Origin: an uncultured Alphaproteobacteria bacterium
Lineage (GTDB): Bacteria; Pseudomonadota; Alphaproteobacteria; Micropepsales; Micropepsaceae
DNA: 64,000 nucleotides
Reading direction: 5' to 3'
NCBI GenBank assembly: GCA_902825865.1
Contig: CADECX010000002.1
Span: 46,014 to 110,013, forward strand
This document shows positions 1 through 64,000 of this stretch, piece by piece; the first letter of the stretch is position 1, and each line of letters starts with the position of its first letter. Both the position numbers and the translations under genes were made by a program. A model generated the notes under the pieces. The model made no database searches, was not told the DNA's origin, and saw only the letters and a list, made by a program, of their open reading frames with translations.

Positions 1-267
1 ACTGGAGGGACAGGCGGTTTTGCAGTTGAGGCAAGACAGGCAGCGGTCGATGTGAAAGACCTGCTCCTTGGTCGGCGCGCCGCCCTTTTCCAGCATGTCC
101 TTCATCAGCACGATACGGCCGCGCGGACTGTCGCGCTCATCGCCCAAGACGACATAGGTGGGACAGGTCGCGGTGCAGAAACCGCAATGGACGCAGGAGC
201 GCACCGCCTGGGTGGCGGGCCCCAGTTGCGGATCGGCGATCTGTTCGGCGGTGAAGTTGTATCGCAT
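1..267 (-). CDS. glcF: Glycolate oxidase iron-sulfur subunit GlcF, N-terminal part
   Basis: This is the 5' end of glcF; the gene continues past the left edge. The visible 89 residues hold two 4Fe-4S motifs: [12 protein letters not shown] near the start and [12 protein letters not shown] at the window edge. That is the ferredoxin-like N-terminus of the glycolate oxidase Fe-S subunit. In the family, GlcF passes electrons from the FAD subunit GlcD towards the quinone pool. The ATG shares one base with the glcE stop (TAATG), so translation is probably coupled. The order glcD-glcE-glcF is the classic operon order. The C-terminal CCG-type domains cannot be seen here. Confidence 0.93.
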
Positions 268-1418
268 TACAGCCGGCCCGGATTAAAGAGTGACAACGGA
301 TCGAACGCCGCTTTCACCGAGCGATTGAGCGCCGCCAAAGCATGCGGCTGTGGCGCGAAAAGACCCAGGCTGGCGCGGCTGGCGGCGGAGCCACGCAACA
401 ACATCGCCTGGCCGTTCGCCTTGGCGGCAATGGCGCGAATGCGCGGGGCTTCCGAGGGATCGGCCGCCATCCACAGCACCGCGCCCGCCCAATCGCCCAG
501 CCAATGGCGGACATTCAGTTCCTTGGCCAGGCGCGGCGCATCGGCGCGCGCGATCATCACCCGCCAGATATCGCCAGGGATATCGGCGAATTGCTCGCCG
601 CTGCCGATGGCGGCGAAAGGATCGTCCTCGATCCGACGCAGGGCATTGCCCAATAAGCCATGCGCCAGCGCGATCTTTTCCTCCAGCGGCTGGCGCGCGC
701 CTTCCAGTTTGATCAACGCCGCGCCCTGACCAGACTCGGCCAGCATGTTGCCGGGCAGATAAGCCAGCCCCGCCGGTTCCAACGCACTGAGCGCGATCTT
801 GCGCAAGTGCGCGAAACCGTCTTCCGGCGTCACATCGGACAGGCACAAAGTGGTGGCGAATTGCGGCTGAGGGTAGACGCGGAAGGTCAGCTCTGTCAGC
901 ACACCCAGGGTACCGAAAGCGCCGCACATCAGCTTGGGCAAGTCAAAACCCGTGACATTCTTTACGACTTTGGCGCCGCCGCGGAAGCTTTCGCCCAAGC
1001 CGTTGACGGCGCGGAAACCCAGCAGCGAATCCCGCGCCCCGCCATGCCGCAACTTGCCCGACCCCGAGGCATCGCAGGAGGCCGCACCCGCCAGAGTCGC
1101 CACACCATTGGAGCCTAGCAGCATGGACCAATCGGCGGGATCAAAACCCAGCCGCTGATTCTTCTGCGCCAGCACCGCCTTGATCTCAGCCAACGGCGTG
1201 GCGGGCTGGGCGGTGACGATCAGTTCGGCCGGTTCATACTTGACGATGCCTGACAGGCCCGACACATCCAGCATCGGCAGGTCGGCCCCCTTAGAATCAA
1301 GAAGAGGCCTTCCCACCGCGCGGCGGGTGCCGCCCGCCACGATCTCGAACGGCGTCTTGCCGGCGCGCGCGGCGTGCACAAAATCCACGACCTGATCTTC
1401 GTTGGCGACCCTGCTCAT
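267..1418 (-). CDS. glcE: Glycolate oxidase FAD-binding subunit GlcE
   Basis: About 383 residues, the usual size for GlcE. It begins [14 protein letters not shown] and carries the PCMH-type FAD-binding fold, with GGTRRAVG near residue 30 and the segment [15 protein letters not shown] about 100 residues in. The C-terminus ends in FNPGRL, typical of this oxidase family. GlcE is the smaller flavoprotein-like subunit needed with GlcD and GlcF to oxidise glycolate to glyoxylate at the inner membrane. I chose the ATG at 1418 because it overlaps the glcD stop by one base (TGATG). A longer open frame upstream lies entirely inside glcD and has no family resemblance. Confidence 0.93.
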
Positions 1419-2899
1419 CAGTAGCGCGGCAGATGGGGATGCGGCAGTTGAGCGCCGTGAACATGGATATGACCCTGTTCGACACAGGCCGAAAGAGTCG
1501 GGAAAACCTTGCCCGGATTGAACAGGCCTTGCGCGTCGAAGGCGCATTTGACCCGGCCCTGCTGTTCCAGCTCGGCGGTTGTGAACATGTCGATCATCAG
1601 ATCGCGCTTTTCCACGCCGATGCCATGCTCGCCCGACAAGACGCCGCCGACCTTGACGCAGAGCCGCAGGATATCGGCGCCAAAGGCTTCCGCCCGTTCG
1701 AACTCGCCGTCCTTCATGGTGTCGAAAATAATCAGGGGATGCAGATTGCCGTCGCCGGCATGAAACACATTGCAGAAGCCCAGACCGTAATGCTCGGAGA
1801 GCTTGGCCATCTCCTCCAGCACTTGCGGCAGGGCATGGCGGGGAATGGTGCCGTCCATGCAGATCATGTCAGGTGCCAGCCGCCCCATGGCGGCGAAGGC
1901 CGCCTTGCGGCCGGACCAGATGCGGGCACGCTGTTTTTCGTCGGTGGCTTCCACCGTCTTGCCGCCGCATTGGGCGACGATAGCGATCACCCGCGACACG
2001 GCATAGGCGACATCGGCTTGGACGCCATCGGCATCGATGATCAGAATGGCTTCGGCGCCCTTGGGATAGCCCGGCTGGTTGAAATCCTCGATCGCCTCGG
2101 CGGCGCGGCGGTCCATGAATTCCATGGCGGCGGGCACCACGCCGTCGGCGATAATCGCGGCGACGCAGGCGCCCGCGGCGGGCACGGTGTCGAAGGATGC
2201 CATCAAGGTGCGGGTCACCGGCGCCTTGCGCAGGATTTTCACCACCACTTCCACCACCACGCCCAAAAGCCCTTCAGAGCCGGTGATCACGCCCAGCAGA
2301 TCCAGACCGCCCTGCGCGCCACTCTTGCCGCCCAGCGTCACGATCTCCCCGCCCGGCAAGACCATGGTCACGCCCAAGAGATTGTTGGTGGTCAGGCCGT
2401 ATTTCAGGCAATGCAGACCGCCGGAATTTTCCGCGACATTGCCGCCGATGGTGCAGGCGATCTGGCTGGAAGGATCGGGCGCGTAATAGAAGCCGTTGGC
2501 CTCCACCGCCTTGGTGATATTCATATTGGTGACGCCGGGCTCGACCACGACGCAGCCATTCTCGTAATCGATCTCGATGATGCGCTTCATGCGCCCCATG
2601 CCGATCAGGATGCCGTCCTCGCGCGGCAAGGCACCGCCCGACAAGGACGTTCCGGCGCCGCGCGGCACAATGGGCACGCCTTGGCCTTCCGCATATTTGA
2701 GAATGTCACTGACCTGCTGGCGATTGGACGGCAGCACGCAGACCAGCGGCATCTGGTGATAGGCGCTGAGCGCGTCGGAATCGAACGTGGCAAGGCCCGA
2801 TGGATCGGCCACCACGCCATCGGGCACGATCTCTTTCAGCGCCGCGACGATTTCGGCGCGGCGGGCGACGATGCTGGCGTTGGTAATAGGAAGAAGCAT
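1418..2899 (-). CDS. glcD: Glycolate oxidase catalytic FAD subunit GlcD
   Basis: 493 residues. The N-terminal FAD-binding domain (about residues 50-230) shows PRGAGTSLSGGA and the stretch containing IGGNVAENSGG. The C-terminal FAD-oxidase domain shows HAGDGNLHP and SGEHGIGVEKR, and the protein ends near LFNPGKVFPT. These are hallmarks of the GlcD/D-lactate dehydrogenase family. The context (glcE, glcF) identifies it as glycolate oxidase, which turns glycolate into glyoxylate. It is the first gene of the operon. No GlcC-type regulator is visible next to it. Confidence 0.95.
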   Translation of the reverse strand: MLLPITNASIVARRAEIVAALKEIVPDGVVADPSGLATFDSDALSAYHQMPLVCVLPSNRQQVSDILKYAEGQGVPIVPRGAGTSLSGGALPREDGILIGMGRMKRIIEIDYENGCVVVEPGVTNMNITKAVEANGFYYAPDPSSQIACTIGGNVAENSGGLHCLKYGLTTNNLLGVTMVLPGGEIVTLGGKSGAQGGLDLLGVITGSEGLLGVVVEVVVKILRKAPVTRTLMASFDTVPAAGACVAAIIADGVVPAAMEFMDRRAAEAIEDFNQPGYPKGAEAILIIDADGVQADVAYAVSRVIAIVAQCGGKTVEATDEKQRARIWSGRKAAFAAMGRLAPDMICMDGTIPRHALPQVLEEMAKLSEHYGLGFCNVFHAGDGNLHPLIIFDTMKDGEFERAEAFGADILRLCVKVGGVLSGEHGIGVEKRDLMIDMFTTAELEQQGRVKCAFDAQGLFNPGKVFPTLSACVEQGHIHVHGAQLPHPHLPRY

Positions 2900-2932
2900 G
2901 TGCGCCTATGACAAAGAGCGGCGCAGTATCGC

Positions 2933-3058
2933 TTAACCCTGGCGGGCTTTGAACCGCGGATTCTTCTTGTTGATCACGTAGACGCGGCCCTTGCGGCGGA
3001 TGACGCGGCAGTCCTTGTCACGCTTCTTGAGCGACCGGAGTGAGTTGCGAACCTTCAT
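2933..3058 (-). CDS. rpmJ: 50S ribosomal protein L36
   Basis: 41 residues starting [14 protein letters not shown] and ending NPRFKARQG, the standard bL36 length and pattern. Only one cysteine is present, so this is the zinc-independent (C-minus) form rather than the CxxC zinc-ribbon form. The ATG at 3058 is the only start that gives the family N-terminus; a longer upstream frame runs through non-coding sequence. The gene stands alone between glcD and the divergent transglycosylase gene, with its promoter expected in 3059-3213. Confidence 0.95.
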
Positions 3059-3213
3059 GACACTGCCTTTGGACCGTTTTTTCGGCCGGGAAGGCCGTGT
3101 ACCGCGAGAGGCGCGGAAACTATGCAAGGGGCCTACCCCTGTCAACCCGCCAAATCCGCTAAAAAATGGCGGTTTTCCGCCAAAAATCCTGCGAAGCAGT
3201 GTACCAATAGGGG

Positions 3214-4521
3214 GTGCTTCGCGCTTGGCCCCATCCCGCCCGCCTAAAAGTCCTCGCCGCCCTGTGTGGCCTGTTGGCTCTGGCGGCCTGCGCCACCCGG
3301 CCTCCGCCGCCCAAACCGGCCCCCCCGCCCCCACCACCCGCCGCCCCGATTCCCACACCGCCGCCCCCGCCCAGTTCGGGCGATGCCAAATTCGATGCCT
3401 TTCTGGCGCAGGCGCGGACGGAGGCGTTGGCCCAAGGCATCACCATGGAAACTTTTGACGGCGCCACGGCAGGCATCGCACCCCTTCCCACCATCACCGC
3501 CATGAATGCCAATCAGCCGGAATTCAATCGGCCGATCTGGGGCTATCTGGATTCGGCGGTATCGGCGCGGCGGATCAAAGACGCCCAGTTCATGCTTGGC
3601 CGATATGGCGAGGTTCTGGACGCAATCGCGGCGCAAAGCGGGGTGCCGAAGGAGATTCTGGTTTCGGTCTGGGGCATGGAAAGCGACTATGGCGCCGACA
3701 GCGGCAGCTTTAATCTTTTCGCGGCGCTGGCGACCCTGGCCTATGACGGGCCGCGCACCAACTACGCCAAACCGGAATTTCTGGCGGCCCTGCGAATCTA
3801 TCAGCAGCAACGCTATTCGCTCAGTGAGATGGTCGGCAGTTGGGCGGGCGCCTTCGGCCAGACCCAATTCACGCCGACCACCTTTCTCAAATATGCCGCC
3901 GACGGCGATGGCGATGGCAAGATCGACTTGTGGCGCTCGCCACCCGACGCCTTGGCTTCTGCGGCGCGGCTTCTCTCTGAGCAAGGTTGGACCCGGGCAC
4001 AAAATTGGGGTTACGAAGTCAGCCTGCCGGACAATTTTGCTTATGAAGATGCCGATCTGGAGAATGACAAGCCGGTTTCGGAATGGAGCATGCGCGGAGT
4101 CCAGACTGTGAACGGTGATCCGCTGGCGGTGCTGGACGGAAATGCGGCAATCTTTTTGCCTGCCGGCGCGCGAGGACCCGCCTTTCTTGTCTATCCGAAT
4201 TTCCGGGTTCTCCTCAAATACAACAATGCCGCCAGTTACGCCCTGGCGATATCGCTATTGGCCGACCGGATGATGGGCGCGGGTGTCGTCAAGCATGCCT
4301 GGCCGCGCGACGAGCGTGCGCTGTCGCGCAGTGAGCGGCTGCAATTCCAAACCAATTTGCTGGCATTGGGTTTTGATCCCGGCACACCAGACGGTGTGCT
4401 GGGACGCCGGACCCGCGCGGCGCTCAGGCAGTATCAGAAATCCAAGGCGCTGACCGCCGACGGCTTTCCCACCGCCGCGCTGCTGAGCCTGCTGGAAGCC
4501 GACACGGCGCAAAAAAAATGA
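3214..4521 (+). CDS. Lytic murein transglycosylase lipoprotein, MltB family
   Basis: 435 residues. The N-terminus has a lipoprotein signal ending LALAAC (Cys26), then a Pro-rich linker to about residue 55 that probably spans the periplasm. The catalytic domain (about 57-350) resembles GH103/MltB, with [10 protein letters not shown] placing the catalytic acid at Glu156, and [11 protein letters not shown] further on. A C-terminal peptidoglycan-binding domain (about 370-430) contains [13 protein letters not shown]. Such enzymes cleave the MurNAc-GlcNAc bond to give 1,6-anhydro products. The start is GTG with poor ribosome-binding spacing, so the exact N-terminus is uncertain. The stop abuts the stop of pbpC with no gap. 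Confidence 0.9.
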
Positions 4522-6600
4522 TCAGCGCATCCGCTTGAAGCGCACGGTGCTGGAATCGCTGCGGCCTTCGGCATCCACCACCGTGACCCGGGCCACGCCC
4601 TCACCACCGGGCTTATAAAATGCGGGCGCGAACCGATCGAAACTGCCGACAAGCGCACCATTGACCAGCCAGGTGAGTGGCGCGCGCCCGCCCTGTGCCT
4701 TGAATTCCAGCGCCGCGTCCCTGGTTTTGGTGTCCGGCAAAGCCACCACCGCGCCATTGGGTGGAAAGGCGATGGCCGGGGGCGGCAGTGATGCCACTTG
4801 CGGCAATGACGCCGGCGCTGGCTCGCGCGAAAAAGTCCGCAAGGACGCGGGCAGGCTTTCGGTTGACGACACCCGCAAGACTCCCGCCGGTGCCGGCGGT
4901 GCGGGACGCCGGTCAGGCGGCAGCAAGCCGAACATCTTGAGCAGGATCGGCGCGCCAACCTCGCGTCCGACATGGCCGGGGCGCGGTGTGCCATCGGCGC
5001 GGCCAACCCACACCGCGACGGTATAGTCGTTGGAGAAACCAACCGACCAGGCGTCGCGGTAACCATAGGAGGTGCCGGTCTTGAATCCGACGGTGCGATT
5101 GCGCAGCAGCCCCTGCCCCATCGCCCAGCCATCCGGCAAGGCCACGCCATCCAGAATGTCGCGCAGATACCAGGCCGCGGCGGCACCGAACAGCCGGTGA
5201 CTTGGCGCATCCGGCGCACCTGAGACAAAACGAAGGCTCCGCGCCGTGCCGCCTTCGGCGATGCCGGCATACAGCATGGCGGTATCGGACAGCGAAATGC
5301 CCAAGCCACCCAACGCCACCGGCAGACTGGGCGCATCCTGGGTTGGAAAAGTCAGACGCGCACCGGCATTTTGCAGCGCCAGGGTGAAAGCCAGCGGACC
5401 GACCCGGTCCAACGCCATGACAGCCGGTATGTTCAACGACATGCGCAGCGCATCCCGCGCCGTCACCGCGCCTTGGAACCGGCCGTCAAAATCACGCGGC
5501 GCATAGTCACCGAAGTTGGTCGGAACATCCTCCATGCGGCTGGCGGGATGCAGAATCAGATTGTCGAAGGCCAGCCCATAGATGAAAGGTTTGAGCACCG
5601 AGCCCGGTGAACGCGCGCGCGCGGCGAGATCCACCTGTCCGGACCTGCCCCAATAATCGGTGCCGCCGACATAGGCGATGACATTGCGGCTCTTATTCTC
5701 GATCACCAGCAAGGCGACATCGGCCCCATCGTCGAAATAAGCGCGCTCCCGCCGGGCAAGCCGTTCCGCGGCCGCCTGGATTTTGGGGTTCAGGGTTGTG
5801 ACGATGCGCGGCGACTTGTTTTCCAGCACCAGCCTTTGCGCCAAATGCGGAGCCGACAGCGGCATCGGCCTGCGGGCCATGGGCACGGCGTCTTGCTTGG
5901 CGATGACGGCATCGCCAGGGCTGATGACCCCTTGATCGGCCATGCGGGTGAGGACTTTGTCGCGGCCCTTGCGCGCGGCGGTGGCGTTGCGGTCCGGCCG
6001 CTGGCGCGCCGGCGACTGCGGCAAGGCCACCAGCAGCGCACTTTCCGCCAGATCGAGATTTTTCGGCTCCTTGCCGAAATAGGACAAAGACGCGGCGCGC
6101 ACGCCTTCCAGATTGCCCCCCATCGGCGCCAAGGTGAGATACAGCGCCAGGATTTCATCCTTGGAGTAACGCACTTCCAGCTGCGCGGCGCGGATCAGCT
6201 GATGCAGCTTGCCGGGCACGCCATGGCCATGCGGTTCCAACAGCCGCGCCACCTGCATGGTGAGGGTCGAGCCGCCCGATACCACATGCCCCGCACGGAC
6301 CAGTTGAAGGACCGCGCGCAACAGCGCCGGCGGATCAACCCCCCAATGCCGCTCGAAACGCCTGTCTTCATAGGCCTTGAGCATGGCGAGATAGCGCGGG
6401 CTGACCTGATCCGGCGTGGTGCGGATACGCCAGGCGCCGTCCGCACTGAGGAAAACCCGCATCAATGTGCCGTCGCGCGCCACGACCTGCGGCGAGAGCT
6501 CTTGTGCCCGCGTCATGTCGGGCGGATTGAGGCGGTCGGCGATCACCGCCGCGCACACACAGCCCGCCAGAAAAAGCGCGATGAGCCGCCGCCTGGTCAT
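4522..6600 (-). CDS. pbpC: Penicillin-binding protein 1C (glycosyltransferase/transpeptidase)
   Basis: 692 residues. An N-terminal membrane anchor (about 5-22) is followed by the GT51 glycosyltransferase domain with AYEDRRFERHWG (catalytic Glu78) and GGSTLTMQ. The transpeptidase domain has SPGSVLKP (nucleophile Ser334, Lys337) and KTGTSYGYRD. A C-terminal PbpC-type domain completes the chain. It polymerises and crosslinks peptidoglycan in the periplasm. The ATG overlaps the stop of the alpha-2-macroglobulin gene by four bases, the same pairing as yfhM-pbpC in E. coli, where the macroglobulin is thought to guard the wall together with PBP1C. Confidence 0.95.
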   Translation of the reverse strand: MTRRRLIALFLAGCVCAAVIADRLNPPDMTRAQELSPQVVARDGTLMRVFLSADGAWRIRTTPDQVSPRYLAMLKAYEDRRFERHWGVDPPALLRAVLQLVRAGHVVSGGSTLTMQVARLLEPHGHGVPGKLHQLIRAAQLEVRYSKDEILALYLTLAPMGGNLEGVRAASLSYFGKEPKNLDLAESALLVALPQSPARQRPDRNATAARKGRDKVLTRMADQGVISPGDAVIAKQDAVPMARRPMPLSAPHLAQRLVLENKSPRIVTTLNPKIQAAAERLARRERAYFDDGADVALLVIENKSRNVIAYVGGTDYWGRSGQVDLAARARSPGSVLKPFIYGLAFDNLILHPASRMEDVPTNFGDYAPRDFDGRFQGAVTARDALRMSLNIPAVMALDRVGPLAFTLALQNAGARLTFPTQDAPSLPVALGGLGISLSDTAMLYAGIAEGGTARSLRFVSGAPDAPSHRLFGAAAAWYLRDILDGVALPDGWAMGQGLLRNRTVGFKTGTSYGYRDAWSVGFSNDYTVAVWVGRADGTPRPGHVGREVGAPILLKMFGLLPPDRRPAPPAPAGVLRVSSTESLPASLRTFSREPAPASLPQVASLPPPAIAFPPNGAVVALPDTKTRDAALEFKAQGGRAPLTWLVNGALVGSFDRFAPAFYKPGGEGVARVTVVDAEGRSDSSTVRFKRMR

Positions 6601-9600
6601 TTGTTGATCGTCACCTCGCCCATGGCGGTACGCGCCCGCACAGCGGGCGCGTACATGTCCTCAACCGAGGCGGCGGGAAGAACAAAGCGGCCGACGGAAA
6701 CAGCCCGGGCAATATAGGCGACATGAAAGGCCCGGCGCTTTTCCATCGGATCGCTTTCATAGCGCCGGTAGATCGTATCGATGGTGAAAGCCGCGACATA
6801 ACGGTCGTCGCGGGCATCCTGCATGTTGGCCTCGGTCAGGCCGCCCAGGAAGGAATAGGCTTTGGCATCGGGGCCCCGGAGAGGCTGCTCGATCTCCAGG
6901 CCCGCGGGCAACAAGTCGATGATGCCCATCTGGCGGTGCACGCCTTCCGGAACGGTGCCGGAAATCTGCACAATCACCCGGTCGTTCTGGCGCAGATTGG
7001 CGAGGTCGGCGGGCGCGCCGGACATGGTCCAGATGCTCTTTTTGACCGTAACGCCATTTTCAGCCGGCGGCAGCGCCGCGCTGGGGGTGCCGGTCACGGC
7101 GCTGGAACGCCATATCCCCGCATCGCTGCGATTCACAAAGGTGATGCCGCTATTGAGCTGGGCCAGGTTCGGCGTCAATCGCACCGCGCCCCGGCGCGGC
7201 GTGGCGGGCGCGCCATTCACCGTGACATCCAAGGGCAATTTCTGGCGCGTCAGGGCATAGGCGGCGCGCAGCATCCAGCCTTTTTCCTGCGTGCTGGTGT
7301 CCTCGATGTGCATGTCCAGCGACTTGCCACGGTCCAGCAGGAAGGGCACCAGATCGGCGCGGCCATTTTCCGCCGCCAGCGCCAGCACACCGGACAGATC
7401 GCGCAACACGGAGCCGTATTCGTACCAGTAATTGTGCTGCGTATAGGCGGTGGCATAGGACATCACATCGGCTTTTGCGATCAGCGACCGCGCCTTGTCG
7501 AAACCGAACGTGGCGCGGGCGCGGTCGCCAACCTGATTGGCGGCGGCGCCGGTCAGCGCCGCGGCCAAGGCCGAATACATGCCGGTCACCTTGGTATCGC
7601 TGAAATAGCGCAAGTCGCTGACATTGGCCTGGCCATTGAGCGCCAGAACATAAAACGCATAGGCGCGGGACAGATCGCTGCCATCCTCGGAAGCGGTGGA
7701 TTTCAGCCAGTCGATGCCGCGGCGCATCGCGTCATTGGGCACGACATAGCCCTTGGCCCGGGCCTGGGTGAGAAAATCCAAGGCATAGATGCTGATGAAA
7801 TTCTCGGCATCCTCGCCCGGCCCCCACAGGCCGAAGTTGCCCGCGTAATTCTGCATGTCGAGAATGGCGTCGATGGATTCCTGCACACGGCCGCGCAGCG
7901 CCTGATCTTTGGGATAACCGACCAGGTCGGCCATATCGTTGAACCAAAGCAGCGGCAAAGCACGGCTGCTGGTCTGTTCCAGGCAGCCATACGGATATTT
8001 GTCGAGCCACTTGAGCAACCCCGGGACATTGTTATAGCCGTGCGCCGCGGAGATGCTGAGACTGACATTGGCGGTCGATCCGACCAGATTGCTGACCAGG
8101 CTCTTGTCGGCGACATAAGTAGCGCCGCCGGCAAGCGGCACGTCTTCCTCATGCGTGACATCGAGCTGGGCGGGGCGCACCTGGATCGGCCAGTTGTGGC
8201 TGACATGGAAACCGCCCGGACCACGCACATCCAGGGTGATATCGGCAATGCCAAGTCCCGCACCACGCAACTGCACCGGCACCACGGTCCGCTGTCCGCG
8301 CTGGAGTGTCTGGTTCACCACCGTTCTTGCGCCCGCAGGCAGCGAAAGCGGCCCTCGCGTCTGGATGGTGGCGACATAGGTTCCCGGACCGCCTTCCACA
8401 TTGTCCAGATTCAAGCCGGCGGCGACATTGTCCCCGGGCGCCAGGAAGCGCGGCAGGACCAGATCGGCCACCACAGGATCGCGGACAATCAGCATCCGGT
8501 CGCCATGACCGAGCTTGTTGCCGCTCCAGGCGACCGCCATCAAGCGCAAGGAGCCATTAAAGTCGGGCACATCCAGCGGGATATTGGCGACACCGCCGGC
8601 GCCGACTTTCACCAAGCCGCTGAACAGCGCCACGGTCTTTTGCGGCACCACCGCCAGGCTGCGGCCGCCGAAACCGTCACCGCCCTGTTGCAGCGCGCCC
8701 AGCGCGCCTTTCTCGGCGCGGATCAACCGGCCATAATCGTCGCGCACCAGCACACCCAGCCGCCGCTTGCCGAAATAATAACCGACCGGATCGGGCGACT
8801 TGAAATCGGTGAGCTGCAGAATGCCCTCATCCACCGCCGCCAGGGTGACATAGGCTTCCTCGCCCGCGCTCAAGCCCGCGACCGTGACCGGAAGGGTGAG
8901 CTTCTGGCGCGGCAGGATCTTTGGCGCGCCTCCGACCGTGAGCTTGAGGGTGCGCGGCGCGTTATCCACCCCCAGCCAGGCGACGCCGATCGAGCGGACC
9001 GGCTCGCGGCCCGTGACGTCGGCCAGCGGACGGTACGTGGTCACCAGCACATAGGCGCCCGCGCCCCAGTCGGCCGAGACCGGAATATCCACCGTCGCGC
9101 CGGCGGCAGGCGCATCGATCAGCCTGGAGGAGAACAGCCTGTCCCCCGCGACAACCACCAGCGCCTTGCCGGTGCCGTCGGGCTTGATGCGGACACGGGC
9201 CACCGCGCCGGGCGCGTAGCTGGGCTTGTCGGCGGCGACAGGAATGCGGTCGGGACGATCGCCCGCGCCGGAGGCGGACCAGCCGGAATAAAAACGGAAT
9301 GCCGACGACGTTCCGGATTTGGGATCGCTGACCGTCAGCCTGTAGCTGCCCCAGGGCAGCGCCTGCTCAAGGCGCGTGCTGGCGCCGGCTGCCACCCGCG
9401 TGCCGCCGCTGGAGACCATCCGGTCGCGGGTGCTGGGCTGATACCGCCATTCGCCATTGCTCTGGAACCACTGATAGCTGGTATCTTCACGCACCCAGCT
9501 GTAGGTCAAGCCGTCGAGGGCAATGCGCTTGCCTTCGGCATCCACCGCAATCACTTCAAAGCCGGCGCGCGAATTCTCGGCGACCTGCCCGCCGTCGAAT

Positions 9601-11522
9601 TGCGGGCGGATTCCGATCATCGCGGCATGGGTGCGGATGGGAATGGCGACGGTCTTGTCGGTGGTGCGTCCGCCGGGCTCATGGATGGAAATCCGCACCG
9701 TGGCTTTCAAAGCCAGAGTCGTATCGGCCAAGGCGCCGGTATTGCCGGTAATGGTGCTGATGCCGGCGGCATCGGTTGTGGGCACCGCCAGATCGACCTT
9801 GGTTTCGGAAAAACTGTCGTCCACCCGGCCGAACTGGAAGCCGTGATGCTGGGGATAGGGATCGCTGTCGGCGGCGATGGTGGCTTCGCCGTCGCCGGAA
9901 AGATCGCCGGCCGGGGCGCCGTAAAGAAAGCGGCTCTCCGCGCGGATGTGGAAATCCCCGCCGGGCTTGAGGCTGTTTTCCTGTGCGGTGAGGGTCACTT
10001 TCAGCCGCTGCGGGACAAAGTCCGCCACATCGAACTGAACCCGGCCCACCTCTTTGGCCTTGGGGTCGATATAGGCGGAAATTTGCCAGCGGCCATGCGG
10101 CGCGCCTTGCGACAAGGCCAGATTCCATCCGGCGCTGCCCGCCGACAGCTTGTCGCCATCGACCGTGATGCGGCCCACTTCGATGCCGTCCGGCCGTTGC
10201 GCCACCAAGGTGAGCGGCGCGCTAAGGGCTGCGCCGACACGGTCGCGCAGCATCGCCACCGCCCGAACCGTCTCGCCGGGGCGGTAAATCCCGCGCTCGG
10301 TATAAAGCCAGGCGTCGACCGGGCCGGGCGACGAGCGTCCCCCAACGCCGCGATCGGCCAGATCGAAGGCCGCGCGCCGCAGGTCCAGGAAACTGAAATC
10401 GCCGTCCGGGCCATAGGCCATCACCATGACGGGTTCGTCGCCGCCGGTTGCCTTGAACAGGCCGGCGTCAAAATCCGCCCTGCCATTGCCATCGGTGGTG
10501 GCGCTCGCCAATAGGCTGTTGTTGCGCGCCACCAGGGTCAATTTGACCGCCGCCACCGCCGTCGCGCGATTGTAGGAACGGGCAAAGACGCTGAGGCCGG
10601 AGCCGGTGGCGGCATTGGCGCTGGCAAAGCTGGTAAGGGAAATATCGCTGTCCACCACCCATTGCATCGCCATGACCCGGCGGTAATCCTCTTCATTGCC
10701 GGATTTTTTGGCCGCGTCCTGCGCCAGCAGCACATAAGCGCCGGGCTTGCCGCTCTTCAGCAGGTCCCGGATGGGGATCAAGGTCACCACGGTGTCGTTC
10801 TTGAGATTGTCCACCGCCATGGTGCCCTGCCACACCAGGGTGCCTTGATTGTTTTCCAGCTCCCGGATGCCCCAATTGTAGAGGGTGGCATCATCTATCG
10901 TGCCGGTTTGAATCTGCGACAGGAGCCGGTCGCCGACCCGGATGATCTTCAGCGACAGCTTGCCGATATTGACCGTGGTGACCGGTACGCCGGCGGTGTT
11001 TTCCCGCGGCAGGATGATCCCGCCGGAAAAGCTTACCAGGGACGGCTTGTCCCGCAGTTCGACCGGCACCGTTTCCGCTTCGACCAGCCTGTCGCTGCCG
11101 GCCGAGGGCAATCCCGCCTTGAGAGCGACGCTATAAGTCGTCCCGAAATCCAGGCCGGCCAGGCACAGGCGCGTATCCGCCACCCGCGCCGCAACGCGGA
11201 CGACAGGGTCGACGGTCAGATAGTCTTCATAATGGGTTCGGCCGCTGGCATCCAAAGCCCGGGTAAAGACCAGGCAAGCCTCGGCCTGGGGTTTGGTGAC
11301 GTCGATCTCCAGCCGGCGGAAGGCAAAGGGTCCGCTGGCGGTAATCGGCGTGCCGGGCACCGCGCCGGTGACAACGGAAAGTCCGCTCTGCAGCCGCGCC
11401 AGCACACCCGCATTCCGGTCGCCGCTTCGCGCGCCGATGAAGTAGATCGCCACCAAAGCCGCCAGGATAAGCGCGCCAAGTCCGCCGCCGACAACAAATA
11501 AAAGCCGCCGATTGTTGTTCAT
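6597..11522 (-). CDS. yfhM: Bacterial alpha-2-macroglobulin (YfhM-like)
   Basis: About 1641 residues from the ATG at 11522. It has one N-terminal hydrophobic anchor (about residues 6-28) and a chain of macroglobulin domains. The thioester motif GCLEQ places the reactive Cys at residue 1180. The family traps proteases: cleavage of a bait region activates the thioester, which binds the attacker covalently. Here it is expected on the periplasmic face of the inner membrane. An upstream in-frame TTG would add eight residues; I prefer the ATG because it is preceded by a G-rich stretch. It is co-transcribed with pbpC through an ATGA overlap. Confidence 0.93.
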   Translation of the reverse strand: MNNNRRLLFVVGGGLGALILAALVAIYFIGARSGDRNAGVLARLQSGLSVVTGAVPGTPITASGPFAFRRLEIDVTKPQAEACLVFTRALDASGRTHYEDYLTVDPVVRVAARVADTRLCLAGLDFGTTYSVALKAGLPSAGSDRLVEAETVPVELRDKPSLVSFSGGIILPRENTAGVPVTTVNIGKLSLKIIRVGDRLLSQIQTGTIDDATLYNWGIRELENNQGTLVWQGTMAVDNLKNDTVVTLIPIRDLLKSGKPGAYVLLAQDAAKKSGNEEDYRRVMAMQWVVDSDISLTSFASANAATGSGLSVFARSYNRATAVAAVKLTLVARNNSLLASATTDGNGRADFDAGLFKATGGDEPVMVMAYGPDGDFSFLDLRRAAFDLADRGVGGRSSPGPVDAWLYTERGIYRPGETVRAVAMLRDRVGAALSAPLTLVAQRPDGIEVGRITVDGDKLSAGSAGWNLALSQGAPHGRWQISAYIDPKAKEVGRVQFDVADFVPQRLKVTLTAQENSLKPGGDFHIRAESRFLYGAPAGDLSGDGEATIAADSDPYPQHHGFQFGRVDDSFSETKVDLAVPTTDAAGISTITGNTGALADTTLALKATVRISIHEPGGRTTDKTVAIPIRTHAAMIGIRPQFDGGQVAENSRAGFEVIAVDAEGKRIALDGLTYSWVREDTSYQWFQSNGEWRYQPSTRDRMVSSGGTRVAAGASTRLEQALPWGSYRLTVSDPKSGTSSAFRFYSGWSASGAGDRPDRIPVAADKPSYAPGAVARVRIKPDGTGKALVVVAGDRLFSSRLIDAPAAGATVDIPVSADWGAGAYVLVTTYRPLADVTGREPVRSIGVAWLGVDNAPRTLKLTVGGAPKILPRQKLTLPVTVAGLSAGEEAYVTLAAVDEGILQLTDFKSPDPVGYYFGKRRLGVLVRDDYGRLIRAEKGALGALQQGGDGFGGRSLAVVPQKTVALFSGLVKVGAGGVANIPLDVPDFNGSLRLMAVAWSGNKLGHGDRMLIVRDPVVADLVLPRFLAPGDNVAAGLNLDNVEGGPGTYVATIQTRGPLSLPAGARTVVNQTLQRGQRTVVPVQLRGAGLGIADITLDVRGPGGFHVSHNWPIQVRPAQLDVTHEEDVPLAGGATYVADKSLVSNLVGSTANVSLSISAAHGYNNVPGLLKWLDKYPYGCLEQTSSRALPLLWFNDMADLVGYPKDQALRGRVQESIDAILDMQNYAGNFGLWGPGEDAENFISIYALDFLTQARAKGYVVPNDAMRRGIDWLKSTASEDGSDLSRAYAFYVLALNGQANVSDLRYFSDTKVTGMYSALAAALTGAAANQVGDRARATFGFDKARSLIAKADVMSYATAYTQHNYWYEYGSVLRDLSGVLALAAENGRADLVPFLLDRGKSLDMHIEDTSTQEKGWMLRAAYALTRQKLPLDVTVNGAPATPRRGAVRLTPNLAQLNSGITFVNRSDAGIWRSSAVTGTPSAALPPAENGVTVKKSIWTMSGAPADLANLRQNDRVIVQISGTVPEGVHRQMGIIDLLPAGLEIEQPLRGPDAKAYSFLGGLTEANMQDARDDRYVAAFTIDTIYRRYESDPMEKRRAFHVAYIARAVSVGRFVLPAASVEDMYAPAVRARTAMGEVTINK

Positions 11523-11621
11523 TCCACGCCCCGAATCTTTGCGCAAACCTAGTGCAAGCGCAGGTGTAAGCGCATGCCTGAATCACGGCGGGACTTTGAC
11601 AAAGCGGTTGGTAGTTTCAGT

Positions 11622-12890
11622 TTATTTTTTTGGACAGTCGAGACGGCCGCGTTTGCCGTCTTGCGCGGTGGCGAAGCGGCACTGGCCGGTCGCTTTGCCG
11701 GCGGGATCGTAAAGATCGATTGTCCAACCGCCTTCGGCGCGGGTCATCAGCAGAAAACCGAAGCCATCTACTGACAGGCCGTCAGCGACGGTCACGCCGG
11801 AATGACCCTGGAATTGCGCGCCCCTGAGATTTTCCGGAGTGGCGTGAAGATTGTCGCCGCCATTGCCCGCCACGATCTGCGGCGGCACCTTGCCGTCATA
11901 GTTAATCGCTTCGAAGCTATGGATATGACCCGACAGCATCAGCTCGACATTGGACGCGATGGGCGGAGAGCCGGACTGGGTTGCAACACGCACCGCATCG
12001 ATCAAGGCCAGATTGCCACCTATCGGAATGCCCAAAGGTCCGGTGATCGCCGCCCAGATCGGACGGTGATGAACGAACCAGACCGGCGCGGGGATGGCGG
12101 CAAGTCCCGTCAGCTCCGCGGCATAGAGAGGGGAGTCGTCGCGGTTGAGTTCGGTGTCCTGGGCGGTGGCATCGTCCATCACCGCCAGCCGAAGCGCTCC
12201 CAGATCAACGGTATAGACCGGCAGATGCGGGATGCAGGGCGCGGCGGGGTCAAAGGCGGACGGCCCTTGCAGCCTCAGCCAGCCGGGGCCGGTGCGCAGG
12301 CAATCCTCATGATTGCCGCGCACCAGCACAATCGGCGCCGCCTTCAACAGCGCCGCGGCCGGAGTGTAGAAATCGGCTTGCCAGGTGGCCCAGTTGTCCC
12401 CCCAGGGCGAGCCGGCACAGCCTTGATTGCCCGGCGGACAGGGGCTTTCGCGATAAAGATAATCGCCGACATGGATCACCAGGTCGGGCTTCAGCGCCGC
12501 CGCGGCGTCGGCCAGGCGTGGGAAGGGCCATTTGTCCGGATCGTTGCAGGCCTGCAGGGCCCCGCCCTTGATGCGGCAACCGGTATCGCCCAGCACCAGT
12601 ATACGTTCGGGCTTGGCCACCGGCAGCGGCAGCGTTTCACCCGCGATATCGCCCCGCACCGCGCCGGCCGGAAGGACGGCGGCGCAGACTTGCGGGAAGT
12701 CGGCTGTCGCCGCGGCGCGCGCGGTCATCGCCACATCGCCCTTGTCGGTGCGCAGGACGGGACAAGCAGCGGCTTCGGTGACCAGGCGGGCTTCAAAGCC
12801 GGATACGGTTGCCTGGACCCAGGCGCTGTCGGCAGCGACCGCCGTCATCGGACTGACACAAAACAGCAGAGACAGCGCCAGCCTTTTCAT
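11622..12890 (-). CDS. Secreted calcineurin-like metallophosphoesterase
   Basis: 422 residues with a Sec signal peptide (hydrophobic 3-15, cleavage near AVAA-DS). The metallophosphoesterase core shows the usual metal-ligand blocks in order: LGDTGCR (Asp102), HVGDYLYRE, RGNHEDC, a His block VHHRPIW and the final GHIHSFE. The family hydrolyses phosphomonoesters or diesters with a two-metal centre. The substrate is not evident. Several Cys residues suggest disulfides in the periplasm. It lies downstream of the TonB receptor gene on the same strand, 43 bp away, so the two may be one transcription unit. Confidence 0.85.
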   Translation of the reverse strand: MKRLALSLLFCVSPMTAVAADSAWVQATVSGFEARLVTEAAACPVLRTDKGDVAMTARAAATADFPQVCAAVLPAGAVRGDIAGETLPLPVAKPERILVLGDTGCRIKGGALQACNDPDKWPFPRLADAAAALKPDLVIHVGDYLYRESPCPPGNQGCAGSPWGDNWATWQADFYTPAAALLKAAPIVLVRGNHEDCLRTGPGWLRLQGPSAFDPAAPCIPHLPVYTVDLGALRLAVMDDATAQDTELNRDDSPLYAAELTGLAAIPAPVWFVHHRPIWAAITGPLGIPIGGNLALIDAVRVATQSGSPPIASNVELMLSGHIHSFEAINYDGKVPPQIVAGNGGDNLHATPENLRGAQFQGHSGVTVADGLSVDGFGFLLMTRAEGGWTIDLYDPAGKATGQCRFATAQDGKRGRLDCPKK

Positions 12891-12933
12891 GACGCGAGCC
12901 TAAGCGGGCCCTGAAGCTAGAACAATCGCTTGC

Positions 12934-15315
12934 CTAAAAAAGCCTTTTAAAAGTGACTTTCCAGGTGCGGCCGACACCGGGCAGAGCGCTGAGATTGGCA
13001 TAGGTGTCGGCGCCCGGTGTGAAATAGCGCTCGTCTCCCAGATTGTTCACATTCAGGCTGGCCTCCCACACATCCCATTGCACAAAGGCGGAGGCGTTCA
13101 AGGTGACATAAGACGGATAGAGGATGGGGCTGGGCACCGGCTGCTGGGTCTTGCCGACATAGGTGCCACCGAAAGTCGCGCCCCAGCTGCCCCACGACGC
13201 CGCATCACTCGTCCAGGTGACATAGGGGCTGATCACCGCATGCGGCAGCAGGGTGTTTTCATAATCGCCGCCCCGCCCAGGCAAAGTGGAGAAATCGAAC
13301 GTGATGTAGCTGCCGCCGAAACCGTTCTGCGGCGTCACGCCATACGTACGCGCCGGGACATAGGAGAAACTATGATCCGGGCCCTTGATGGTGGTGTGCT
13401 GCAGCGACCCCGCCAGAGTCAGGCTGAGATTGGGGGTGGCGACATAGCGCAACTCCGCTTCAACGCCTTTGGCGCGGGTGCCGATCACGCTGGTAACCCC
13501 GCCGCCCTGGCTGAGCTGGGTGCGGTTCTGGACGTACCAGTCCAGGCTGCCGACCAGATGGCCATCCAGGGCGGTGAATTTCACGCCCACTTCATTGAGG
13601 AAGGAATTGGACAGCCAGTTACGCGCCGCCAGCAGACTGGTCAGAACCTGGCTGGCCTGCCCGATTTCCAGCGCCGACGACTTGGCGGTGGTGACATAGG
13701 GCACCAGTCCCCAGGGGGTTTTGTAGGAAAGGCTGGCGGAATAGGTGAAGCGTCCGGCATTGCCGCGGCCGCTGGCGGGCTCGAAGGCCAGCACACCCAT
13801 ATCGACCGAACGCACATTATAGTCGTCATAACGCCCGCCCAGGACGAGGTCCAAACTGTCGTTCCAGTTCAAGTCGGTGGTGACAAAGACACCCGCATTG
13901 CCGCTGTTGGTGCGGACGTCATTCTCCCAACCCAGGCCAATGGCGCCCGGCGGATCGCTGTTGAAGGGGGAATCGATAATGTCGTTGGCGGCCGCGCCCG
14001 CAGCGATGTCGCGGCGGTCCAGCGCGATCACGCCGCTGTTGAAGCTTTCTTTCCCGACGGCATGGACAGTGCGGTAGGACAGCCCCGCCACCGTCTGGGT
14101 CTTCAACAAGCCGAAATCGCGTTTGAGGTCGTAACGCAGCCGCACTTCGCCGATCTGGGTGCGATAGGAGCCGGGAAAGCCATAGGAAACAAAACGGTCA
14201 TTCTGCAGCGTGTCGCCGAACAGCTGCAGGCGCAGGCTTTCGCCTTCACCCAAACTGTTTGCCAGTTCCAGAAAGGCGGTGTGGGTGGTGGTGTTGGAGA
14301 AATCCACGCCGCGCGCGGTGTAGACGGTGCGCGGGTCGAGTGTGGTTGTGCCGAAACCGCTGTCCAGCCGGTGGGCCGCGTCCTGGCAGGCGACACAGGC
14401 CAAGGCGCGGAAATTGGGATCGAAGAAATAGGGATTGCCGCCCAACTCGTTCAGGGTGAGGCGGCCATTGCCGTCCGCATCGGTCAAGGATGTGTTGCGG
14501 CCGGTGATGTAGCTGCCGCTGTCGATCAACGGCTGAGTCAGGCGGTTCCAGCCCGGGGTTTGCACGTCACCATCGGAATGAAAATACATATAGTCGGCGG
14601 AAAGCGACCAGCCGCCCCAATCCAGCCCGCCGGTCAGCTGGATCAAGTGATGACTGGGATGGATGCCGCGATAAAAGCTGAAACTGTCGTCCAGTTCGCC
14701 ATAGGCATGCAGCCCGCCCATAGCTTCGCCGATCGCGATCGGCGTGCTGATCTGGGCGGTGGCATTGCGTTTGGAATAGCTGCCATAGGTGACGGTGACT
14801 TCACCGCCGAACGCGTCAGTGGCGCTGGCGGTCTTGGGCAGGAAATTGACCAACCCGCCGACCTTGCCGGCGCCATACAGCGGCGATGGCGGCCCGCGCA
14901 GGATCTCGATGCCCGCCGCATCGGCCAAGGGCGTGGAATAAGTGCCGCGATTTTCCACCCGCTTGAAACCACGGAAATAATTCTCCGCCAAGGTGCCGCG
15001 CAACGACACCGCGCCTTCGACGCCATAATAGCTGGCGGTATAGGCCGAAGGGGTGATCGCGGTGAGATCATTGATCCCGGAAATGCCATAGCGCGCGATG
15101 GTCGTGTCGCTGACCAGGGTGATGGCGCGCGGGGTTTCGATCAGCGGCTTGTCCAACCCGAAGGCGGCGCTATTGGCGCGGGTTTCCAGCAAGCGCACCG
15201 GATCGCCGGTGACGGTGATGGCTTCCACCCCCTGCCCCCAGGCCGCGCCCGCGCAAAAAACCGCCCACCCGGCGGCGGCAAAAATCGTCCGGCCCCATCT
15301 CATGGCGCGGTACAT
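12934..15315 (-). CDS. TonB-dependent siderophore receptor
   Basis: About 793 residues with a signal peptide ending near GAAWGQ. The plug domain follows, with PRAITLVSD, a VSLRG block and GIEILRGPPSPLYGAGKVGG. The 22-strand barrel ends GRTWKVTFKRLF, with the C-terminal Phe typical of outer-membrane proteins. The plug features match the siderophore (FhuE/FpvA-like) class, so it probably imports a ferric chelate using TonB energy; the ligand is unknown. I chose the ATG at 15315, which follows GGAAG at about 5 nt. A GTG at 15321 and an ATG at 15303 are alternatives. A perfect palindrome sits just upstream (15339-15354). Confidence 0.88.
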   Translation of the reverse strand: MYRAMRWGRTIFAAAGWAVFCAGAAWGQGVEAITVTGDPVRLLETRANSAAFGLDKPLIETPRAITLVSDTTIARYGISGINDLTAITPSAYTASYYGVEGAVSLRGTLAENYFRGFKRVENRGTYSTPLADAAGIEILRGPPSPLYGAGKVGGLVNFLPKTASATDAFGGEVTVTYGSYSKRNATAQISTPIAIGEAMGGLHAYGELDDSFSFYRGIHPSHHLIQLTGGLDWGGWSLSADYMYFHSDGDVQTPGWNRLTQPLIDSGSYITGRNTSLTDADGNGRLTLNELGGNPYFFDPNFRALACVACQDAAHRLDSGFGTTTLDPRTVYTARGVDFSNTTTHTAFLELANSLGEGESLRLQLFGDTLQNDRFVSYGFPGSYRTQIGEVRLRYDLKRDFGLLKTQTVAGLSYRTVHAVGKESFNSGVIALDRRDIAAGAAANDIIDSPFNSDPPGAIGLGWENDVRTNSGNAGVFVTTDLNWNDSLDLVLGGRYDDYNVRSVDMGVLAFEPASGRGNAGRFTYSASLSYKTPWGLVPYVTTAKSSALEIGQASQVLTSLLAARNWLSNSFLNEVGVKFTALDGHLVGSLDWYVQNRTQLSQGGGVTSVIGTRAKGVEAELRYVATPNLSLTLAGSLQHTTIKGPDHSFSYVPARTYGVTPQNGFGGSYITFDFSTLPGRGGDYENTLLPHAVISPYVTWTSDAASWGSWGATFGGTYVGKTQQPVPSPILYPSYVTLNASAFVQWDVWEASLNVNNLGDERYFTPGADTYANLSALPGVGRTWKVTFKRLF

Positions 15316-15338
15316 AGGCACTTCCGGACGGAAATGCC

Positions 15339-15354
15339 ATGTAACATTTTACAT
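15339..15354. promoter_or_regulatory. Palindromic operator-like site upstream of the TonB receptor gene
   Basis: ATGTAA-CATT-TTACAT is a perfect 6+4+6 inverted repeat lying 24 bp upstream of the receptor start. A TAAAAT hexamer on the minus strand overlaps it, so a bound repressor would cover a plausible -10 box. The surrounding 15390-15415 stretch is unusually AT-rich for this genome. The regulator is unknown, and the site does not look like a standard Fur box. Confidence 0.45.
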
Positions 15355-15408
15355 CAGCCGCTCAACAGAACTGAATGGCAGGCCACAATTTCTACTTATA
15401 TACTTGAA

Positions 15409-16020
15409 TTATATGGATTTTTTCCAATTTTCGGCCAATTCCTGCATCGAAGCCACCGTCGCCCCGCTCAAGGCCAATGCCTTTAGCGCATGGCTATGCA
15501 GGTCCGGCTCATAGGCCGCGCAGGCGTCCTCGGCGATGAAAATATGGAAGTCGTGCTCGAAGCCGTCCCAGGCCGAGGCAGCCACACAGCATTCGGTGGT
15601 CAGGCCCGCCAACACCAGCGTGTCCACGCCACGGGCATGAAGCTGGTCGGCCAGGCCGGTGCGGGCGAAGGCGCTGAAATGAGTCTTGGAAACGATCATG
15701 TCATCCGCCTGGGGCAGCGGCCCGATGAAATCCGCGCCGCGGCTGCCTTCCACGCACAAATCGCGTTCGTCATCGTGACGGCGCGCCTTGGCCTCGCGCG
15801 CGATTTTATTTTCGACGCCCGCGAGCAGACGCACAAAGACGATCTTCACCCCGGCTTGCCGCGCCGCATCGGCCAGCCCTACCGCTTTGGCCAGCGCCGC
15901 CTGGGGCGCGGTCATGTCCGCCCCCCGCCGCGCCATTTCGCCGTCGGGGGCGCCGAAATCGACCTGGCAATCAATCACGACAAGGGCGGTACGGTTCGGC
16001 GCGATCCAATCGGGTTTCAT
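15409..16020 (-). CDS. Isochorismatase-family cysteine hydrolase (RutB-like)
   Basis: 203 residues of the isochorismatase fold. The catalytic triad is visible: Asp17 in VVIDCQVDF, Lys112 in SKTHFSAF, and Cys145 in TTECCV. RutB of the Rut pathway is a member that hydrolyses ureidoacrylate peracid made by RutA. The gene directly follows a RutA-like monooxygenase with an ATGA overlap, which makes a downstream hydrolase role likely. Other members cleave amides such as nicotinamide or carbamoylsarcosine, so the substrate stays open. It is the last gene of a four-gene operon. Confidence 0.85.
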   Translation of the reverse strand: MKPDWIAPNRTALVVIDCQVDFGAPDGEMARRGADMTAPQAALAKAVGLADAARQAGVKIVFVRLLAGVENKIAREAKARRHDDERDLCVEGSRGADFIGPLPQADDMIVSKTHFSAFARTGLADQLHARGVDTLVLAGLTTECCVAASAWDGFEHDFHIFIAEDACAAYEPDLHSHALKALALSGATVASMQELAENWKKSI

Positions 16021-17048
16021 GGGAAGGCTTTGCGAAGAACGGGAAGGATGTCGCGGGCGGTAACGCGCAAACCTTGAACATAGTCGTCATAGACGAACAT
16101 CAATCCGTCGATATCGCAGTCGCGCAGGAATTGCTCGATTTTGGCGGCGCAGGTGGCAGGCGAACCCACCGCCGCCTGGGTCATGAAGGCGCCTTGCGCC
16201 CGCGCCGTCATGGCATTTCCGGCAACACCATAGCTTTCCAGCATGCCCAGCACCGCGCCCTCGTCCAGGCCGTCGCGATATTTCTGCGCCTTGGCTTCGG
16301 CCTCAGCATCCGTCGGGGCGGTGATCACCGTCATCATGCAATAGGTTTTGATCGGCTTGCCCAATTTTGCCGCCAGGGCGCGGGCGCGCGCCGACGCATC
16401 GCGCGTCTCCGCCTCGTTGCGGCCGCCGATGAAACAGCCGTCCGCCTCGCGCACCGAAAATTCAAAGCCGCGGGCCGACATGCCGGCACAGATCAGGAAA
16501 GGCAGCTTCAGCGGCTTGGGTTCGCTGACGCAATCACGGAAATCGAAGTGGCGGCCCTTGAAGCTCACGCTGGGTTCCGACCACAGGCGCTTGACGATCT
16601 GGGTCCATTCCTCGGTCAAATCGTAGCGCGCGTCATGGTCGAGCGCGGGGTCCCAGGCGCCCATCTGCTCGAACTCACCGCGATAGGCGCCCGCCACGAT
16701 ATTCAATCCGGCGCGCCCGCCGCTGATATGGTCCAAGGTGGCGATCACCTTCGCCGCCACCGCCGGATTGTGCAGAATGGCGTGCAAGGTCGCCCAGATC
16801 TTGATTTTTTTGGTGACGGCGGCGATTCCCGCCATCATGGTGACGGCTTCCAGACTATGGCCCCAATGACCGGTATCGCCGCCGAAGCCGCGCCACTTGC
16901 CCATCGCCATCACGAAATCGAAGCCTTCTTCCTCGGCGATCAGGGCGGCGTCGCGATTTTGCGCCCAGCCGCCATCCAGCAGCGGCGTGTTGCGGCTGAC
17001 GATCCAACCGCCATTCGCCACGGGGAGGAAGACACCGAACTCTTTCAT
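16017..17048 (-). CDS. Luciferase-like FMN monooxygenase (RutA-like)
   Basis: 343 residues of the bacterial luciferase-like fold. The sequence follows RutA closely: it starts MKEFGVFLPVANGGWIVS, then has KWRGFGG, HSLEAVTMMAG, DHISGGRAGLNIVAG and EFEQMGAW. RutA opens the uracil ring with FMNH2 and O2. Relatives act on other heterocycles, amides or sulfonates, so uracil is likely but not certain. It overlaps the MFS gene upstream and the RutB-like gene downstream by four bases each. No flavin reductase (RutF) is encoded nearby, so reduced flavin must come from elsewhere. Confidence 0.85.
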   Translation of the reverse strand: MKEFGVFLPVANGGWIVSRNTPLLDGGWAQNRDAALIAEEEGFDFVMAMGKWRGFGGDTGHWGHSLEAVTMMAGIAAVTKKIKIWATLHAILHNPAVAAKVIATLDHISGGRAGLNIVAGAYRGEFEQMGAWDPALDHDARYDLTEEWTQIVKRLWSEPSVSFKGRHFDFRDCVSEPKPLKLPFLICAGMSARGFEFSVREADGCFIGGRNEAETRDASARARALAAKLGKPIKTYCMMTVITAPTDAEAEAKAQKYRDGLDEGAVLGMLESYGVAGNAMTARAQGAFMTQAAVGSPATCAAKIEQFLRDCDIDGLMFVYDDYVQGLRVTARDILPVLRKAFP

Positions 17049-18235
17049 GCCGGCCTCTTATGCGGCGGGCGCATCAACACCACGGCGACAAGGACCAGCG
17101 CCACCATCACGGCAAGGCCGATAAAGAACGGCGTGAATCCGCCGGTATGGTCGCGGGTCAACCCCGCAAAGGTCGGCGCCACCGCGCCGATGGTGGAGAT
17201 CAGATTGACGGTGGAAAACAGTTCCAGATAGGGGCCGCGCCCGAAATAATCCAACAGCAGAATAGTGGCGGCAAAAAGCGTCAGGCCATAGCCGACACCG
17301 ATGCCGGCGGCATAGATCAGCATCATCGGCACGTCACGCGCCGCACCCAAGGCCAGCAAGCCGACAATCAGGCTCGCCAGCGACACGATCAGCAAGCTCT
17401 TGGCGCCGACAAAGCGGGTGAGAATGCCGCCGGCCAGCCGGGCGCCGGAATTGAGCAAGGCTTCCACGCTTAAAATACCGGCGGCGGTCGCCGCCGCCAC
17501 GCCATGCTGGGTCAGGTGCGCCACCGACACCGAACTGGCGGTGATGCCACAGAACTGAAAAGCGGCATAGGCGGCGGCGATAATCCAAAATTGGCGTGTC
17601 TGCAGCGCCTCGCGCATGGTCCAGCGCTCGGTGGAAATTTCGGGATCGCTCTCCGCGGCATGACCGACGTCGGTCTTTGCATCGATCAAAAAGGCCGCAA
17701 TTATTCCGATCAGCACAATAAGCGCGCCCACCACCAGCCAATAGCTGCGCCAGTCGCCGGTGATCCCCAACACTTGCGAATAGAGCAACGGTCCGGCCAC
17801 ACCGCCCAACCCGCCGATGGTGAAAAACAGGCCAATGGCGAAGGACGGCCGGGGAAACAGCCGCGACACAAGATAGGTGCCGGGCACCGAGTCCAGCAGG
17901 GTGAAGCCCAACCCCGCCAAGGACGCGCCCACAAAATAAAGCAGCAATCCATCGGTGCGGGCCAGGCAAAGAAAAGCCAGTGCCATCACCACGCATCCCG
18001 CCAGAAGACAGGCGCGCACGCCGAAACGGCGGATCAAGGTGGCAGGGATGGCGCTGGTGATGCCGCAAAGAAAGCCCAGCAAGGTGAAGCCGAAGCCCGC
18101 GCCGGTCCAGGTCCAACCCAATTCCGCGACCATGGCGGGCAGCGCGAGGCCCAGGCTGGCGAAGGTGGCGGCCGTGATGATGAAGTACAGCGCGCTCATC
18201 AGACCCAAGGTCAGCCAGCCGCGACGCTCAATCAT
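17045..18235 (-). CDS. MFS transporter
   Basis: 396 residues with about twelve hydrophobic segments and a central hydrophilic loop (near residues 190-210). The pattern fits the major facilitator superfamily, in the broad oxalate/formate or monocarboxylate-like group. It sits between the GntR regulator and the RutA-like gene, and so probably imports the substrate of this small catabolic operon. That would replace RutG, the uracil permease of the classic rut operon, which is a different family. The ATG follows the regulator stop by 6 bp. Confidence 0.85.
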   Translation of the reverse strand: MIERRGWLTLGLMSALYFIITAATFASLGLALPAMVAELGWTWTGAGFGFTLLGFLCGITSAIPATLIRRFGVRACLLAGCVVMALAFLCLARTDGLLLYFVGASLAGLGFTLLDSVPGTYLVSRLFPRPSFAIGLFFTIGGLGGVAGPLLYSQVLGITGDWRSYWLVVGALIVLIGIIAAFLIDAKTDVGHAAESDPEISTERWTMREALQTRQFWIIAAAYAAFQFCGITASSVSVAHLTQHGVAAATAAGILSVEALLNSGARLAGGILTRFVGAKSLLIVSLASLIVGLLALGAARDVPMMLIYAAGIGVGYGLTLFAATILLLDYFGRGPYLELFSTVNLISTIGAVAPTFAGLTRDHTGGFTPFFIGLAVMVALVLVAVVLMRPPHKRPA

Positions 18236-18241
18236 CGTGCT

Positions 18242-18925
18242 CTATCGGCTTTCAAGGCTGCGCTTCACTTCGGCGGGAAAATCTCCCAGCACCTTCAGCA
18301 TCTCCGAACGCGCGCGGTCGACGTTGCGGCTGGCGATAATATCGGCCAATCCGCGATGCTCGTTCAGCGCCGCCATGCCGTCATCGCTGGAAGGCCCGCG
18401 CATGGCGTAAAGCCAGTAGCGCGCGGTCTGGTGGTGCAAGGTCACGACCATCTTGGCCAAAGTCCGGTTGCCGCTGGCCGCCGCCACCGCGACATGAAAG
18501 GCCTCGTCCATCGCAGCCAGCGCGGCCTGGTCATTGTCGCGGATCGCCTTTTCGCCGTCATCCAAGGTGGCGCGGATCGCAGAAACTTCCTCGTCACTGG
18601 CATGCTCGGCCGCCAGGCCCGCGCAATGAACCTCGATCAGGCGGCGCGCTTCAAAGGCTTCGCGGGCGCCGACCAGGTCCAGCGGCGCCACCGAGGTGCC
18701 GACCCGGGCGCGGCGAACCACCAAACCTTCCAGCGACAGGCGGGCGAGGGCTTCGCGAATGCCGGCCAGCCCGCCGCCATAGCGCTTGGCCAGGGCTGCC
18801 TCGTCCAACTGCTCGCCGGGGGCGAGCGAGCCGATAATGATGTCCACCAGGATGCGCTGATACAGCCGCGACTTCAGGAGTCGCGGCGACCATTCATCCA
18901 GCCTGCTGTCGCGAGGACTTGCCAT
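18242..18925 (-). CDS. GntR-family regulator with FCD domain
   Basis: About 227 residues from the ATG at 18925, which is preceded by GAAAGGG. The N-terminal winged helix (about 18-80) contains LYQRILVDIIIGSLAPGEQLDE and IREALARLSLEGLV, matching GntR. The C-terminal all-helical FCD domain (about 90-220) contains EAFHVAVAAASGN and a late HRGLADII, including the metal/ligand His pattern. FadR/VanR-type members repress catabolic genes until their acid substrate binds. As first gene of the operon it most likely controls the MFS, RutA-like and RutB-like genes. The palindromic island 18988-19153 lies just upstream. Confidence 0.87.
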   Translation of the reverse strand: MASPRDSRLDEWSPRLLKSRLYQRILVDIIIGSLAPGEQLDEAALAKRYGGGLAGIREALARLSLEGLVVRRARVGTSVAPLDLVGAREAFEARRLIEVHCAGLAAEHASDEEVSAIRATLDDGEKAIRDNDQAALAAMDEAFHVAVAAASGNRTLAKMVVTLHHQTARYWLYAMRGPSSDDGMAALNEHRGLADIIASRNVDRARSEMLKVLGDFPAEVKRSLESR

Positions 18926-18987
18926 TGCCGACCCTTTCGGGACGGGACAATGGGTACGGTGGGGTTCCTTGGCAAGGGGTTGACCTT

Positions 18988-19153
18988 CCCCAAAAGCGCG
19001 CAAAGCGCGCTTTCATTTGGGGGGTGAGGTCGGCGACCAAGCCGACCGAACGCCGTAGCAACGCCGTAGCAACGCCGTGGTGCACAGGCATTTAGCCGAG
19101 CACCACGGCAAAGTTGCGAAGGGTGAGGTTGGCGGCCAAGCCAACCGAACGCC
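18988..19153. repeat. Island of palindromic repeats and an 11-bp tandem repeat
   Basis: Four hairpins lie side by side. The first has arms AAAGCGCGC/GCGCGCTTT (18993-19001 and 19005-19013), with CCCC/GGGG outside. The second has GGTCGGC/GCCGACC (19028-19034, 19041-19047). The third has GCCGTGGTGC/GCACCACGGC (19074-19083, 19100-19109), extended by GCAAC/GTTGC. The fourth has GGTTGGC/GCCAACC (19127-19133, 19140-19146). Hairpins two and four sit in 32-bp direct repeats (19023-19054 and 19122-19153) that differ at three positions, two of which compensate each other in the stem. Between them is an 11-bp unit, CGCCGTAGCAA, in about 2.6 copies from 19051. The whole lies between two minus-strand genes. 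Confidence 0.8.
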
Positions 19154-19194
19154 AAGCGCCGTCAGGCGCGCAGGCCGGACCGGAGGGGGAGATG

Positions 19195-20124
19195 TCAGAC
19201 GAAATTGATCTCGAAAACATAGCCGGCACTGGGACTTCCGGTACCCTCGAAACCCGGCGGGCCCACACCCGCATCGCAGGAAATCAGCTTGCCGTTGCGC
19301 ATGTCCAAGCCATGCGCGTCGGCGGTGCCGTCCAGGAATTCCGCGGTTTCCAGCACCTTGCCGGTGGCAGCCTCATACTTGACCAAACCGCAGGTGGTGG
19401 TGTGGTGCAGCTTGCCGTCGGCCTGGCGGATAAAACGGTTGATTTCGGATGTGCCGGTCACCATCCAGATCGCGCCGCCGGGATAGCTCGAATCCCAGGC
19501 GCAGCCATGCCAGCGCGAGGCGGTGAAGGGGATCATGAATTCCGGCGCCCATGTTTTGGGATCGACACGCAGGATGGCGCGCAGCCGGTTGGCCACGATC
19601 CACAATTTGCCGTCATGCCACATCAATCCGTGGCAGCCGCCGCCATTGTCTTTGGGCCCCAACGGAATCTGGCGGTGAGAAACGGTTTTGCCGTTCAGAT
19701 CGACTTCATAGATGCCTTCCGGACCGCCATTGGCGCCCATCCAGACATGGCCATTGCCGAAGCACATGCCCGAAGTGTTGTAGGAGTCGGTCATCACCGT
19801 CTTGAGCTTCTTGCCGTTCCAGTCGAACAGCCAGGCGCCTTCCTTTTCGTGCTTTCCGCTCTGGCCGTAACCGGCGGCCTTCTGCTCGGCGACCCAAACA
19901 CCTTCCGGCACCACCGCGACACCGTTGGGATAGGCGTTGGGCACCTTGAAGAGATTCTTTGTGGTGACCTTGCGATGGGGAATTTTGCGCGGCGGCGGCG
20001 GTGCCACCGCGCCGAGATCCTTTCCCTTTAAAGTGCCGGATGCGGCCTGAGCCAGCGCCTCGGCAATTCCCGCACCGGCGGCAAGGCCCAATCCCGCCAA
20101 AAAATCCCGTTTGCGTAAAGTCAT
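19195..20124 (-). CDS. Exported SMP-30/NHL-like beta-propeller protein
   Basis: 309 residues. The N-terminus RKRDFLAGLGLAAGAG resembles a Tat signal (KR rather than RR), ending near ALAQA. The rest has repeated blade motifs such as NGVAVVPEGVWVAEQ, SGMCFGNGHVWMGAN and HGLMWHDGKLWIVAN, typical of SMP-30/gluconolactonase or strictosidine-synthase-like six-blade propellers. Members hydrolyse lactones or bind metals, but the catalytic set cannot be assigned by eye. It follows the quinoprotein gene on the same strand but is separated from it by a strong terminator, so it probably has its own promoter. The ATG has GGGAGAG upstream. Confidence 0.7.
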   Translation of the reverse strand: MTLRKRDFLAGLGLAAGAGIAEALAQAASGTLKGKDLGAVAPPPPRKIPHRKVTTKNLFKVPNAYPNGVAVVPEGVWVAEQKAAGYGQSGKHEKEGAWLFDWNGKKLKTVMTDSYNTSGMCFGNGHVWMGANGGPEGIYEVDLNGKTVSHRQIPLGPKDNGGGCHGLMWHDGKLWIVANRLRAILRVDPKTWAPEFMIPFTASRWHGCAWDSSYPGGAIWMVTGTSEINRFIRQADGKLHHTTTCGLVKYEAATGKVLETAEFLDGTADAHGLDMRNGKLISCDAGVGPPGFEGTGSPSAGYVFEINFV

Positions 20125-20193
20125 TTTTCTCTCCCAAAAATAAAGGGCGTTAGGCAGCCCATAGCGACAGCGTATGGGCGGACCGCCCCATAA

Positions 20194-20226
20194 AAAAGGG
20201 CATCCGCATTCAGCGGATGCCCTTTT
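20194..20226 (-). terminator. Rho-independent terminator of the quinoprotein gene
   Basis: GGGCATCCGC (20198-20207), a five-base loop, then GCGGATGCCC (20213-20222) form a perfect ten-base stem. A runs on the left become a U tract on the minus strand, and TTTT follows on the right, so it may work in both directions. It sits about 20 bp beyond the quinoprotein stop. Confidence 0.88.
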
Positions 20227-20246
20227 GATTGTCGATCAACCTGTCA

Positions 20247-22190
20247 TCAGTTCGGCAGCGAGAACGCCACCAACTGATCGGCCAGGCGCGGCGTCAGGAT
20301 GCCGTTGCCGCCGACCGCGAAGACGACATACTGCTTGCCCTTGTAAGTGTAGATCGCGGGCTGGGCCACGGCGGGCGAGTCCACGATATGCTTCCACAGC
20401 ACATTGCCGGTTTTCACATCGATGGCGCGCACCCGGCTGTCCATCGAAGCGCCGATGAAGATCAGGCCCGACTTGGTGATCGCCGGCGCGCCGATGGTGA
20501 TCGAGCCCCAGCTGTCGGGCATGTAGAAGCCCCACTTCTGGACCACGCCGAACGGCTTCTTCCAGTTGAGCTTGCCGGTGTTCATGTCATAGCTGGACAA
20601 GGTGCCGTACGGCGGCGCCCAGCAGGGCATGCCCCACATATTGAGGAAGTTTTCCAGCTTGAAGCCGTAAGCCGAGCCTTCCTGGGCGGCATAGCCGTCC
20701 CGGTCGCGTTGCGCTTTGCCGTATTTCTTGTCGGCTTCGGCGCGCGGCACCAGGCTGTAGATTTGCGGCACGATATTGCTGTTCACCACATAGGTGTTGG
20801 TGGTGGGATCCAGCGCGCCGCCGCCCCATTCCACGCCGCCCAAGGTGGCCGGCCAGGAGATCGCACCCCGCACCGACGGCGGCGTATAGCGGCCTTGGTC
20901 ATCGATGCGCGCCTTCCAGCGGCTGCATTGCCCAAAGCTGACGATATCGGCGAACTTGGAAACCGGCGGCATGTGATCCGGAATCGTCGGCTCGGGATAG
21001 GGCACATAGGGCTGAGTCTTGGCCGCCACTTCGCCCGGCACATTGGAAGCCGGATAGGGGCGTTCCTCGATCGGCCAGACCGGCTCACCCGTATTGCGGT
21101 TGAGCACGAACAGGAAACCCATCTTGGTCGCCTGGATCAAGGCGGGAATGGTCTGGCCGTCTTTCTGGATATCAACCAGCGTGGGCGCGGAGTTGATGTC
21201 CACGTCCCAGATGTCGTGATGCACCAGCTGACGGCTCCACACCACCTCGCCGGTCTCGGCCTTTACCGCCACGGTCGCGGTGGCATAGGGCATCTCCTTC
21301 AGACGGTCGCCGCCATAATAATTCGGGCTGGGCGAAGAGGTCGGCAGGAAGGCGAGGCCGGTTTCCGGATCGACCGAAATGCCGGCCCAGACATTGGCGG
21401 TGCCGGTCTGGTCCTCCATGTCGGGCGGAATGATGTTGAAGGTCCATTTCATCGCGCCGGTGCGCGCGTCGATGCCGTAGACGGTGCCGGGATTTTCGGT
21501 CTTGTAGACCCAGTCGTTGCCGGCCCAGCCCATGATCAGCGTGTCTTTATAGACCGCAGGCGGTTGCAGCAGGCCGATCTTCCATTTGCTGTTCTTGGGC
21601 GCCCAGGCATTGACGTCGACCACGCCATTCTTGCCGAAGCCGGTACAGGGTTTGCCGGTATCGGCATCCACGCCATGCAGTTCGCCGGTCATGGTGCCGA
21701 CATAGACCATCTTCTGGCAGGCCTGTCCGGCTTGCGGCTCGGACGCGGCCCAATAGGCCACGCCGCGATTCTTGAGGCCCTGATTTTCCGGCGGGCCTTC
21801 ATGGCCATGCGTGGCATAGGTCCATTTGGTGGCGCCGGTGTCGGGCTCCACCGCGACGATGCGGTACCAGGGCGTGCCGACATAGACCGTGTTGTTGATG
21901 AAGAGCGGCGTAGCGCCCCAGGTGGTCGACCGCGCGCCACTGGAAACGTCGCCGGTATGGATGCTCCAGGCCCGCTTCAGGTTTTTCACATTTTCCGGCG
22001 TGATCTGGGTGGCTGTGGAATATTTCTGCGCCTGCTGGTTGCCGCCAAAGGCATCCCAGGTCTGTTCGTCGCCGGAAGCCACCACGCCACCGCCTTGTGC
22101 GATCGCCTTGATGGAGGGCAGGAAGGTGACAGCGGCCGCCGCGGCAGCAAGACCCAGCGCGCCAAGGGCAAGGGTTCTAATCTTCGACAT
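20247..22190 (-). CDS. PQQ-dependent dehydrogenase, glucose-dehydrogenase type, lacking the N-terminal membrane domain
   Basis: About 647 residues. After a hydrophobic N-terminal segment (about 8-30, a signal or anchor) comes the eight-blade PQQ propeller. The order of motifs follows membrane glucose dehydrogenase: DAFGGNQQAQKYS, ITPENVKNLKRAW, VHHDIWDVDINSAPTL, YTPPSVRGAISWP, VEWGGGALDP and a late GGNGILTPRLADQL. The Asp in HHDIWDVD matches the GDH catalytic base. Such enzymes oxidise aldoses or polyols in the periplasm and pass electrons to ubiquinone. The usual five-helix N-terminal domain is absent; a separate membrane protein gene overlaps the start by 14 bp. The ATG at 22190 has GGAG seven bases upstream. 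Confidence 0.87.
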   Translation of the reverse strand: MSKIRTLALGALGLAAAAAAVTFLPSIKAIAQGGGVVASGDEQTWDAFGGNQQAQKYSTATQITPENVKNLKRAWSIHTGDVSSGARSTTWGATPLFINNTVYVGTPWYRIVAVEPDTGATKWTYATHGHEGPPENQGLKNRGVAYWAASEPQAGQACQKMVYVGTMTGELHGVDADTGKPCTGFGKNGVVDVNAWAPKNSKWKIGLLQPPAVYKDTLIMGWAGNDWVYKTENPGTVYGIDARTGAMKWTFNIIPPDMEDQTGTANVWAGISVDPETGLAFLPTSSPSPNYYGGDRLKEMPYATATVAVKAETGEVVWSRQLVHHDIWDVDINSAPTLVDIQKDGQTIPALIQATKMGFLFVLNRNTGEPVWPIEERPYPASNVPGEVAAKTQPYVPYPEPTIPDHMPPVSKFADIVSFGQCSRWKARIDDQGRYTPPSVRGAISWPATLGGVEWGGGALDPTTNTYVVNSNIVPQIYSLVPRAEADKKYGKAQRDRDGYAAQEGSAYGFKLENFLNMWGMPCWAPPYGTLSSYDMNTGKLNWKKPFGVVQKWGFYMPDSWGSITIGAPAITKSGLIFIGASMDSRVRAIDVKTGNVLWKHIVDSPAVAQPAIYTYKGKQYVVFAVGGNGILTPRLADQLVAFSLPN

Positions 22191-22557
22191 CGTCAATCTC
22201 CACGCTGCGGTCGGCGGCGTCGCCGATCACGTTCATCAACCAGCCGATCAATGCCAGGGCCTGCGCGGCCATGATGACGGGGCTCTCCAGGAAATAGCCC
22301 GCGACGGAGGATCCGACGATATCCAGAATGATGGACACCACCAGGAACCACTGCAGCGCACAGGAACGGTTGGGCACCAAGGCCATGACCAGGGAAGCCA
22401 GGAACATCAGCAGCCCGGCGACCGCGACCAGGACGACGCCGCCGGTGCCGATCAGGCCGGTCTCGGGCGTGTAATAGTCGTAGACGCAGATGATCATCGT
22501 GATAAGCGATGCCGCTGCGATCAGCCACGCACCACGCGTGGAATGTCTTTGAGTCAC
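22177..22557 (-). CDS. Small four-helix membrane protein coupled to the quinoprotein
   Basis: 126 residues beginning with GTG after GGGGAGGGCAG. Four hydrophobic segments are clear: about residues 11-28, 36-60, 69-90 and 92-112. The C-terminus is acidic (EIDDVED). I do not recognise a named family. Its stop overlaps the start of the glucose-dehydrogenase-like quinoprotein by 14 bp, implying translational coupling. In the one-chain enzyme an N-terminal domain of five helices anchors the propeller and holds quinone. This protein could supply an equivalent membrane module, but that is inference from position and topology only. Confidence 0.8.
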   Translation of the reverse strand: MTQRHSTRGAWLIAAASLITMIICVYDYYTPETGLIGTGGVVLVAVAGLLMFLASLVMALVPNRSCALQWFLVVSIILDIVGSSVAGYFLESPVIMAAQALALIGWLMNVIGDAADRSVEIDDVED

Positions 22558-22727
22558 CCTGCCCTCCCCACTAACTGGCCCGATATGGATTTGTAGGACA
22601 TGATCCTAGCGGGCTTTCGCCCAGACGCAAAACCTCGCTACTTCGCAGCAGCAGCAAATTGCAGCCGATCCCAGCGCCTATTCCGTCTTGTGTACAAACG
22701 GGGACGGCGCGGCGGCCAGCGTCATGA

Positions 22728-23762
22728 TTACGGAAGATTGATCTTCTGCACCCGCCAGTTGCCCATTTCCGCCACGTAGAGCTGATTGGCGGACCGGCAA
22801 TCGATGGCGTTCGCGGCATTGAACTCCTTCAGCGACCGGCCGGCGCGTCCGAACTTGCCCACCACCGTGCCGGACAGTTCCAGCTTGTAGATTTCACCGC
22901 CTGCGTCGATGTCGTTCACGGGATTGGAGTTGGAAGCAAAAAGATACTGATGCGCGCCGGGCGAGATGCAGATCGCCTGCGGATTGCCCGCAGTGGTGAT
23001 GCTGCTCTTATAGGCGCCGTTATTGTCGAACACCTGAATGCGGTTGTTGCCGCGGTCCGCGACATAGACATTGCCCGATGCATCCACCGCGATGGAGCGC
23101 GCCGTGCTGAACTGGTCGTTGCCTTGCCCTCGCCCGCCCCAGCTCTTCACGAACACGCCGTTGCGGTCGAACTTGGCGACACGGGCATTGGCGGTGCCGT
23201 CGGCGACAAAGATGTTGCCGTCATTGTCGAAGGCCACATCGGTGGGCATTTCGAACAGGTCGGCCTGCATTCCGGACGCCGCCGGGGCGCCCGCCGGAGC
23301 GCGGCCGGTATTAGGCTGGGCCGGAACTTGCACGGCTTCCGGCTTTCTGCCCAGCATCATCAGAATGCGCAACTGGGGATCGAACTTGATCACCATGCCG
23401 CTATAGGTGTCCACGATCCAGACATTGTCGTTGCGGTCCACCCGCACCGCGGCGGCGGCAAGGGCGCCATACAGATTCTGGCCCACCGAGCGGACATATT
23501 TGCCGTTCCGGTCGAACTGGGTCAGCACCGAACCGCCGCGCACAAAGGGACGCGCTCCGCCCAAGGTCGCCACCGGCGTGCCGGTGCGCGAATAGACAAA
23601 GACCTGGCCCTTGGAATCACTTGCCACACCCGCCACCGCGCCGAAGAAGAAGTTGCGCGGCAGCTGCAGCGGCTCGGAGCCGGTGAAAGTGATTTCCTGG
23701 GCCGCGGCGGGAACAGACAAGGCCGCGGCGGCGGCCAAAAACAGGGTTGCGAGACGCTTCAT
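22728..23762 (-). CDS. Exported NHL-repeat beta-propeller protein (second of a tandem pair)
   Basis: 344 residues with a Sec signal (ending PAAAQ). NHL-type blades are visible: AVRVDRNDNVWIVDTYSG, PTDVAFDNDGNIFVADG and ARSIAVDASGNVYVADRGNNRIQVFD. The arrangement resembles the six-blade propeller of peptidyl-alpha-hydroxyglycine lyase. A Pro/Ala-rich insert (about residues 145-163) interrupts it. No enzymatic role can be assigned. It starts one base after the stop of its upstream paralogue, which supplies GGGGAG as its ribosome-binding site, so the pair is co-translated. It ends at IDC...VAEMGNWRVQKINLP, matching the paralogue's ending. Confidence 0.8.
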   Translation of the reverse strand: MKRLATLFLAAAAALSVPAAAQEITFTGSEPLQLPRNFFFGAVAGVASDSKGQVFVYSRTGTPVATLGGARPFVRGGSVLTQFDRNGKYVRSVGQNLYGALAAAAVRVDRNDNVWIVDTYSGMVIKFDPQLRILMMLGRKPEAVQVPAQPNTGRAPAGAPAASGMQADLFEMPTDVAFDNDGNIFVADGTANARVAKFDRNGVFVKSWGGRGQGNDQFSTARSIAVDASGNVYVADRGNNRIQVFDNNGAYKSSITTAGNPQAICISPGAHQYLFASNSNPVNDIDAGGEIYKLELSGTVVGKFGRAGRSLKEFNAANAIDCRSANQLYVAEMGNWRVQKINLP

Positions 23763-23763
23763 G

Positions 23764-24795
23764 TTACTTGCTCCCCTTCAGAACAAACTTCTGCATGCGC
23801 CAGGATTCGATTTCGCCCGTATAGATCACGTCGGGATTGCGGCAGTCGATCATGTGGACCACCTGAAAGCCCGGCGCCAGCTTGCCGGCATGGCCGAACT
23901 TGCCCAGCACGGTGCCATCCAGCTCCATCTTGTAAATCTGGCCGGTACGCGTCCAGCTTCCCGGCGGATTGCCGTTGGGATTGGCGTTGTTGGCGAACAG
24001 ATACTGGTGCTGACCGTTCGAGATGCAGGCCGACCAGGCGCTGCCGACATTGTTATAGCTGGTCTTCCATTTCAGGTTGTTGTCCAAAACCACGTAACGG
24101 GCATTGCCCCGGTCGGCGACGTAGACATTGCCGGCGCGATCGACCTGCAACCCGTGCGGCAGATTATATTCATTCTCGCCCTTGCCGACTTTCTCGCCGC
24201 CATTTTGCGCCAGGAAGCGGCCATTCTTGTCGTACTTGACGACCCGGTTGTTGCAGTAGCCGTCACCGATGAAAATATTGTCCTGCATGTCCCAGGCCAC
24301 GTCGGTGGGACGGCACAGCGTATACTTCTCCGCCGGGGCATTGGGTCCGCTCGGCGAGGCGATGGGCCCCAGCGCCGCATCGGGATGGTGGCCGATCACC
24401 ATCAGCACCTTGGTGCCGGTGGGATCGAACTTGGTCACCACATTGGTGCCCTCATCCACCGTCCAGATATTGTCGTGACGGTCGACACGCACCGAATGGG
24501 CGAACATGAAGCCGTAAAAATCCTTGCCGATTTCCCGGACGAACTTGCCGGTCTGATCGAACTCCCACAGCCGCGAATTGGGGCCGCGGAAGAAAGCGAA
24601 GATGTGGCCCTTGGAATTGGTGGCGATGCCCTGCAGCTCGCCCAGATAGTCGCCGGCGGGAATGCCGTGGAAGAAGCCGGGCACGGCTTCATAAGGCATC
24701 TCGGGAACATTTTGAGCCGTGGCCGCGACTTGGGCCGAGGCCGGAATGGCCACCAGCAACGACAAAGCAATGGCGGACGCCAGATGTGACTTCAC
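23764..24795 (-). CDS. Exported NHL-repeat beta-propeller protein (first of a tandem pair)
   Basis: 343 residues with a Sec signal ending IPASAQ. Blades include GIATNSKGHIFAFFRG, SVRVDRHDNIWTVDEG, PTDVAWDMQDNIFIGDG and GLQVDRAGNVYVADRGNARYVV. The layout and ends match the next gene, so the two arose by duplication. The start is GTG with an ideal GGGGAGG six bases upstream. Function is unknown; NHL propellers often bind partners or act as lyases. With the neighbouring quinoprotein and SMP-30-like protein it forms a run of exported propellers. Confidence 0.8.
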   Translation of the reverse strand: MKSHLASAIALSLLVAIPASAQVAATAQNVPEMPYEAVPGFFHGIPAGDYLGELQGIATNSKGHIFAFFRGPNSRLWEFDQTGKFVREIGKDFYGFMFAHSVRVDRHDNIWTVDEGTNVVTKFDPTGTKVLMVIGHHPDAALGPIASPSGPNAPAEKYTLCRPTDVAWDMQDNIFIGDGYCNNRVVKYDKNGRFLAQNGGEKVGKGENEYNLPHGLQVDRAGNVYVADRGNARYVVLDNNLKWKTSYNNVGSAWSACISNGQHQYLFANNANPNGNPPGSWTRTGQIYKMELDGTVLGKFGHAGKLAPGFQVVHMIDCRNPDVIYTGEIESWRMQKFVLKGSK

Positions 24796-25054
24796 TTGAG
24801 ACCTCCCCGATAAACCCGCGCTCTATGGCGTTTTGGGTTGCGGCGGGAGTGTATACGCCAAGCCGGCCAGGGCAATATCCTGCGGAACTGTTGCAGCTTT
24901 GTAATGGTCGCACGGCGAGGCCGTCCCTACGGGGGGCCGCTGCCGCTAGTCGAGATCGTGCAGCGGCGGCGGGATAATCTTGATCCTTCTCAGGGCCTTC
25001 TCGCCGGGCTGGGCTGAGGATTTGTCACCGTCCGCGCTACCTTTGCTGCACGGC
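24796..25054. other. Intergenic region, promoter of the NHL pair plus one hairpin
   Basis: No convincing gene. The right-to-left promoter of the NHL pair must lie here. A hairpin with arms GCCGCTGC (24936-24943) and GCAGCGGC (24960-24967) has a 16-base loop and no T tract, so it is not a typical terminator. Confidence 0.5.
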
Positions 25055-25294
25055 TCAGGCAGAGATGGGTCTTTGCGGCATCTTGCAACTGACCTCGGCG
25101 GTTTTAAGCAAAACCGGCTCGGGATCATCGGTGGCGGGGACCGTTTCCATGCTGTCCCGTTCCATACTGCCCTCACAGGACGCGCTAGGTTCGGGATCTG
25201 CGATGCGCAACGCGCGCGATGACGCGCGTTCGGCGGCGGCGGCGGACACAGTCATCATCGCAAGGCACAAGCATTGAGAGACAAACTTCTTCAT
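25055..25294 (-). CDS. Small hypothetical secreted protein
   Basis: 79 residues from the ATG at 25294. The N-terminus MKKFVSQCLCLAMMTVSAAAAE is a good Sec signal, cleaved near SAAAA-E. The mature part is short, acidic and rich in Ser, Glu and Pro, with two Cys residues (about 40 and 70) that could pair in the periplasm. I do not recognise a family. The ribosome-binding site is weak. The frame continues upstream without a better start. The signal peptide is the main support for a real gene. Confidence 0.45.
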   Translation of the reverse strand: MKKFVSQCLCLAMMTVSAAAAERASSRALRIADPEPSASCEGSMERDSMETVPATDDPEPVLLKTAEVSCKMPQRPISA

Positions 25295-25464
25295 CGCGGC
25301 AGCCCGCCTTTTTGCAAGGACCTTGCGCGTCCGCCCCGGACGCATGCGGTCAATATGGCAGGTATTTTGCGGCGCAATATACGTTTTTTCACTTAACCGA
25401 CGCGTCAAAACTGCGCACGGAACCTGGAACTCGTGAACGACATGAAGTTCCGAATGCACAAAAA

Positions 25465-25488
25465 GAAGGCGGCTCAAAAGCCGCCTTC
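25465..25488 (-). terminator. Rho-independent terminator of the TIM-barrel/carboxylesterase unit
   Basis: GAAGGCGGCT (25465-25474), loop CAAA, AGCCGCCTTC (25479-25488): a perfect ten-base stem. The A run at 25460-25464 gives a U tract on the minus strand, about 20 bp past the stop of the isomerase-like gene. Confidence 0.88.
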
Positions 25489-25508
25489 CCGTCTGCAAAA
25501 ACAATGGC

Positions 25509-26387
25509 TCAGAGCTTGCCCTTCAAGAAGGCGGCGCTCTGCTGGACCATGCCGATGGGCGAAGGATCGTAAGGCTCCTCGAGTTCCAGATAGGCGCTGG
25601 TGACGCTGCTCTTCTTTATGGCGGGCAATACTTTGTTCCAGTCGATGATGCCCTTGCCGATGATGGCGCTGTCCATCTTGCCATTGACGTTTGGAATGCC
25701 GACGCTCTTGAGGTCCTTGATATGGACCGCGCTATAGCGCTTGGGATATTTGGTCAGATAGGCGACCGGATCGGCGCCACTGGAGGCGACCCAACCGATA
25801 TCCATTTCCATGCTGACCAGCGCCGGGTCGGCTTCCTTGATCAGCAGATCGTAAGGCACCACATCGCCGATCTTGCGGAATTCCAGATTGTGGTTGTGAT
25901 AGCCAAAGGTGAGACCGGACTTTTTGCACAACCCGCCGATCGTGTTGAAGGTGTCGATATTCTTCTTCCAGTCGTCGACCGTCGGGCCGGCCATGATCAC
26001 GGCACGGTCGGTGGGATAGAGCGGGAAGGAACAGGTGATGTTCTTGATCCCCGCCGCCTTGGCTTCGTCGATGGTGGCTTGCGCGTTGTTGCGCAGGGCG
26101 TCGCCGCTGGCATGGATGCTGTCCCAGATGAAGCCCATCTCGTCATAGATCTTGCGCTGCTGCTGGGAGGTTCGCCCGCTCATGGTCAAATTGGCCTGCA
26201 CCTTGCGGACACCAGCGGCCTTCACCAGCTTGAGTGTGCCCTCATAGTCTTTGGCCAGGTCGGCGCGCACCGTATAGAGCTGCAAACCCAACAGAAGGTG
26301 GCGCTGGGCCAGAGCCGGCACGGAGGCAAAAGGCGCGGCGGCGAAGGCTGCGGCAGCACCGGCTAAAAATTCGCGGCGACTGGTCAT
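25509..26387 (-). CDS. Tat-exported sugar phosphate isomerase/epimerase-like TIM barrel
   Basis: 292 residues. A clear Tat signal, TSRREFLAGAAAAFAAAP, ends near PALAQ. The mature part is the xylose-isomerase-like/AP endonuclease 2 TIM barrel. Candidate metal ligands lie in YHNHNLEF, MEMDIGW, AVHIKD and YLELEEP. Family members isomerise, epimerise or dehydrate sugars. Export by Tat fits a protein that folds with its metal in the cytoplasm. The ATG has AGGAG upstream. It follows the carboxylesterase-side cluster and ends at a strong terminator. The substrate is unknown. Confidence 0.83.
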   Translation of the reverse strand: MTSRREFLAGAAAAFAAAPFASVPALAQRHLLLGLQLYTVRADLAKDYEGTLKLVKAAGVRKVQANLTMSGRTSQQQRKIYDEMGFIWDSIHASGDALRNNAQATIDEAKAAGIKNITCSFPLYPTDRAVIMAGPTVDDWKKNIDTFNTIGGLCKKSGLTFGYHNHNLEFRKIGDVVPYDLLIKEADPALVSMEMDIGWVASSGADPVAYLTKYPKRYSAVHIKDLKSVGIPNVNGKMDSAIIGKGIIDWNKVLPAIKKSSVTSAYLELEEPYDPSPIGMVQQSAAFLKGKL

Positions 26388-26401
26388 GACAATGCTCCTT
26401 G

Positions 26402-28018
26402 TTAATTCCGCCTTTGCGGATGGTTTTCGATAAAGTCCACTTGCTTGGGGTTCAATGTCTCGACCGTCAGGCCGGCACTGCCGAACACCAGACGCTGCTC
26501 ACGCTTGATATCATAACGCGGAATTTTCGCTTCCGCCGTCACCGGATTGCCGGTCCTGGCAAAGGCCACCACCACATCCTGCATCTGGTTGGAAAGCCTG
26601 TAGTCATAGGGCGTCCAGTCGCGCGTACGGCGGAACAGATTCAGCGAATCCAGGTTACCGTACCAGAAGGGCAAGTCGGAATTGTGGTAGGCCCCCGCCG
26701 CCTTGACGTCCATGTCGGTGATCACAACCCCCGGCGGATAGGGATGGGGATGGTTGTACTGCACCAGCCAGATCGGGGATTTGGCTTTGGCCGCCGCATC
26801 CTTGGCCCAGTCGCGCGCCACAATGCCGAAGCCGGAAATCCGCGCCACGGCCTGCGCCTGAGCCGCCGCTTCCGCGTCATTCCTGGCCGGAAACAATTTC
26901 AGGAACTGCTGCGCATCGGCGCCATAGACCGTGCTCGCCGCCTGGCGATAGTCCGCCAGGGTGCGGGCGTCGGTGACCGCCGTCTTGCTGAAAATGTCGT
27001 TGCCCACCGAAGCCAGCAGCAAGGGCACGTCACTCTGTTTTCCGGCAGCATAAATGTCGGCCGGATTGCCGGGCACGACATAATTCTCAATCGTGGGACC
27101 GCTGAAGACGATCTTGTTGGCGGCGGCGATATTGGTGATCTGATCGGCGGGAATGGTGCGCATCTGGGCGATGTCCTTGGCCTTCATCGCCTCTTGCAAC
27201 CTGACACCCTTGGCTTCGGTCTCCGCCAGATTTTCCAGATGCGGCGCAGCCACGCCGTGATAGCCGCCCGACAGGGCCACGACATTGGCATAGAGCCCGC
27301 GCGCTTGCGGCGAGGATTGCAACAGGTCCACCGCCATGGCGCCGGCCGACTGGCCCATCACGGTGACCTTGGCGGGATCGCCACCGAACGCCGCGATATT
27401 GCGCTGAACCCATTTCAATCCGGCGATCTGGTCCATCAGCCCGTAATTGCCGGAAGCCTTTTGGCCGGACGATGCCGTCAGTTCCGGATGCGCCAGGTTG
27501 CCGAAGATATTCACGCGGTAGGAGATGCCCATGAAGATCACCCCCTTCTTCGCCAGCGGTTCGCCGCCATAGACGTCGAAATTGATCGACCCTTCCTGGA
27601 AACCGCCGCCGTGAATCCACACCACCACCGGCAGCTTGTCGCCCGCCTTGGCGCCCGGCGGCGTCCAGATGTTCATGTAGAGACAGTCTTCGCTGGACCT
27701 GATCTCGCCGAAATAGTGATTCAGGGTGGTGGCGCGCAGCGGGATGTAGCAATGGGTGAGTTTGGTATCGGCATTGTAGACGCCTTGCCAAGGCTTGGCC
27801 GGCGTCGGTTCATGCCAGCGCAACTCGCGCACCGGCGGCGCCGCATAAGGCACGCCCAGATAGGCTCTGACGCCGCTGTCCAGCAGAGTGCCCGACAATT
27901 TGCCGGTCTCGATGGTGATGGGATCGCCGGGAATCGGGTTCATCACCCCGGCATGCGCGCTGAACACGGTCAGCAACGCGAGTGCAGTGCAGCAAACAAC
28001 GGTCTTAAGACGTCCCAT
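26402..28018 (-). CDS. Secreted type-B carboxylesterase
   Basis: About 538 residues from the ATG at 28018 (GGTGG upstream), with a Sec signal ending FSAHA. It shows the type-B carboxylesterase pattern: a PPVRELRW-type substrate-entry segment near the N-terminus, SEDCLYMNIW, HGGGFQEGS for the oxyanion hole, and the elbow GQSAGAMA with the nucleophile Ser. It ends 14 bp before the isomerase-like gene. A second member of this family (30325-31917) lies in the divergent operon. Exported members commonly remove acyl or feruloyl groups from polysaccharides or small esters; the true substrate is not visible. Confidence 0.87.
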   Translation of the reverse strand: MGRLKTVVCCTALALLTVFSAHAGVMNPIPGDPITIETGKLSGTLLDSGVRAYLGVPYAAPPVRELRWHEPTPAKPWQGVYNADTKLTHCYIPLRATTLNHYFGEIRSSEDCLYMNIWTPPGAKAGDKLPVVVWIHGGGFQEGSINFDVYGGEPLAKKGVIFMGISYRVNIFGNLAHPELTASSGQKASGNYGLMDQIAGLKWVQRNIAAFGGDPAKVTVMGQSAGAMAVDLLQSSPQARGLYANVVALSGGYHGVAAPHLENLAETEAKGVRLQEAMKAKDIAQMRTIPADQITNIAAANKIVFSGPTIENYVVPGNPADIYAAGKQSDVPLLLASVGNDIFSKTAVTDARTLADYRQAASTVYGADAQQFLKLFPARNDAEAAAQAQAVARISGFGIVARDWAKDAAAKAKSPIWLVQYNHPHPYPPGVVITDMDVKAAGAYHNSDLPFWYGNLDSLNLFRRTRDWTPYDYRLSNQMQDVVVAFARTGNPVTAEAKIPRYDIKREQRLVFGSAGLTVETLNPKQVDFIENHPQRRN

Positions 28019-28064
28019 CTTCCACCTGGTATTTTTGCGCTGTTGTAAGGCAATTCCCATCGCC

Positions 28065-28093
28065 TTGCACGGGCCAATCGGCAGTCCTAGGCT
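28065..28093 (+). promoter_or_regulatory. Possible sigma-70 promoter of the quinoprotein operon
   Basis: TTGCAC (28065-28070) and TAGGCT (28088-28093) are spaced by 17 bp in the 104-bp divergent region and lie about 30 bp upstream of the quinoprotein start. The match to consensus is modest. Confidence 0.3.
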
Positions 28094-28122
28094 TTCAAGA
28101 AAGCAGGAATTGGGGGGACAGC

Positions 28123-29976
28123 ATGCGCAAGATTTTGCTGGTTGCGACATTGTTCTGCGGCGCGGCCATCCCGGCCAACAGCCAAGGCGACGGCAAACCC
28201 AATGCCGCGCCCTCGGGCGGATCCTTCACAGGCGCCACGGCGAATTTCGCACCCAATGCGCCGGCGGGACAATGGACGCAGCAGGCCCGTGACTATGCCA
28301 ATACCCGCTACAGCCCCCTGACCCAGATCAACAAGCAGAATGTCGGGCGCCTGCGCATGGCGTGGAGCTTCAGCGACGGTCAGATGTATGGCCATGAAGG
28401 CGCGCCGCTGGTGGTGGGCGACACCATGTATCTGGTCACGCCCTTTCCCAACATCGCCTATGCGCTTGACCTGTCCAAGCCGGGCGCGCCGATCAAATGG
28501 GTGTTCCAGCCCAATCCCGATCCGCGCGCCATCGGCAAAGCCTGTTGCGACAAGGTGCTGCGCGGCTGGTCCTATGCCGACGGCAAGCTGATCTACAATT
28601 TGCTGGACAACAACACCGTGGCGGTGGACGCCAAGACCGGCAAGGAAGTGTGGCGGGTCAAGCTGGATGACGTCACCAAGGGCCCGACCATGACCATGTC
28701 GGCCTTTGTCGTGGGCGAAAGGGTCTATGTCGCCAACAGCGGCGGCGAGATGGGCATCAATGGCTGGTTTCAGGCCTTGGATGTGAAGGACGGCCACACC
28801 GTCTGGAAGGCTTTCAACAATGGCCCCGACCAGGGAATGCTGATCGGTTCGGATTTCAAGCCCCATTATCCCTGGATGGTGGGCAAGGATCTGGGCGTGA
28901 CCACATGGCCGGGCGAGATGTGGAAACAGGGCGCCAGCGCCGCCTGGGGCTGGGTTTCCTACGATCCCGATCTCAATGCCATCTATTACGGCACTTCCAA
29001 CCCCGGCCCGCGCACACCCTCGCAGCGTCCGGGCCTCAATCTGTGGAGCGCGGCGGTGTTCGCGCGCGACGCCACCACGGGGGCGGCCAAATGGGCCTAT
29101 CAGTTCACGCCCCATGACGAATGGGACTATGACGGCGTCAATGAGAATGTGCTGATCGAAATTCCCTGGAAAGGCGCGCGCCGCAAGGTGCTGGTGCATT
29201 TCAACCGCAACGGCTTTGCCTACACCATCGACCGCACCAATGGCGAAGTGCTGGTGGCCAAGGCCTTTGGCCATCAGAACTGGGCCAAGGAGATCGATCT
29301 CAAGACCGGCATGCCCATCGTCAACGAGGCGGCGCATCCTTATGTAGGAAAGAAGGTGGAAAATATCTGCCCGCCCGATATCGGGGTGAAGAATTGGAAT
29401 CCGTCGGCCTTCAGCCCGCGCACGGGATTGCTCTATGCCGGCGTCTTCAACAGCTGCATGGACCTGACCAACCACATCGTGCAGTACATTCCCAGTTCGC
29501 CCTATGACGGCATGGAGATGCAGCGGCATGCGGGCCCTGGCGGCCATTGGGGCGAATTCATTGCCTGGGACCCGGTTCAGGGCAAGCGCATGTGGAGCAT
29601 CAAGGAAAATCTTTATGTCTGGAGCGGCGCCGTGGTCACCGGCTCGGACCTGGTGTTCTACGGCACCATGGACGGCTGGTTCCGCGCCGTGGATGCGCGC
29701 AGCGGCAAGGTGCTGTGGTCGCAAAAGCTGGGTTCGGGCATCACCGCCGCGCCCATGACCTTTGTCGGACCCGACAAGCGCCAATATGTGGCGGTCTATG
29801 CCGGGATCGGCGGCGGCGCCGGCGTGCTGAGGCGCGAGAAAGGCTTCATGCCGGGCGGCAATACGCTTTACGTCTTCTCGGTGGACGGCATGGGCATCGG
29901 CAACGGCACCACTCAACTCATCTCCCAGGCGGGGGCAGCGGCGCCGGTTTCGGTGCCTCCGGCGGCGCATAACTGA
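28123..29976 (+). CDS. PQQ-dependent alcohol dehydrogenase with lanthanide-type active site
   Basis: 617 residues with a Sec signal ending PANSQ. The eight-blade propeller has the adjacent-Cys pair C141-C142 (redox disulfide over PQQ), Glu209 and Asn293 as metal ligands, and DEWDYDG with catalytic Asp335 and a second Asp337. In XoxF, ExaF and PedH the extra Asp two residues after the catalytic one coordinates a rare-earth ion; calcium enzymes have a small residue there. So this is predicted to be lanthanide-dependent. It probably oxidises alcohols in the periplasm and passes electrons to the cytochrome encoded next (TGATG overlap). The ribosome-binding site is GGGGGGA. Confidence 0.9.
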   Translation: MRKILLVATLFCGAAIPANSQGDGKPNAAPSGGSFTGATANFAPNAPAGQWTQQARDYANTRYSPLTQINKQNVGRLRMAWSFSDGQMYGHEGAPLVVGDTMYLVTPFPNIAYALDLSKPGAPIKWVFQPNPDPRAIGKACCDKVLRGWSYADGKLIYNLLDNNTVAVDAKTGKEVWRVKLDDVTKGPTMTMSAFVVGERVYVANSGGEMGINGWFQALDVKDGHTVWKAFNNGPDQGMLIGSDFKPHYPWMVGKDLGVTTWPGEMWKQGASAAWGWVSYDPDLNAIYYGTSNPGPRTPSQRPGLNLWSAAVFARDATTGAAKWAYQFTPHDEWDYDGVNENVLIEIPWKGARRKVLVHFNRNGFAYTIDRTNGEVLVAKAFGHQNWAKEIDLKTGMPIVNEAAHPYVGKKVENICPPDIGVKNWNPSAFSPRTGLLYAGVFNSCMDLTNHIVQYIPSSPYDGMEMQRHAGPGGHWGEFIAWDPVQGKRMWSIKENLYVWSGAVVTGSDLVFYGTMDGWFRAVDARSGKVLWSQKLGSGITAAPMTFVGPDKRQYVAVYAGIGGGAGVLRREKGFMPGGNTLYVFSVDGMGIGNGTTQLISQAGAAAPVSVPPAAHN

Positions 29977-30314
29977 TGCGGAAGTTGGTGCTCGCTTTCA
30001 TGTTGCTGACCTCGCCCGCGCTCGCGCAAGTGACGGCGCACAGCACCAATCCGCTGGAGGGCAAGGCCGACGCCATCGAAGCCGGACGCGCCTTGTTCGG
30101 CAAGATGAACTGCGCCGGTTGCCATGCCTATGACCTGACCGGCGGCATGGGACCGGACCTCACCGACGGCAGCTGGCAATATGGCGCCAAGCCGGGCGAG
30201 GTCTATCACACCATCGCCGAAGGCACGCCGCGCGGCATGCCGGCCTGGAAAGACAAGATGACGGTGGATGAGATCTGGCAGGTGGTTGCTTACATCCAAA
30301 GCAAGAAACAATAG
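29976..30314 (+). CDS. Cytochrome c partner of the quinoprotein
   Basis: 112 residues with a Sec signal ending PALAQ. One haem site, CAGCH (Cys46, Cys49, His50), and a likely axial Met88 in RGMPAW define a class-I cytochrome c in the periplasm. It starts in the stop codon of the quinoprotein alcohol dehydrogenase gene, so it is most likely the direct electron acceptor, in the role XoxG plays for XoxF. Confidence 0.9.
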   Translation: MRKLVLAFMLLTSPALAQVTAHSTNPLEGKADAIEAGRALFGKMNCAGCHAYDLTGGMGPDLTDGSWQYGAKPGEVYHTIAEGTPRGMPAWKDKMTVDEIWQVVAYIQSKKQ

Positions 30315-30324
30315 CGAGGCGAAG

Positions 30325-31917
30325 ATGCGTAAAATGGGATTGGCTCTGTTGTTGTTCTGCGGACTGGCGCTGGGCGCACAGGCCGCGCCGATTGGCACCG
30401 CCGAAGGCCCGGTCGAAGGCTTTGCAAAGGGTGGCGTGACGCAATACCTCGGAATTCCCTATGCCAAGCCGCCGGTCGGCGCTTTGCGCTGGATGCCGCC
30501 GGAAGCCGTGACCAAATGGACCAATGTGCGCAAGGCCGACAAATTCGGCCCGACTTGCGCCCAGATCACCACCCTGGGACCCTTTGCCGGGCCGCCCAAC
30601 GACAATGAGGATTGTCTTTATCTCAATGTCTTCACGCCCGATGTAAAAGCGAAACTGCCCGTGCTGGTTTGGATTCACGGCGGCGGTTATGTCGATGGCG
30701 AGAGCGATGATTATGACGCCACCAAACTGGCCAAGGACGGCAAGCTGGTGGTGGTCACAATCAACTACCGGCTCAACCTGTTCGGCTTCCTCTCCCATCC
30801 CGCTTTGAACAATGGCAGCGGCAATTTCGGCCTGATGGACATGCAGGCAAGTTTGCGCTGGGTACAGCGGAACATCGCCCAGTTTGGCGGCGATCCCGGC
30901 AATGTCACCTTGGGCGGCCAGTCGGCGGGCGCCGGCGCGGCGGCCGCCAATGTCGTGTCTCCGGGCGCGAAAGGGCTGTTCCACCGCGCCATCTTCCAAA
31001 GCGGCGGCTATACGCCTTTCGCCCCCAAGGCCATCGCCCAGGAGCGCGCGGCCAAATTCGCCGCCGCCGCCGGATGCAAGGATGCGGCCTGTTTGCGCGC
31101 CCTGCCCGCCGGCAGAATCACCGCTTTGTCGGGCACGTCCAGCGCCAACGGTCCTTTCATCACCGGCCCGATGGTGGATGGCACGGTCATTCCGGTGCAA
31201 ATGATCGACGCGGTGAACAGCGGGACGTTCAACAGGATGCCGATCATGATCGGCACCACCAAGGACGAAGCCAATTTTACCATCGGCATCGCGCAGTATT
31301 TCCGGAAGGACTACGCGCCCACCACCGAGGCCCATTTCCAAACCGCGATGAAGAATATCTATGGCGGCAATGCCGGTCCCGGCGCCTCGCCGCCCGCCTT
31401 CCCCAAGGGCACGGTGGAAGCGGTGCTGGCGCGCTATCCGGTGAAGGATTCGGTGCAAGCGGCCTGGACCGGCGCCGCCACCGACAATATCGCCTGCCGT
31501 GGCCAATACACCGCCGAGGCGCTGTCGCCGCATGTCCCGGTCTATATGTATGAGTTCGGCGACCGCACCGCGCCCACTTATTTCCCCAAAATGCCCGGTT
31601 ACAAAGCGCTGGCCTATCATACCGGCGACATTCCCTATGTCTTTCTGGGCTATCATGGCGGGCCGAAAGGATTGCCCACGCCCTTGAACGCGACCCAGCG
31701 GAATTTGTCGGACCGGCTGGCTGCCGCGTGGGCGAATTTCGCGCGAAGCGGCAATCCCAACGGCAAGGGCGATGCGCCCTGGCCGCGCTGGCAGAAAGGC
31801 GGCGACGCACCCGCTTATTTCCTGCAGGACGATGCCTGGAAGACCGTCCAGACCAACAGCCAATTCGCCGCCGCGCATCAATGCGGCTTCTGGCAATCCA
31901 TTCTTCGCTACAAATAG
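30325..31917 (+). CDS. Secreted type-B carboxylesterase
   Basis: About 530 residues from the ATG at 30325, preceded by GAGGCGAAG. Sec signal ends AQA-AP. Family motifs are clear: YLGIPYAKPPVG, NEDCLYLNVF, HGGGYVDGES and GGQSAGAGAA with the nucleophile Ser, and late His in HTGDIPYVF. It is the third gene of the quinoprotein operon, which suggests it releases an alcohol from an ester for the dehydrogenase; that coupling is inference. It is a paralogue of the divergent carboxylesterase at 26402-28018. Confidence 0.87.
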   Translation: MRKMGLALLLFCGLALGAQAAPIGTAEGPVEGFAKGGVTQYLGIPYAKPPVGALRWMPPEAVTKWTNVRKADKFGPTCAQITTLGPFAGPPNDNEDCLYLNVFTPDVKAKLPVLVWIHGGGYVDGESDDYDATKLAKDGKLVVVTINYRLNLFGFLSHPALNNGSGNFGLMDMQASLRWVQRNIAQFGGDPGNVTLGGQSAGAGAAAANVVSPGAKGLFHRAIFQSGGYTPFAPKAIAQERAAKFAAAAGCKDAACLRALPAGRITALSGTSSANGPFITGPMVDGTVIPVQMIDAVNSGTFNRMPIMIGTTKDEANFTIGIAQYFRKDYAPTTEAHFQTAMKNIYGGNAGPGASPPAFPKGTVEAVLARYPVKDSVQAAWTGAATDNIACRGQYTAEALSPHVPVYMYEFGDRTAPTYFPKMPGYKALAYHTGDIPYVFLGYHGGPKGLPTPLNATQRNLSDRLAAAWANFARSGNPNGKGDAPWPRWQKGGDAPAYFLQDDAWKTVQTNSQFAAAHQCGFWQSILRYK

Positions 31918-31926
31918 GATCTGATC

Positions 31927-32673
31927 ATGCGCCTGTTCGCCTCGGTTCTGCTCGCCAGTTTGATCGCATCGCCCGCTCTCGCGGTGGAGCTGCGCATCAT
32001 CTGCCCGGGCATTGTCTATAACGCCGCGCTGAGCGAGTTGGTGGACGATTACAACAAGAAAAGCGGCAACACCGCGATCGTCGTGCGCGGCGTGATGGAC
32101 AAGATCATCGGCCAGGCCAAGAGCGACAATCCGGCCGCCGATGTGGTCGGCCTGCCCGGCGATCTGATGAACAATCTGTATCTCGACGGCGGCATTGTCG
32201 GCGCCACCTATACGCCGCTGGGACGCGGCGAGTTGGGCCTGGCGGTCAAGAAGGGCGCGCCCAAGCCCGACATTTCCACCGTGGCCAAGCTGGCGGCGGT
32301 GCTGAAAACCGCGCAGGCGGTGATGGTGAACGATCCCAAGGGCGGCACCATGCAGGGCGTGATGATCGACGGCATTCTCAAGCGGCCGGAATTTGCCGGC
32401 ACCCATGTCGTGCCGTCGTCCAAAGGCGAAGGCGCGGCGGCCTTGGCGCGCGGCGAAGGCGACATGGCGATCCAGCTGGTGCAGGAAATTCTCAACAAGC
32501 CGGAGATCGAAGTGGTGGCGCCGCTGCCGGTGGAATTGGGCGGCCATATGGACGCCGTGCTGGCGGTGTCGTCACGCTCGGCGCACCCCAAGGAAGCCGC
32601 CGACTTCATCAAATTCCTTACCCGCCCGGAAGCAAAAGCCGCCTGGGCGTCAAAAGGAATGAAACCATTCTGA
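31927..32673 (+). CDS. Periplasmic substrate-binding protein, ModA-like
   Basis: 248 residues with a Sec signal ending PALA-VE. The fold pattern is the type-2 periplasmic binding protein seen in ModA: the start VELRIICPGIVYNAALSELV, a mid RGVMDKIIG, and the C-terminal HPKEAADFIKFLTRPEA. No ABC permease or ATPase gene is nearby, so it is an orphan. It is the last gene of the quinoprotein operon. XoxF systems commonly include a periplasmic binding protein (XoxJ), and this one may play a comparable accessory part, though it does not look like XoxJ itself. Confidence 0.8.
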   Translation: MRLFASVLLASLIASPALAVELRIICPGIVYNAALSELVDDYNKKSGNTAIVVRGVMDKIIGQAKSDNPAADVVGLPGDLMNNLYLDGGIVGATYTPLGRGELGLAVKKGAPKPDISTVAKLAAVLKTAQAVMVNDPKGGTMQGVMIDGILKRPEFAGTHVVPSSKGEGAAALARGEGDMAIQLVQEILNKPEIEVVAPLPVELGGHMDAVLAVSSRSAHPKEAADFIKFLTRPEAKAAWASKGMKPF

Positions 32674-32791
32674 GGCCGCGTCGATTTTGAGACGTGAGCA
32701 GGGTTGCTAGCGACAGCGTAGCAACGAGCGATGTGTACAAATAGTACATGAGCGACGAGCGTCGAACTCACGGCTCAAAAGAACGCGGCCT
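32673..32791. repeat. Nested palindrome between two convergent genes
   Basis: The arms nest perfectly: AGGCCGCGT (32673-32681) with ACGCGGCCT (32783-32791), TTTTGAG (32685-32691) with CTCAAAA (32774-32780), and GTGAG (32694-32698) with CTCAC (32767-32771). Inside are two side hairpins: GTTGCTA/TAGCAAC (32703-32709, 32719-32725) and TGTAC/GTACA (32734-32738, 32744-32748). The outer arms touch the stop codons of both flanking genes, so the element fills the whole intergenic space. It could act as a two-way transcription stop or be a REP-like element. Confidence 0.85.
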
Positions 32792-33542
32792 ATTTCTTGG
32801 GGGTCTCGATAAAGCCGCCCTCTTTCCATACTGAGGCCGCCTGCGGTCGCGTGGCATAGCGCAGGAACGCTTCGGCATCGGAAGGCGCGGCGGAAACCTT
32901 GAGCACCGCCGCCGAGACATCGACATGCAGGCCCAAGGAGTCGGGGAAAGGCGCGACAAGCTCGGCATCCTTGGCCATCAAGATCTCGGTGATCGCGCCG
33001 CCGCCATAAGGCGCGTCGCCGCGCGCGATCGCATCGCCGATCATGCCCTTGATGGGGCGCGCCTCGACACCGGCGAATTCGGAACGCTTGAGCATCTCTT
33101 CCACCATCGCGCCGGTCAGGCTGCCCGTCTTGGGATCGGCATGGGCCAACACGCCGGTTTTTTTGACAAAGGCGACGAATTTCTCATGGCTGGAAATATC
33201 CGGATGAGTGCCGCCCGTCTTGACCACAACACCGAAGGGAATGCGTCCCAGCGGCCGCTCGCTGCCCTGTGCCAGCTTGGGCGCGAATTCCGCAAAGTTG
33301 CCGGTCGGCGCCACCACGATATCGCCGGGATCGTTCTTTTCCACCGCGGTGCGCACGCGCCCGACATTGAACCCGGCGAAGGTGACCTTGTTGCCGGTTT
33401 CCGCCGTCCAGGATTCCGCCAGCTTGCGCAGAGGACCGGCGACGATGTTGGGGGCATAGACCGTGATATCGGCGGCTTGCGCCGTCATCGAAGACAGCAT
33501 GACAAACGCAGCGGCGAGGTTCAGGCGCACGGCTTCCCCCAT
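32790..33542 (-). CDS. Periplasmic substrate-binding protein, ModA-like (paralogue)
   Basis: About 250 residues with a Sec signal ending TAQA-AD. It aligns by eye with the convergent binding protein: ADITVYAPNIVAGPLRKLAESW, GFNVGRVRTAVE, and late SDAEAFLRYATRPQA. No permease or ATPase is adjacent. The ATG at 33542 lacks a ribosome-binding site, while the GTG at 33530 (giving MRLNLAAAF, like MRLFASVLL in the paralogue) follows GGGGGAAG, so the true start may be the GTG. The ligand is unknown; an oxyanion is one possibility from the family. Confidence 0.8.
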   Translation of the reverse strand: MGEAVRLNLAAAFVMLSSMTAQAADITVYAPNIVAGPLRKLAESWTAETGNKVTFAGFNVGRVRTAVEKNDPGDIVVAPTGNFAEFAPKLAQGSERPLGRIPFGVVVKTGGTHPDISSHEKFVAFVKKTGVLAHADPKTGSLTGAMVEEMLKRSEFAGVEARPIKGMIGDAIARGDAPYGGGAITEILMAKDAELVAPFPDSLGLHVDVSAAVLKVSAAPSDAEAFLRYATRPQAASVWKEGGFIETPKK

Positions 33543-33601
33543 TCGTTTGTTATGACAATCAGTCAAGCGCGAATGGCAGCTTTTGGCAATGCGCCTCAAA
33601 T

Positions 33602-33704
33602 AGTGAGCTTTATTGGCCCTGCCGCTCGCCCAAGCTCGCGGCGTTCGCTGCTTTCGCAGGTCCACCGGACCTGCTCACGCGCCTTCGGCGCGCCGCTGCT
33701 CACT
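33602..33704. repeat. Multi-hairpin palindromic element
   Basis: Outer arms AGTGAGC (33602-33608) and GCTCACT (33698-33704) enclose three perfect hairpins: GCCGC/GCGGC (33621-33625, 33638-33642), GCAGGTCC/GGACCTGC (33656-33663, 33667-33674) and CGCGCC/GGCGCG (33678-33683, 33687-33692). The right arm overlaps the ydbL stop. On the minus strand the arm reads GTGAGCAG, the same eight bases found in the element at 32694. Confidence 0.8.
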
Positions 33705-34050
33705 TTTTAGTCCAGGCTCCGCCCAGGGGCTTGAAAAACTGGCCACCCGGAACCCTGCCGATCAGCTGCGCCCCGGTGGCCTGGCCCGCGGCATCCGGCG
33801 TGACGCCGGACTTGGACGCGGTCTGGGCATAGACTGCGCGGCGGCCATTGTTGATCTCAGTCACCGCGGCGGTGACCGTGGCGTCGGCGGAGCCGCTGAC
33901 CAGACCGAGATAACCGTCGGCTTGTTCGCCCACGGTGCCCGCGGCCTTGGCGGCATCGACCGCCGCCTTGTCGCTGGCGAGATCGGCGAAAGCAGGTGTG
34001 GCCAGAAGCATCAGGGCGGCGGCGGCGAAAATCTGTTTGAAGTTGCTCAT
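33700..34050 (-). CDS. ydbL: YdbL family periplasmic protein (DUF1318)
   Basis: 116 residues with a Sec signal ending PAFA-DL. The mature part matches YdbL: an Ala-rich helix SDKAAVDAAKAAGTVGE, then ADGYLGLV and INNGRRAVYAQTA. In E. coli YdbL helps the YdbH-YnbE intermembrane phospholipid transport system, apparently by controlling YnbE assembly. Here the order YdbH, YnbE, YdbL is intact on the minus strand, with 32 bp between ynbE and this gene. Its end is embedded in a palindromic element. Confidence 0.88.
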   Translation of the reverse strand: MSNFKQIFAAAALMLLATPAFADLASDKAAVDAAKAAGTVGEQADGYLGLVSGSADATVTAAVTEINNGRRAVYAQTASKSGVTPDAAGQATGAQLIGRVPGGQFFKPLGGAWTKK

Positions 34051-34082
34051 GATCGGGCTTCCTCAGATGAGAAGTGGGCAGG

Positions 34083-34256
34083 CTAGAAAAGATCGGGGTT
34101 TTGCGAAATGGCGGTCTGGACTTCCTTGTCCAACCGTACCCGCACATCGGCATCGAGCTTGGCGTAGATATTGATCGGGGCCACCTCGACTCTGATCGTC
34201 GGCGTACAGGCGCCGATCGCCAGCAACGCGCAGGCGGCCAAAAACGTTTTTTTCAT
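34083..34256 (-). CDS. ynbE: YnbE-like outer membrane lipoprotein
   Basis: 57 residues. The lipoprotein signal ends LAIGAC (lipid-attachment Cys17), followed by TPTIRVEVAPINIYAKLDAD, the short beta segment typical of YnbE. In E. coli YnbE multimers extend the YdbH bridge at the outer membrane. The ATG at 34256 is 20 bp after the ydbH stop; a longer upstream frame lies inside ydbH. Its length and position in the operon make the assignment firm despite its small size. Confidence 0.9.
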   Translation of the reverse strand: MKKTFLAACALLAIGACTPTIRVEVAPINIYAKLDADVRVRLDKEVQTAISQNPDLF

Positions 34257-34276
34257 GGCTTTGCTCCAGGAAAACA

Positions 34277-36991
34277 TTACTTGTCCGGTTGCCCCTCCGG
34301 ACTGAGACTCTTTGACCATGCTTCGGTATAGGACTTCAAGAGTTCGTCAAAATTAAGGGAGGTATCCAGGGTCAAATCGATAGGCGTGCCGCTGGGCAGC
34401 GGGATCGGCTTGTACAGGGCGGTGCCATTGATGATGTCGGTGACGGCGACTTCCGCCACCTGCCGGGTTGGCGGATCGCTTCTGCCCTTGATGTGAAAAA
34501 CCACCTGCAGCCTGCCATTGGCGACGGAGTTGAGCTCGGCCGACATTTGCTCGAAAGCGAGATGCTCCAAGGCTTGATAAGCAAAATCCTGTACCGCGTT
34601 GCTGGTAAGCGCGGCATCGCCCTGGGCCCAAAGCGAGCGGCTCACCGACAGCCGGCCCGGCCCATCGGCCGCAACATGGCCGTTGGTGATGCGAAAGCCG
34701 TCAGGCCCCATCACAAAGGGAATTTTCCCCGAAACCTTTCCTTCCAGCTTCGCCTTGGTGCCCAGGTTTGACGCCGTAACCAGGGAATTGAGTTCGACAC
34801 CCTTGATCTCCGCGGTCCCGGCGATACGGCCGGGATCGGCGAGCGAAATGTTGATCGCGCCCAGGGAGACATGGCCCTGGGCGATATCGGTGTCGGCCTT
34901 GGCAAGCTGGATGGCGGTGGGGCTGAAGCCGAAGCGCACATCCACCGCGCTGAAAGGCAAGGTCCAGTCGATGCGCGAAATGCTCAAAGCCTGACCGGGC
35001 GCGGAGACCGGCGGCAGCAGCGACGTAAAGTTGATCTCGCTTTTCACCGCATGCGCCTTGCCCAAAGGCGTCATGAAATCCAGCGCATTGACGGTGAGCT
35101 TGCCCCGGCTGGTGATGCCGTCTTTGCTCCAGTCGATGTCACCGGTCAGGGCGGCGCTGCCCTCGGCACGGCGGAAAGCAACCAGCAAGGGCGACAGGTC
35201 GCCCGGCTGAAGTTTATCCAGCCCGAACGTCAGCTTCGGCGCGTTGATATGCGCGGTGCCCAGTCCCGTCGCCATGGTGTGGGTGAAGTTGGTTTCACCC
35301 AGCGCGTTTTTCTTGGGGTCGGTGGCGGCAAAACGCCCAGTCCACACGCCATTGGCCAGAGAGGCCGCGCCGGTACCCAAGATTGGCTTGAAGCGCAAGC
35401 TGGGAGCGCGGTCCACAAGCTGTGCGGCGGTGATGGTGGCAGTGCCTTTGAGCGGTGCGCCCTCGCCATCGAATTTCAGGCCGGCAACGACATTCTCGGC
35501 ATGCGCCGTCGCCAACGGAAGATCGGCGGAGGCGTTGCGCGCCTGCCCTGTCAGGGTCCATGCGATGCCCTCGCCTGTCAGCAGCGGCTGGTTGGGCGGG
35601 GCGCAGACATCGCCCTTAATGTTCTTGGCCATATCACTGGCGCCGGGACGGAATGCCGCAAGCGTGCCGCGAACGCAGCCGACCGGCGTGAAAGCATATT
35701 GTCCATTCTGCCAGGACAATTTTCCGCGCCCCGAAAGATCGGCGCCGCGCAGCATGGCGAAATTGAAACGGGCGGACAGTGCGGCATCGCCGCTAAAGCC
35801 GCCGCCGCTCCACACCAGATTGCGCAGGGCCAGCTTGGCATTGGGCAGGCCGGGCCCGGAAAGGCTTGCCTCCAGCGCCGCATTCATGCCGCTCTGCTTC
35901 CCCGAAAGCGAGAGCACAGGCACATTGACCGTGGCACCTCTGGCACCGGCAATTTTCAACGGCTCCGTCAAATCAAAGCGCAAAACACCGCCGCGCCGTT
36001 CGGCGTGACCGGCGAAGATCGCGGTCAGCTGGCCAAGATTTCGGCGAATGGCGGCGGCAAGTGCCGGATCGGTGGCCTGCAAAGGCGCCAAAGCGGCACC
36101 AAGGCCCGCGGCATCAAGGCCGAAGTCCGTGGAAGCGACGATATCGGCCCCCGCCTCAACCTGGCCGTTCGTCGATACAAGCGAAAGATTGCGAAGCTCG
36201 GCATTCAACTTGGGGGCGCGGACCGTTTGACCCACCGCAAGGGAATTTGCGCCCGCCTGCAAATGCGCCGACGACGCATCAACCGACAAGCGGCGGTCCG
36301 CCGCGCTCCACTTCAGAGCGGACGCATGGACGCGCAGCTTAAGCCCGTCCACTTCAAAGATCGGGCTTGCGGCCGCGCCCGAAAATTCAAGCTCCAGGCT
36401 TGCAGCCTTTTGATCAAAAGTCAGGCTGGCTGACTGCATCGCAACTTTAATGTCACGATAGGCAATACGGGCAGGCTTGGCGCGTAACGCCACCAGGACC
36501 GGCAGATTCTTGACCAGCTTGACATCGCCATCCACGTCCAACGCGCCGGCGGGGGTCGCCAGCAGCAAGCGCAGGCCGGTCAGAGAGACAGCCAAATCGT
36601 CGCTGACGAAGCGGGACTTGCCTTGCTGTTGCCCGAGAGAATCGATCCAGGCCTGAAGCGATCCCAGACTGACCTTGCCGTTCGCATCCACCGCCACCCG
36701 CACCACCGGATTGACCAGCCGGACTTCCGTCACATACGGCGTCCAGCGCAGAGGATCGAAATGCAGCTCGATGCGCTCGGCGGAAAGTTCGGGCGCATTT
36801 CGCGGCCCGAGCGAAAACCGGGCCGAAACACCCGACAGGCCCAGCGCGCCGATCTCAACCGAAGAGGTGACGCCATGGCTTTGAAAATAGGAGCGGGCGA
36901 ACTGGACGGCGATGGTGGTACGGGCCAGCCATAGCAGCAAAAGCGCCGCCACCAGCACGACTGGAATCGCCAAAAGCCATTTTCGTTTCAA
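34277..36991 (-). CDS. ydbH: AsmA-like intermembrane phospholipid transport protein YdbH
   Basis: 904 residues. An N-terminal membrane anchor (about 3-25) is followed by a long beta-rich region. A C-terminal dicarboxylate-type AsmA/YdbH domain (about 690-890) contains DPGRIAGTAEIKGVELNSLV and GRLSVSRSL. YdbH belongs with TamB and YhdP in the AsmA-like group that forms a hydrophobic groove between inner and outer membranes. The start is TTG, with GGAG seven bases upstream. It leads the operon ydbH-ynbE-ydbL. Confidence 0.9.
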   Translation of the reverse strand: MKRKWLLAIPVVLVAALLLLWLARTTIAVQFARSYFQSHGVTSSVEIGALGLSGVSARFSLGPRNAPELSAERIELHFDPLRWTPYVTEVRLVNPVVRVAVDANGKVSLGSLQAWIDSLGQQQGKSRFVSDDLAVSLTGLRLLLATPAGALDVDGDVKLVKNLPVLVALRAKPARIAYRDIKVAMQSASLTFDQKAASLELEFSGAAASPIFEVDGLKLRVHASALKWSAADRRLSVDASSAHLQAGANSLAVGQTVRAPKLNAELRNLSLVSTNGQVEAGADIVASTDFGLDAAGLGAALAPLQATDPALAAAIRRNLGQLTAIFAGHAERRGGVLRFDLTEPLKIAGARGATVNVPVLSLSGKQSGMNAALEASLSGPGLPNAKLALRNLVWSGGGFSGDAALSARFNFAMLRGADLSGRGKLSWQNGQYAFTPVGCVRGTLAAFRPGASDMAKNIKGDVCAPPNQPLLTGEGIAWTLTGQARNASADLPLATAHAENVVAGLKFDGEGAPLKGTATITAAQLVDRAPSLRFKPILGTGAASLANGVWTGRFAATDPKKNALGETNFTHTMATGLGTAHINAPKLTFGLDKLQPGDLSPLLVAFRRAEGSAALTGDIDWSKDGITSRGKLTVNALDFMTPLGKAHAVKSEINFTSLLPPVSAPGQALSISRIDWTLPFSAVDVRFGFSPTAIQLAKADTDIAQGHVSLGAINISLADPGRIAGTAEIKGVELNSLVTASNLGTKAKLEGKVSGKIPFVMGPDGFRITNGHVAADGPGRLSVSRSLWAQGDAALTSNAVQDFAYQALEHLAFEQMSAELNSVANGRLQVVFHIKGRSDPPTRQVAEVAVTDIINGTALYKPIPLPSGTPIDLTLDTSLNFDELLKSYTEAWSKSLSPEGQPDK

Positions 36992-37100
36992 TCAAATGCT
37001 CCAATGCCGGTCCAATGGTAGCGCGGCGGGAGAGATTATGCGACCAAATCAGGCAGGGTTTGGGCGGCTTTTGGAATTGCCAGGGCGATGAGTCTGGCAA

Positions 37101-38123
37101 TCATGGAATTGCAGCGTCCGGCCGCAAAAGCTTTTCCTGGCGCAGCTCCTGCCACAGGGCGGCGGGAATTTCATGGCGGTACAGCGATATGGTCTGATTT
37201 ACCCGCTCCGGCGAATCCAAGCCGGGAATAACGCTGGCGACCAAGGGGTGCGCCAAAGGAAATTGCAGCGCCGCCGCGGCCAGCGGCACGCCGTGACGGT
37301 CGCAGACCGCTTCAATCTTGCGCACCTTTTCGATCACATCGGCGGGCGCGGGCTCGTAATTGTAGTAAAGCGGCGCGGCGGACTTGGTGCCCACCGCCAA
37401 AATCCCGGAATTATAGGGACCGCCTATCACGATGGCGGTTCCTGCCGCCGTGCAGCGCGGAAACAGGTCATCCAGCGGCGTCTGTTCCAACAAAGTATAA
37501 CGCCCCGCCAGCAGGATCACATCCAGCCGGGCATGCTTTATCACCTCCAGGCAGGCGGCGACTTCATTCACACCCATGCCGAAACCGGAGATCACCTTTG
37601 ACGCGCGCAATTCCTCCAGCGCCCGGAGACCGCCGCCTTTGGTCAATTCGTCCATGCGCGCTTCATTCTCTTCGCCGTGCGTCAACCGCCCGATGTCATG
37701 GATATAAAGAAGATCGATGCGCGACAGGCCAAGCCGCTGCAGGCTTTCCTCAAACGACCGCATCACCGCGTCATAGGAATAGTCATAGACCGGCTCGAAG
37801 GGCATGGGGGTGGCATAGCCGTGCCGCACCTGATTTTCGTCCACCGGTCCGGGTACCGGCTGCAACAGCCGTCCGACTTTGGTGGAAAGCACGATGTCCT
37901 TGCGCCTGCGCAGCGCATCCCCCAACCGGCGCTCCGAAAGACCGAAGCCATAGAAAGGCGCGGTGTCGTAGTAACCGAAACCGCTCTTTGCCGCCGTCGC
38001 CAGGGTCTGGTGCGCTATCGCATCCGGCAAGGGCCGGAACAGATTGCCCAGAGGCGCAGTGCCGAATCCCAATTCGGTGACGCAAAGGCCTGTGTTGCCG
38101 ATCGGACGAAGCGGAAAAGTCAC
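37101..38123 (-). CDS. Aldo/keto reductase, probable L-fucose/aldose 1-dehydrogenase
   Basis: About 340 residues beginning with GTG (VTFPLRPIGNTGL) in a GTGA overlap with the fucP stop. The AKR active-site pattern is visible: FGYYDTAPFYGFGLSERRLGDAL (Asp and Tyr) and VLSTKVGR (Lys). The sequence resembles D-threo-aldose 1-dehydrogenases, which oxidise L-fucose to L-fucono-lactone. The context (FucP permease, mutarotase, dehydratase) supports that role. A longer frame upstream runs inside fucP and is rejected. Confidence 0.85.
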   Translation of the reverse strand: MTFPLRPIGNTGLCVTELGFGTAPLGNLFRPLPDAIAHQTLATAAKSGFGYYDTAPFYGFGLSERRLGDALRRRKDIVLSTKVGRLLQPVPGPVDENQVRHGYATPMPFEPVYDYSYDAVMRSFEESLQRLGLSRIDLLYIHDIGRLTHGEENEARMDELTKGGGLRALEELRASKVISGFGMGVNEVAACLEVIKHARLDVILLAGRYTLLEQTPLDDLFPRCTAAGTAIVIGGPYNSGILAVGTKSAAPLYYNYEPAPADVIEKVRKIEAVCDRHGVPLAAAALQFPLAHPLVASVIPGLDSPERVNQTISLYRHEIPAALWQELRQEKLLRPDAAIP

Positions 38124-39385
38124 GTCGCGACATGTCCCATCTTGGGCACCCGCAGTCCGAAGCTCATCACCACCAGATAACACACGGCCGGAACGAACAG
38201 ACTCCAATGCAGCCCACCCAAATGATCGGACATAAAGGCCATCAAAGTGGGCACCACGGCGGCGCCGGAGATCGCCATCACGATAAAGGAGGAAGCGAAT
38301 TCGGTCTCATGTCCCAATTTCTCGAGTCCCAGCGCGAAGATGGTGGGGAACATGATGGACATGAAGAAGCTGGTCGCCGCCATCGCCCAGATGCTGGGAA
38401 AGCCGCCCAAAGTCGCGGCCAGGCAGCACAATACGACATTGCAGCCGCCATAGAGCACCAGCTGGCGCGCCGGATCGATGTAGCGCTGCAACCAGGCGCC
38501 GACAAAGCGCCCGACGCAGAAAGCGATCATGGTGGCCTCCAGATAGACTTGGGCAGCGATGCGCTCGGGCACAGCTGCGGCTTCTTGCGCGAAATCCACC
38601 AGCAGGCTCCAGGTCCCGACCTGGGCGCCGACATAAAAGAATTGTGCGATCACCGCATAACGTACCCGCGGCTTCTTCAGCACCGCAAAAGGCGAACAAC
38701 GTCCTTCCGGCGTCACTTCGGCGCGCAAGGGCGGGTATTTGGTCAGTGCTATGGCCGTGGCGATCACCACCATCAGAATTCCCAGCACCAGATAGGGTGG
38801 TCCCACCGAAGCGGCCTCCTCGGCGCGCCAGGCATCGACTGCCTGCGGCGTCATGGTGGCGAGCTGGGCGGGGGTATATTCCACGCCGGAAAAAATCACA
38901 GAGCCACCGACCAACGGCCCCAGCACGGTGGCGACGCCGTTGAAGGCTTGCGCGAAATTCAACCGCGGCGAACTGGTCTTGGGGTCGCCCATGATGGCGA
39001 TATAGGGATTGGCGCTGGTTTCCAGAAAACCGGCGCCGATGGCGATGATGTAAAGCGCGATCAGGAAAACGCCATAGACACGCAAGCCGGCCGCCGGGAC
39101 GAACAGAAAGGCGCCGATGGCATACATGGCCAGGCCGATCACCATGCATTTCTTGTAGCCCAGCCGGCGGATGATCATCGCCGCCGGCAAGGGGGCGCAG
39201 AAATAGCCGATATAGAAAGCAAACTGGGTCAGGCTGGCGCGGGTGCGGCTGATATCCAGCGCCTTCTGAAAATGATGCAGCAGCAGGTCGTTGAACTGCG
39301 ATGCCAGGCCCCAGGCGAAAAACAAAGTTGCAGTCAGCGAAAACGCCACCACATAGCGTTTTTCAACAATCGGCAATTTCACCAT
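38120..39385 (-). CDS. fucP: L-fucose:H+ symporter, FucP family MFS
   Basis: 421 residues with twelve hydrophobic segments. FucP signatures are present: FFAWGLASQFNDLLLHHFQ near the N-terminus, then FLETSANPYIAIMG and FNGVATVLGP. FucP family members bring in L-fucose or related sugars with protons at the inner membrane. The gene lies between the UxaA-like dehydratase gene (63 bp upstream) and the aldo/keto reductase gene, forming one minus-strand operon. The ATG follows GGGGCGAGG. Confidence 0.9.
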   Translation of the reverse strand: MVKLPIVEKRYVVAFSLTATLFFAWGLASQFNDLLLHHFQKALDISRTRASLTQFAFYIGYFCAPLPAAMIIRRLGYKKCMVIGLAMYAIGAFLFVPAAGLRVYGVFLIALYIIAIGAGFLETSANPYIAIMGDPKTSSPRLNFAQAFNGVATVLGPLVGGSVIFSGVEYTPAQLATMTPQAVDAWRAEEAASVGPPYLVLGILMVVIATAIALTKYPPLRAEVTPEGRCSPFAVLKKPRVRYAVIAQFFYVGAQVGTWSLLVDFAQEAAAVPERIAAQVYLEATMIAFCVGRFVGAWLQRYIDPARQLVLYGGCNVVLCCLAATLGGFPSIWAMAATSFFMSIMFPTIFALGLEKLGHETEFASSFIVMAISGAAVVPTLMAFMSDHLGGLHWSLFVPAVCYLVVMSFGLRVPKMGHVAT

Positions 39386-39448
39386 GCCTCGCCCCTGTCC
39401 GGATCTGAAGTCCGTTTTCCGCAGTTAAGCGGTTTTCGCAGGCTGACG

Positions 39449-40948
39449 CTACATGGTCGCGCCGATCTGCCAGGGCACGAATTCGGCATCGCCATAGCCC
39501 AGTTTTTCGGACTTGGAACGCATCCCGGAGGCGATCTTGAGAATGTGCTCGAAAATCTCCTTGCCCTTGTCCTGGATCGAAACCCCATCCAGCACATCGC
39601 CGCAATTGATATCCATGTCGTCGATCATGCGTTCATAGACCGGCGTGTTGGTGGCCAGCTTGATCGACGGCGTGGGCTTGCAGCCATAGGCCGAGCCGCG
39701 CCCGGTGGTGAAGCAAAGGATATTGGCGCCGCCCGCGACTTGTCCGGTGGCCGAGACCGGATCGTAGCCGGGCGTATCCATGAACACGAAGCCTTTTGTG
39801 TTGACGGGTTCGGCATACTCCACCACCGCCTTCAGCCGCGTGGTGCCGCCCTTGGCCGCCGCGCCCAGGGATTTTTCCAGAATGGTGGTCAAGCCGCCCG
39901 CCTTGTTTCCCGGCGAGGGATTGTTGTTCATGCTGCCGGCATTGCGGCTGGTGTAGTCCTCCCACCAGCGGATGCGCTCGATCAGCTTTTTGCCGACATC
40001 GGGCGCGGCGCGGCGGGTAAGCAGATGTTCGGCGCCATAGATTTCCGGCGTTTCCGACAGAATGGCGGTGCCGCCATGGGCCACCAGCAAATCCACCGCC
40101 GCGCCAAGCGCCGGATTGGCGGTGATGCCGGAATAGCCGTCGCTGCCGCCGCATTGCAGCGCCAGCATAAGCTCGGACGCGGGCGCGGTTTCGCGTTTCA
40201 CGCCGGCAGCGGCGGGCAACAGATCGCGCACTGCCGCGATGCCGGCCTCAATCGCCTTTTGGGTGCCGCCGGAATCCTGAATGGTCAAGGAGCGGAAAGT
40301 GTCGCTTTCGGCGATATTATAAGCCTGTTTCCAGCGCGCGATCTGGAAGGTCTCGCAGCCCAGTCCCACCATCAGCACCGCGCCCATATTGGGATTGGCG
40401 GCATAGCCCCATTGGGTGCGCTTCAAGACTTCGTAGCCCTCGCCCTTGCTGTCCATGCCACAGCCATGGCCATGCACCAGCGGGATCACGCCGTCGATAT
40501 CCGGATAGTCGTCCAGCAGCCCGCTCTTATCCACTTCCCGCGCGATGATCCGCGCCACGGTAGCCGAGCAATTCACGCTGGTGAGAATGCCCAGATAGTT
40601 TCGGGTGCCGAACTTGCCGTTGGCGCGGCGATAGCCTTGGAAGGTCGCGCCGGAAAGCGGCGCGGGATCGCGGGCATCCACTTCGAACTGATAGTCGCGG
40701 TCCACGGCATGAAAGCCGATATTGTGTTCATGCACCCAATCGCCCGGCGCGATGTCCTGATTGGCGAAACCGATGATCTGGCCGAACTTCAGCGCCGGCT
40801 CATCCTTCTTGATCGGACGCACCGCAGCCTTGTGGCCCGGCGGGATGCGCCGGAGGATTTTCACATCGTCGACAATGTCGCCCGGGATGAGGCCCGCCAC
40901 CGCGACCACCACATTGTCGGTCGGATGCAGGCGCAGGAAAGAGGCCAT
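39449..40948 (-). CDS. UxaA/GarD-family sugar acid dehydratase
   Basis: About 499 residues from the ATG at 40948 (GGGAG five bases upstream). The N-terminal SAF domain (about 1-90) is followed by the altronate/galactarate dehydratase domain: GTRNYLGILTSVNCS, HGHGCGMDSKGE, ALQCGGSDGYSG and TTGRGSAYG, with Cys residues suited to an iron centre. The family dehydrates altronate or galactarate. Next to FucP and a fucose-type mutarotase the substrate may instead be a deoxy-sugar acid such as L-fuconate, which is inference. A paralogue at 53007 is the galactarate enzyme. Confidence 0.87.
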   Translation of the reverse strand: MASFLRLHPTDNVVVAVAGLIPGDIVDDVKILRRIPPGHKAAVRPIKKDEPALKFGQIIGFANQDIAPGDWVHEHNIGFHAVDRDYQFEVDARDPAPLSGATFQGYRRANGKFGTRNYLGILTSVNCSATVARIIAREVDKSGLLDDYPDIDGVIPLVHGHGCGMDSKGEGYEVLKRTQWGYAANPNMGAVLMVGLGCETFQIARWKQAYNIAESDTFRSLTIQDSGGTQKAIEAGIAAVRDLLPAAAGVKRETAPASELMLALQCGGSDGYSGITANPALGAAVDLLVAHGGTAILSETPEIYGAEHLLTRRAAPDVGKKLIERIRWWEDYTSRNAGSMNNNPSPGNKAGGLTTILEKSLGAAAKGGTTRLKAVVEYAEPVNTKGFVFMDTPGYDPVSATGQVAGGANILCFTTGRGSAYGCKPTPSIKLATNTPVYERMIDDMDINCGDVLDGVSIQDKGKEIFEHILKIASGMRSKSEKLGYGDAEFVPWQIGATM

Positions 40949-41010
40949 GAAAACTCCCAAAAAACCTTGGCGCCTCTTATAGTCCAAAGGCCTGCCGGGA
41001 GCGCAACAAA

Positions 41011-41358
41011 ATGAGCCGCCGCCTATGCTTTGCCTTGGACCTGGTCAACGACGCGGCCAAAATCGCGGAATATGAGCAATTCCACCGCCCCGGAGGGGTC
41101 TGGCCGCAGATTGTCGACGACATCCATGCTCAGGGCATCGAAGGCATGGAAATCTGGCGCAGCGGCGACCGCATGGTGATGATCGCCACCGTGGCCGACG
41201 ACTATCCCCGCGCCCGCAACATTCCGCCTCAGTATGACGAATGGGAAGCCCTGATGTGGACTTTCCAGAAAGCCCTGCCCCATGCCGCACCCGGCCAAAA
41301 ATGGGTGCCGATGACGCAGATCTTCGACCTTGCCGAGCAGACGGCCTTGGCTGATTGA
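41011..41358 (+). CDS. L-rhamnose/L-fucose mutarotase family protein
   Basis: 115 residues, the normal size for RhaM-type mutarotases. It has CFALDLVNDAAKIAEYEQFH, GIEGMEIWRSGDRMVMI and the Trp-rich WEALMWTFQ. The family interconverts alpha and beta anomers of L-rhamnose or L-fucose. It is divergent from the UxaA-like gene with 62 bp between, so a shared control region is likely. The fucose-type neighbours suggest L-fucose as the sugar. Confidence 0.87.
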   Translation: MSRRLCFALDLVNDAAKIAEYEQFHRPGGVWPQIVDDIHAQGIEGMEIWRSGDRMVMIATVADDYPRARNIPPQYDEWEALMWTFQKALPHAAPGQKWVPMTQIFDLAEQTALAD

Positions 41359-41523
41359 GCATCAGCGTCGGTATTTGTTCGGCATGGAATAGATCGACTG
41401 GCGCCGGCAAACCTCCGCTTTGCGCCGATAGCGGACGCTTGGGTCCGCGCCTTTCCTGCTGTCCTTCAAGGCGCTTCCACCCTTCCGGTCAAAGGCATAA
41501 AGTGCGCAAAAAGGAGCAATGCC

Positions 41524-41982
41524 ATGCGTCTTGCCATCTTGGCACATCTGCTCGCGGTCCTGTTGCTGGCCCCGCTGCGCGCAAGCGCGGCGCCCGGCGA
41601 CGCCTTGACCATTCCCGCCGCCGTGCAGATTCAGCCGGCGGAGCTGGCGGCGATGTTGAAGGCCGGCGACATCCCTCCGATGCTGCAGGTCGGTTTCAAC
41701 ACCATGTACCAGCAGGCCCATATTCCCAATTCCCTGTATGCCGGACCGGGGAACAGAGATGACGGCTTGCTCAATCTCAAAAAGCATGTAGACGGCCTGG
41801 CCCGCGACAGGCTGATGGTGATCTATTGCGGCTGCTGTCCTTGGGAGAAATGCCCCAATATCGCCGCCGCCTATAAGCAGCTGACGGAGATGGGCTTCAC
41901 CAAGGTGAAGGTGCTGTATCTCGCCAGCAATTTCGGCGAGGACTGGGTGGACAAAGGTTATCCAGTAACGCGAGGCGGCTGA
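41524..41982 (+). CDS. Exported rhodanese-like protein with a CxCCx4C loop
   Basis: 152 residues with a Sec signal ending ASAAP. The rhodanese fold is suggested by [11 protein letters not shown] and the active loop [13 protein letters not shown]. That loop has four Cys (102, 104, 105, 110), more than the single sulfur-carrying Cys of classical rhodaneses, and might bind a metal or form disulfides. AAGGAG precedes the start. The stop shares bases with the start of the TlpA-like gene, so the two proteins probably work together on periplasmic sulfur or thiols. Confidence 0.8.
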
Positions 41983-42485
41983 TGTCACGTGTCTTGGCGG
42001 CATTGGTGTTGCTGCTGGCACTGGCGGCCAACGCGTCCGCCCAAATGCCTGTCAAATTGAAGGTGGGAGACGCGGCGCCGCAATTCGTCCGTAGCGATTT
42101 ACAGGGCCGTCCCTTTGACCTGAAAACCCTGCGCGGCAAGATCGTGCTGGTGGATTTCTGGGCGAGCTGGTGCCCGCCCTGCATCATCGCAATTCCCCAT
42201 CTCGGCCAGTTGCAGAAAAAATATGGCGCGCGCGGCTTTCAGGTGGTCGGCGTTTCGATGGACGATTCCGCGAATGTCACCAAACAGACGATGCGGGAGA
42301 TCCCATTCCATTATCCCGTGGTGCTGGGCGATGCGAAACTGGGCAATCTTTTCGGCGGCGTGCTGGGCCTGCCGCAGCAATTCCTGATCAGCGCGGACGG
42401 AAAAATCCTGGCGATCCGGAGCGGCGATTTTCCGCCTACGGCGCTGGACAAGGAGATAGCCGCCGCGCTGAACCGCCGCGAATAA
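41982..42485 (+). CDS. TlpA/ResA-family periplasmic thioredoxin
   Basis: 167 residues with a Sec signal ending NASAQ. The thioredoxin active site is FWASWCPPC (Cys64, Cys67), followed by [10 protein letters not shown] and [10 protein letters not shown] with the cis-Pro. TlpA/ResA proteins reduce disulfides in the periplasm, for example in cytochrome c or oxidase assembly. It is coupled to the rhodanese gene (TGATG) and converges on the cytochrome gene with one base between stops. A role in keeping sulfur-handling partners reduced is likely but not proven. Confidence 0.87.
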
Positions 42486-42486
42486 T

Positions 42487-43068
42487 CTAATGGCCGTAAC
42501 CCGGAAGCCTGTGCGTTTTGGGCTTCCAGTCCGGCAGCCGGCCATAGTCCTTGTCGCCCATCGGCATCTTGACCTTGGGCAGGCTTTCCTTGTCGAGGAC
42601 CTGATCCTCCGGGATCACCTTGTTGACGGCAAGCAGATAGGCCGTCAGGGCGTAGACTTCATCGGGGGTGAGAGTCCCTTCCTTCCCCAGTGGCATGCCG
42701 CGATTGATATAGTCCCACACGATGGTCGCATAGGGAGCGGTTATCGGCAGGATCATCCATCCCGATTTTCCTCTCCCCCGTTCCCAGACGGAAACATCCT
42801 GGCCCTTGTTCGATTGCAGCTCGGGCGCGATCGATCCTGCGCCCGCTTTGCCATGGCAGCCGGCGCAGGCTTTCTGCTGAAAGACTATTGCGCCTTCCTT
42901 GGCGCTGCCGCGGCCTTCGGGGAGTTCCTCTCCGTTCGAGCTGATCGAAATGTCCATGGCGCGGATTTCGTCCGGCGTTGGTGTGCGGCCAACGCCATAG
43001 GTGGGCGACTGGGCCAAAGCAGGGCTGCTCAAGAGCAGCGTAATCATCGCAAGTCTAAGCGAGCCCAT
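42487..43068 (-). CDS. Cytochrome c subunit partner of SoxC (SoxD-like, single haem)
   Basis: 193 residues with a Sec signal ending PALAQ. One haem-binding CAGCH (Cys68, Cys71, His72) and a later GMPLGKEG for the axial Met. It follows soxC with a 14-bp overlap, so it is the electron-accepting subunit. Classical SoxD has about 380 residues with a second domain; this one is about half that length, so it is either a reduced SoxD or a SorB-like cytochrome. The C-terminal part matches the SoxD haem region by context only. Confidence 0.83.
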   Translation of the reverse strand: MGSLRLAMITLLLSSPALAQSPTYGVGRTPTPDEIRAMDISISSNGEELPEGRGSAKEGAIVFQQKACAGCHGKAGAGSIAPELQSNKGQDVSVWERGRGKSGWMILPITAPYATIVWDYINRGMPLGKEGTLTPDEVYALTAYLLAVNKVIPEDQVLDKESLPKVKMPMGDKDYGRLPDWKPKTHRLPGYGH

Positions 43069-44347
43069 TGGTCACACTGCCATCTTTGTTGATCTTCCAG
43101 GGCATCACGCTGTTGTCGAGCCCAGGCACGCGGTAGGACCGCTCAAAAGGCACGTTCCAATATTTGGCGACCTGTTCGCGGGTCGGTTGCTGCTGCCCGA
43201 TCTCGTCGGTGCAGCGGGACAGAATCTCGGTCTCCTTGCCATCCCAAACCCAGGGATAGCCGAACCTGGTGTGCGACATGCGTTGCGGCGCCGCCTTGAT
43301 CTCGGCGCGGTTCCATTTCTTCCCGCCATCGGTGGAGACTTCCACGCTGCGAATGGCGCCGCCGCCGGACCAGGCCAGCCCGGTGATCTCGTAAAAGCCG
43401 GGGCCAGACAGTTGTTGTGCGCCGGACGGTTTGGTGATGACCGACTTGGGTCCGATCTGGAAGGCGAGCGCGGCTTCTTTCTCGCTCTTTTCGAGATGCC
43501 CATAGTCGTTATAGTTCATGTAATAACGGTCGACGACCTTGATGCGCCGCAGCCACTTGGTGTGGAAGATTCCCTCAAAGCCGGGAACCATCAGACGCAG
43601 CGGATAACCGTTCTGAGGCCGCACCGCCTCGCCGTTCATGCCATAGGCGATGATGCAGTCGTCCATCGCCTTGGCGATCGGCATGCTGGAGGCGCCCTTC
43701 ACTTCCTCGGCGCCTTCGGCGACAAACCATTTGGCGCTGGTTTTCAGGCCGCATTCCTTGAGCAGGGTGGAAAGCAGCACGCCGGTCCACTCGGCGCAAC
43801 TGACCATCCCATGCGTTTCCTGCACGGTCTTTTGCCGCCCATTGTGCCGGTTGCCCGCGCATTCGATGAAATGCGTGCGGGTTACGGAGGGCAGGCGCTT
43901 CAAATCCTCCATGCTGAAGGTCAAGGGCCGGTCAACCACCCCGTGAATCATCAGCCTGTGCTGCTTGGGGTCGATGTCCGGAACAAAGGCGCCGCGGGTC
44001 GTCGCGACATAATGGAGCGACGAGGGCGTGATCACGCCCACCGAATCCTGCAGCGGCGTGGCGATGTGAAACGTCTTGCCGAACGCGTCGGGCGAATGCC
44101 TGCCGCCCACAGGATGGGCGATGCGCACCGAAGTCACGAAATGGGAGCGCTGGCCGTATTCGACCAGTTCCTTGGTGCCCTTGACCATCGGGCTGGCGCC
44201 CGATCCATGGTCGTGTTCCGGCGCCACTGTTGGCGCCACTGTCGGCGTCTGGCCCGATGCTTGTGTTTGGCCGAGCACCGCCAATCCGCCGGCCAATGCG
44301 CCGCCGCTTTTGAGGAGATCTCTGCGCGTAGTTCGTTTCGAACCCAT
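43055..44347 (-). CDS. soxC: Sulfane/sulfite dehydrogenase molybdenum subunit SoxC
   Basis: 430 residues. Tat signal TTRRDLLKSGGALAGG. The sulfite-oxidase-type molybdopterin domain shows HFIECAGNRHNG with the Mo-ligand Cys163, then CAEWTGVLL and GYPLRLMVPG. A C-terminal dimerisation domain contains EVSTDGGKKWNRAEI. The family oxidises sulfite or protein-bound sulfane sulfur in the periplasm, passing electrons to a cytochrome c, here the overlapping gene. The soxXYZAB genes are not in this window, so the sulfite route is as likely as the Sox cycle. Confidence 0.9.
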   Translation of the reverse strand: MGSKRTTRRDLLKSGGALAGGLAVLGQTQASGQTPTVAPTVAPEHDHGSGASPMVKGTKELVEYGQRSHFVTSVRIAHPVGGRHSPDAFGKTFHIATPLQDSVGVITPSSLHYVATTRGAFVPDIDPKQHRLMIHGVVDRPLTFSMEDLKRLPSVTRTHFIECAGNRHNGRQKTVQETHGMVSCAEWTGVLLSTLLKECGLKTSAKWFVAEGAEEVKGASSMPIAKAMDDCIIAYGMNGEAVRPQNGYPLRLMVPGFEGIFHTKWLRRIKVVDRYYMNYNDYGHLEKSEKEAALAFQIGPKSVITKPSGAQQLSGPGFYEITGLAWSGGGAIRSVEVSTDGGKKWNRAEIKAAPQRMSHTRFGYPWVWDGKETEILSRCTDEIGQQQPTREQVAKYWNVPFERSYRVPGLDNSVMPWKINKDGSVTNGLA

Positions 44348-44664
44348 CCGTCATTCCCCTTCAGCAATTCTCTTTGGAAAAATGGCACGGCGACGAAATC
44401 ACGACTCTGCGGGCGAACTATACGCCTCCGGCCCGGCCCCGACAGCCGGATTTGCAGAGATTCAGGCATATCCGCGCCGGGCAGGCACCGCCGCCGTCAA
44501 CGCCTGAGAATTGCCCTGAGCGACGCGCAAACACCTGCCGGGGAAGAAGAATTCGCAACTGGCGACGAGGGGTCGCGATTGCCGGAATGTCCGCTATGGG
44601 TTAAAAGCGGGCCTGCCTGGTGGCTCAGCCTGTGACTCGCCTCCCGAATGCGCGGGGCGTTGCC
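44348..44664. other. 317-bp intergenic region without a recognisable gene
   Basis: No frame here has a signal, ribosome-binding site or family resemblance. It must hold the soxC promoter (soxC reads leftwards from 44347) and the 3' end region of the enolase-superfamily gene. I see no strong hairpin or terminator. Confidence 0.5.
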
Positions 44665-45930
44665 TCACAGCATCTTGAATTCCGGTTCCAGGCGTTCCTT
44701 CACCGCGGCTTCGTTCAATTCGACGCCGATGCCGGGCGCATTGGGAACCGCGAGATAGCCCTCCGCGTCCAGCTTCACCGGTTCGCACAAATCGGTATAA
44801 AGCCTGTTCTCATAGTGGGTGAATTCCTGAACCAGGAAATTGGGTATCACGGCGCAGACATGGTTGATGCCCATGGTGCCCAAAGGCGAGCAGACACCAT
44901 GCGGCGCCACGGGCACGTTATACGTCTCGGCCATGGCGGCAATCTTCAGCCCCTCCATCAACCCGCCCGCCTTGGTGAAGTCCGGCTGAATGATCGACAG
45001 CGCCTGTTTTTCTAGGAAGGGACGGAAGCCGGCGCGTGTATAGATATTCTCGCCTGCCGCGATGGGCACGCGGCTGTTGTTGCGGATGCGGAGCATGGAT
45101 TCGACATTGTCGCTGGTGGTGGGCTCTTCCACGAATAGCGGCCGGTATTGCTCGACCTGCTGACAGAGTTTCAAGCCAGCTTCCAAATCGTAATGGGCGT
45201 GCAATTCCAATCCCAGTTCGGTATCAAGCCCCAGTTCCTTGCGGAAACCGGCGAAGAAATTCACCGTATCGTCGATCTGGTTGTTGGTCATGTGCAGGCC
45301 GAAGCGCTTGCCCTTTTCCAGCCCCTTGTTGATGGACCAGTCGTCGTTGGAATAATCCAGGCCGACCTTCAGCGCCCGCAGCTTGAGCCGATCCACCAGA
45401 TCGCGCCCGATCTTGGGACTGGCGGCATGGACATAGACCGGCACGCGATCGCGAATCTTGCCGCCCAGCAGTTGGTGGATCGGCAAGCCCAGCGCCTTCC
45501 CCGCCAGGTCCCACAGCGCCATCTCGACCCCGGACACCGCGGTAAGATAGGGACCGCCATTGCCCTTGATGAATACGACCGAAGGCGGACCGCCAAGATT
45601 GATCCGGCGGTAGCCATTGAAATCAGCGATGATGCTCTGGATTTCCAGCGGGTCACGGCCCTTGAGCATCGCATTGAAGTTGTTGTTGATGATGTATTCG
45701 GTGCCCATGGAGTCGACACACTCGCCGGTGCCGGTCAGCCCTTCCTCGGTATAGACGCGCACGAAACGGCTGTTGAAACCGTTCTTCAGGCGTATGGCGC
45801 GCACTTCGCGAATTTTGAGCTTGGGGGCCCGGCTGGTGCCTGCGGCTTTTGCCTCACCCAGCAGCGCCGCATAAAAACTCGCACCCATACCCGCACTTAG
45901 GCCCGTGCCGAGAAAAGAACGGCGATCCAT
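44665..45930 (-). CDS. Tat-exported mandelate racemase/enolase-superfamily sugar acid dehydratase
   Basis: 421 residues. A strong Tat signal, DRRSFLGTGLSAGMGAS, ends near AKAAG. The mature part is the MR/MLE fold: capping domain, then barrel ligand motifs GLELHAHYD, FVEEP and AAGEN, and a C-terminal VAPHGVCSPLG His block. The pattern is closest to the galactonate/mannonate dehydratase group. Members normally work in the cytoplasm; export of this one is unusual. GGGAGGGG precedes the ATG. The divergent gene encodes an exported RraA-like aldolase. Confidence 0.85.
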   Translation of the reverse strand: MDRRSFLGTGLSAGMGASFYAALLGEAKAAGTSRAPKLKIREVRAIRLKNGFNSRFVRVYTEEGLTGTGECVDSMGTEYIINNNFNAMLKGRDPLEIQSIIADFNGYRRINLGGPPSVVFIKGNGGPYLTAVSGVEMALWDLAGKALGLPIHQLLGGKIRDRVPVYVHAASPKIGRDLVDRLKLRALKVGLDYSNDDWSINKGLEKGKRFGLHMTNNQIDDTVNFFAGFRKELGLDTELGLELHAHYDLEAGLKLCQQVEQYRPLFVEEPTTSDNVESMLRIRNNSRVPIAAGENIYTRAGFRPFLEKQALSIIQPDFTKAGGLMEGLKIAAMAETYNVPVAPHGVCSPLGTMGINHVCAVIPNFLVQEFTHYENRLYTDLCEPVKLDAEGYLAVPNAPGIGVELNEAAVKERLEPEFKML

Positions 45931-45972
45931 CAGCCCCTCCCGTTTGTTTGCGGGGACTAAAGCACAGCGAAA

Positions 45973-45988
45973 TTGGTAGCGCTAACGA
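45973..45988. promoter_or_regulatory. LacI-type operator-like site in the divergent region
   Basis: TTGGTAGCGCTAACGA is centred on the palindrome TAGCGCTA and matches the general shape of operators bound by LacI-family sugar regulators (TGGTAGCGCTACCA-like), with 6 of 8 half-site positions paired. It lies 42 bp from the enolase-superfamily start and 73 bp from the RraA-like start. No LacI gene is in the window. Confidence 0.45.
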
Positions 45989-46061
45989 TTTTGCTTGCGC
46001 GATTGGGCTGGCGGGTGATTATTCCAGCGGGTTTTGGCCAGTGTGTTTGGGAGAAATGATC

Positions 46062-47030
46062 ATGAAGATTCTGATGCAGGCGGCGGCTATCGCCTTCGCA
46101 ATTGCAACACCAGCATTGGCGCATCAAGGCTTTGTCCCGCGCGAGGAGGTGATTCACAACTCGCCGGAATGGACGGGCGAACGCTTTCCCGACGGCCGTC
46201 CCAAAGTGCCGGATGCCATCCTGGACCGGATGAAAAGCGTCACCATGGAGGAAGCCTGGGCGACCCTGCGCTTTGCCGGTTACGAACAGCAGTATGAGGA
46301 CGGTTGGCAAACGCTCTTCGGCGATAAAATCCTGGTGGGCCGGGCCCTCACCTCGACCTGGATCCCCGGCCGGCTGGATCTGCAAAAAGTGATCGAAGCC
46401 GACGGCAAGGCCGATGGCCGCAAGGGCGGGCCCAATGCCTGGCCGGTGGACATGCTGCAGCAGCGCGACGTCTATGTCAGCGATCATTTCGGCTTGAAGG
46501 TGGGCGGCCCCTCCATCGGCGACAATGTCGGCAATGCCATCTATGCCCGCTCGGGCAGCGGCGTCGTCTATGATGGCGCGTTGCGCGACATCAACGGCTT
46601 GAAGGAGCTTCCCAACTTCATCTCCTATTTCCGCTCTTACGATCCCTCCCATCACTATGGCCGCATCGGCGATGAAGGGCGTCCGCTGAATTCCACCATG
46701 GTGGCGATCAACGGTCCCACCCGCATCGGCCACGCCGCGGTGATGCCGGGCGACGTGGTGCTGGGCCGCGACGGCGGCGTGATGTTTATTCCCCCGCAGC
46801 TGGCCGAGAAGGTGGTGCAGGATTCCGAACACACCCGCTTGCGCGACACCTTCGGTCATTTGCGCCTGCGGGAGCAGAAATACACCGCCGGCGAAATCGA
46901 CCGGGACTGGACGCCGGCCATCCAGGCCGATTTCGTCCAATGGATGAAGGACAATATCGACAAGCTGCCCGTCGTCCGCGCCGCAGTGCAGGAATATATC
47001 GATGCCCTCGCCAAGAGGGCAAAAAAGTAA
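46062..47030 (+). CDS. Exported RraA-like aldolase-family protein
   Basis: About 322 residues from the ATG at 46062, which has GGGAG eight bases upstream (an ATG six bases earlier is too close). Sec signal ends PALA-HQ. The RraA/4-hydroxy-4-methyl-2-oxoglutarate aldolase core (about 150-270) contains VYDGALRDINGL, the Arg-Asp pair typical of the metal-dependent aldolases, and MPGDVVLGRDGGVMFIP. The family cleaves 2-oxo acids; the regulator RraA is a catalytically distinct relative. It is about twice the size of RraA through extra N- and C-terminal parts. The divergent exported dehydratase could supply a keto acid substrate. Confidence 0.83.
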   Translation: MKILMQAAAIAFAIATPALAHQGFVPREEVIHNSPEWTGERFPDGRPKVPDAILDRMKSVTMEEAWATLRFAGYEQQYEDGWQTLFGDKILVGRALTSTWIPGRLDLQKVIEADGKADGRKGGPNAWPVDMLQQRDVYVSDHFGLKVGGPSIGDNVGNAIYARSGSGVVYDGALRDINGLKELPNFISYFRSYDPSHHYGRIGDEGRPLNSTMVAINGPTRIGHAAVMPGDVVLGRDGGVMFIPPQLAEKVVQDSEHTRLRDTFGHLRLREQKYTAGEIDRDWTPAIQADFVQWMKDNIDKLPVVRAAVQEYIDALAKRAKK

Positions 47031-48143
47031 TCAGGCTTTCGTCACCGCCTGGGCGATCAGGTCGGACACCAGGTTCATCGGGTGCGGCCTGACCGCCGAC
47101 GCATAAAGCGTGGTCAGCACCACGCAGATGGTGCCGGTGTCGGGGTCGGCCCAGGACAAGGTGCCGGTGGAACCATTGTGACCGAAGGTGCGCGGGCCGA
47201 GGCCGGGAGAGCCCACACTGGGCGGCAGGTCGAAACCCAATCCGCTGGCTTTCACGCCGGCGGGGCTCTGATTGGTGATCATCAAAGCTTCGGTGGTGGG
47301 CTTGAGAATGGTGCCGCGCTTGTCCAAAAATTCGCGATAGAAACGCGCGACATCCGCGGCCGAACCCAGCGCCCCGCCCCAGGGCGCGCCCAGATTGCGC
47401 CAATAGGCGCTGTTCCAGTTCCAGCTGTCCCAGCTTTTCTTGCCGGCTTCGGTCATGGCGGGCGCGGCCTGGCTCGGCACGGTGGTGCTGTTGGCGCGGC
47501 CGCGCAGGCCATACGCGGTGCGGCTCATGCCCAAGGGACGGAACAGGCGCTCGTCCATGATGTCGGCAAAAGGCTTACCGGTGATTTTCTGGGCGATTTC
47601 CGAGGACAGAAGAATGCCCATGCTGGCATAGGAATATTTGGTGCCCGGGGCGAATTTCAGCGGCGCCTTGATCGCACCTTCGCGATAGTCGGATAGCGGG
47701 GCATGGCGTTCGCGCATCATCTCGTCATCGCCCAGCATGTCGGGCAAGCCGCCGGTATGGGTGAGAAGATGACGCACCGTAATTGTGTCGCGCCCTTCGC
47801 CGGTAAAGGCTGGGAAGAATTTGCTCACCTTGTCGTCCAGGCTGAGCTGGCCGGAATCCACCAATGTCATCACCACCGCCGCCGTCATCGGCTTGGTGAT
47901 GGAGGCAAGCAGGAAGACCGGCTCGCTGCCCTTGGCGGTGCCGAAATTGCGGGCGAACTGCTGGCTGGCGCCCCGGCTTACCAGAATGGAGGCGCCCTGC
48001 ACCCGGCCATCGGCGATCCAGCCTTCCATCAGCTTGGCGGCCATATCCAGTTTCACTTTGTCCCATGCGGGTGCGGCCTGGGCAGGCAAAGAGCTGGCGA
48101 TCATGCCGGCCCCCGTGGCTTTGAGAATATCCCTGCGGTTCAT
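47031..48143 (-). CDS. Tat-exported serine hydrolase, beta-lactamase class C family
   Basis: 370 residues. Tat signal NRRDILKATGAGMIASS ends near AQAAP. The SxxK motif is SITK (Ser81, Lys84), followed by a Tyr motif in YSYASMG and HNGSTG in place of KTG. The family (COG1680) includes esterases, D-aminopeptidases and beta-lactamases, so activity is uncertain. It is convergent with the RraA-like gene with no base between stops. The start faces the glucarate operon. Confidence 0.85.
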   Translation of the reverse strand: MNRRDILKATGAGMIASSLPAQAAPAWDKVKLDMAAKLMEGWIADGRVQGASILVSRGASQQFARNFGTAKGSEPVFLLASITKPMTAAVVMTLVDSGQLSLDDKVSKFFPAFTGEGRDTITVRHLLTHTGGLPDMLGDDEMMRERHAPLSDYREGAIKAPLKFAPGTKYSYASMGILLSSEIAQKITGKPFADIMDERLFRPLGMSRTAYGLRGRANSTTVPSQAAPAMTEAGKKSWDSWNWNSAYWRNLGAPWGGALGSAADVARFYREFLDKRGTILKPTTEALMITNQSPAGVKASGLGFDLPPSVGSPGLGPRTFGHNGSTGTLSWADPDTGTICVVLTTLYASAVRPHPMNLVSDLIAQAVTKA

Positions 48144-48283
48144 CCGGATTCCCCGTTTGTCTCTGAAAGGGACCCTAACATGGCAATGCTAAATCCGCAT
48201 CGGTCGATAGCGTGTTTGGCTTGGACCGGCCGGAAGCCTGCCCGTACTTTTGCCGGAAATTGCGCAAGATTCAGGAGAGATGC

Positions 48284-49207
48284 ATGAGCAAATTGTCGCC
48301 GCAGGAGATGGCGAAAATCCTGGCCAAGGGACTGTTGTCCTTTCCGGTCACGCATTTCGACAGGAATTTCCAATTTCAGGAAGGCCCCTATCGCGAGCAT
48401 TGCGCCTGGCTGCTCAGCTTCAAGCGCCTGACGGGGCTTTTTGCCGCCGGCGGCACGGGCGAGTTTTTCTCCCTCACGCCCGGCGAAGTGGCGACGGTGG
48501 TGAGTGCCGCCGTAAAAGAAACCGCCGGCCAGACCCCGGTGATCGCCGGTTGCGGCTACGGCACCGCCATCGCGGTGGAGCTGGCCAAGGCCGCCGAAAA
48601 AGCGGGCGCCGATGGGTTGCTGCTTTTGCCGCCCTATCTGATGGTGCCTTCGCAGGAAGGCTTGATCGCCCATATCGAAGCGGTATGCCAAGCCACTTCG
48701 ATCGGCGTGATTGTCTATAACCGCGACAATGCCATTCTGAGCGAAGACAGTCTGGCCAAATTGTGCGACCGCAATCCCAATCTGGTCGGATTCAAGGACG
48801 GCGTCGGCGATATCGAATTGATGATGCGGGTCTATGCCAAGATGGGCGACCGATTGACCTATGTCGGCGGCCTGCCCACGGCGGAGACCTTCGCGCTTCC
48901 CTATCTGGAAATGGGCGTCACCACCTACTCCTCCGCCATCTACAATTTCATGCCGGAATGGGCGCTGGCCTTTTATGACGCGGTACGGGCCAAGGATCAC
49001 GCCAAGGTGATGAAGGGGCTGAAAGAATTCGTGCTGCCCTATATCGCCATCCGCAACGAGAACAAGGGTTACGCGGTTTCCATCGTCAAGGCGGGCATGA
49101 CGGCCATCGGCCGTTCGGCCGGACCGGTGCGCACGCCCCTGACGGAACTGACCCCGGACCAGTTCTCGCGCCTGAAGCGGCTGATCGACACCGCCAAACC
49201 GGTTTAA
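48284..49207 (+). CDS. kdgD: 5-dehydro-4-deoxyglucarate dehydratase
   Basis: 307 residues, preceded by AGGAGAGATGC. It is a DapA-like aldolase-class barrel with [13 protein letters not shown], Tyr145 in IVYNRDN and Schiff-base Lys171 in VGFKDGVGD. KdgD removes water and CO2 from 5-dehydro-4-deoxy-D-glucarate to give 2,5-dioxopentanoate (alpha-ketoglutarate semialdehyde). Both GudD and GarD, encoded downstream, make its substrate, so the cluster is a complete entry into the oxidative hexarate route except for the semialdehyde dehydrogenase. Confidence 0.93.
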
Positions 49208-49238
49208 GAAGGCCCGTTTTACCGCTATAGGGAGCGCC

Positions 49239-50168
49239 ATGGCAGGCGCATCCTTCTGGTCGCAATTCGAACTTCGGCAGCTTCGCTGTTTTGTCGCCGC
49301 CGCCGAGGAACTGCATTTCGGCCGCGCCGCGGCGCGCATGAACATGACCCAGCCGCCGCTGTCGCGGCAGATCCAGTTGCTGGAACATGTTTTGGGCGTG
49401 AAGCTGCTGGACCGCACCAGCCGCGCCGTCAAGCTGACCCCAGCGGGCCGCGTGTTTCTGCTGGAAGCCCGCCGCATCCTGCGCCTGACCGAAAGCGCCG
49501 CCCTGGCCACCCGCCGCATTGCCAGCGGCGAGGCCGGCACCATCACCTTGGGCTTCACCGCCGCCAGCGGCTACAGCTTTCTGCCGCGCCTGCTCCTGCA
49601 GCGCGCCTCGCACGCGCCCAATATCGACGTGGCGCTGAAGGAAATGGTCTCCAGCGAACAGGTGGAAAGCCTGCTCACCGGCCGGATCGATGTCGGCCTG
49701 CTGCGGCCGCCGGTCACGCGCAACGAATTTTCCACCTTGAAAGTCGCGAGCGAAAGGCTGGTGGCCGCCCTCCCCGTGGGCGACCCGCGCATTGCCGAGG
49801 CCACTCTGACCCTCAAGCATTTCGACCGCCAGCCCCTGATCATGTATGCCGCCGAAGGCGCACGCTATTTCCATGACATGCTGGCATCGCTGTTCGAGGC
49901 CGAGAAATCCGCGCCCGTCACCATCCAGTCCCTGAGCCAGATTCACTCCATGCTGGCTTTGGTGCGCGCCGGCATCGGCGCGGCGCTGGTGCCGGAAGCG
50001 GCCATGTCGCTGCATTTCGACGATGTGCATTTCCGCCCGGTGGAAACCCTCCCCGAAGCACCCGTCGAGCTGTTCGCCGCCTGGCGCAGCGAGAACGACA
50101 ATCCGGCGCTGGGCGCCTTTTTGGACCTGTTGCAGCCGCAATCCGGCCAGGGCCTGGAAGAAGCCTAA
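49239..50168 (+). CDS. LysR-family regulator of the hexarate genes
   Basis: 309 residues. The N-terminal winged helix (about 10-70) has LRQLRCFVAAAEELHFGRAA and QPPLSRQIQLLEHVLGVKLLDR. The substrate-binding domain follows from about residue 95. AGGGAG precedes the ATG. Lying inside the operon between kdgD and the transporter gene, it most likely responds to glucarate or galactarate and controls these genes. Unusually it is co-oriented rather than divergent. Confidence 0.9.
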   Translation: MAGASFWSQFELRQLRCFVAAAEELHFGRAAARMNMTQPPLSRQIQLLEHVLGVKLLDRTSRAVKLTPAGRVFLLEARRILRLTESAALATRRIASGEAGTITLGFTAASGYSFLPRLLLQRASHAPNIDVALKEMVSSEQVESLLTGRIDVGLLRPPVTRNEFSTLKVASERLVAALPVGDPRIAEATLTLKHFDRQPLIMYAAEGARYFHDMLASLFEAEKSAPVTIQSLSQIHSMLALVRAGIGAALVPEAAMSLHFDDVHFRPVETLPEAPVELFAAWRSENDNPALGAFLDLLQPQSGQGLEEA

Positions 50169-50306
50169 AAGCGGATTGATGCAAAGGGCGCATTGATCGC
50201 TTGAACCTTTGGCTTGGACGCGCCAAGCTGCCGCCCATAACATTTAAGTGCCTGTTTTTGGCCAATAAGGCCCTTTGAGCGGCCACCTTCGGGGATCGGA
50301 GAAATC

Positions 50307-51632
50307 ATGACGGACGCAACCGCGGACACGCGCAACAGCCATATCCGTTTCTGGATCGTCGCGACCCTGTTCATTGTCTCCGCCATCAACTACGCCGAAC
50401 GCGCCACCCTCTCCTATACCGGCTCGCAGATGTCGGACGAGCTGGGCATCACCACCATCCAGTTGGGCTATATCTTCTCCGCCTTTGGCTGGTCCTATGT
50501 CGCGGGACAGATTCCCGGCGGCGCGCTGCTGGACCGCTTCGGTTCGCGGCCCGTCTATCTGTGGGCCATCTTCCTGTGGTCGATCTTCACCGGCCTGCAG
50601 GCTTTCGCCGCTTCCTTCGCCTTCATCCCCGTCATGATCAGCATGTTCCTGCTGCGCTTCATGGTGGGCTTTGCGGAGTCGCCGTCCTTCCCGGCCAATG
50701 CCCGCATCGTCGCGAACTGGTTTCCCAACGCGGAGCGCGGCACCGCAAGCGCAATCTTCAACTCCTCACAATATTTCTCCCTGGTCGCCTTCGCACCCCT
50801 GATGGGCTATGTCACCGGCGCTTATGGCTGGCGCCACACCTATATGGTGATGGGCGCCGTCGGGCTGCTGGGTTGGGCGCTGTTCTGGGTGGTGGTGCAT
50901 TCCCCGTCGCGCCACAAGCAGATCAGCAAGCGCGAATATGATTATATCGAGAAGAACGGCGCGCTGGTGAATCTGGACCGTCCCGCCGCCGCGGCGCAGC
51001 CGATCCGCTGGAGCGCGGTGGGGCAGCTTCTGGCCAATCGCATGCTGCTGGGTATTTACCTGGCGCAGTATTGCATCACCGCCATGACCTATTTCTTCGC
51101 GACCTGGTTTCCCATCTATCTGGTCAGGGCACGCGGCCTGTCCATCACCCAGGCCGGCTTTGCCGCCGCGGCGCCCGCGATTGCGGGTTTTGTCGGCGGC
51201 GTGTTGGGCGGCATCCTGTCCGACATGTTGTTACGCAACAACGTGTCGCTGTCAGTTTCGCGCAAAATTCCGATCGTAGTGGGTCTTATAATCTCCTGCG
51301 CCATCCTGCTCTGCAATTTCACCGACTCCCAGACACTGGTTTTGACCTTCATGGCCATCGCCTTCTTCGGAAAGGGTGTGGCGTCGCTGGGCTGGGCGGT
51401 GATGTCGGATGCCGCGCCGCGCGAAGCCACCGGCCTGTCGGGCAGCATCTTCAACCTGTTCGGCAACGCGGCGGGCATCTTCACCCCCATCGCCATTGCC
51501 TACATCCTGAATGCCACCGGTAACAATTGGGACATGGCGCTGCTGTTCGTCTTCGCCCATTCCATTGTCGCCATGGTGAGCTATCTGTTCATCGCCGGCG
51601 AAATCAAACGCGTGGTGCTGAGGCCCATCTAG
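50307..51632 (+). CDS. MFS transporter, anion:cation symporter (GudP-like)
   Basis: 441 residues with twelve hydrophobic segments. It shows the ACS-family features [13 protein letters not shown], a GGALLDRFG loop, and [27 protein letters not shown] members such as GudP and GarP import glucarate or galactarate with protons. It stands just before gudD (17 bp) and after the LysR gene. The GGAG upstream gives a well-placed start. Confidence 0.88.
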
Positions 51633-51649
51633 CAATCGGAAAATCGCTT

Positions 51650-52987
51650 ATGCCCGAGAAGATCAGCGGCGCGCCGCGCGTCATGGATATGAAAGTCATT
51701 CCTGTCGCCGGACAGGACAGCATGCTGCTGAATCTGTCGGGCGCGCATGCCCCCTATTTCACCCGCAATCTGGTGATCCTGACCGACAGTGCCGGTAACA
51801 GCGGCGTCGGTGAAGTGCCGGGCGGCGAGAAAATCCGCCAGACCTTGGAAGACAGCCGCGATCTGGTGATCGGCGCCAGTCTGGGAACCTGGAACAACAT
51901 CCTCAGCAGCGTGGGCCGCCGTTTCGCCGACCGCGATTCCGGCGGACGCGGGCTTCAGACCTTCGACCTGCGCACCACCGTGCATGTCCAGGCGGCGCTG
52001 GAATGCGCCCTCCTCGACCTTTTGGGCCAGCATCTCGATGTGCCCGTCGCCGCTCTGTTGGGCGAAGGCCAGCAGCGCGACCAGGTGGAGATGCTGGGCT
52101 ACCTCTTCTTCATCGGCGACCGCAAAAAGACCAACCTGCCCTATCGCCATGATCAAAAGGGCGATGCCTGGACCCGTGTGCGCGACGAAGAAGCGCTGAC
52201 GCCGGATGCCATCGTGCGCACGGCGGAGGCCGCCTATGAGCGCTACGGCTTCAACGATTTCAAGCTTAAGGGCGGCGTACTGGCGGGTTCCGAGGAAATC
52301 AAGGCGATCGAAGCCCTGGCCAAGCGCTTTCCCAAGGCGCGCATTACCTTGGACCCCAACGGCGCCTGGTCGCTGAAGGAAGCCATTGGTCTGTGCAAGG
52401 GGCGCGGCGACATCCTGGCCTATGCCGAAGACCCCTGCGGCGCCGAAGGCGGCTATTCGGGGCGCGAGATCATGGCCGAGTTCCGCCGCGCCACCGGCCT
52501 TCCCACCGCCACCAACATGATCGCCACCGACTGGCGGCAGATGGTGCATGCCATCGATCTGGGTTCGGTCGATATTCCCCTGGCCGATCCGCATTTCTGG
52601 ACCATGCGCGGCAGCGTGCGCGTCGCCCAGATCTGCGCCGACCGCGACCTGCGCTGGGGCAGCCATTCCAACAATCATTTCGACGTCTCGCTGGCCATGT
52701 TCACCCATGTTGCCGCCGCCGCGCCGGGCAATATCACCGCCATCGACACCCATTGGATCTGGCAGGACGGCCAGCGCCTGACCAAGGAACCGTTCCAGAT
52801 CAAGGGCGGTTTGGTGGCGGTTCCCAAGCGCGGCGGGCTGGGGGTCGAGATCGACATGGCCGAGGTTGAAAAAGCCAATGCCACCTACAAAACCCTGGGC
52901 GACGGCGCCCGCGACGACGCGGTCGGCATGCAATTCCTGATTCCGGGGTGGAAATTCGATCCCAAGAAACCGTGCCTGGTGCGTTGA
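51650..52987 (+). CDS. gudD: Glucarate dehydratase
   Basis: 445 residues. All catalytic positions known from E. coli GlucD fall at the same numbers: Lys205 and Lys207 (FKLKGG), metal ligands Asp235 (LDPNGAW), Glu266 and Asn289 (ATNM), and His339 (GSHSNNH). The enzyme dehydrates D-glucarate (and L-idarate) to 5-dehydro-4-deoxy-D-glucarate in the cytoplasm. The upstream in-frame extension is part of the transporter gene and is excluded. The ribosome-binding site is weak, suggesting coupling to the transporter. Confidence 0.96.
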
Positions 52988-53006
52988 AGGGGTCTATAGT
53001 CGGACC

Positions 53007-54551
53007 ATGAATATCCAGAACAAGCCGCCGCATGAGCCGCCGCGCCGCATCCAGGTCGCGCCTGGCGACAATGTGGCGATTGTGGTCAATGGCCTGGGCC
53101 TTCCGGCCGGCACGGCATTTCCCGACGGGTTGGTGCTGAACCATTTCGTGCCCCAGGGCCACAAGGTGGCGCTGAGCGATATTGCCGATGGCGGCGATGT
53201 CATCCGCTATAACGAAGTTATCGGCACCGCCAAGGGCGCGATTGCGCGCGGCGACTGGATCAATGAAGACAATGTGGTGATGGGCACCGCCCCGCCGCTG
53301 GATCAGTTGGAGATGGCGACGCGCCCGCCGCCCAAGCCGGAACCGCTGACCGGCCATACCTTCGAAGGCTACCGCAATGCCGACGGCACGGTGGGAACCA
53401 AGAATATCCTGGCCGTTTCCACCAGCGTGCAATGCGTGGCGGGGACCATGGAGTTCGCGCTCAAGCGCATCAAGGACGTGCTGCTCCCCAAATATCCCAA
53501 TGTCGATGACGTGGTGGTGCTGACCCATGCCTATGGCTGCGGCGTGGCGATCAATGCCCCGGCGGCAGTGGTGCCGATCCGCACCCTGCAGAACCTGGCC
53601 AACAATCCCAATTTCGGCGGCGAAGTGCTGGTGGTTGGCCTGGGCTGCGAGAAGCTGGCGCCCGAGCGCCTGCTACCGAAAGGACAAGAGACCGGTACGT
53701 TACGGTTGCAAGATGAAGCCTATGTCGGTTTCGGCGCCATGATCGACGGCATCATGGCAAAGGTGGAAGAGCGGCTGATAATCTTGAATCAGCGCAAGCG
53801 CGAGACCGTGCCGGCCGCCGAATTGATCGTCGGCATGCAATGCGGAGGCAGCGATGCCTTCTCCGGTCTCACCGCCAATCCGGCGCTGGGCTTCTGTGCC
53901 GACCTGCTGGTGCGGGCCGGCGCCACGGTGATGTTCTCGGAAGTCACCGAAGTTCGCGATGCCATTCACCTGCTGACGCCCCGCGCCGCGACCAAAGACG
54001 TCGCCGAGGCGCTGGTGCGCGAAATGCGCTGGTATGATGATTATCTTGCCAAGGGCGAGGTCGATCGCGGCGCCAACACCACGCCCGGCAACAAAAAGGG
54101 CGGCCTGTCCAACATCATCGAAAAATCCCTGGGCTCGGTGGCCAAATCCGGCACCAGCGCCATCAATGCGGTGCTGGCGCCCGGCGAAAAAGTGCGCCAG
54201 CGCGGCTTGGTCTTCGCCGCCACCCCGGCCAGCGATTTTGTCTGCGGCACCCTGCAGATGGCCGCGGGCATGAATCTGCATGTTTTCACCACCGGGCGGG
54301 GCACGCCTTACGGCCTGGCCGCCGTGCCGGTGATCAAGGTTTCGACCCGCAGCGAACTTGCCAAGCGCTGGAACGATCTGATTGACCTGGATGCCGGGCC
54401 CATCGCCACCGGCGAAAAAACCATCGAGCAAGTGGGCTGGGAATTGTTCCAGCTGATGCTGGATGTCGCCAGCGGCAGGAAACAGGTCTGGGCTGATCGC
54501 TGGGGCCTGCACAACAATCTGACCTTGTTCAATCCGGCGCCGGTTACTTAG
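53007..54551 (+). CDS. garD: Galactarate dehydratase (GarD/UxaA family)
   Basis: 514 residues. SAF domain (about 15-95), then the catalytic domain with [39 protein letters not shown] and [11 protein letters not shown]. GarD dehydrates galactarate to the same product as GudD, feeding KdgD. It follows gudD by 19 bp. It is the paralogue of the UxaA-like gene at 39449. The C-terminal eight bases overlap the 3' end of the convergent GMC gene. Confidence 0.92.
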
Positions 54552-56154
54552 AATCCTGCAAAACCATCTCGCTGCCCTTGGCCGCGATCATGATGGTGGG
54601 CGTGTTGGTGTTGCCTGAGGTAATCGTCGGCATCACCGAGGCGTCGATCACCCGCAAACGTTCAAAGCCGCGAACCCTGAGCCGTTCATCGACCACCGCC
54701 AGCGGATCGCTGGCCAAGCCCATTTTGGCGGTGCCGACGGGATGAAAGATGGTGGTGCCAATGTCACCCGCCGCATGGATCAACTCGGCATCGCCATCGC
54801 CGACATCCGGCCCGGGACGGAATTCTTCCGGCTGGTATTGCGAAAGCGCAGGCTGCGCCATCAACCGCCGCGTCAAGCGCAGGCAATCGGCGGCAATGCG
54901 GCGGTCTTCATCGGTGGAAAGATAATTGGGCGCGATCTGCGGCGGCGCGTCCAGCGCGGCGGAGGTGATCTTGACCGTGCCGCGCGATGTGGGCCGCAGA
55001 TTGCACGGGCTGACGGTGATGGCGGGAAAGCGGTGCAATGGGGTTCCGAACCGGTCCAGCGACAAGGGTTGGACGTGGAATTGAACATTGGCGCGCTCTT
55101 GCGCGGAGTCGGAGCGGGTGACGATGCACAGTTGCGATGCCGCCATGGTCATCGGCCCGCGCCGCAGCAACGCATATTGCAAAGCCATCATCGGGCGGCC
55201 CAGCAGCGAGTAATAGACCTGGTTCAAGGTCTTGACCCCGCTGACCCGGTACATGGCGCGCAATTGCAAATGGTCCTGCAGGTTGCGGCCCACCCCTTCC
55301 AGGGCGTGCTGTACGGGAATGCCCGCCTGATTCAGCCAGGCACCCGGGCCGATGCCGGAGCGTTGCAAAATCTGCACCGAGCCAATGGCGCCCGAGGATA
55401 ACAACACTTCGCCTTTGGCTTTCGCGTCAAAAACAGTATTGCCCTGCCGGTAACGCACCCCCACAGCGCGCTTGCCATCGAACAGCACTCGCTCCACCTG
55501 CACATCGGTCACCAGCCGGAGATTGGGGCGATGCAGGACCGGCTTCAGAAAACCCCGCGCCGCCGACCAGCGCCGGCCGCGCTTCTGGTTGACGTGGAAA
55601 TAGTAGCTTCCCTCATTGTCGCCGGTATTGGGATCGGCGCTTCGGGGAATGCCGCTCTCCTCCGCCGCATCGATGATGCTGTCCAATATCCGCCAGCGTA
55701 CCCGTGGCAGCTCCACCGACAGTTCGCCATCGGCGCGATGATGTTCGTTATCGCCCAGGAAATGCCGGTCCAAATGCCGGAACACCGGCCGCACATCGTC
55801 CCAGCCCCAGCCGCTCAGGCCCAACTGCCGCCATTGATCGTAATCACGAGCCTGGCCGCGCATGGAGAGCATGGCGTTGATCGAAGATGATCCACCGATC
55901 GCCTTGCCGCGCGGATAATTGAGCTTGCGACCGTTGAGGCCGGGTTCATCCACGGTCTCGAACATCCAATCGCTGCGCGGATTGCCGATCAGGAACAGAT
56001 AGCCGACCGGGATATGAAACCAGATCCAGTCGTCATGGCCGCCGGCTTCCAGCAGCAGCACGCGCTTTTTGGGATCGGCGGACAGGCGGTTGGCCAGCAC
56101 GCAGCCGGCCGAGCCCGCGCCCACCACGATATAATCATAGTCGCCGTCCAGCAT
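54544..56154 (-). CDS. GMC-family FAD oxidoreductase
   Basis: 536 residues. The FAD motif is [13 protein letters not shown]; further family blocks are [34 protein letters not shown] and a C-terminal HPVGTAKMG holding the catalytic His. GMC members oxidise alcohols such as choline or sugars. The gene is 3 bp after L-rhamnonate dehydratase, so a sugar-linked substrate is more likely than choline. There is no signal peptide, so it is cytoplasmic or on the membrane face. It overlaps garD tail to tail. Confidence 0.9.
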
Positions 56155-56157
56155 CGG

Positions 56158-57345
56158 CTACCTGGGATAAGGCCGGTGCAGCTTGATCTCGCGATTCAAT
56201 TCCACCCCGAAACCGGGCTTATCCAGCGCCGAAAGCTTGATGCGGCCATTTTGCGGCACCGGCTCGCCCAGCAATTGCGGCGCGAACATCGGCACCACCT
56301 TGTCGGCCTTGGGCGCCATCATCAGGAATTCCGCGAAGGGGCTGTTATGGCGGGTGATCACGAAATGATAGGAATAGACCGATGAGCCATGCGGCACCAT
56401 CTGCTTGCCGTGACTCTCCGCCAGATTGGCGATCTTGATCAGTTCGGTGACGCCGCCGCACCAGCCGACATCGGGCTGGATGATGTCGCAGCAATCCATC
56501 TCCAGCAGCATGCGGAAACCCCAACGCGTGGCGTCATGCTCGCCGGTGGTCACCAGCATTCCGGGCGGTACCGCCTTCTTCAGGTCGCGATAGCCCCAAT
56601 AATCGTCCGGGCTCAGCGCCTCTTCGATCCATTTCAGGCCGGATTGCTCCCAGGCCTTGGCCGCCAGTTTGGTGGCGTAATTCAGGTCCAGCGCCATCCA
56701 GCAATCCAGCATCAGCCAGAAATCCGGCCCCACGCGCTGACGCATGGCGGCAATTTCGGCCAGCGCCTTGTGCAGCCCCTCCTCGCCTTCGGCGGGTCCG
56801 TGATGCAACGGCATCTTGCCGCCGATGTAGCCCATCTCCTTGGCCAGATCGGGCCGCGCCCCGGTGGCATAGAATTGCAGCTCGTCGCGCACCGCCCCGC
56901 CTAGCAATTGATGCACGGGTTCGTCGCGCAGCTTTCCGAGCAGGTCCCACAGCGCCAGATCGACGCCGGAGATGGCGTTGATCACCAATCCCTTGCGGCC
57001 ATAATATTGGGTGGAGAAATACATCTGGTCCCATATCTTTTCGGTCTGGGCGGGATCGCGCCCTTCCAGGAAACGCGCCAGATGTTTTTCCACGATAAAG
57101 CAGGCGGGCTCGCCGCCCGTGGTGACGGCAACACCGGTGACGCCATTCTCGGCCTCGATCTCCACCACCAAAGTGCCCAGCACATTGATGCCGAAGCTTT
57201 GGCGGCTTTGCCGGTACTCCGGATAGCGCGCCATGGGGGTGGCGATATGGTCGTCGATCCAATGACCGCCGCCTTGGTCGTGGTAATCGGCACCACCGCC
57301 ACGCACAACGAAAGCGCGAACCTGCTTTATCTTGGGAAACGCCAC
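56158..57345 (-). CDS. rhmD: L-rhamnonate dehydratase
   Basis: About 395 residues starting at GTG ([12 protein letters not shown]), which matches the [12 protein letters not shown] start of the E. coli enzyme; a 15-residue extension upstream is rejected. Conserved blocks include [40 protein letters not shown], the Glu in [12 protein letters not shown] and VPHGSSVYS. It dehydrates L-rhamnonate to 2-keto-3-deoxy-L-rhamnonate. It leads a two-gene operon with the GMC oxidoreductase. Other genes of the route are not next to it. Confidence 0.93.
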
Positions 57346-57432
57346 GAACCAGCCCCTACTGCCTGTATCTACGAAAAGCCTATTATCCACAGCTACGAAT
57401 CAGAAGCCATCTGAAAGCGCTGGAATGCAACA

Positions 57433-57445
57433 ATAGCAGTGCTAT
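57433..57445. promoter_or_regulatory. 13-bp palindrome upstream of rhmD
   Basis: ATAGCA-G-TGCTAT is a perfect palindrome about 90 bp upstream of the rhmD start, inside a locally AT-rich stretch (57380-57490). It may be an operator for the rhamnonate operon. Confidence 0.35.
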
Positions 57446-57491
57446 CATCTGTCTTGTGAAGAGCTGATCGCAAGAGAAGCAAATCACAAAG

Positions 57492-57536
57492 AACGGCGAG
57501 GATAAGCGCAAGCTGGTCCCCGCCGTTTTTGTTTTT
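57492..57536 (+). terminator. Strong plus-strand terminator, possibly ending a small RNA
   Basis: AACGGCGAGGA (57492-57502) pairs with TCCCCGCCGTT (57517-57527) in an 11-base stem with one mismatched-type A/C or, on the minus strand, G/U position. TTTTTGTTTTT follows on the plus strand. No plus-strand gene lies upstream; on the minus strand it could weakly end the fucosidase operon. Confidence 0.6.
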
Positions 57537-57567
57537 GGGCTGTTTTCAGGCCCCGTTTCTGGCCCGT

Positions 57568-59199
57568 TCAGGTAAGCCCGTCGCCGGAAATTTTCAGGGC
57601 AACGCCGAATTCGTGGCTGGCCGCAGGCGGCACCGTGACATGCAGGCCCGACGCATCCTGGGTAAAGCTTAGCGGCGCATTGCCGCCCACCACCTCGACC
57701 CGCTTCACCGATCCGCCCTTGGCCAGCGAGGCGATATTCACCGCGCCCGAGGGCCGGCCCAGAGTCATGGCGTAAAGCACCGGCCCCTTGGTGGTGAAAC
57801 GGATATCGGCGGCCTCGAACGGCTTCATCTTTTCTTCGCCGAATTGGCCGGAAGCGATTTGGGTCGGGCCCTCGCCGGAAACTTTCCAGGGCCGCGAGGC
57901 ATAGATCGCCTCGCCGAACCTTTGAGTCCAGCTGCCGATCTGCTCGACAATTTTGCGCTCTTCGGAATCGATGCTGCCGTCGCCGCGCACCGGAATGGAC
58001 AAAAGCAGGCAGCCATTCTTGGCCACCACATCGCACAAGCGGTGAATGACCGCCGCCGCGCCCATATAGCTTTTCTGATTGTAGCGTTCGCGATTGTAAT
58101 GCCAGTCGCCGATGCAGGTATCAGTCTGCCAGGGATGCGGCACGATATCGGCGCGAAAACCGCGTTCCACATCCTCCACCACCGCGGCGCGGCGGTTTTC
58201 CGGCAGCGCCTTGCAATTCACCACACCCTGCAACGAGCCATGCCAGGCGATCGAGCTGTTATAGTAATGGGCGGTGACATCCAGTCCCGCCTGCCCCAAC
58301 GGCAAATCGAAATTGTCGAAATAGATCAGGTCCGGCTTGTAGGAATCGATCAGATCCTTGCAGCGCAGATACCATTGCCGGATGAAGGCAGGATTGGCCA
58401 AGGGCGGGGTTTCGCTCCACACCCGGTCATGGGTTTCATGGAAATCATTGGCGGCCTTGATCGAGGTCAGGCCGTCGGGCATCGGCATCACTGCGCCGGC
58501 GTAAAGCTCTTGCGGATCCAGGCCCTCCCACCATTTGCCCTTGCCGTCATATTTGGTGAGCTTGAAGGCATCATAGCGCTGCCCGGCGCGCGCGCCTTCC
58601 GGGTCATAGCCATAGGCAACCTGGAACCAGTGCCAGCTATGCGCCGAATGGTTGGAGACGCCGAATTTCAGGCCGCGCGCCCGCGCCGCCTTGGCCCAGG
58701 TGCCGACAATGTCGCGCTTGGGCCCGATGCGGGTGGAATTCCAGTCATGAAAGCGGGAATTGAAATTATCGAAATTGTCGTGGTGGTTGGCCAGGGAAAC
58801 GAAATACTTCGCCCCGGCTTTGACATAGAGATCGATCAAGCCTTGCGGATTCCAGTTTTCCGCCTTCCAGCGATTGTCCATCTCCATGAAGCCGAGATCG
58901 GCGGGATGGCCATAAGTGGCGAGATGATGGTCATACTGTTTCTCGCCCTGGAGATACATGCGCCGGGCATACCAGTCGCCGGCCTCCGGCACGCATTGCG
59001 CGCTCCAATGCGCCCAGATGCCGAATTTGGCGTCGCGGAACCAGCCGGGGGCCTGGTACTGGGCTTTCAGCGATTCCCAGTCAGGCTTGAATGGCCCCGC
59101 CGCGATCTCACCCTGCGAGGCCGCGCGCGCGGCGGCGGGAAAGCCCGACACCAGGCCGAGGCTGGCAGTGGCCTTCAGCAGTTCGCGCTTGGTGAACAT
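57568..59199 (-). CDS. Exported GH29 alpha-L-fucosidase
   Basis: 543 residues from the ATG at 59199. The N-terminus TKRELLKATASLGLVSGFPAA is a signal (Tat-like with KR). The GH29 barrel shows GWFRDAKFGIWAHW, SLANHHDNFDNF and DLIYFDNFDLP, placing the candidate nucleophile at Asp295. A C-terminal beta-sandwich follows from about residue 450. GH29 enzymes release terminal alpha-L-fucose with retention. The released sugar could feed the FucP/aldo-keto reductase island. It is the last gene of a four-gene operon, eight bases after the amidohydrolase. Confidence 0.9.
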   Translation of the reverse strand: MFTKRELLKATASLGLVSGFPAAARAASQGEIAAGPFKPDWESLKAQYQAPGWFRDAKFGIWAHWSAQCVPEAGDWYARRMYLQGEKQYDHHLATYGHPADLGFMEMDNRWKAENWNPQGLIDLYVKAGAKYFVSLANHHDNFDNFNSRFHDWNSTRIGPKRDIVGTWAKAARARGLKFGVSNHSAHSWHWFQVAYGYDPEGARAGQRYDAFKLTKYDGKGKWWEGLDPQELYAGAVMPMPDGLTSIKAANDFHETHDRVWSETPPLANPAFIRQWYLRCKDLIDSYKPDLIYFDNFDLPLGQAGLDVTAHYYNSSIAWHGSLQGVVNCKALPENRRAAVVEDVERGFRADIVPHPWQTDTCIGDWHYNRERYNQKSYMGAAAVIHRLCDVVAKNGCLLLSIPVRGDGSIDSEERKIVEQIGSWTQRFGEAIYASRPWKVSGEGPTQIASGQFGEEKMKPFEAADIRFTTKGPVLYAMTLGRPSGAVNIASLAKGGSVKRVEVVGGNAPLSFTQDASGLHVTVPPAASHEFGVALKISGDGLT

Positions 59200-59207
59200 C
59201 CGCGCCG

Positions 59208-60518
59208 TCAGTGGGAACGCACGACCGGCCGCGGCCAGGACGTCCAGCGCGCATCCTGGCTGATATCGCCTTGCGGCGCATCCCAAGCCAGGGCTTCCAG
59301 GCCATTCAGGTCGTAAACGACCTTGCCGTCCTTGATGGTCAGCTCGGCCACCAGCTTCTGCGTGCCTTCCACCTTGGTGTTGACCATGTCGGTGAAACCG
59401 AAGCGGCCTTTTTGAACGCTGAGCACCGCGACATCGGCGACACTGCCCACCGAAAGATTGCCCAACTCTTCGTGCTTGATCTCGCGCGCCGGATTCGCCG
59501 TCATGCCGGCGATCACTTCCGGCAAGGTCAGCCCAATGGCCATGAACTTGCTGGCTACATTGAGAATGTCCTTGGTGGAGCTGTTCATGGCGGTGATGTG
59601 CAAGTCGGTGGAAAGAGAATTCGGCTTGAAGCCTTGCTTGATCATCGGCACGGCAAGCGAGAATTTGAAACTGCCGCCGCCGGTGCCGGTATCAAAATAA
59701 ATGCCCCGGGCGCGGCCGTCGATAAAGGCCTTGCTGGGTCCCATTGTCTTGAGGTCCTGTTCCTGGCGCAGGCCGGAATACATATGGGTATAGATATCGC
59801 CCGGCCGCAGCTTCTTGGTCAGCAGGTCATAAAGCGGACGGGTTGGGCGGTCGGCGCCGAAATCGACCATTACCGGAATATTGGCCTTGGTGCCGGCGAT
59901 CACCGCCTGCTCCACCGGAGCCCATTCCGGGCCGTCAAAATGCGCGGTCTTGATGCCGATAATGAGACCCGGATAGCGCGCCGCCATCTTGGCGGCGGCT
60001 TCGCCGTCCATGTCGAAGGTGTTGCTCTCGAACTTGCCGCCCCGCATGCCGGCGCCCACGATATTGAGCATCGCCAGGATGCGGGTCTTGGAACGATCGA
60101 TGATGCGGTCCTTGAAATCCTCGAAATTGCGCCAGCCCGCGCAACCGGCATCGATCACCGTGGTGACGCCGGTGCGGAAGGTGAAACCGTCCGGCGGAAT
60201 GCTGCTATCGCCGGCATAGGAATTGCGCTCACCGGTTCCGGTGTAATTGTGGGTATGCAGGTCAATCAGTCCCGGCGCGACCACCATGCCGCGCACGTCG
60301 ATGGTTTTGATGGCATCACCAGGCGCCAGGCCCGCCGCCACGCGGGCGATACGGCCATCCTTGATGCCGACATCCATCACCGCATCGATATTGTTCTTGG
60401 CATCGATGACGCGGCCGCCGCGCAGCAACAGATCGTAGGCGGGCAAATTCTGCGCCTGCGCAGCGGAGACTGTAAGCACCAAGGCGCTGCAGGCCAGCAG
60501 CTTCTTGAGGATGCTCAT
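59208..60518 (-). CDS. Exported amidohydrolase (D-aminoacylase/dihydroorotase-like)
   Basis: 436 residues with a Sec signal ending SAAQA. The amidohydrolase metal site begins with APGLIDLHTHNYTG, and later blocks GIKTAHFDG (possible carbamylated Lys then His), THMYSG and TDLHI complete the barrel. It resembles the deacetylase/metallohydrolase group that is often encoded next to SelA-like enzymes. Its start overlaps the SelA-like stop by four bases. Activity on an N-acyl sugar acid or amino acid is likely but unproven. Confidence 0.85.
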   Translation of the reverse strand: MSILKKLLACSALVLTVSAAQAQNLPAYDLLLRGGRVIDAKNNIDAVMDVGIKDGRIARVAAGLAPGDAIKTIDVRGMVVAPGLIDLHTHNYTGTGERNSYAGDSSIPPDGFTFRTGVTTVIDAGCAGWRNFEDFKDRIIDRSKTRILAMLNIVGAGMRGGKFESNTFDMDGEAAAKMAARYPGLIIGIKTAHFDGPEWAPVEQAVIAGTKANIPVMVDFGADRPTRPLYDLLTKKLRPGDIYTHMYSGLRQEQDLKTMGPSKAFIDGRARGIYFDTGTGGGSFKFSLAVPMIKQGFKPNSLSTDLHITAMNSSTKDILNVASKFMAIGLTLPEVIAGMTANPAREIKHEELGNLSVGSVADVAVLSVQKGRFGFTDMVNTKVEGTQKLVAELTIKDGKVVYDLNGLEALAWDAPQGDISQDARWTSWPRPVVRSH

Positions 60519-62095
60519 GCCTTGATCGCCGTCCAGGTGGCGGGACCGAATTCGCCCATATGCACATTGCCCGACGCATTGTTGCCGCGCACCGAGCCTT
60601 CAAAGGACCAGTGAATGGTGTTTCCCGGCACCGGCATATGGCTTTGCAGCTTGATTTGGTCGCCATGGACCGAGCCCTGCAAGGTGGCGTTGAAAATCTC
60701 GCCCTTGTGATTGCCGGTCACGGCATTGCCGTTCTGCGTCAGCACGAAATGCTGCTCGCCCGTGCCGCAGGTATATTGGATCGTGACCGCCCAGTTTCCG
60801 GCCACCGCCGCCGTCGCGCCGCTTGGCACAGGCGGATTGGGATTATTTCCGGGATTGCTGAGGACCTTGAAAATCCCATCGGCCAGGATGCGATCCTCGC
60901 CCGGATCCATCATGTAAGGCATCAAGGTGATGTAACTGGCCATCTGATCCGGCCGGCGGCCGACCGCCGGTTCAACCATGATGCGCGGCGTGCCGTCATT
61001 CAGGCGCTTCTCTACTTCCATACCGGTAATGCCCAGCTGGTTGGCATCCCAGCGGATGCGCAGCCGTGTCGCCTTGTTGGAAAGGCCCTGGGGCTCCAGA
61101 TATTCGAATTGCAGACCCTTGATCGGCTTGAGCCGGTTTTCGACGGTCTGCATCCAGCCGCGCCACATGCGCTGTTCGGCGGCGTGATCGCGCTTATACC
61201 ACTGGCGCATCGCCGCCAGAATGCCCATGGCTTCTTCCTTGGAACATTTCAGGGCGCGGCCATAATTGTGATGCGGCGAAGCCTGGAACCAGGCCGCCTT
61301 GATCAAGTCGGCCTTGCCCAGCAGCACGCCGGAGGATTGCGGCCCGCGCAGGCACTTGCCGCCCGAATAGCCGACAAAGCTGGCGCCCTGCTGCATATAG
61401 ACATTGGGGTTCATCGGCTCTTCCGCCGCCGCATCGACAAAGACCGGAATGTTCTTTTCCTTGGCGATGGCGAGGATGGCAGGGATCGGCAGGACGCTCC
61501 GCGCTTCCTGGGGATCGGATGTCACATAGATCATGGCGGTGCGCCCGGATATCCGCGACCGGAGTTCGGCCGCCGTCTCGACCTCGATCAGTTCGCCGCC
61601 GCCCATGCGAACGCCGACGTCATAGGGATTGCGCGAATGCTTGGGGATGATGACCTGGTCCTTGGCCTTGACCTCAGGCAGGGCCTGACACTTCTCGATA
61701 TTGCTGCCCGCGATGCAGGCGACGGTGGCCAGCACGATGGCCGCTTCGCAGCCGGTGGTGGCCATGGCGGATTCGCAACCGTTCAGCCGCGCCAATTCCT
61801 TGCCGACGCCTTCCATCATTTCGTCCATCTGGACGTAATAATGCGAGGCTTCGAACATGGCCTGCTTGACTTGCGGCAAGGAGCGCGAACCGCTGAGGAT
61901 GGTATAGGTTCCCCGCGCATTCAGGATCGGCCGCACCCCAATCTGGGTGAACAGATTGTCCTTGTCGGTGCCGGTAAAGGTGATGGTCTCCGCCGATGCC
62001 GGAGTGGAAGAGGCGACGATGGGCGTCAAGGCGCCCGCCGCCATACCGGAAGACTTAAGCAGGTCGCGGCGCGACCATTTGCCGAACAGGCCCAT
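60515..62095 (-). CDS. Tat-exported SelA-like PLP enzyme with a C-terminal beta domain
   Basis: 526 residues from the ATG at 62095, preceded by AAGGAG. Tat signal SRRDLLKSSGMAAGALT, ending near SAE. The PLP domain (about 45-420) has the family pattern: Asp221 in VFVDAAAE for the ring nitrogen and Lys247 in SGGKCLRGPQ for the Schiff base. Relatives include SelA and D-glucosaminate-6-phosphate ammonia-lyase. Residues about 430-526 form an added beta-rich domain (VTIQYTCGTGEQHF onward). Export of this family and the fused domain are unusual. Neighbours are an exported RidA and an amidohydrolase. Confidence 0.87.
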   Translation of the reverse strand: MGLFGKWSRRDLLKSSGMAAGALTPIVASSTPASAETITFTGTDKDNLFTQIGVRPILNARGTYTILSGSRSLPQVKQAMFEASHYYVQMDEMMEGVGKELARLNGCESAMATTGCEAAIVLATVACIAGSNIEKCQALPEVKAKDQVIIPKHSRNPYDVGVRMGGGELIEVETAAELRSRISGRTAMIYVTSDPQEARSVLPIPAILAIAKEKNIPVFVDAAAEEPMNPNVYMQQGASFVGYSGGKCLRGPQSSGVLLGKADLIKAAWFQASPHHNYGRALKCSKEEAMGILAAMRQWYKRDHAAEQRMWRGWMQTVENRLKPIKGLQFEYLEPQGLSNKATRLRIRWDANQLGITGMEVEKRLNDGTPRIMVEPAVGRRPDQMASYITLMPYMMDPGEDRILADGIFKVLSNPGNNPNPPVPSGATAAVAGNWAVTIQYTCGTGEQHFVLTQNGNAVTGNHKGEIFNATLQGSVHGDQIKLQSHMPVPGNTIHWSFEGSVRGNNASGNVHMGEFGPATWTAIKA

Positions 62096-62108
62096 GGGGC
62101 ACTCCTTT

Positions 62109-62582
62109 TCAGATGTAAGCGATGACGTCGATTTCGACCAGCGAATCGCCCGGAACCCAGGCGGCCGCCGTGGTGGTGCGCACCGGCGGCGGCGAACCCC
62201 AATCGTAGGTCCGATAGACCGCATTCATGCGCTCATAATCCTTGCCGTCGGCGAGTAAGACGGTGACCTTGAGGCATTTCTGCAACGAAGAACCGGCATC
62301 CTCCAGGTTCTTCTTGATCTCGTCCAGCACACCCCTGGTGTGATCCTCAATGTTGCCGAGCTTGTGATAGCCCACGCCCGCGATGAACAGCATGTTCCCA
62401 TAGACCACGGCGCGAGAGAACATGGGCTTGTTGGCCGGCGGCGGATTGGGCGGCGGATAAGGCGAACGCTTTTCCAGCTTGGGCTGAGCCTGGGCGCTTT
62501 TGCCCGACAGAGCGGCGCCGGCGGCAACAACCGCGACGGCAGCACCCTTGGTCAGCAAGCCGCGCCTGGATTTCTTGTCCAT
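62109..62582 (-). CDS. Tat-exported RidA-family enamine/imine deaminase
   Basis: 157 residues from the ATG at 62582, with GGGGAA upstream. Tat signal KSRRGLLTKGAAVAVVAAG ends near AQAQP. The RidA fold is clear, with LFIAGVG, LKVTVLLADGKDYERMN and the catalytic Arg135 in PVRTTTAA. RidA hydrolyses reactive 2-aminoacrylate-type enamines released by PLP lyases. It lies 13 bp before the SelA-like gene, in keeping with a partnership in the periplasm. Most RidA proteins are cytoplasmic, so the signal peptide is noteworthy. Confidence 0.88.
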   Translation of the reverse strand: MDKKSRRGLLTKGAAVAVVAAGAALSGKSAQAQPKLEKRSPYPPPNPPPANKPMFSRAVVYGNMLFIAGVGYHKLGNIEDHTRGVLDEIKKNLEDAGSSLQKCLKVTVLLADGKDYERMNAVYRTYDWGSPPPVRTTTAAAWVPGDSLVEIDVIAYI

Positions 62583-62689
62583 GATCAAATTCCCCTGTTT
62601 TGTTGCGTATGATCGCGCTTATTGGGGGTATCTAAACACAGCCCGGCCCACAGGGTCGAGAGGCGATAGCCTGGAAATGCTGGGTTTGT

Positions 62690-63352
62690 CTAACTTTTCG
62701 CCTTGTAGCCGCAGCCCCGCAGGAACATGTCAGCGGCGTAAGGGGCGTAAGCGTCAATCTCCGCCTTGCTCATGGGATCGCCCATCGCCGTGCGGATGCG
62801 CGCCATGTCGGTCATCATGCTGATCAGCAGCATGGCGGCCATCGGCGGATTCACCAGATCGGGCAGCAATCCATCCTGGTGCCATATCTCCAGCGCATTT
62901 TGGAAAATGCCGCGGCCACGCGTCAGGGTGGCATTGTACATTTTGGTGATGATGGGAAATCGCCGCGCTTCGGACAGAGCAATATTGATCAGGCCCGCCG
63001 CCTCGCCGCTGATCTGGGTCAATATCCGCGTCGCCAGCCCAAGAATAAACATGCGTGGCTCGACGTGGCGGGGATCGATCGCGGTCGCCATGGCATGCGC
63101 CTCCAGCGCCTGCTTGATGATGCGGTTCACCACCGCATCCACCACCGCCGCCTTGTCGGAATAGCGGGCGTAGAGCGTCTTGGTGGAGGCCCCTGCCCGC
63201 CGGGCGATCTGCTCCATGGTGGTGTCGGCAAAACTCCGCTCATTGAACAGCTCCAGCGCGGCGTCCAGCAGCCTGTCGGACACCTTGGCGGCGTCCTCGG
63301 CGTTTAAACGGCCCGGCCCACCGCGCGGTTTGGCCAGTTTTTTCTTCAACAT
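62690..63352 (-). CDS. TetR-family repressor
   Basis: 220 residues. The helix-turn-helix (about 25-70) contains LLDAALELFNERSFADTTMEQIARRAGASTKTLYARYSDK in TetR style, followed by the ligand domain. A very basic N-terminal tail (KKKLAKPRGGPGR) may aid DNA binding. It is divergent from an efflux adaptor gene, with two operator-like palindromes between them, so it most likely represses both itself and the pump. Confidence 0.9.
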   Translation of the reverse strand: MLKKKLAKPRGGPGRLNAEDAAKVSDRLLDAALELFNERSFADTTMEQIARRAGASTKTLYARYSDKAAVVDAVVNRIIKQALEAHAMATAIDPRHVEPRMFILGLATRILTQISGEAAGLINIALSEARRFPIITKMYNATLTRGRGIFQNALEIWHQDGLLPDLVNPPMAAMLLISMMTDMARIRTAMGDPMSKAEIDAYAPYAADMFLRGCGYKAKS

Positions 63353-63408
63353 TTCAGTCCTTTACAAAAAACTTGCTGATTTTTGCATCTTAGCGCTTGA
63401 CGGAAAGA

Positions 63409-63459
63409 AAAGAAACTGTTTCTTTCCCCGCCGCCAAAGGAAAAGGAACTGTTTCTTTT
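63409..63459. promoter_or_regulatory. Pair of TetR operators
   Basis: AAAGAAAC-T-GTTTCTTT (63409-63425) is a perfect palindrome. AAAGGAAC-T-GTTTCTTT (63442-63458) is a second copy with one mismatch. Their centres are 33 bp apart, about three helical turns. They lie 21-71 bp upstream of the efflux adaptor start and 57-106 bp from the TetR start. Confidence 0.75.
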
Positions 63460-63479
63460 CTTTAAACGAGGGGATCAAA

Positions 63480-64000
63480 ATGACCGACATCACTGCCGAA
63501 ACCACCGATTTCGCACCCGCCATCGATTCCACCGAAAAAGCCGCCAAGCAAAGCAAGCTGCGCAAGCGGCTGCTGATCGGCCTGGGCCTGACCGTCGCCA
63601 AGGTCGGCCTTGCCTATGGCGCCTATTACGCCTTTGAGGCTTCCAAATATGTCACCACCGACAATGCCTATGTCGGCGCTTCGGTTGCCCAGATCAATTC
63701 CCAGGTCAGCGGCCCGATCGCCAAGGTGGCGGTGGATGACACCAGGCCGGTCCGCAAGGGCGACGTCCTGGTCGTGATCGACGACAGCGACACAAAGCTG
63801 GCCTTGGCGCGTGCTCAGGCCGATTATCAGCATACCCTGCAGCGCGTGTCGCAATATTATGCCCAGCGCGCCGCCGCCGTCGCGACCGTCCAAGCCCGGG
63901 TCAGCGACGTCATGCGCACCAGTGGAGATTACATGCGCCGCCAGAATCTGGCGGAGAGCGGCGCCATCTCGCGCGAGCAGCTTGCCAATGCGCGCAGCGC
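63480..64000 (+). CDS. HlyD/EmrA-type efflux adaptor, N-terminal part
   Basis: The gene runs off the right edge; 173 residues are visible. A cytoplasmic N-tail leads to one membrane segment (about 30-50), then the adaptor core YVTTDNAYVGASVAQINSQVSGPI, a lipoyl-like half (VRKGDVLVVIDD), and the start of a coiled coil (from about residue 105, ARAQADYQ). This matches EmrA-type membrane fusion proteins that link an MFS pump to an outer-membrane channel. GAGGGG precedes the ATG. It is controlled in all likelihood by the divergent TetR repressor. Confidence 0.92.
   Translation, partial: MTDITAETTDFAPAIDSTEKAAKQSKLRKRLLIGLGLTVAKVGLAYGAYYAFEASKYVTTDNAYVGASVAQINSQVSGPIAKVAVDDTRPVRKGDVLVVIDDSDTKLALARAQADYQHTLQRVSQYYAQRAAAVATVQARVSDVMRTSGDYMRRQNLAESGAISREQLANARS

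What the first reader, a model, noticed from the sequence alone, without database searches (positions are those of the whole stretch)
59208..62582. Exported SelA-like PLP enzyme, RidA and amidohydrolase form a periplasmic module
Three tightly coupled genes (13-bp gap with AAGGAG, then a 4-bp overlap) encode a RidA deaminase, a SelA-like PLP enzyme and an amidohydrolase, each with an export signal (two Tat with SRR motifs, one Sec). SelA-like lyases such as D-glucosaminate-6-phosphate ammonia-lyase release enamines, and RidA hydrolyses enamines or imines. An amidohydrolase could first remove an N-acyl group. The chemistry fits a deacylate-eliminate-deaminate pathway, but in the periplasm instead of the cytoplasm. 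Tat export fits a PLP protein that must fold with cofactor inside. The fourth gene, a fucosidase, hints at a glycan source. I know of no described periplasmic pathway of this kind.
Basis: partly seen in the sequence, partly recalled or inferred. Interest (0 to 1): 0.8.

Follow-up and report, generated by a model that had tools for sequence, protein, structure and literature searches.

The report
Exported PLP-lyase, RidA, deacylase periplasmic pathway
Several groups of bacteria carry a conserved gene set for three enzymes with predicted export signals, which likely work together outside the inner membrane to strip the acyl and amino groups from an amino-sugar acid or D-amino acid, one of them predicted to mop up the reactive enamine that its partner would release.

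Summary
RidA, a DgaE/SelA-like PLP enzyme and a COG3964-type amidohydrolase form one tight operon (13-bp gap, 4-bp overlap), each with an export-signal motif; a GH29 fucosidase, L-rhamnonate dehydratase and GMC oxidoreductase follow. In the 80 best relatives from named genomes, RidA lies within 2 kb on the same strand in 57 and the amidohydrolase in 40; 72 of 80 PLP enzymes and 51 of those 57 RidAs score as Tat substrates, against 61 of 578 flanking genes. Many loci add an exported RraA-like protein, a Tat lactonase and an outer-membrane receptor.

[quoted passage not shown] These relatives keep the PLP lysine but lack DGL's His-163, whose loss in DGL releases free enamine (published); that would explain a co-exported RidA. 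The link is not strict: 22 of 22 DGL-like non-exported relatives keep His-163, yet 7 of 10 in one group also have a RidA-family neighbour, and 12 of 20 more distant, mostly signal-less relatives lack His-163, mostly without RidA. The chemistry is known in the cytoplasm (dga, ong); the relocation looks new. Substrate and activity are untested.

The parts
62109..62582 (-). RidA family protein with Tat-type signal (KSRRGLL); R135 and E150 match conserved Rid-family positions
   Evidence: PF01042 1.7e-20; 2dyy alignment; R135 in 59 of 59 rows, E150 in 58 of 59 (one gap), R6/R7 in at least 93%
60515..62095 (-). DgaE/SelA-like PLP enzyme with Tat-type signal (WSRRDLLK); PLP lysine K247 inferred from alignment with DGL K213
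   Evidence: TIGR01437 174 bits, below cut-off; 7lc0 and 8t7j by sequence and fold; lysine in 79 of 79 long and 35 of 35 short relatives
60518..60808 (-). C-terminal domain (residues 430-526): predicted 8-stranded small beta-barrel, no Pfam match
59208..60518 (-). COG3964/EF_0837-type amidohydrolase with Sec-type signal; presumed metal ligands (recalled for the superfamily) H88, H90, K190, H245, D305 conserved
   Evidence: NF006689 401 bits over cut-off 371; 8wzy, 8je0, 2ogj relatives; each in at least 93% of 41 rows
57568..59199 (-). GH29 alpha-L-fucosidase with signal-like N-terminus (TKRELLK, by eye), 8 bp after the amidohydrolase
   Evidence: PF01120 4.8e-83; sequence
56158..57390 (-). L-rhamnonate dehydratase (enolase superfamily), no signal seen by eye
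   Evidence: NF011968 756 bits over cut-off 393; same-strand neighbour downstream in 8 of 13 alphaproteobacterial loci
54544..56154 (-). GMC oxidoreductase, no signal seen by eye
   Evidence: PF00732/PF05199; same strand downstream in 8 of 13 alphaproteobacterial loci
53007..54551 (+). Galactarate dehydratase, facing operon
   Evidence: TIGR03248 887 bits over cut-off
51527..52987 (+). Glucarate dehydratase
   Evidence: TIGR03247 830.3 bits, cut-off 828.7
50307..51632 (+). MFS transporter of the D-galactonate transporter group; candidate importer of a keto-acid product (inference)
   Evidence: TIGR00893 393.8 bits, cut-off 395, so just below it
48212..49207 (+). 5-dehydro-4-deoxyglucarate dehydratase KdgD
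   Evidence: TIGR03249 426 bits over cut-off
46059..47030 (+). RraA-like protein with Sec-type signal (MKILMQAAAIAFAIATPALA, by eye); possible distant counterpart of the exported RraA-like gene beside the module elsewhere
   Evidence: PF03737 1.2e-9; N-terminus

Best explanation
The operon encodes a RidA, a DgaE/SelA-like PLP enzyme and an amidohydrolase, all with predicted export signals, which together likely form a periplasmic catabolic relay: the amidohydrolase would deacylate an N-acyl amino-sugar acid (or N-acyl-D-amino acid), the PLP enzyme would eliminate water from it, and RidA would hydrolyse the enamine that is released. Shown: operon structure, family matches, conserved signal motifs, conserved clustering, a predicted DGL-like fold, and loss of DGL's His-163 and of two of its three phosphate-site arginines. 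Inferred: (1) Tat carries the folded PLP enzyme and the RidA, Sec the amidohydrolase. (2) Because the internal proton donor (His-163) is missing, the PLP enzyme releases a free enamine, as the published H163A mutant of DGL does; cytoplasmic RidA cannot reach it, so a RidA is co-exported. (3) The substrate is unphosphorylated, which fits the missing arginines. (4) The 2-keto acid is cleaved by an exported RraA-like protein or imported by an MFS carrier of the sugar-acid type into sugar-acid catabolism (in this window the glucarate/galactarate island). (5) Where present, an exported lactonase acts before, and an outer-membrane receptor takes the substrate up.
Against: No activity, localisation or growth data. 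Cap15, an O2-dependent PLP enzyme, is as close a fold as DGL. The His-163/RidA link is not strict: 7 of 10 His-163-bearing f10/f70 relatives have a RidA-family gene in the fetched stretch (5 at E below 1e-4 on the same strand, 2 weaker at 0.0002 and 0.005, one of them on the other strand), and 12 of 20 further alphaproteobacterial relatives, 17 of the 20 without a signal call, lack this His, 11 of these 12 without any RidA match in the fetched stretch. Arg-332 and Arg-346 are also both missing in 11 of those 20, so their loss is not special to export. None of the 20 has the triad; an amidohydrolase match occurs in 3. 15 of 63 well-flanked loci lack RidA within 2 kb and 25 lack an amidohydrolase within 2.5 kb. 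DGL's carboxylate-site Arg-226 is variable in these relatives (Arg in 21 of 79 long forms). No signal was called for the 8 GMC matches or the 18 BBE-type oxidase matches, so not the whole route looks exported. The exported RraA-like gene of this window lies about 13 kb from the PLP gene.
Confidence: 0.5

Rival explanations
1. Same exported relay, but the substrates are N-acyl-D-amino acids (for example from peptidoglycan turnover or humic matter) and not amino-sugar acids.
For: The second exported cluster of the same genome carries a D-aminoacylase-type amidohydrolase and a creatininase-family protein (Pfam and PDB matches made on the homologues in L147); published OngC deaminates D-serine and D-threonine besides glucosaminate (PMC9537276).
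Against: Neighbours are sugar-acid genes: rhamnonate dehydratase, glucarate/galactarate dehydratases, lactonase, D-galactonate-type MFS.
Confidence: 0.25
2. The PLP enzyme is an O2-dependent oxidase or monooxygenase-decarboxylase like Cap15, working in the aerobic periplasm; RidA hydrolyses the imine formed.
For: Cap15 (8t7j) is the top fold match, tied with DGL; the periplasmic Tat substrate PvdN is listed among O2-using PLP enzymes (PMC7497351).
Against: At positions 163, 332 and 346 Cap15 has DGL's residues and the window enzyme does not; no O2 pocket could be tested; the COG3964-type partner is shared with DgaE-type loci.
Confidence: 0.15
3. RidA is there as a general protector or chaperone for exported proteins and not as a pathway enzyme.
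For: RidA-family proteins have other reported roles (PMC9537276 names translation inhibition, passage seen).
Against: RidA sits beside the PLP enzyme in Alphaproteobacteria, Acidobacteriota and Actinomycetota and keeps the Arg in 59 of 59 and the Glu in 58 of 58 rows with a letter there; RidA-family genes also lie beside non-exported relatives.
Confidence: 0.07
4. A biosynthetic or modifying module (for example tailoring of an envelope glycan or siderophore) rather than catabolism.
For: Known Tat-exported PLP enzyme PvdN modifies a siderophore.
Against: Catabolic neighbours, outer-membrane receptor, lactonase, MFS; patchy distribution (14 of 96 genomes of the family, read) suits an accessory catabolic trait.
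Confidence: 0.08

Closest known systems
dga system (DgaABCDEF) of Salmonella; [quoted passage not shown]
   Different: DGL acts on a phosphorylated substrate made by PTS uptake (PMC9529869) and is cytoplasmic (recalled); it keeps His-163 and the Arg-301/332/346 cluster; no RidA match in the 12 f53 loci of about 4 kb nor in the two fetched longer, L144 and L145; the window protein is 26% identical and far below the family cut-offs
ong cluster of Pseudoalteromonas prydzensis (OngB deacetylase, OngC PLP deaminase, OngD RidA; PMC9537276)
   Same: Same logic: N-acetyl-aldonate deacetylated, amino-aldonate deaminated by a PLP enzyme, RidA needed for growth on it (its role there stated as unknown)
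   Different: OngB and OngC are predicted cytoplasmic in that paper; OngC is fold type III, not the SelA/DgaE fold; OngB is a D-aminoacylase-type enzyme, which matches the second cluster (L007/L147), not the window's amidohydrolase
Cap15 (8t7j), O2/PLP monooxygenase-decarboxylase of capuramycin biosynthesis
   Different: Biosynthetic; the window enzyme lacks the residues that Cap15 shares with DGL at 163, 332 and 346
PvdN, periplasmic Tat-exported PLP enzyme of Pseudomonas
   Same: Precedent for a PLP enzyme exported by Tat
   Different: Siderophore maturation; no RidA or amidohydrolase partner known to me (recalled, not searched)

Membership tests
[quoted passage not shown] NF047797 600) | tested here: not met
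   174 and 156 bits
[quoted passage not shown]
   Gap and Pro at the aligned positions
[quoted passage not shown]
   R, E, Y: one of three kept
[quoted passage not shown]
   No assay
RidA/Rid family | PF01042 domain with conserved Arg and Glu | tested here: met
   73.6 bits over 27.3; R135, E150
RidA/Rid family | TIGR00004 Rid subfamily cut-off | tested here: not met
   62.2 bits, cut-off 106.25
COG3964/PRK09237 amidohydrolase | NF006689 cut-off | tested here: met
   401 bits, cut-off 371
COG3964/PRK09237 amidohydrolase | EF_0837 (TIGR03583) cut-off | tested here: not met
   199.8 bits, cut-off 432
Tat substrate | Twin-arginine motif before a hydrophobic stretch, conserved in relatives | tested here: met
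   PLP enzyme and RidA; TatC in genome
Tat substrate | Tat-dependent export | not testable with these tools
   Needs fusions or tat mutants
ong-type GlcNAc1A pathway | Fold type III OngC-type deaminase | tested here: not met
   The PLP enzyme has the SelA/DgaE fold, which is fold type I (recalled)
Cap15-type O2/PLP monooxygenase-decarboxylase | O2-dependent decarboxylation | not testable with these tools
   Fold shared; no assay
SelA (L-seryl-tRNA(Sec) selenium transferase) | TIGR00474 cut-off 267.9 | tested here: not met
   25.9 bits

The most novel reading that the evidence does not exclude
A whole amino-sugar-acid degradation route has been moved outside the cytoplasm: outer-membrane receptor uptake, periplasmic lactonase, deacylase, one or two Tat-exported SelA-fold lyases, a Tat-exported RidA and an RraA-type aldolase, with keto acids imported by an MFS carrier. 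The lyases have lost the internal proton donor that keeps DGL from releasing enamine, and RidA serves as its external replacement, a division of labour in a compartment where the housekeeping RidA is absent.
Probability: 0.3. Interest if true: 0.85.

Novelty: new variant of a known kind. Interest (0 to 1): 0.7.

Why it matters
RidA is studied as a cytoplasmic guard against enamines. A RidA exported beside one particular PLP enzyme would show it as a pathway partner and would give a clean test of why RidA was found essential in the ong pathway, where its role is stated as unknown. It would also place amino-sugar-acid or D-amino-acid deamination in the periplasm of Acidobacteriota and their neighbours, releasing ammonia outside the cytoplasm, and it offers a sequence feature (the residue at His-163 of DGL) whose bearing on enamine release can be tested directly.

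Tried and rejected
SelA proper (tRNA) rejected: 25.9 bits against a cut-off of 267.9. DgaE membership rejected (scores, His-163, arginines). A strict rule 'no His-163 means a RidA neighbour, His-163 means none' was tested and rejected. BBE-type FAD oxidases beside many acidobacterial modules (one Pfam-tested as PF01565/PF08031; 18 matches in 17 loci) looked like the oxidase that would make the lactone, but none of the 18 has a called signal, so they were left out of the mechanism. A model started from the KDPG aldolase of L144 matched nothing in the 80 loci. The short SelA paralogs, the one cut by a contig end (L008) and the C-terminal barrel were described but not assigned a role. The signal caller is a home-made heuristic that misses cases with a misplaced start: of 35 triads, 24 have all three called; in the other 11 at least six show an evident signal by eye (L014, L023, L038, L047, L066, L084). 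Family searches over ORFs include overlapping spurious frames, so match counts can exceed gene counts. The 80 loci are the best-scoring 80 of 329 and include near-duplicates (for example L042/L044), so they are not independent samples. 'Enterobacterial' and 'rhizobial' are my guesses for unnamed families f53 and f10 and are not used as facts. The outer-membrane receptor is PF25183 with a carboxypeptidase-regulatory domain; the TonB receptor model scored below its cut-off on the one tested (20.7 against 27), so 'TonB-type' is an inference. Literature: no paper holds any of six phrases on periplasmic or exported RidA or PLP enzymes; the lists showed none describing such a route, judged by titles and abstract starts. 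The held library lacks most subscription papers. PMC9529869 was read in parts 1 and 2 of 3; PMC9537276, PMC7497351, PMC6411801 and PMC6085387 as passages (plus the outline and abstract of PMC9537276).
Full report
Observation. On the minus strand the window encodes, in order, RidA (62582-62109), a SelA-like PLP enzyme (62095-60515), an amidohydrolase (60518-59208), a GH29 fucosidase (59199-57568), an L-rhamnonate dehydratase (57390-56158) and a GMC oxidoreductase (56154-54544). The RidA-SelA gap is 13 bp and contains AAAGGAG, the SelA stop overlaps the amidohydrolase start by 4 bp, and the fucosidase starts 8 bp further on. N-termini carry SRRGLL, SRRDLLK and a Sec-type signal ending AQA|Q. Facing it is a glucarate/galactarate island: galactarate dehydratase, glucarate dehydratase, MFS, LysR, KdgD, and an RraA-like protein with a Sec-type signal.

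Conservation. The protein search gave 3184 homologues of the PLP enzyme among 7997 scored candidates, of which the best 120 are listed; all 120 have a twin-arginine motif (119 by pattern, one by eye). A scan of one genome per species found 355 pattern matches, 329 true relatives, of which the best 80 were kept: Alphaproteobacteria, Acidobacteriota, three Actinomycetota (L080, L083, L084) and one record titled only 'bacterium' (L049). In these 80, RidA lies within 2 kb on the same strand in 57 and the amidohydrolase in 40; in the 63 with at least 2 kb on both sides the counts are 48, 36 and, for both within 2.5 kb, 33. Signals by a crude caller: PLP enzyme 72 of 80 Tat; RidA 51 Tat and 1 Sec of 57; amidohydrolase 30 Sec and 3 Tat of 43; against 61 Tat and 166 Sec of 578 called genes around them. 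Of 35 triads, 24 have all three signals called.

Extra parts. In many acidobacterial loci (for example L015) the order is outer-membrane barrel receptor, RraA-like (Sec), short SelA (Tat), RidA (Tat), long SelA (Tat), amidohydrolase (Sec); a lactonase (Tat) lies near by in others. RraA-like matches lie within 2.5 kb in 34 loci, 27 with a signal; lactonases within 3 kb in 20, 18 of them Tat; receptors within 10 kb in 35 of 80 and MFS in 27. PF03737, PF10282 and PF25183 were confirmed on representatives. Of 13 loci titled Alphaproteobacteria or an order or genus of it, rhamnonate dehydratase follows on the same strand in 8 and GMC in 8; two of the 13 end right behind the PLP gene.

The own genome. 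Three further SelA-like genes exist: L006 (Tat motif TRRRNFLGG), L007 (Tat motif ARRAFLKML) and one cut by a contig end, L008 (SRRDFF). L007 lies in a second exported set with a Sec-signalled RidA 66 bp downstream, a VOC-type protein (by eye), a creatininase-family protein and a D-aminoacylase-type amidohydrolase. The amidohydrolase of the homologous set L147 is closest in the PDB to N-acyl-D-glutamate deacylase and D-aminoacylase and also matches PpOngB. In the family, 14 of 96 genomes have the long enzyme (E below 1e-100); 10 of these 14 and 1 of the other 82 have a short one (read from the table).

Controls against the reading. Seven of the ten f10/f70 enzymes have a RidA-family match in the fetched stretch despite His-163: five at E below 1e-4 on the same strand (L112 confirmed by Pfam), two weaker (L111 0.005; L120 0.0002, other strand, confirmed by Pfam as L143). 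The 12 f53 loci have none. Twenty further alphaproteobacterial loci (20 of the 39 matches outside the window's family) have no triad; of their central SelA-like proteins 17 have no signal call, 2 Sec, 1 Tat; 8 have His at 163 and 12 do not; 11 lack Arg at both 332 and 346; RidA appears in one, 5 kb away, and an amidohydrolase in three, adjacent in L170. So the triad belongs to the exported clade and not to SelA-like proteins in general, but the loss of His-163 and of the arginines is not special to it. In a tree of 42 representatives, rooted at the midpoint only, the 8 comparators fall on one side of a branch (support 98/78) and the exported forms on the other; long and short forms are not each one clade; the window's protein sits among acidobacterial sequences, which fits transfer between these groups.

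Mechanism and known systems. The same logic exists in the cytoplasm: in the dga system, and in the ong cluster, where OngB deacetylates N-acetylglucosaminate, OngC (fold type III) deaminates it and OngD (RidA) is essential with an unknown role (PMC9537276, passages). Tat export of a PLP enzyme has a precedent in PvdN. What differs here is the compartment, the fold of the PLP enzyme relative to ong, the loss of His-163 and two phosphate-site arginines relative to DGL, and a co-exported RidA. My literature searches found no description of such a route, in an open-access library only.

Noticed in passing
L007 (G000:C86), 534-7716: Second exported set in the same genome: D-aminoacylase-type amidohydrolase, creatininase-family protein, Tat VOC-type protein (by eye), Tat SelA-like enzyme and Sec RidA; homologous SelA-RidA pairs in L147, L149, L151 and L152.
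   Followed up: partly
window 60518-60808; G000:C26:18901-19185 (L009): The C-terminal barrel of the PLP enzyme has no Pfam match, yet matches alone in many genomes of the family; predicted 8-stranded small barrel.
   Followed up: partly
L008 5627-5986: Fourth SelA-like gene with Tat motif, cut by the contig end, near genes that look like exported VOC, metallo-hydrolase and amidohydrolase proteins (by eye).
   Followed up: no
L015 13096-14667 and 17 further matches: BBE-type FAD oxidases without a called signal beside acidobacterial modules (18 matches in 17 loci); Pfam tested on the L015 protein only; role unclear.
   Followed up: partly
L111-L120, L138-L143: Non-exported SelA/DgaE-like enzymes that keep His-163, 7 of 10 with a RidA-family match near by; L112 and L143 are of the PF14588 YjgF type.
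   Followed up: partly
L162-L167: Further SelA-like enzymes of about 500 aa in other Alphaproteobacteria, without His at 163 and without a RidA neighbour (one RidA match 5 kb away in L162); five have no signal call, L162 a Sec call: another branch of unknown role.
   Followed up: no
window 42490-44347: SoxC-like molybdopterin sulfite dehydrogenase (414 bits, cut-off 420) and a cytochrome c side by side.
   Followed up: no
window 62690-63998: TetR-family regulator and a divergent gene resembling a membrane-fusion (HlyD/EmrA-like, by eye) protein upstream of the operon.
   Followed up: no
tree: The window's PLP enzyme nests among acidobacterial sequences, which suggests transfer between Acidobacteriota and Rhizomicrobium-like Alphaproteobacteria.
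   Followed up: no
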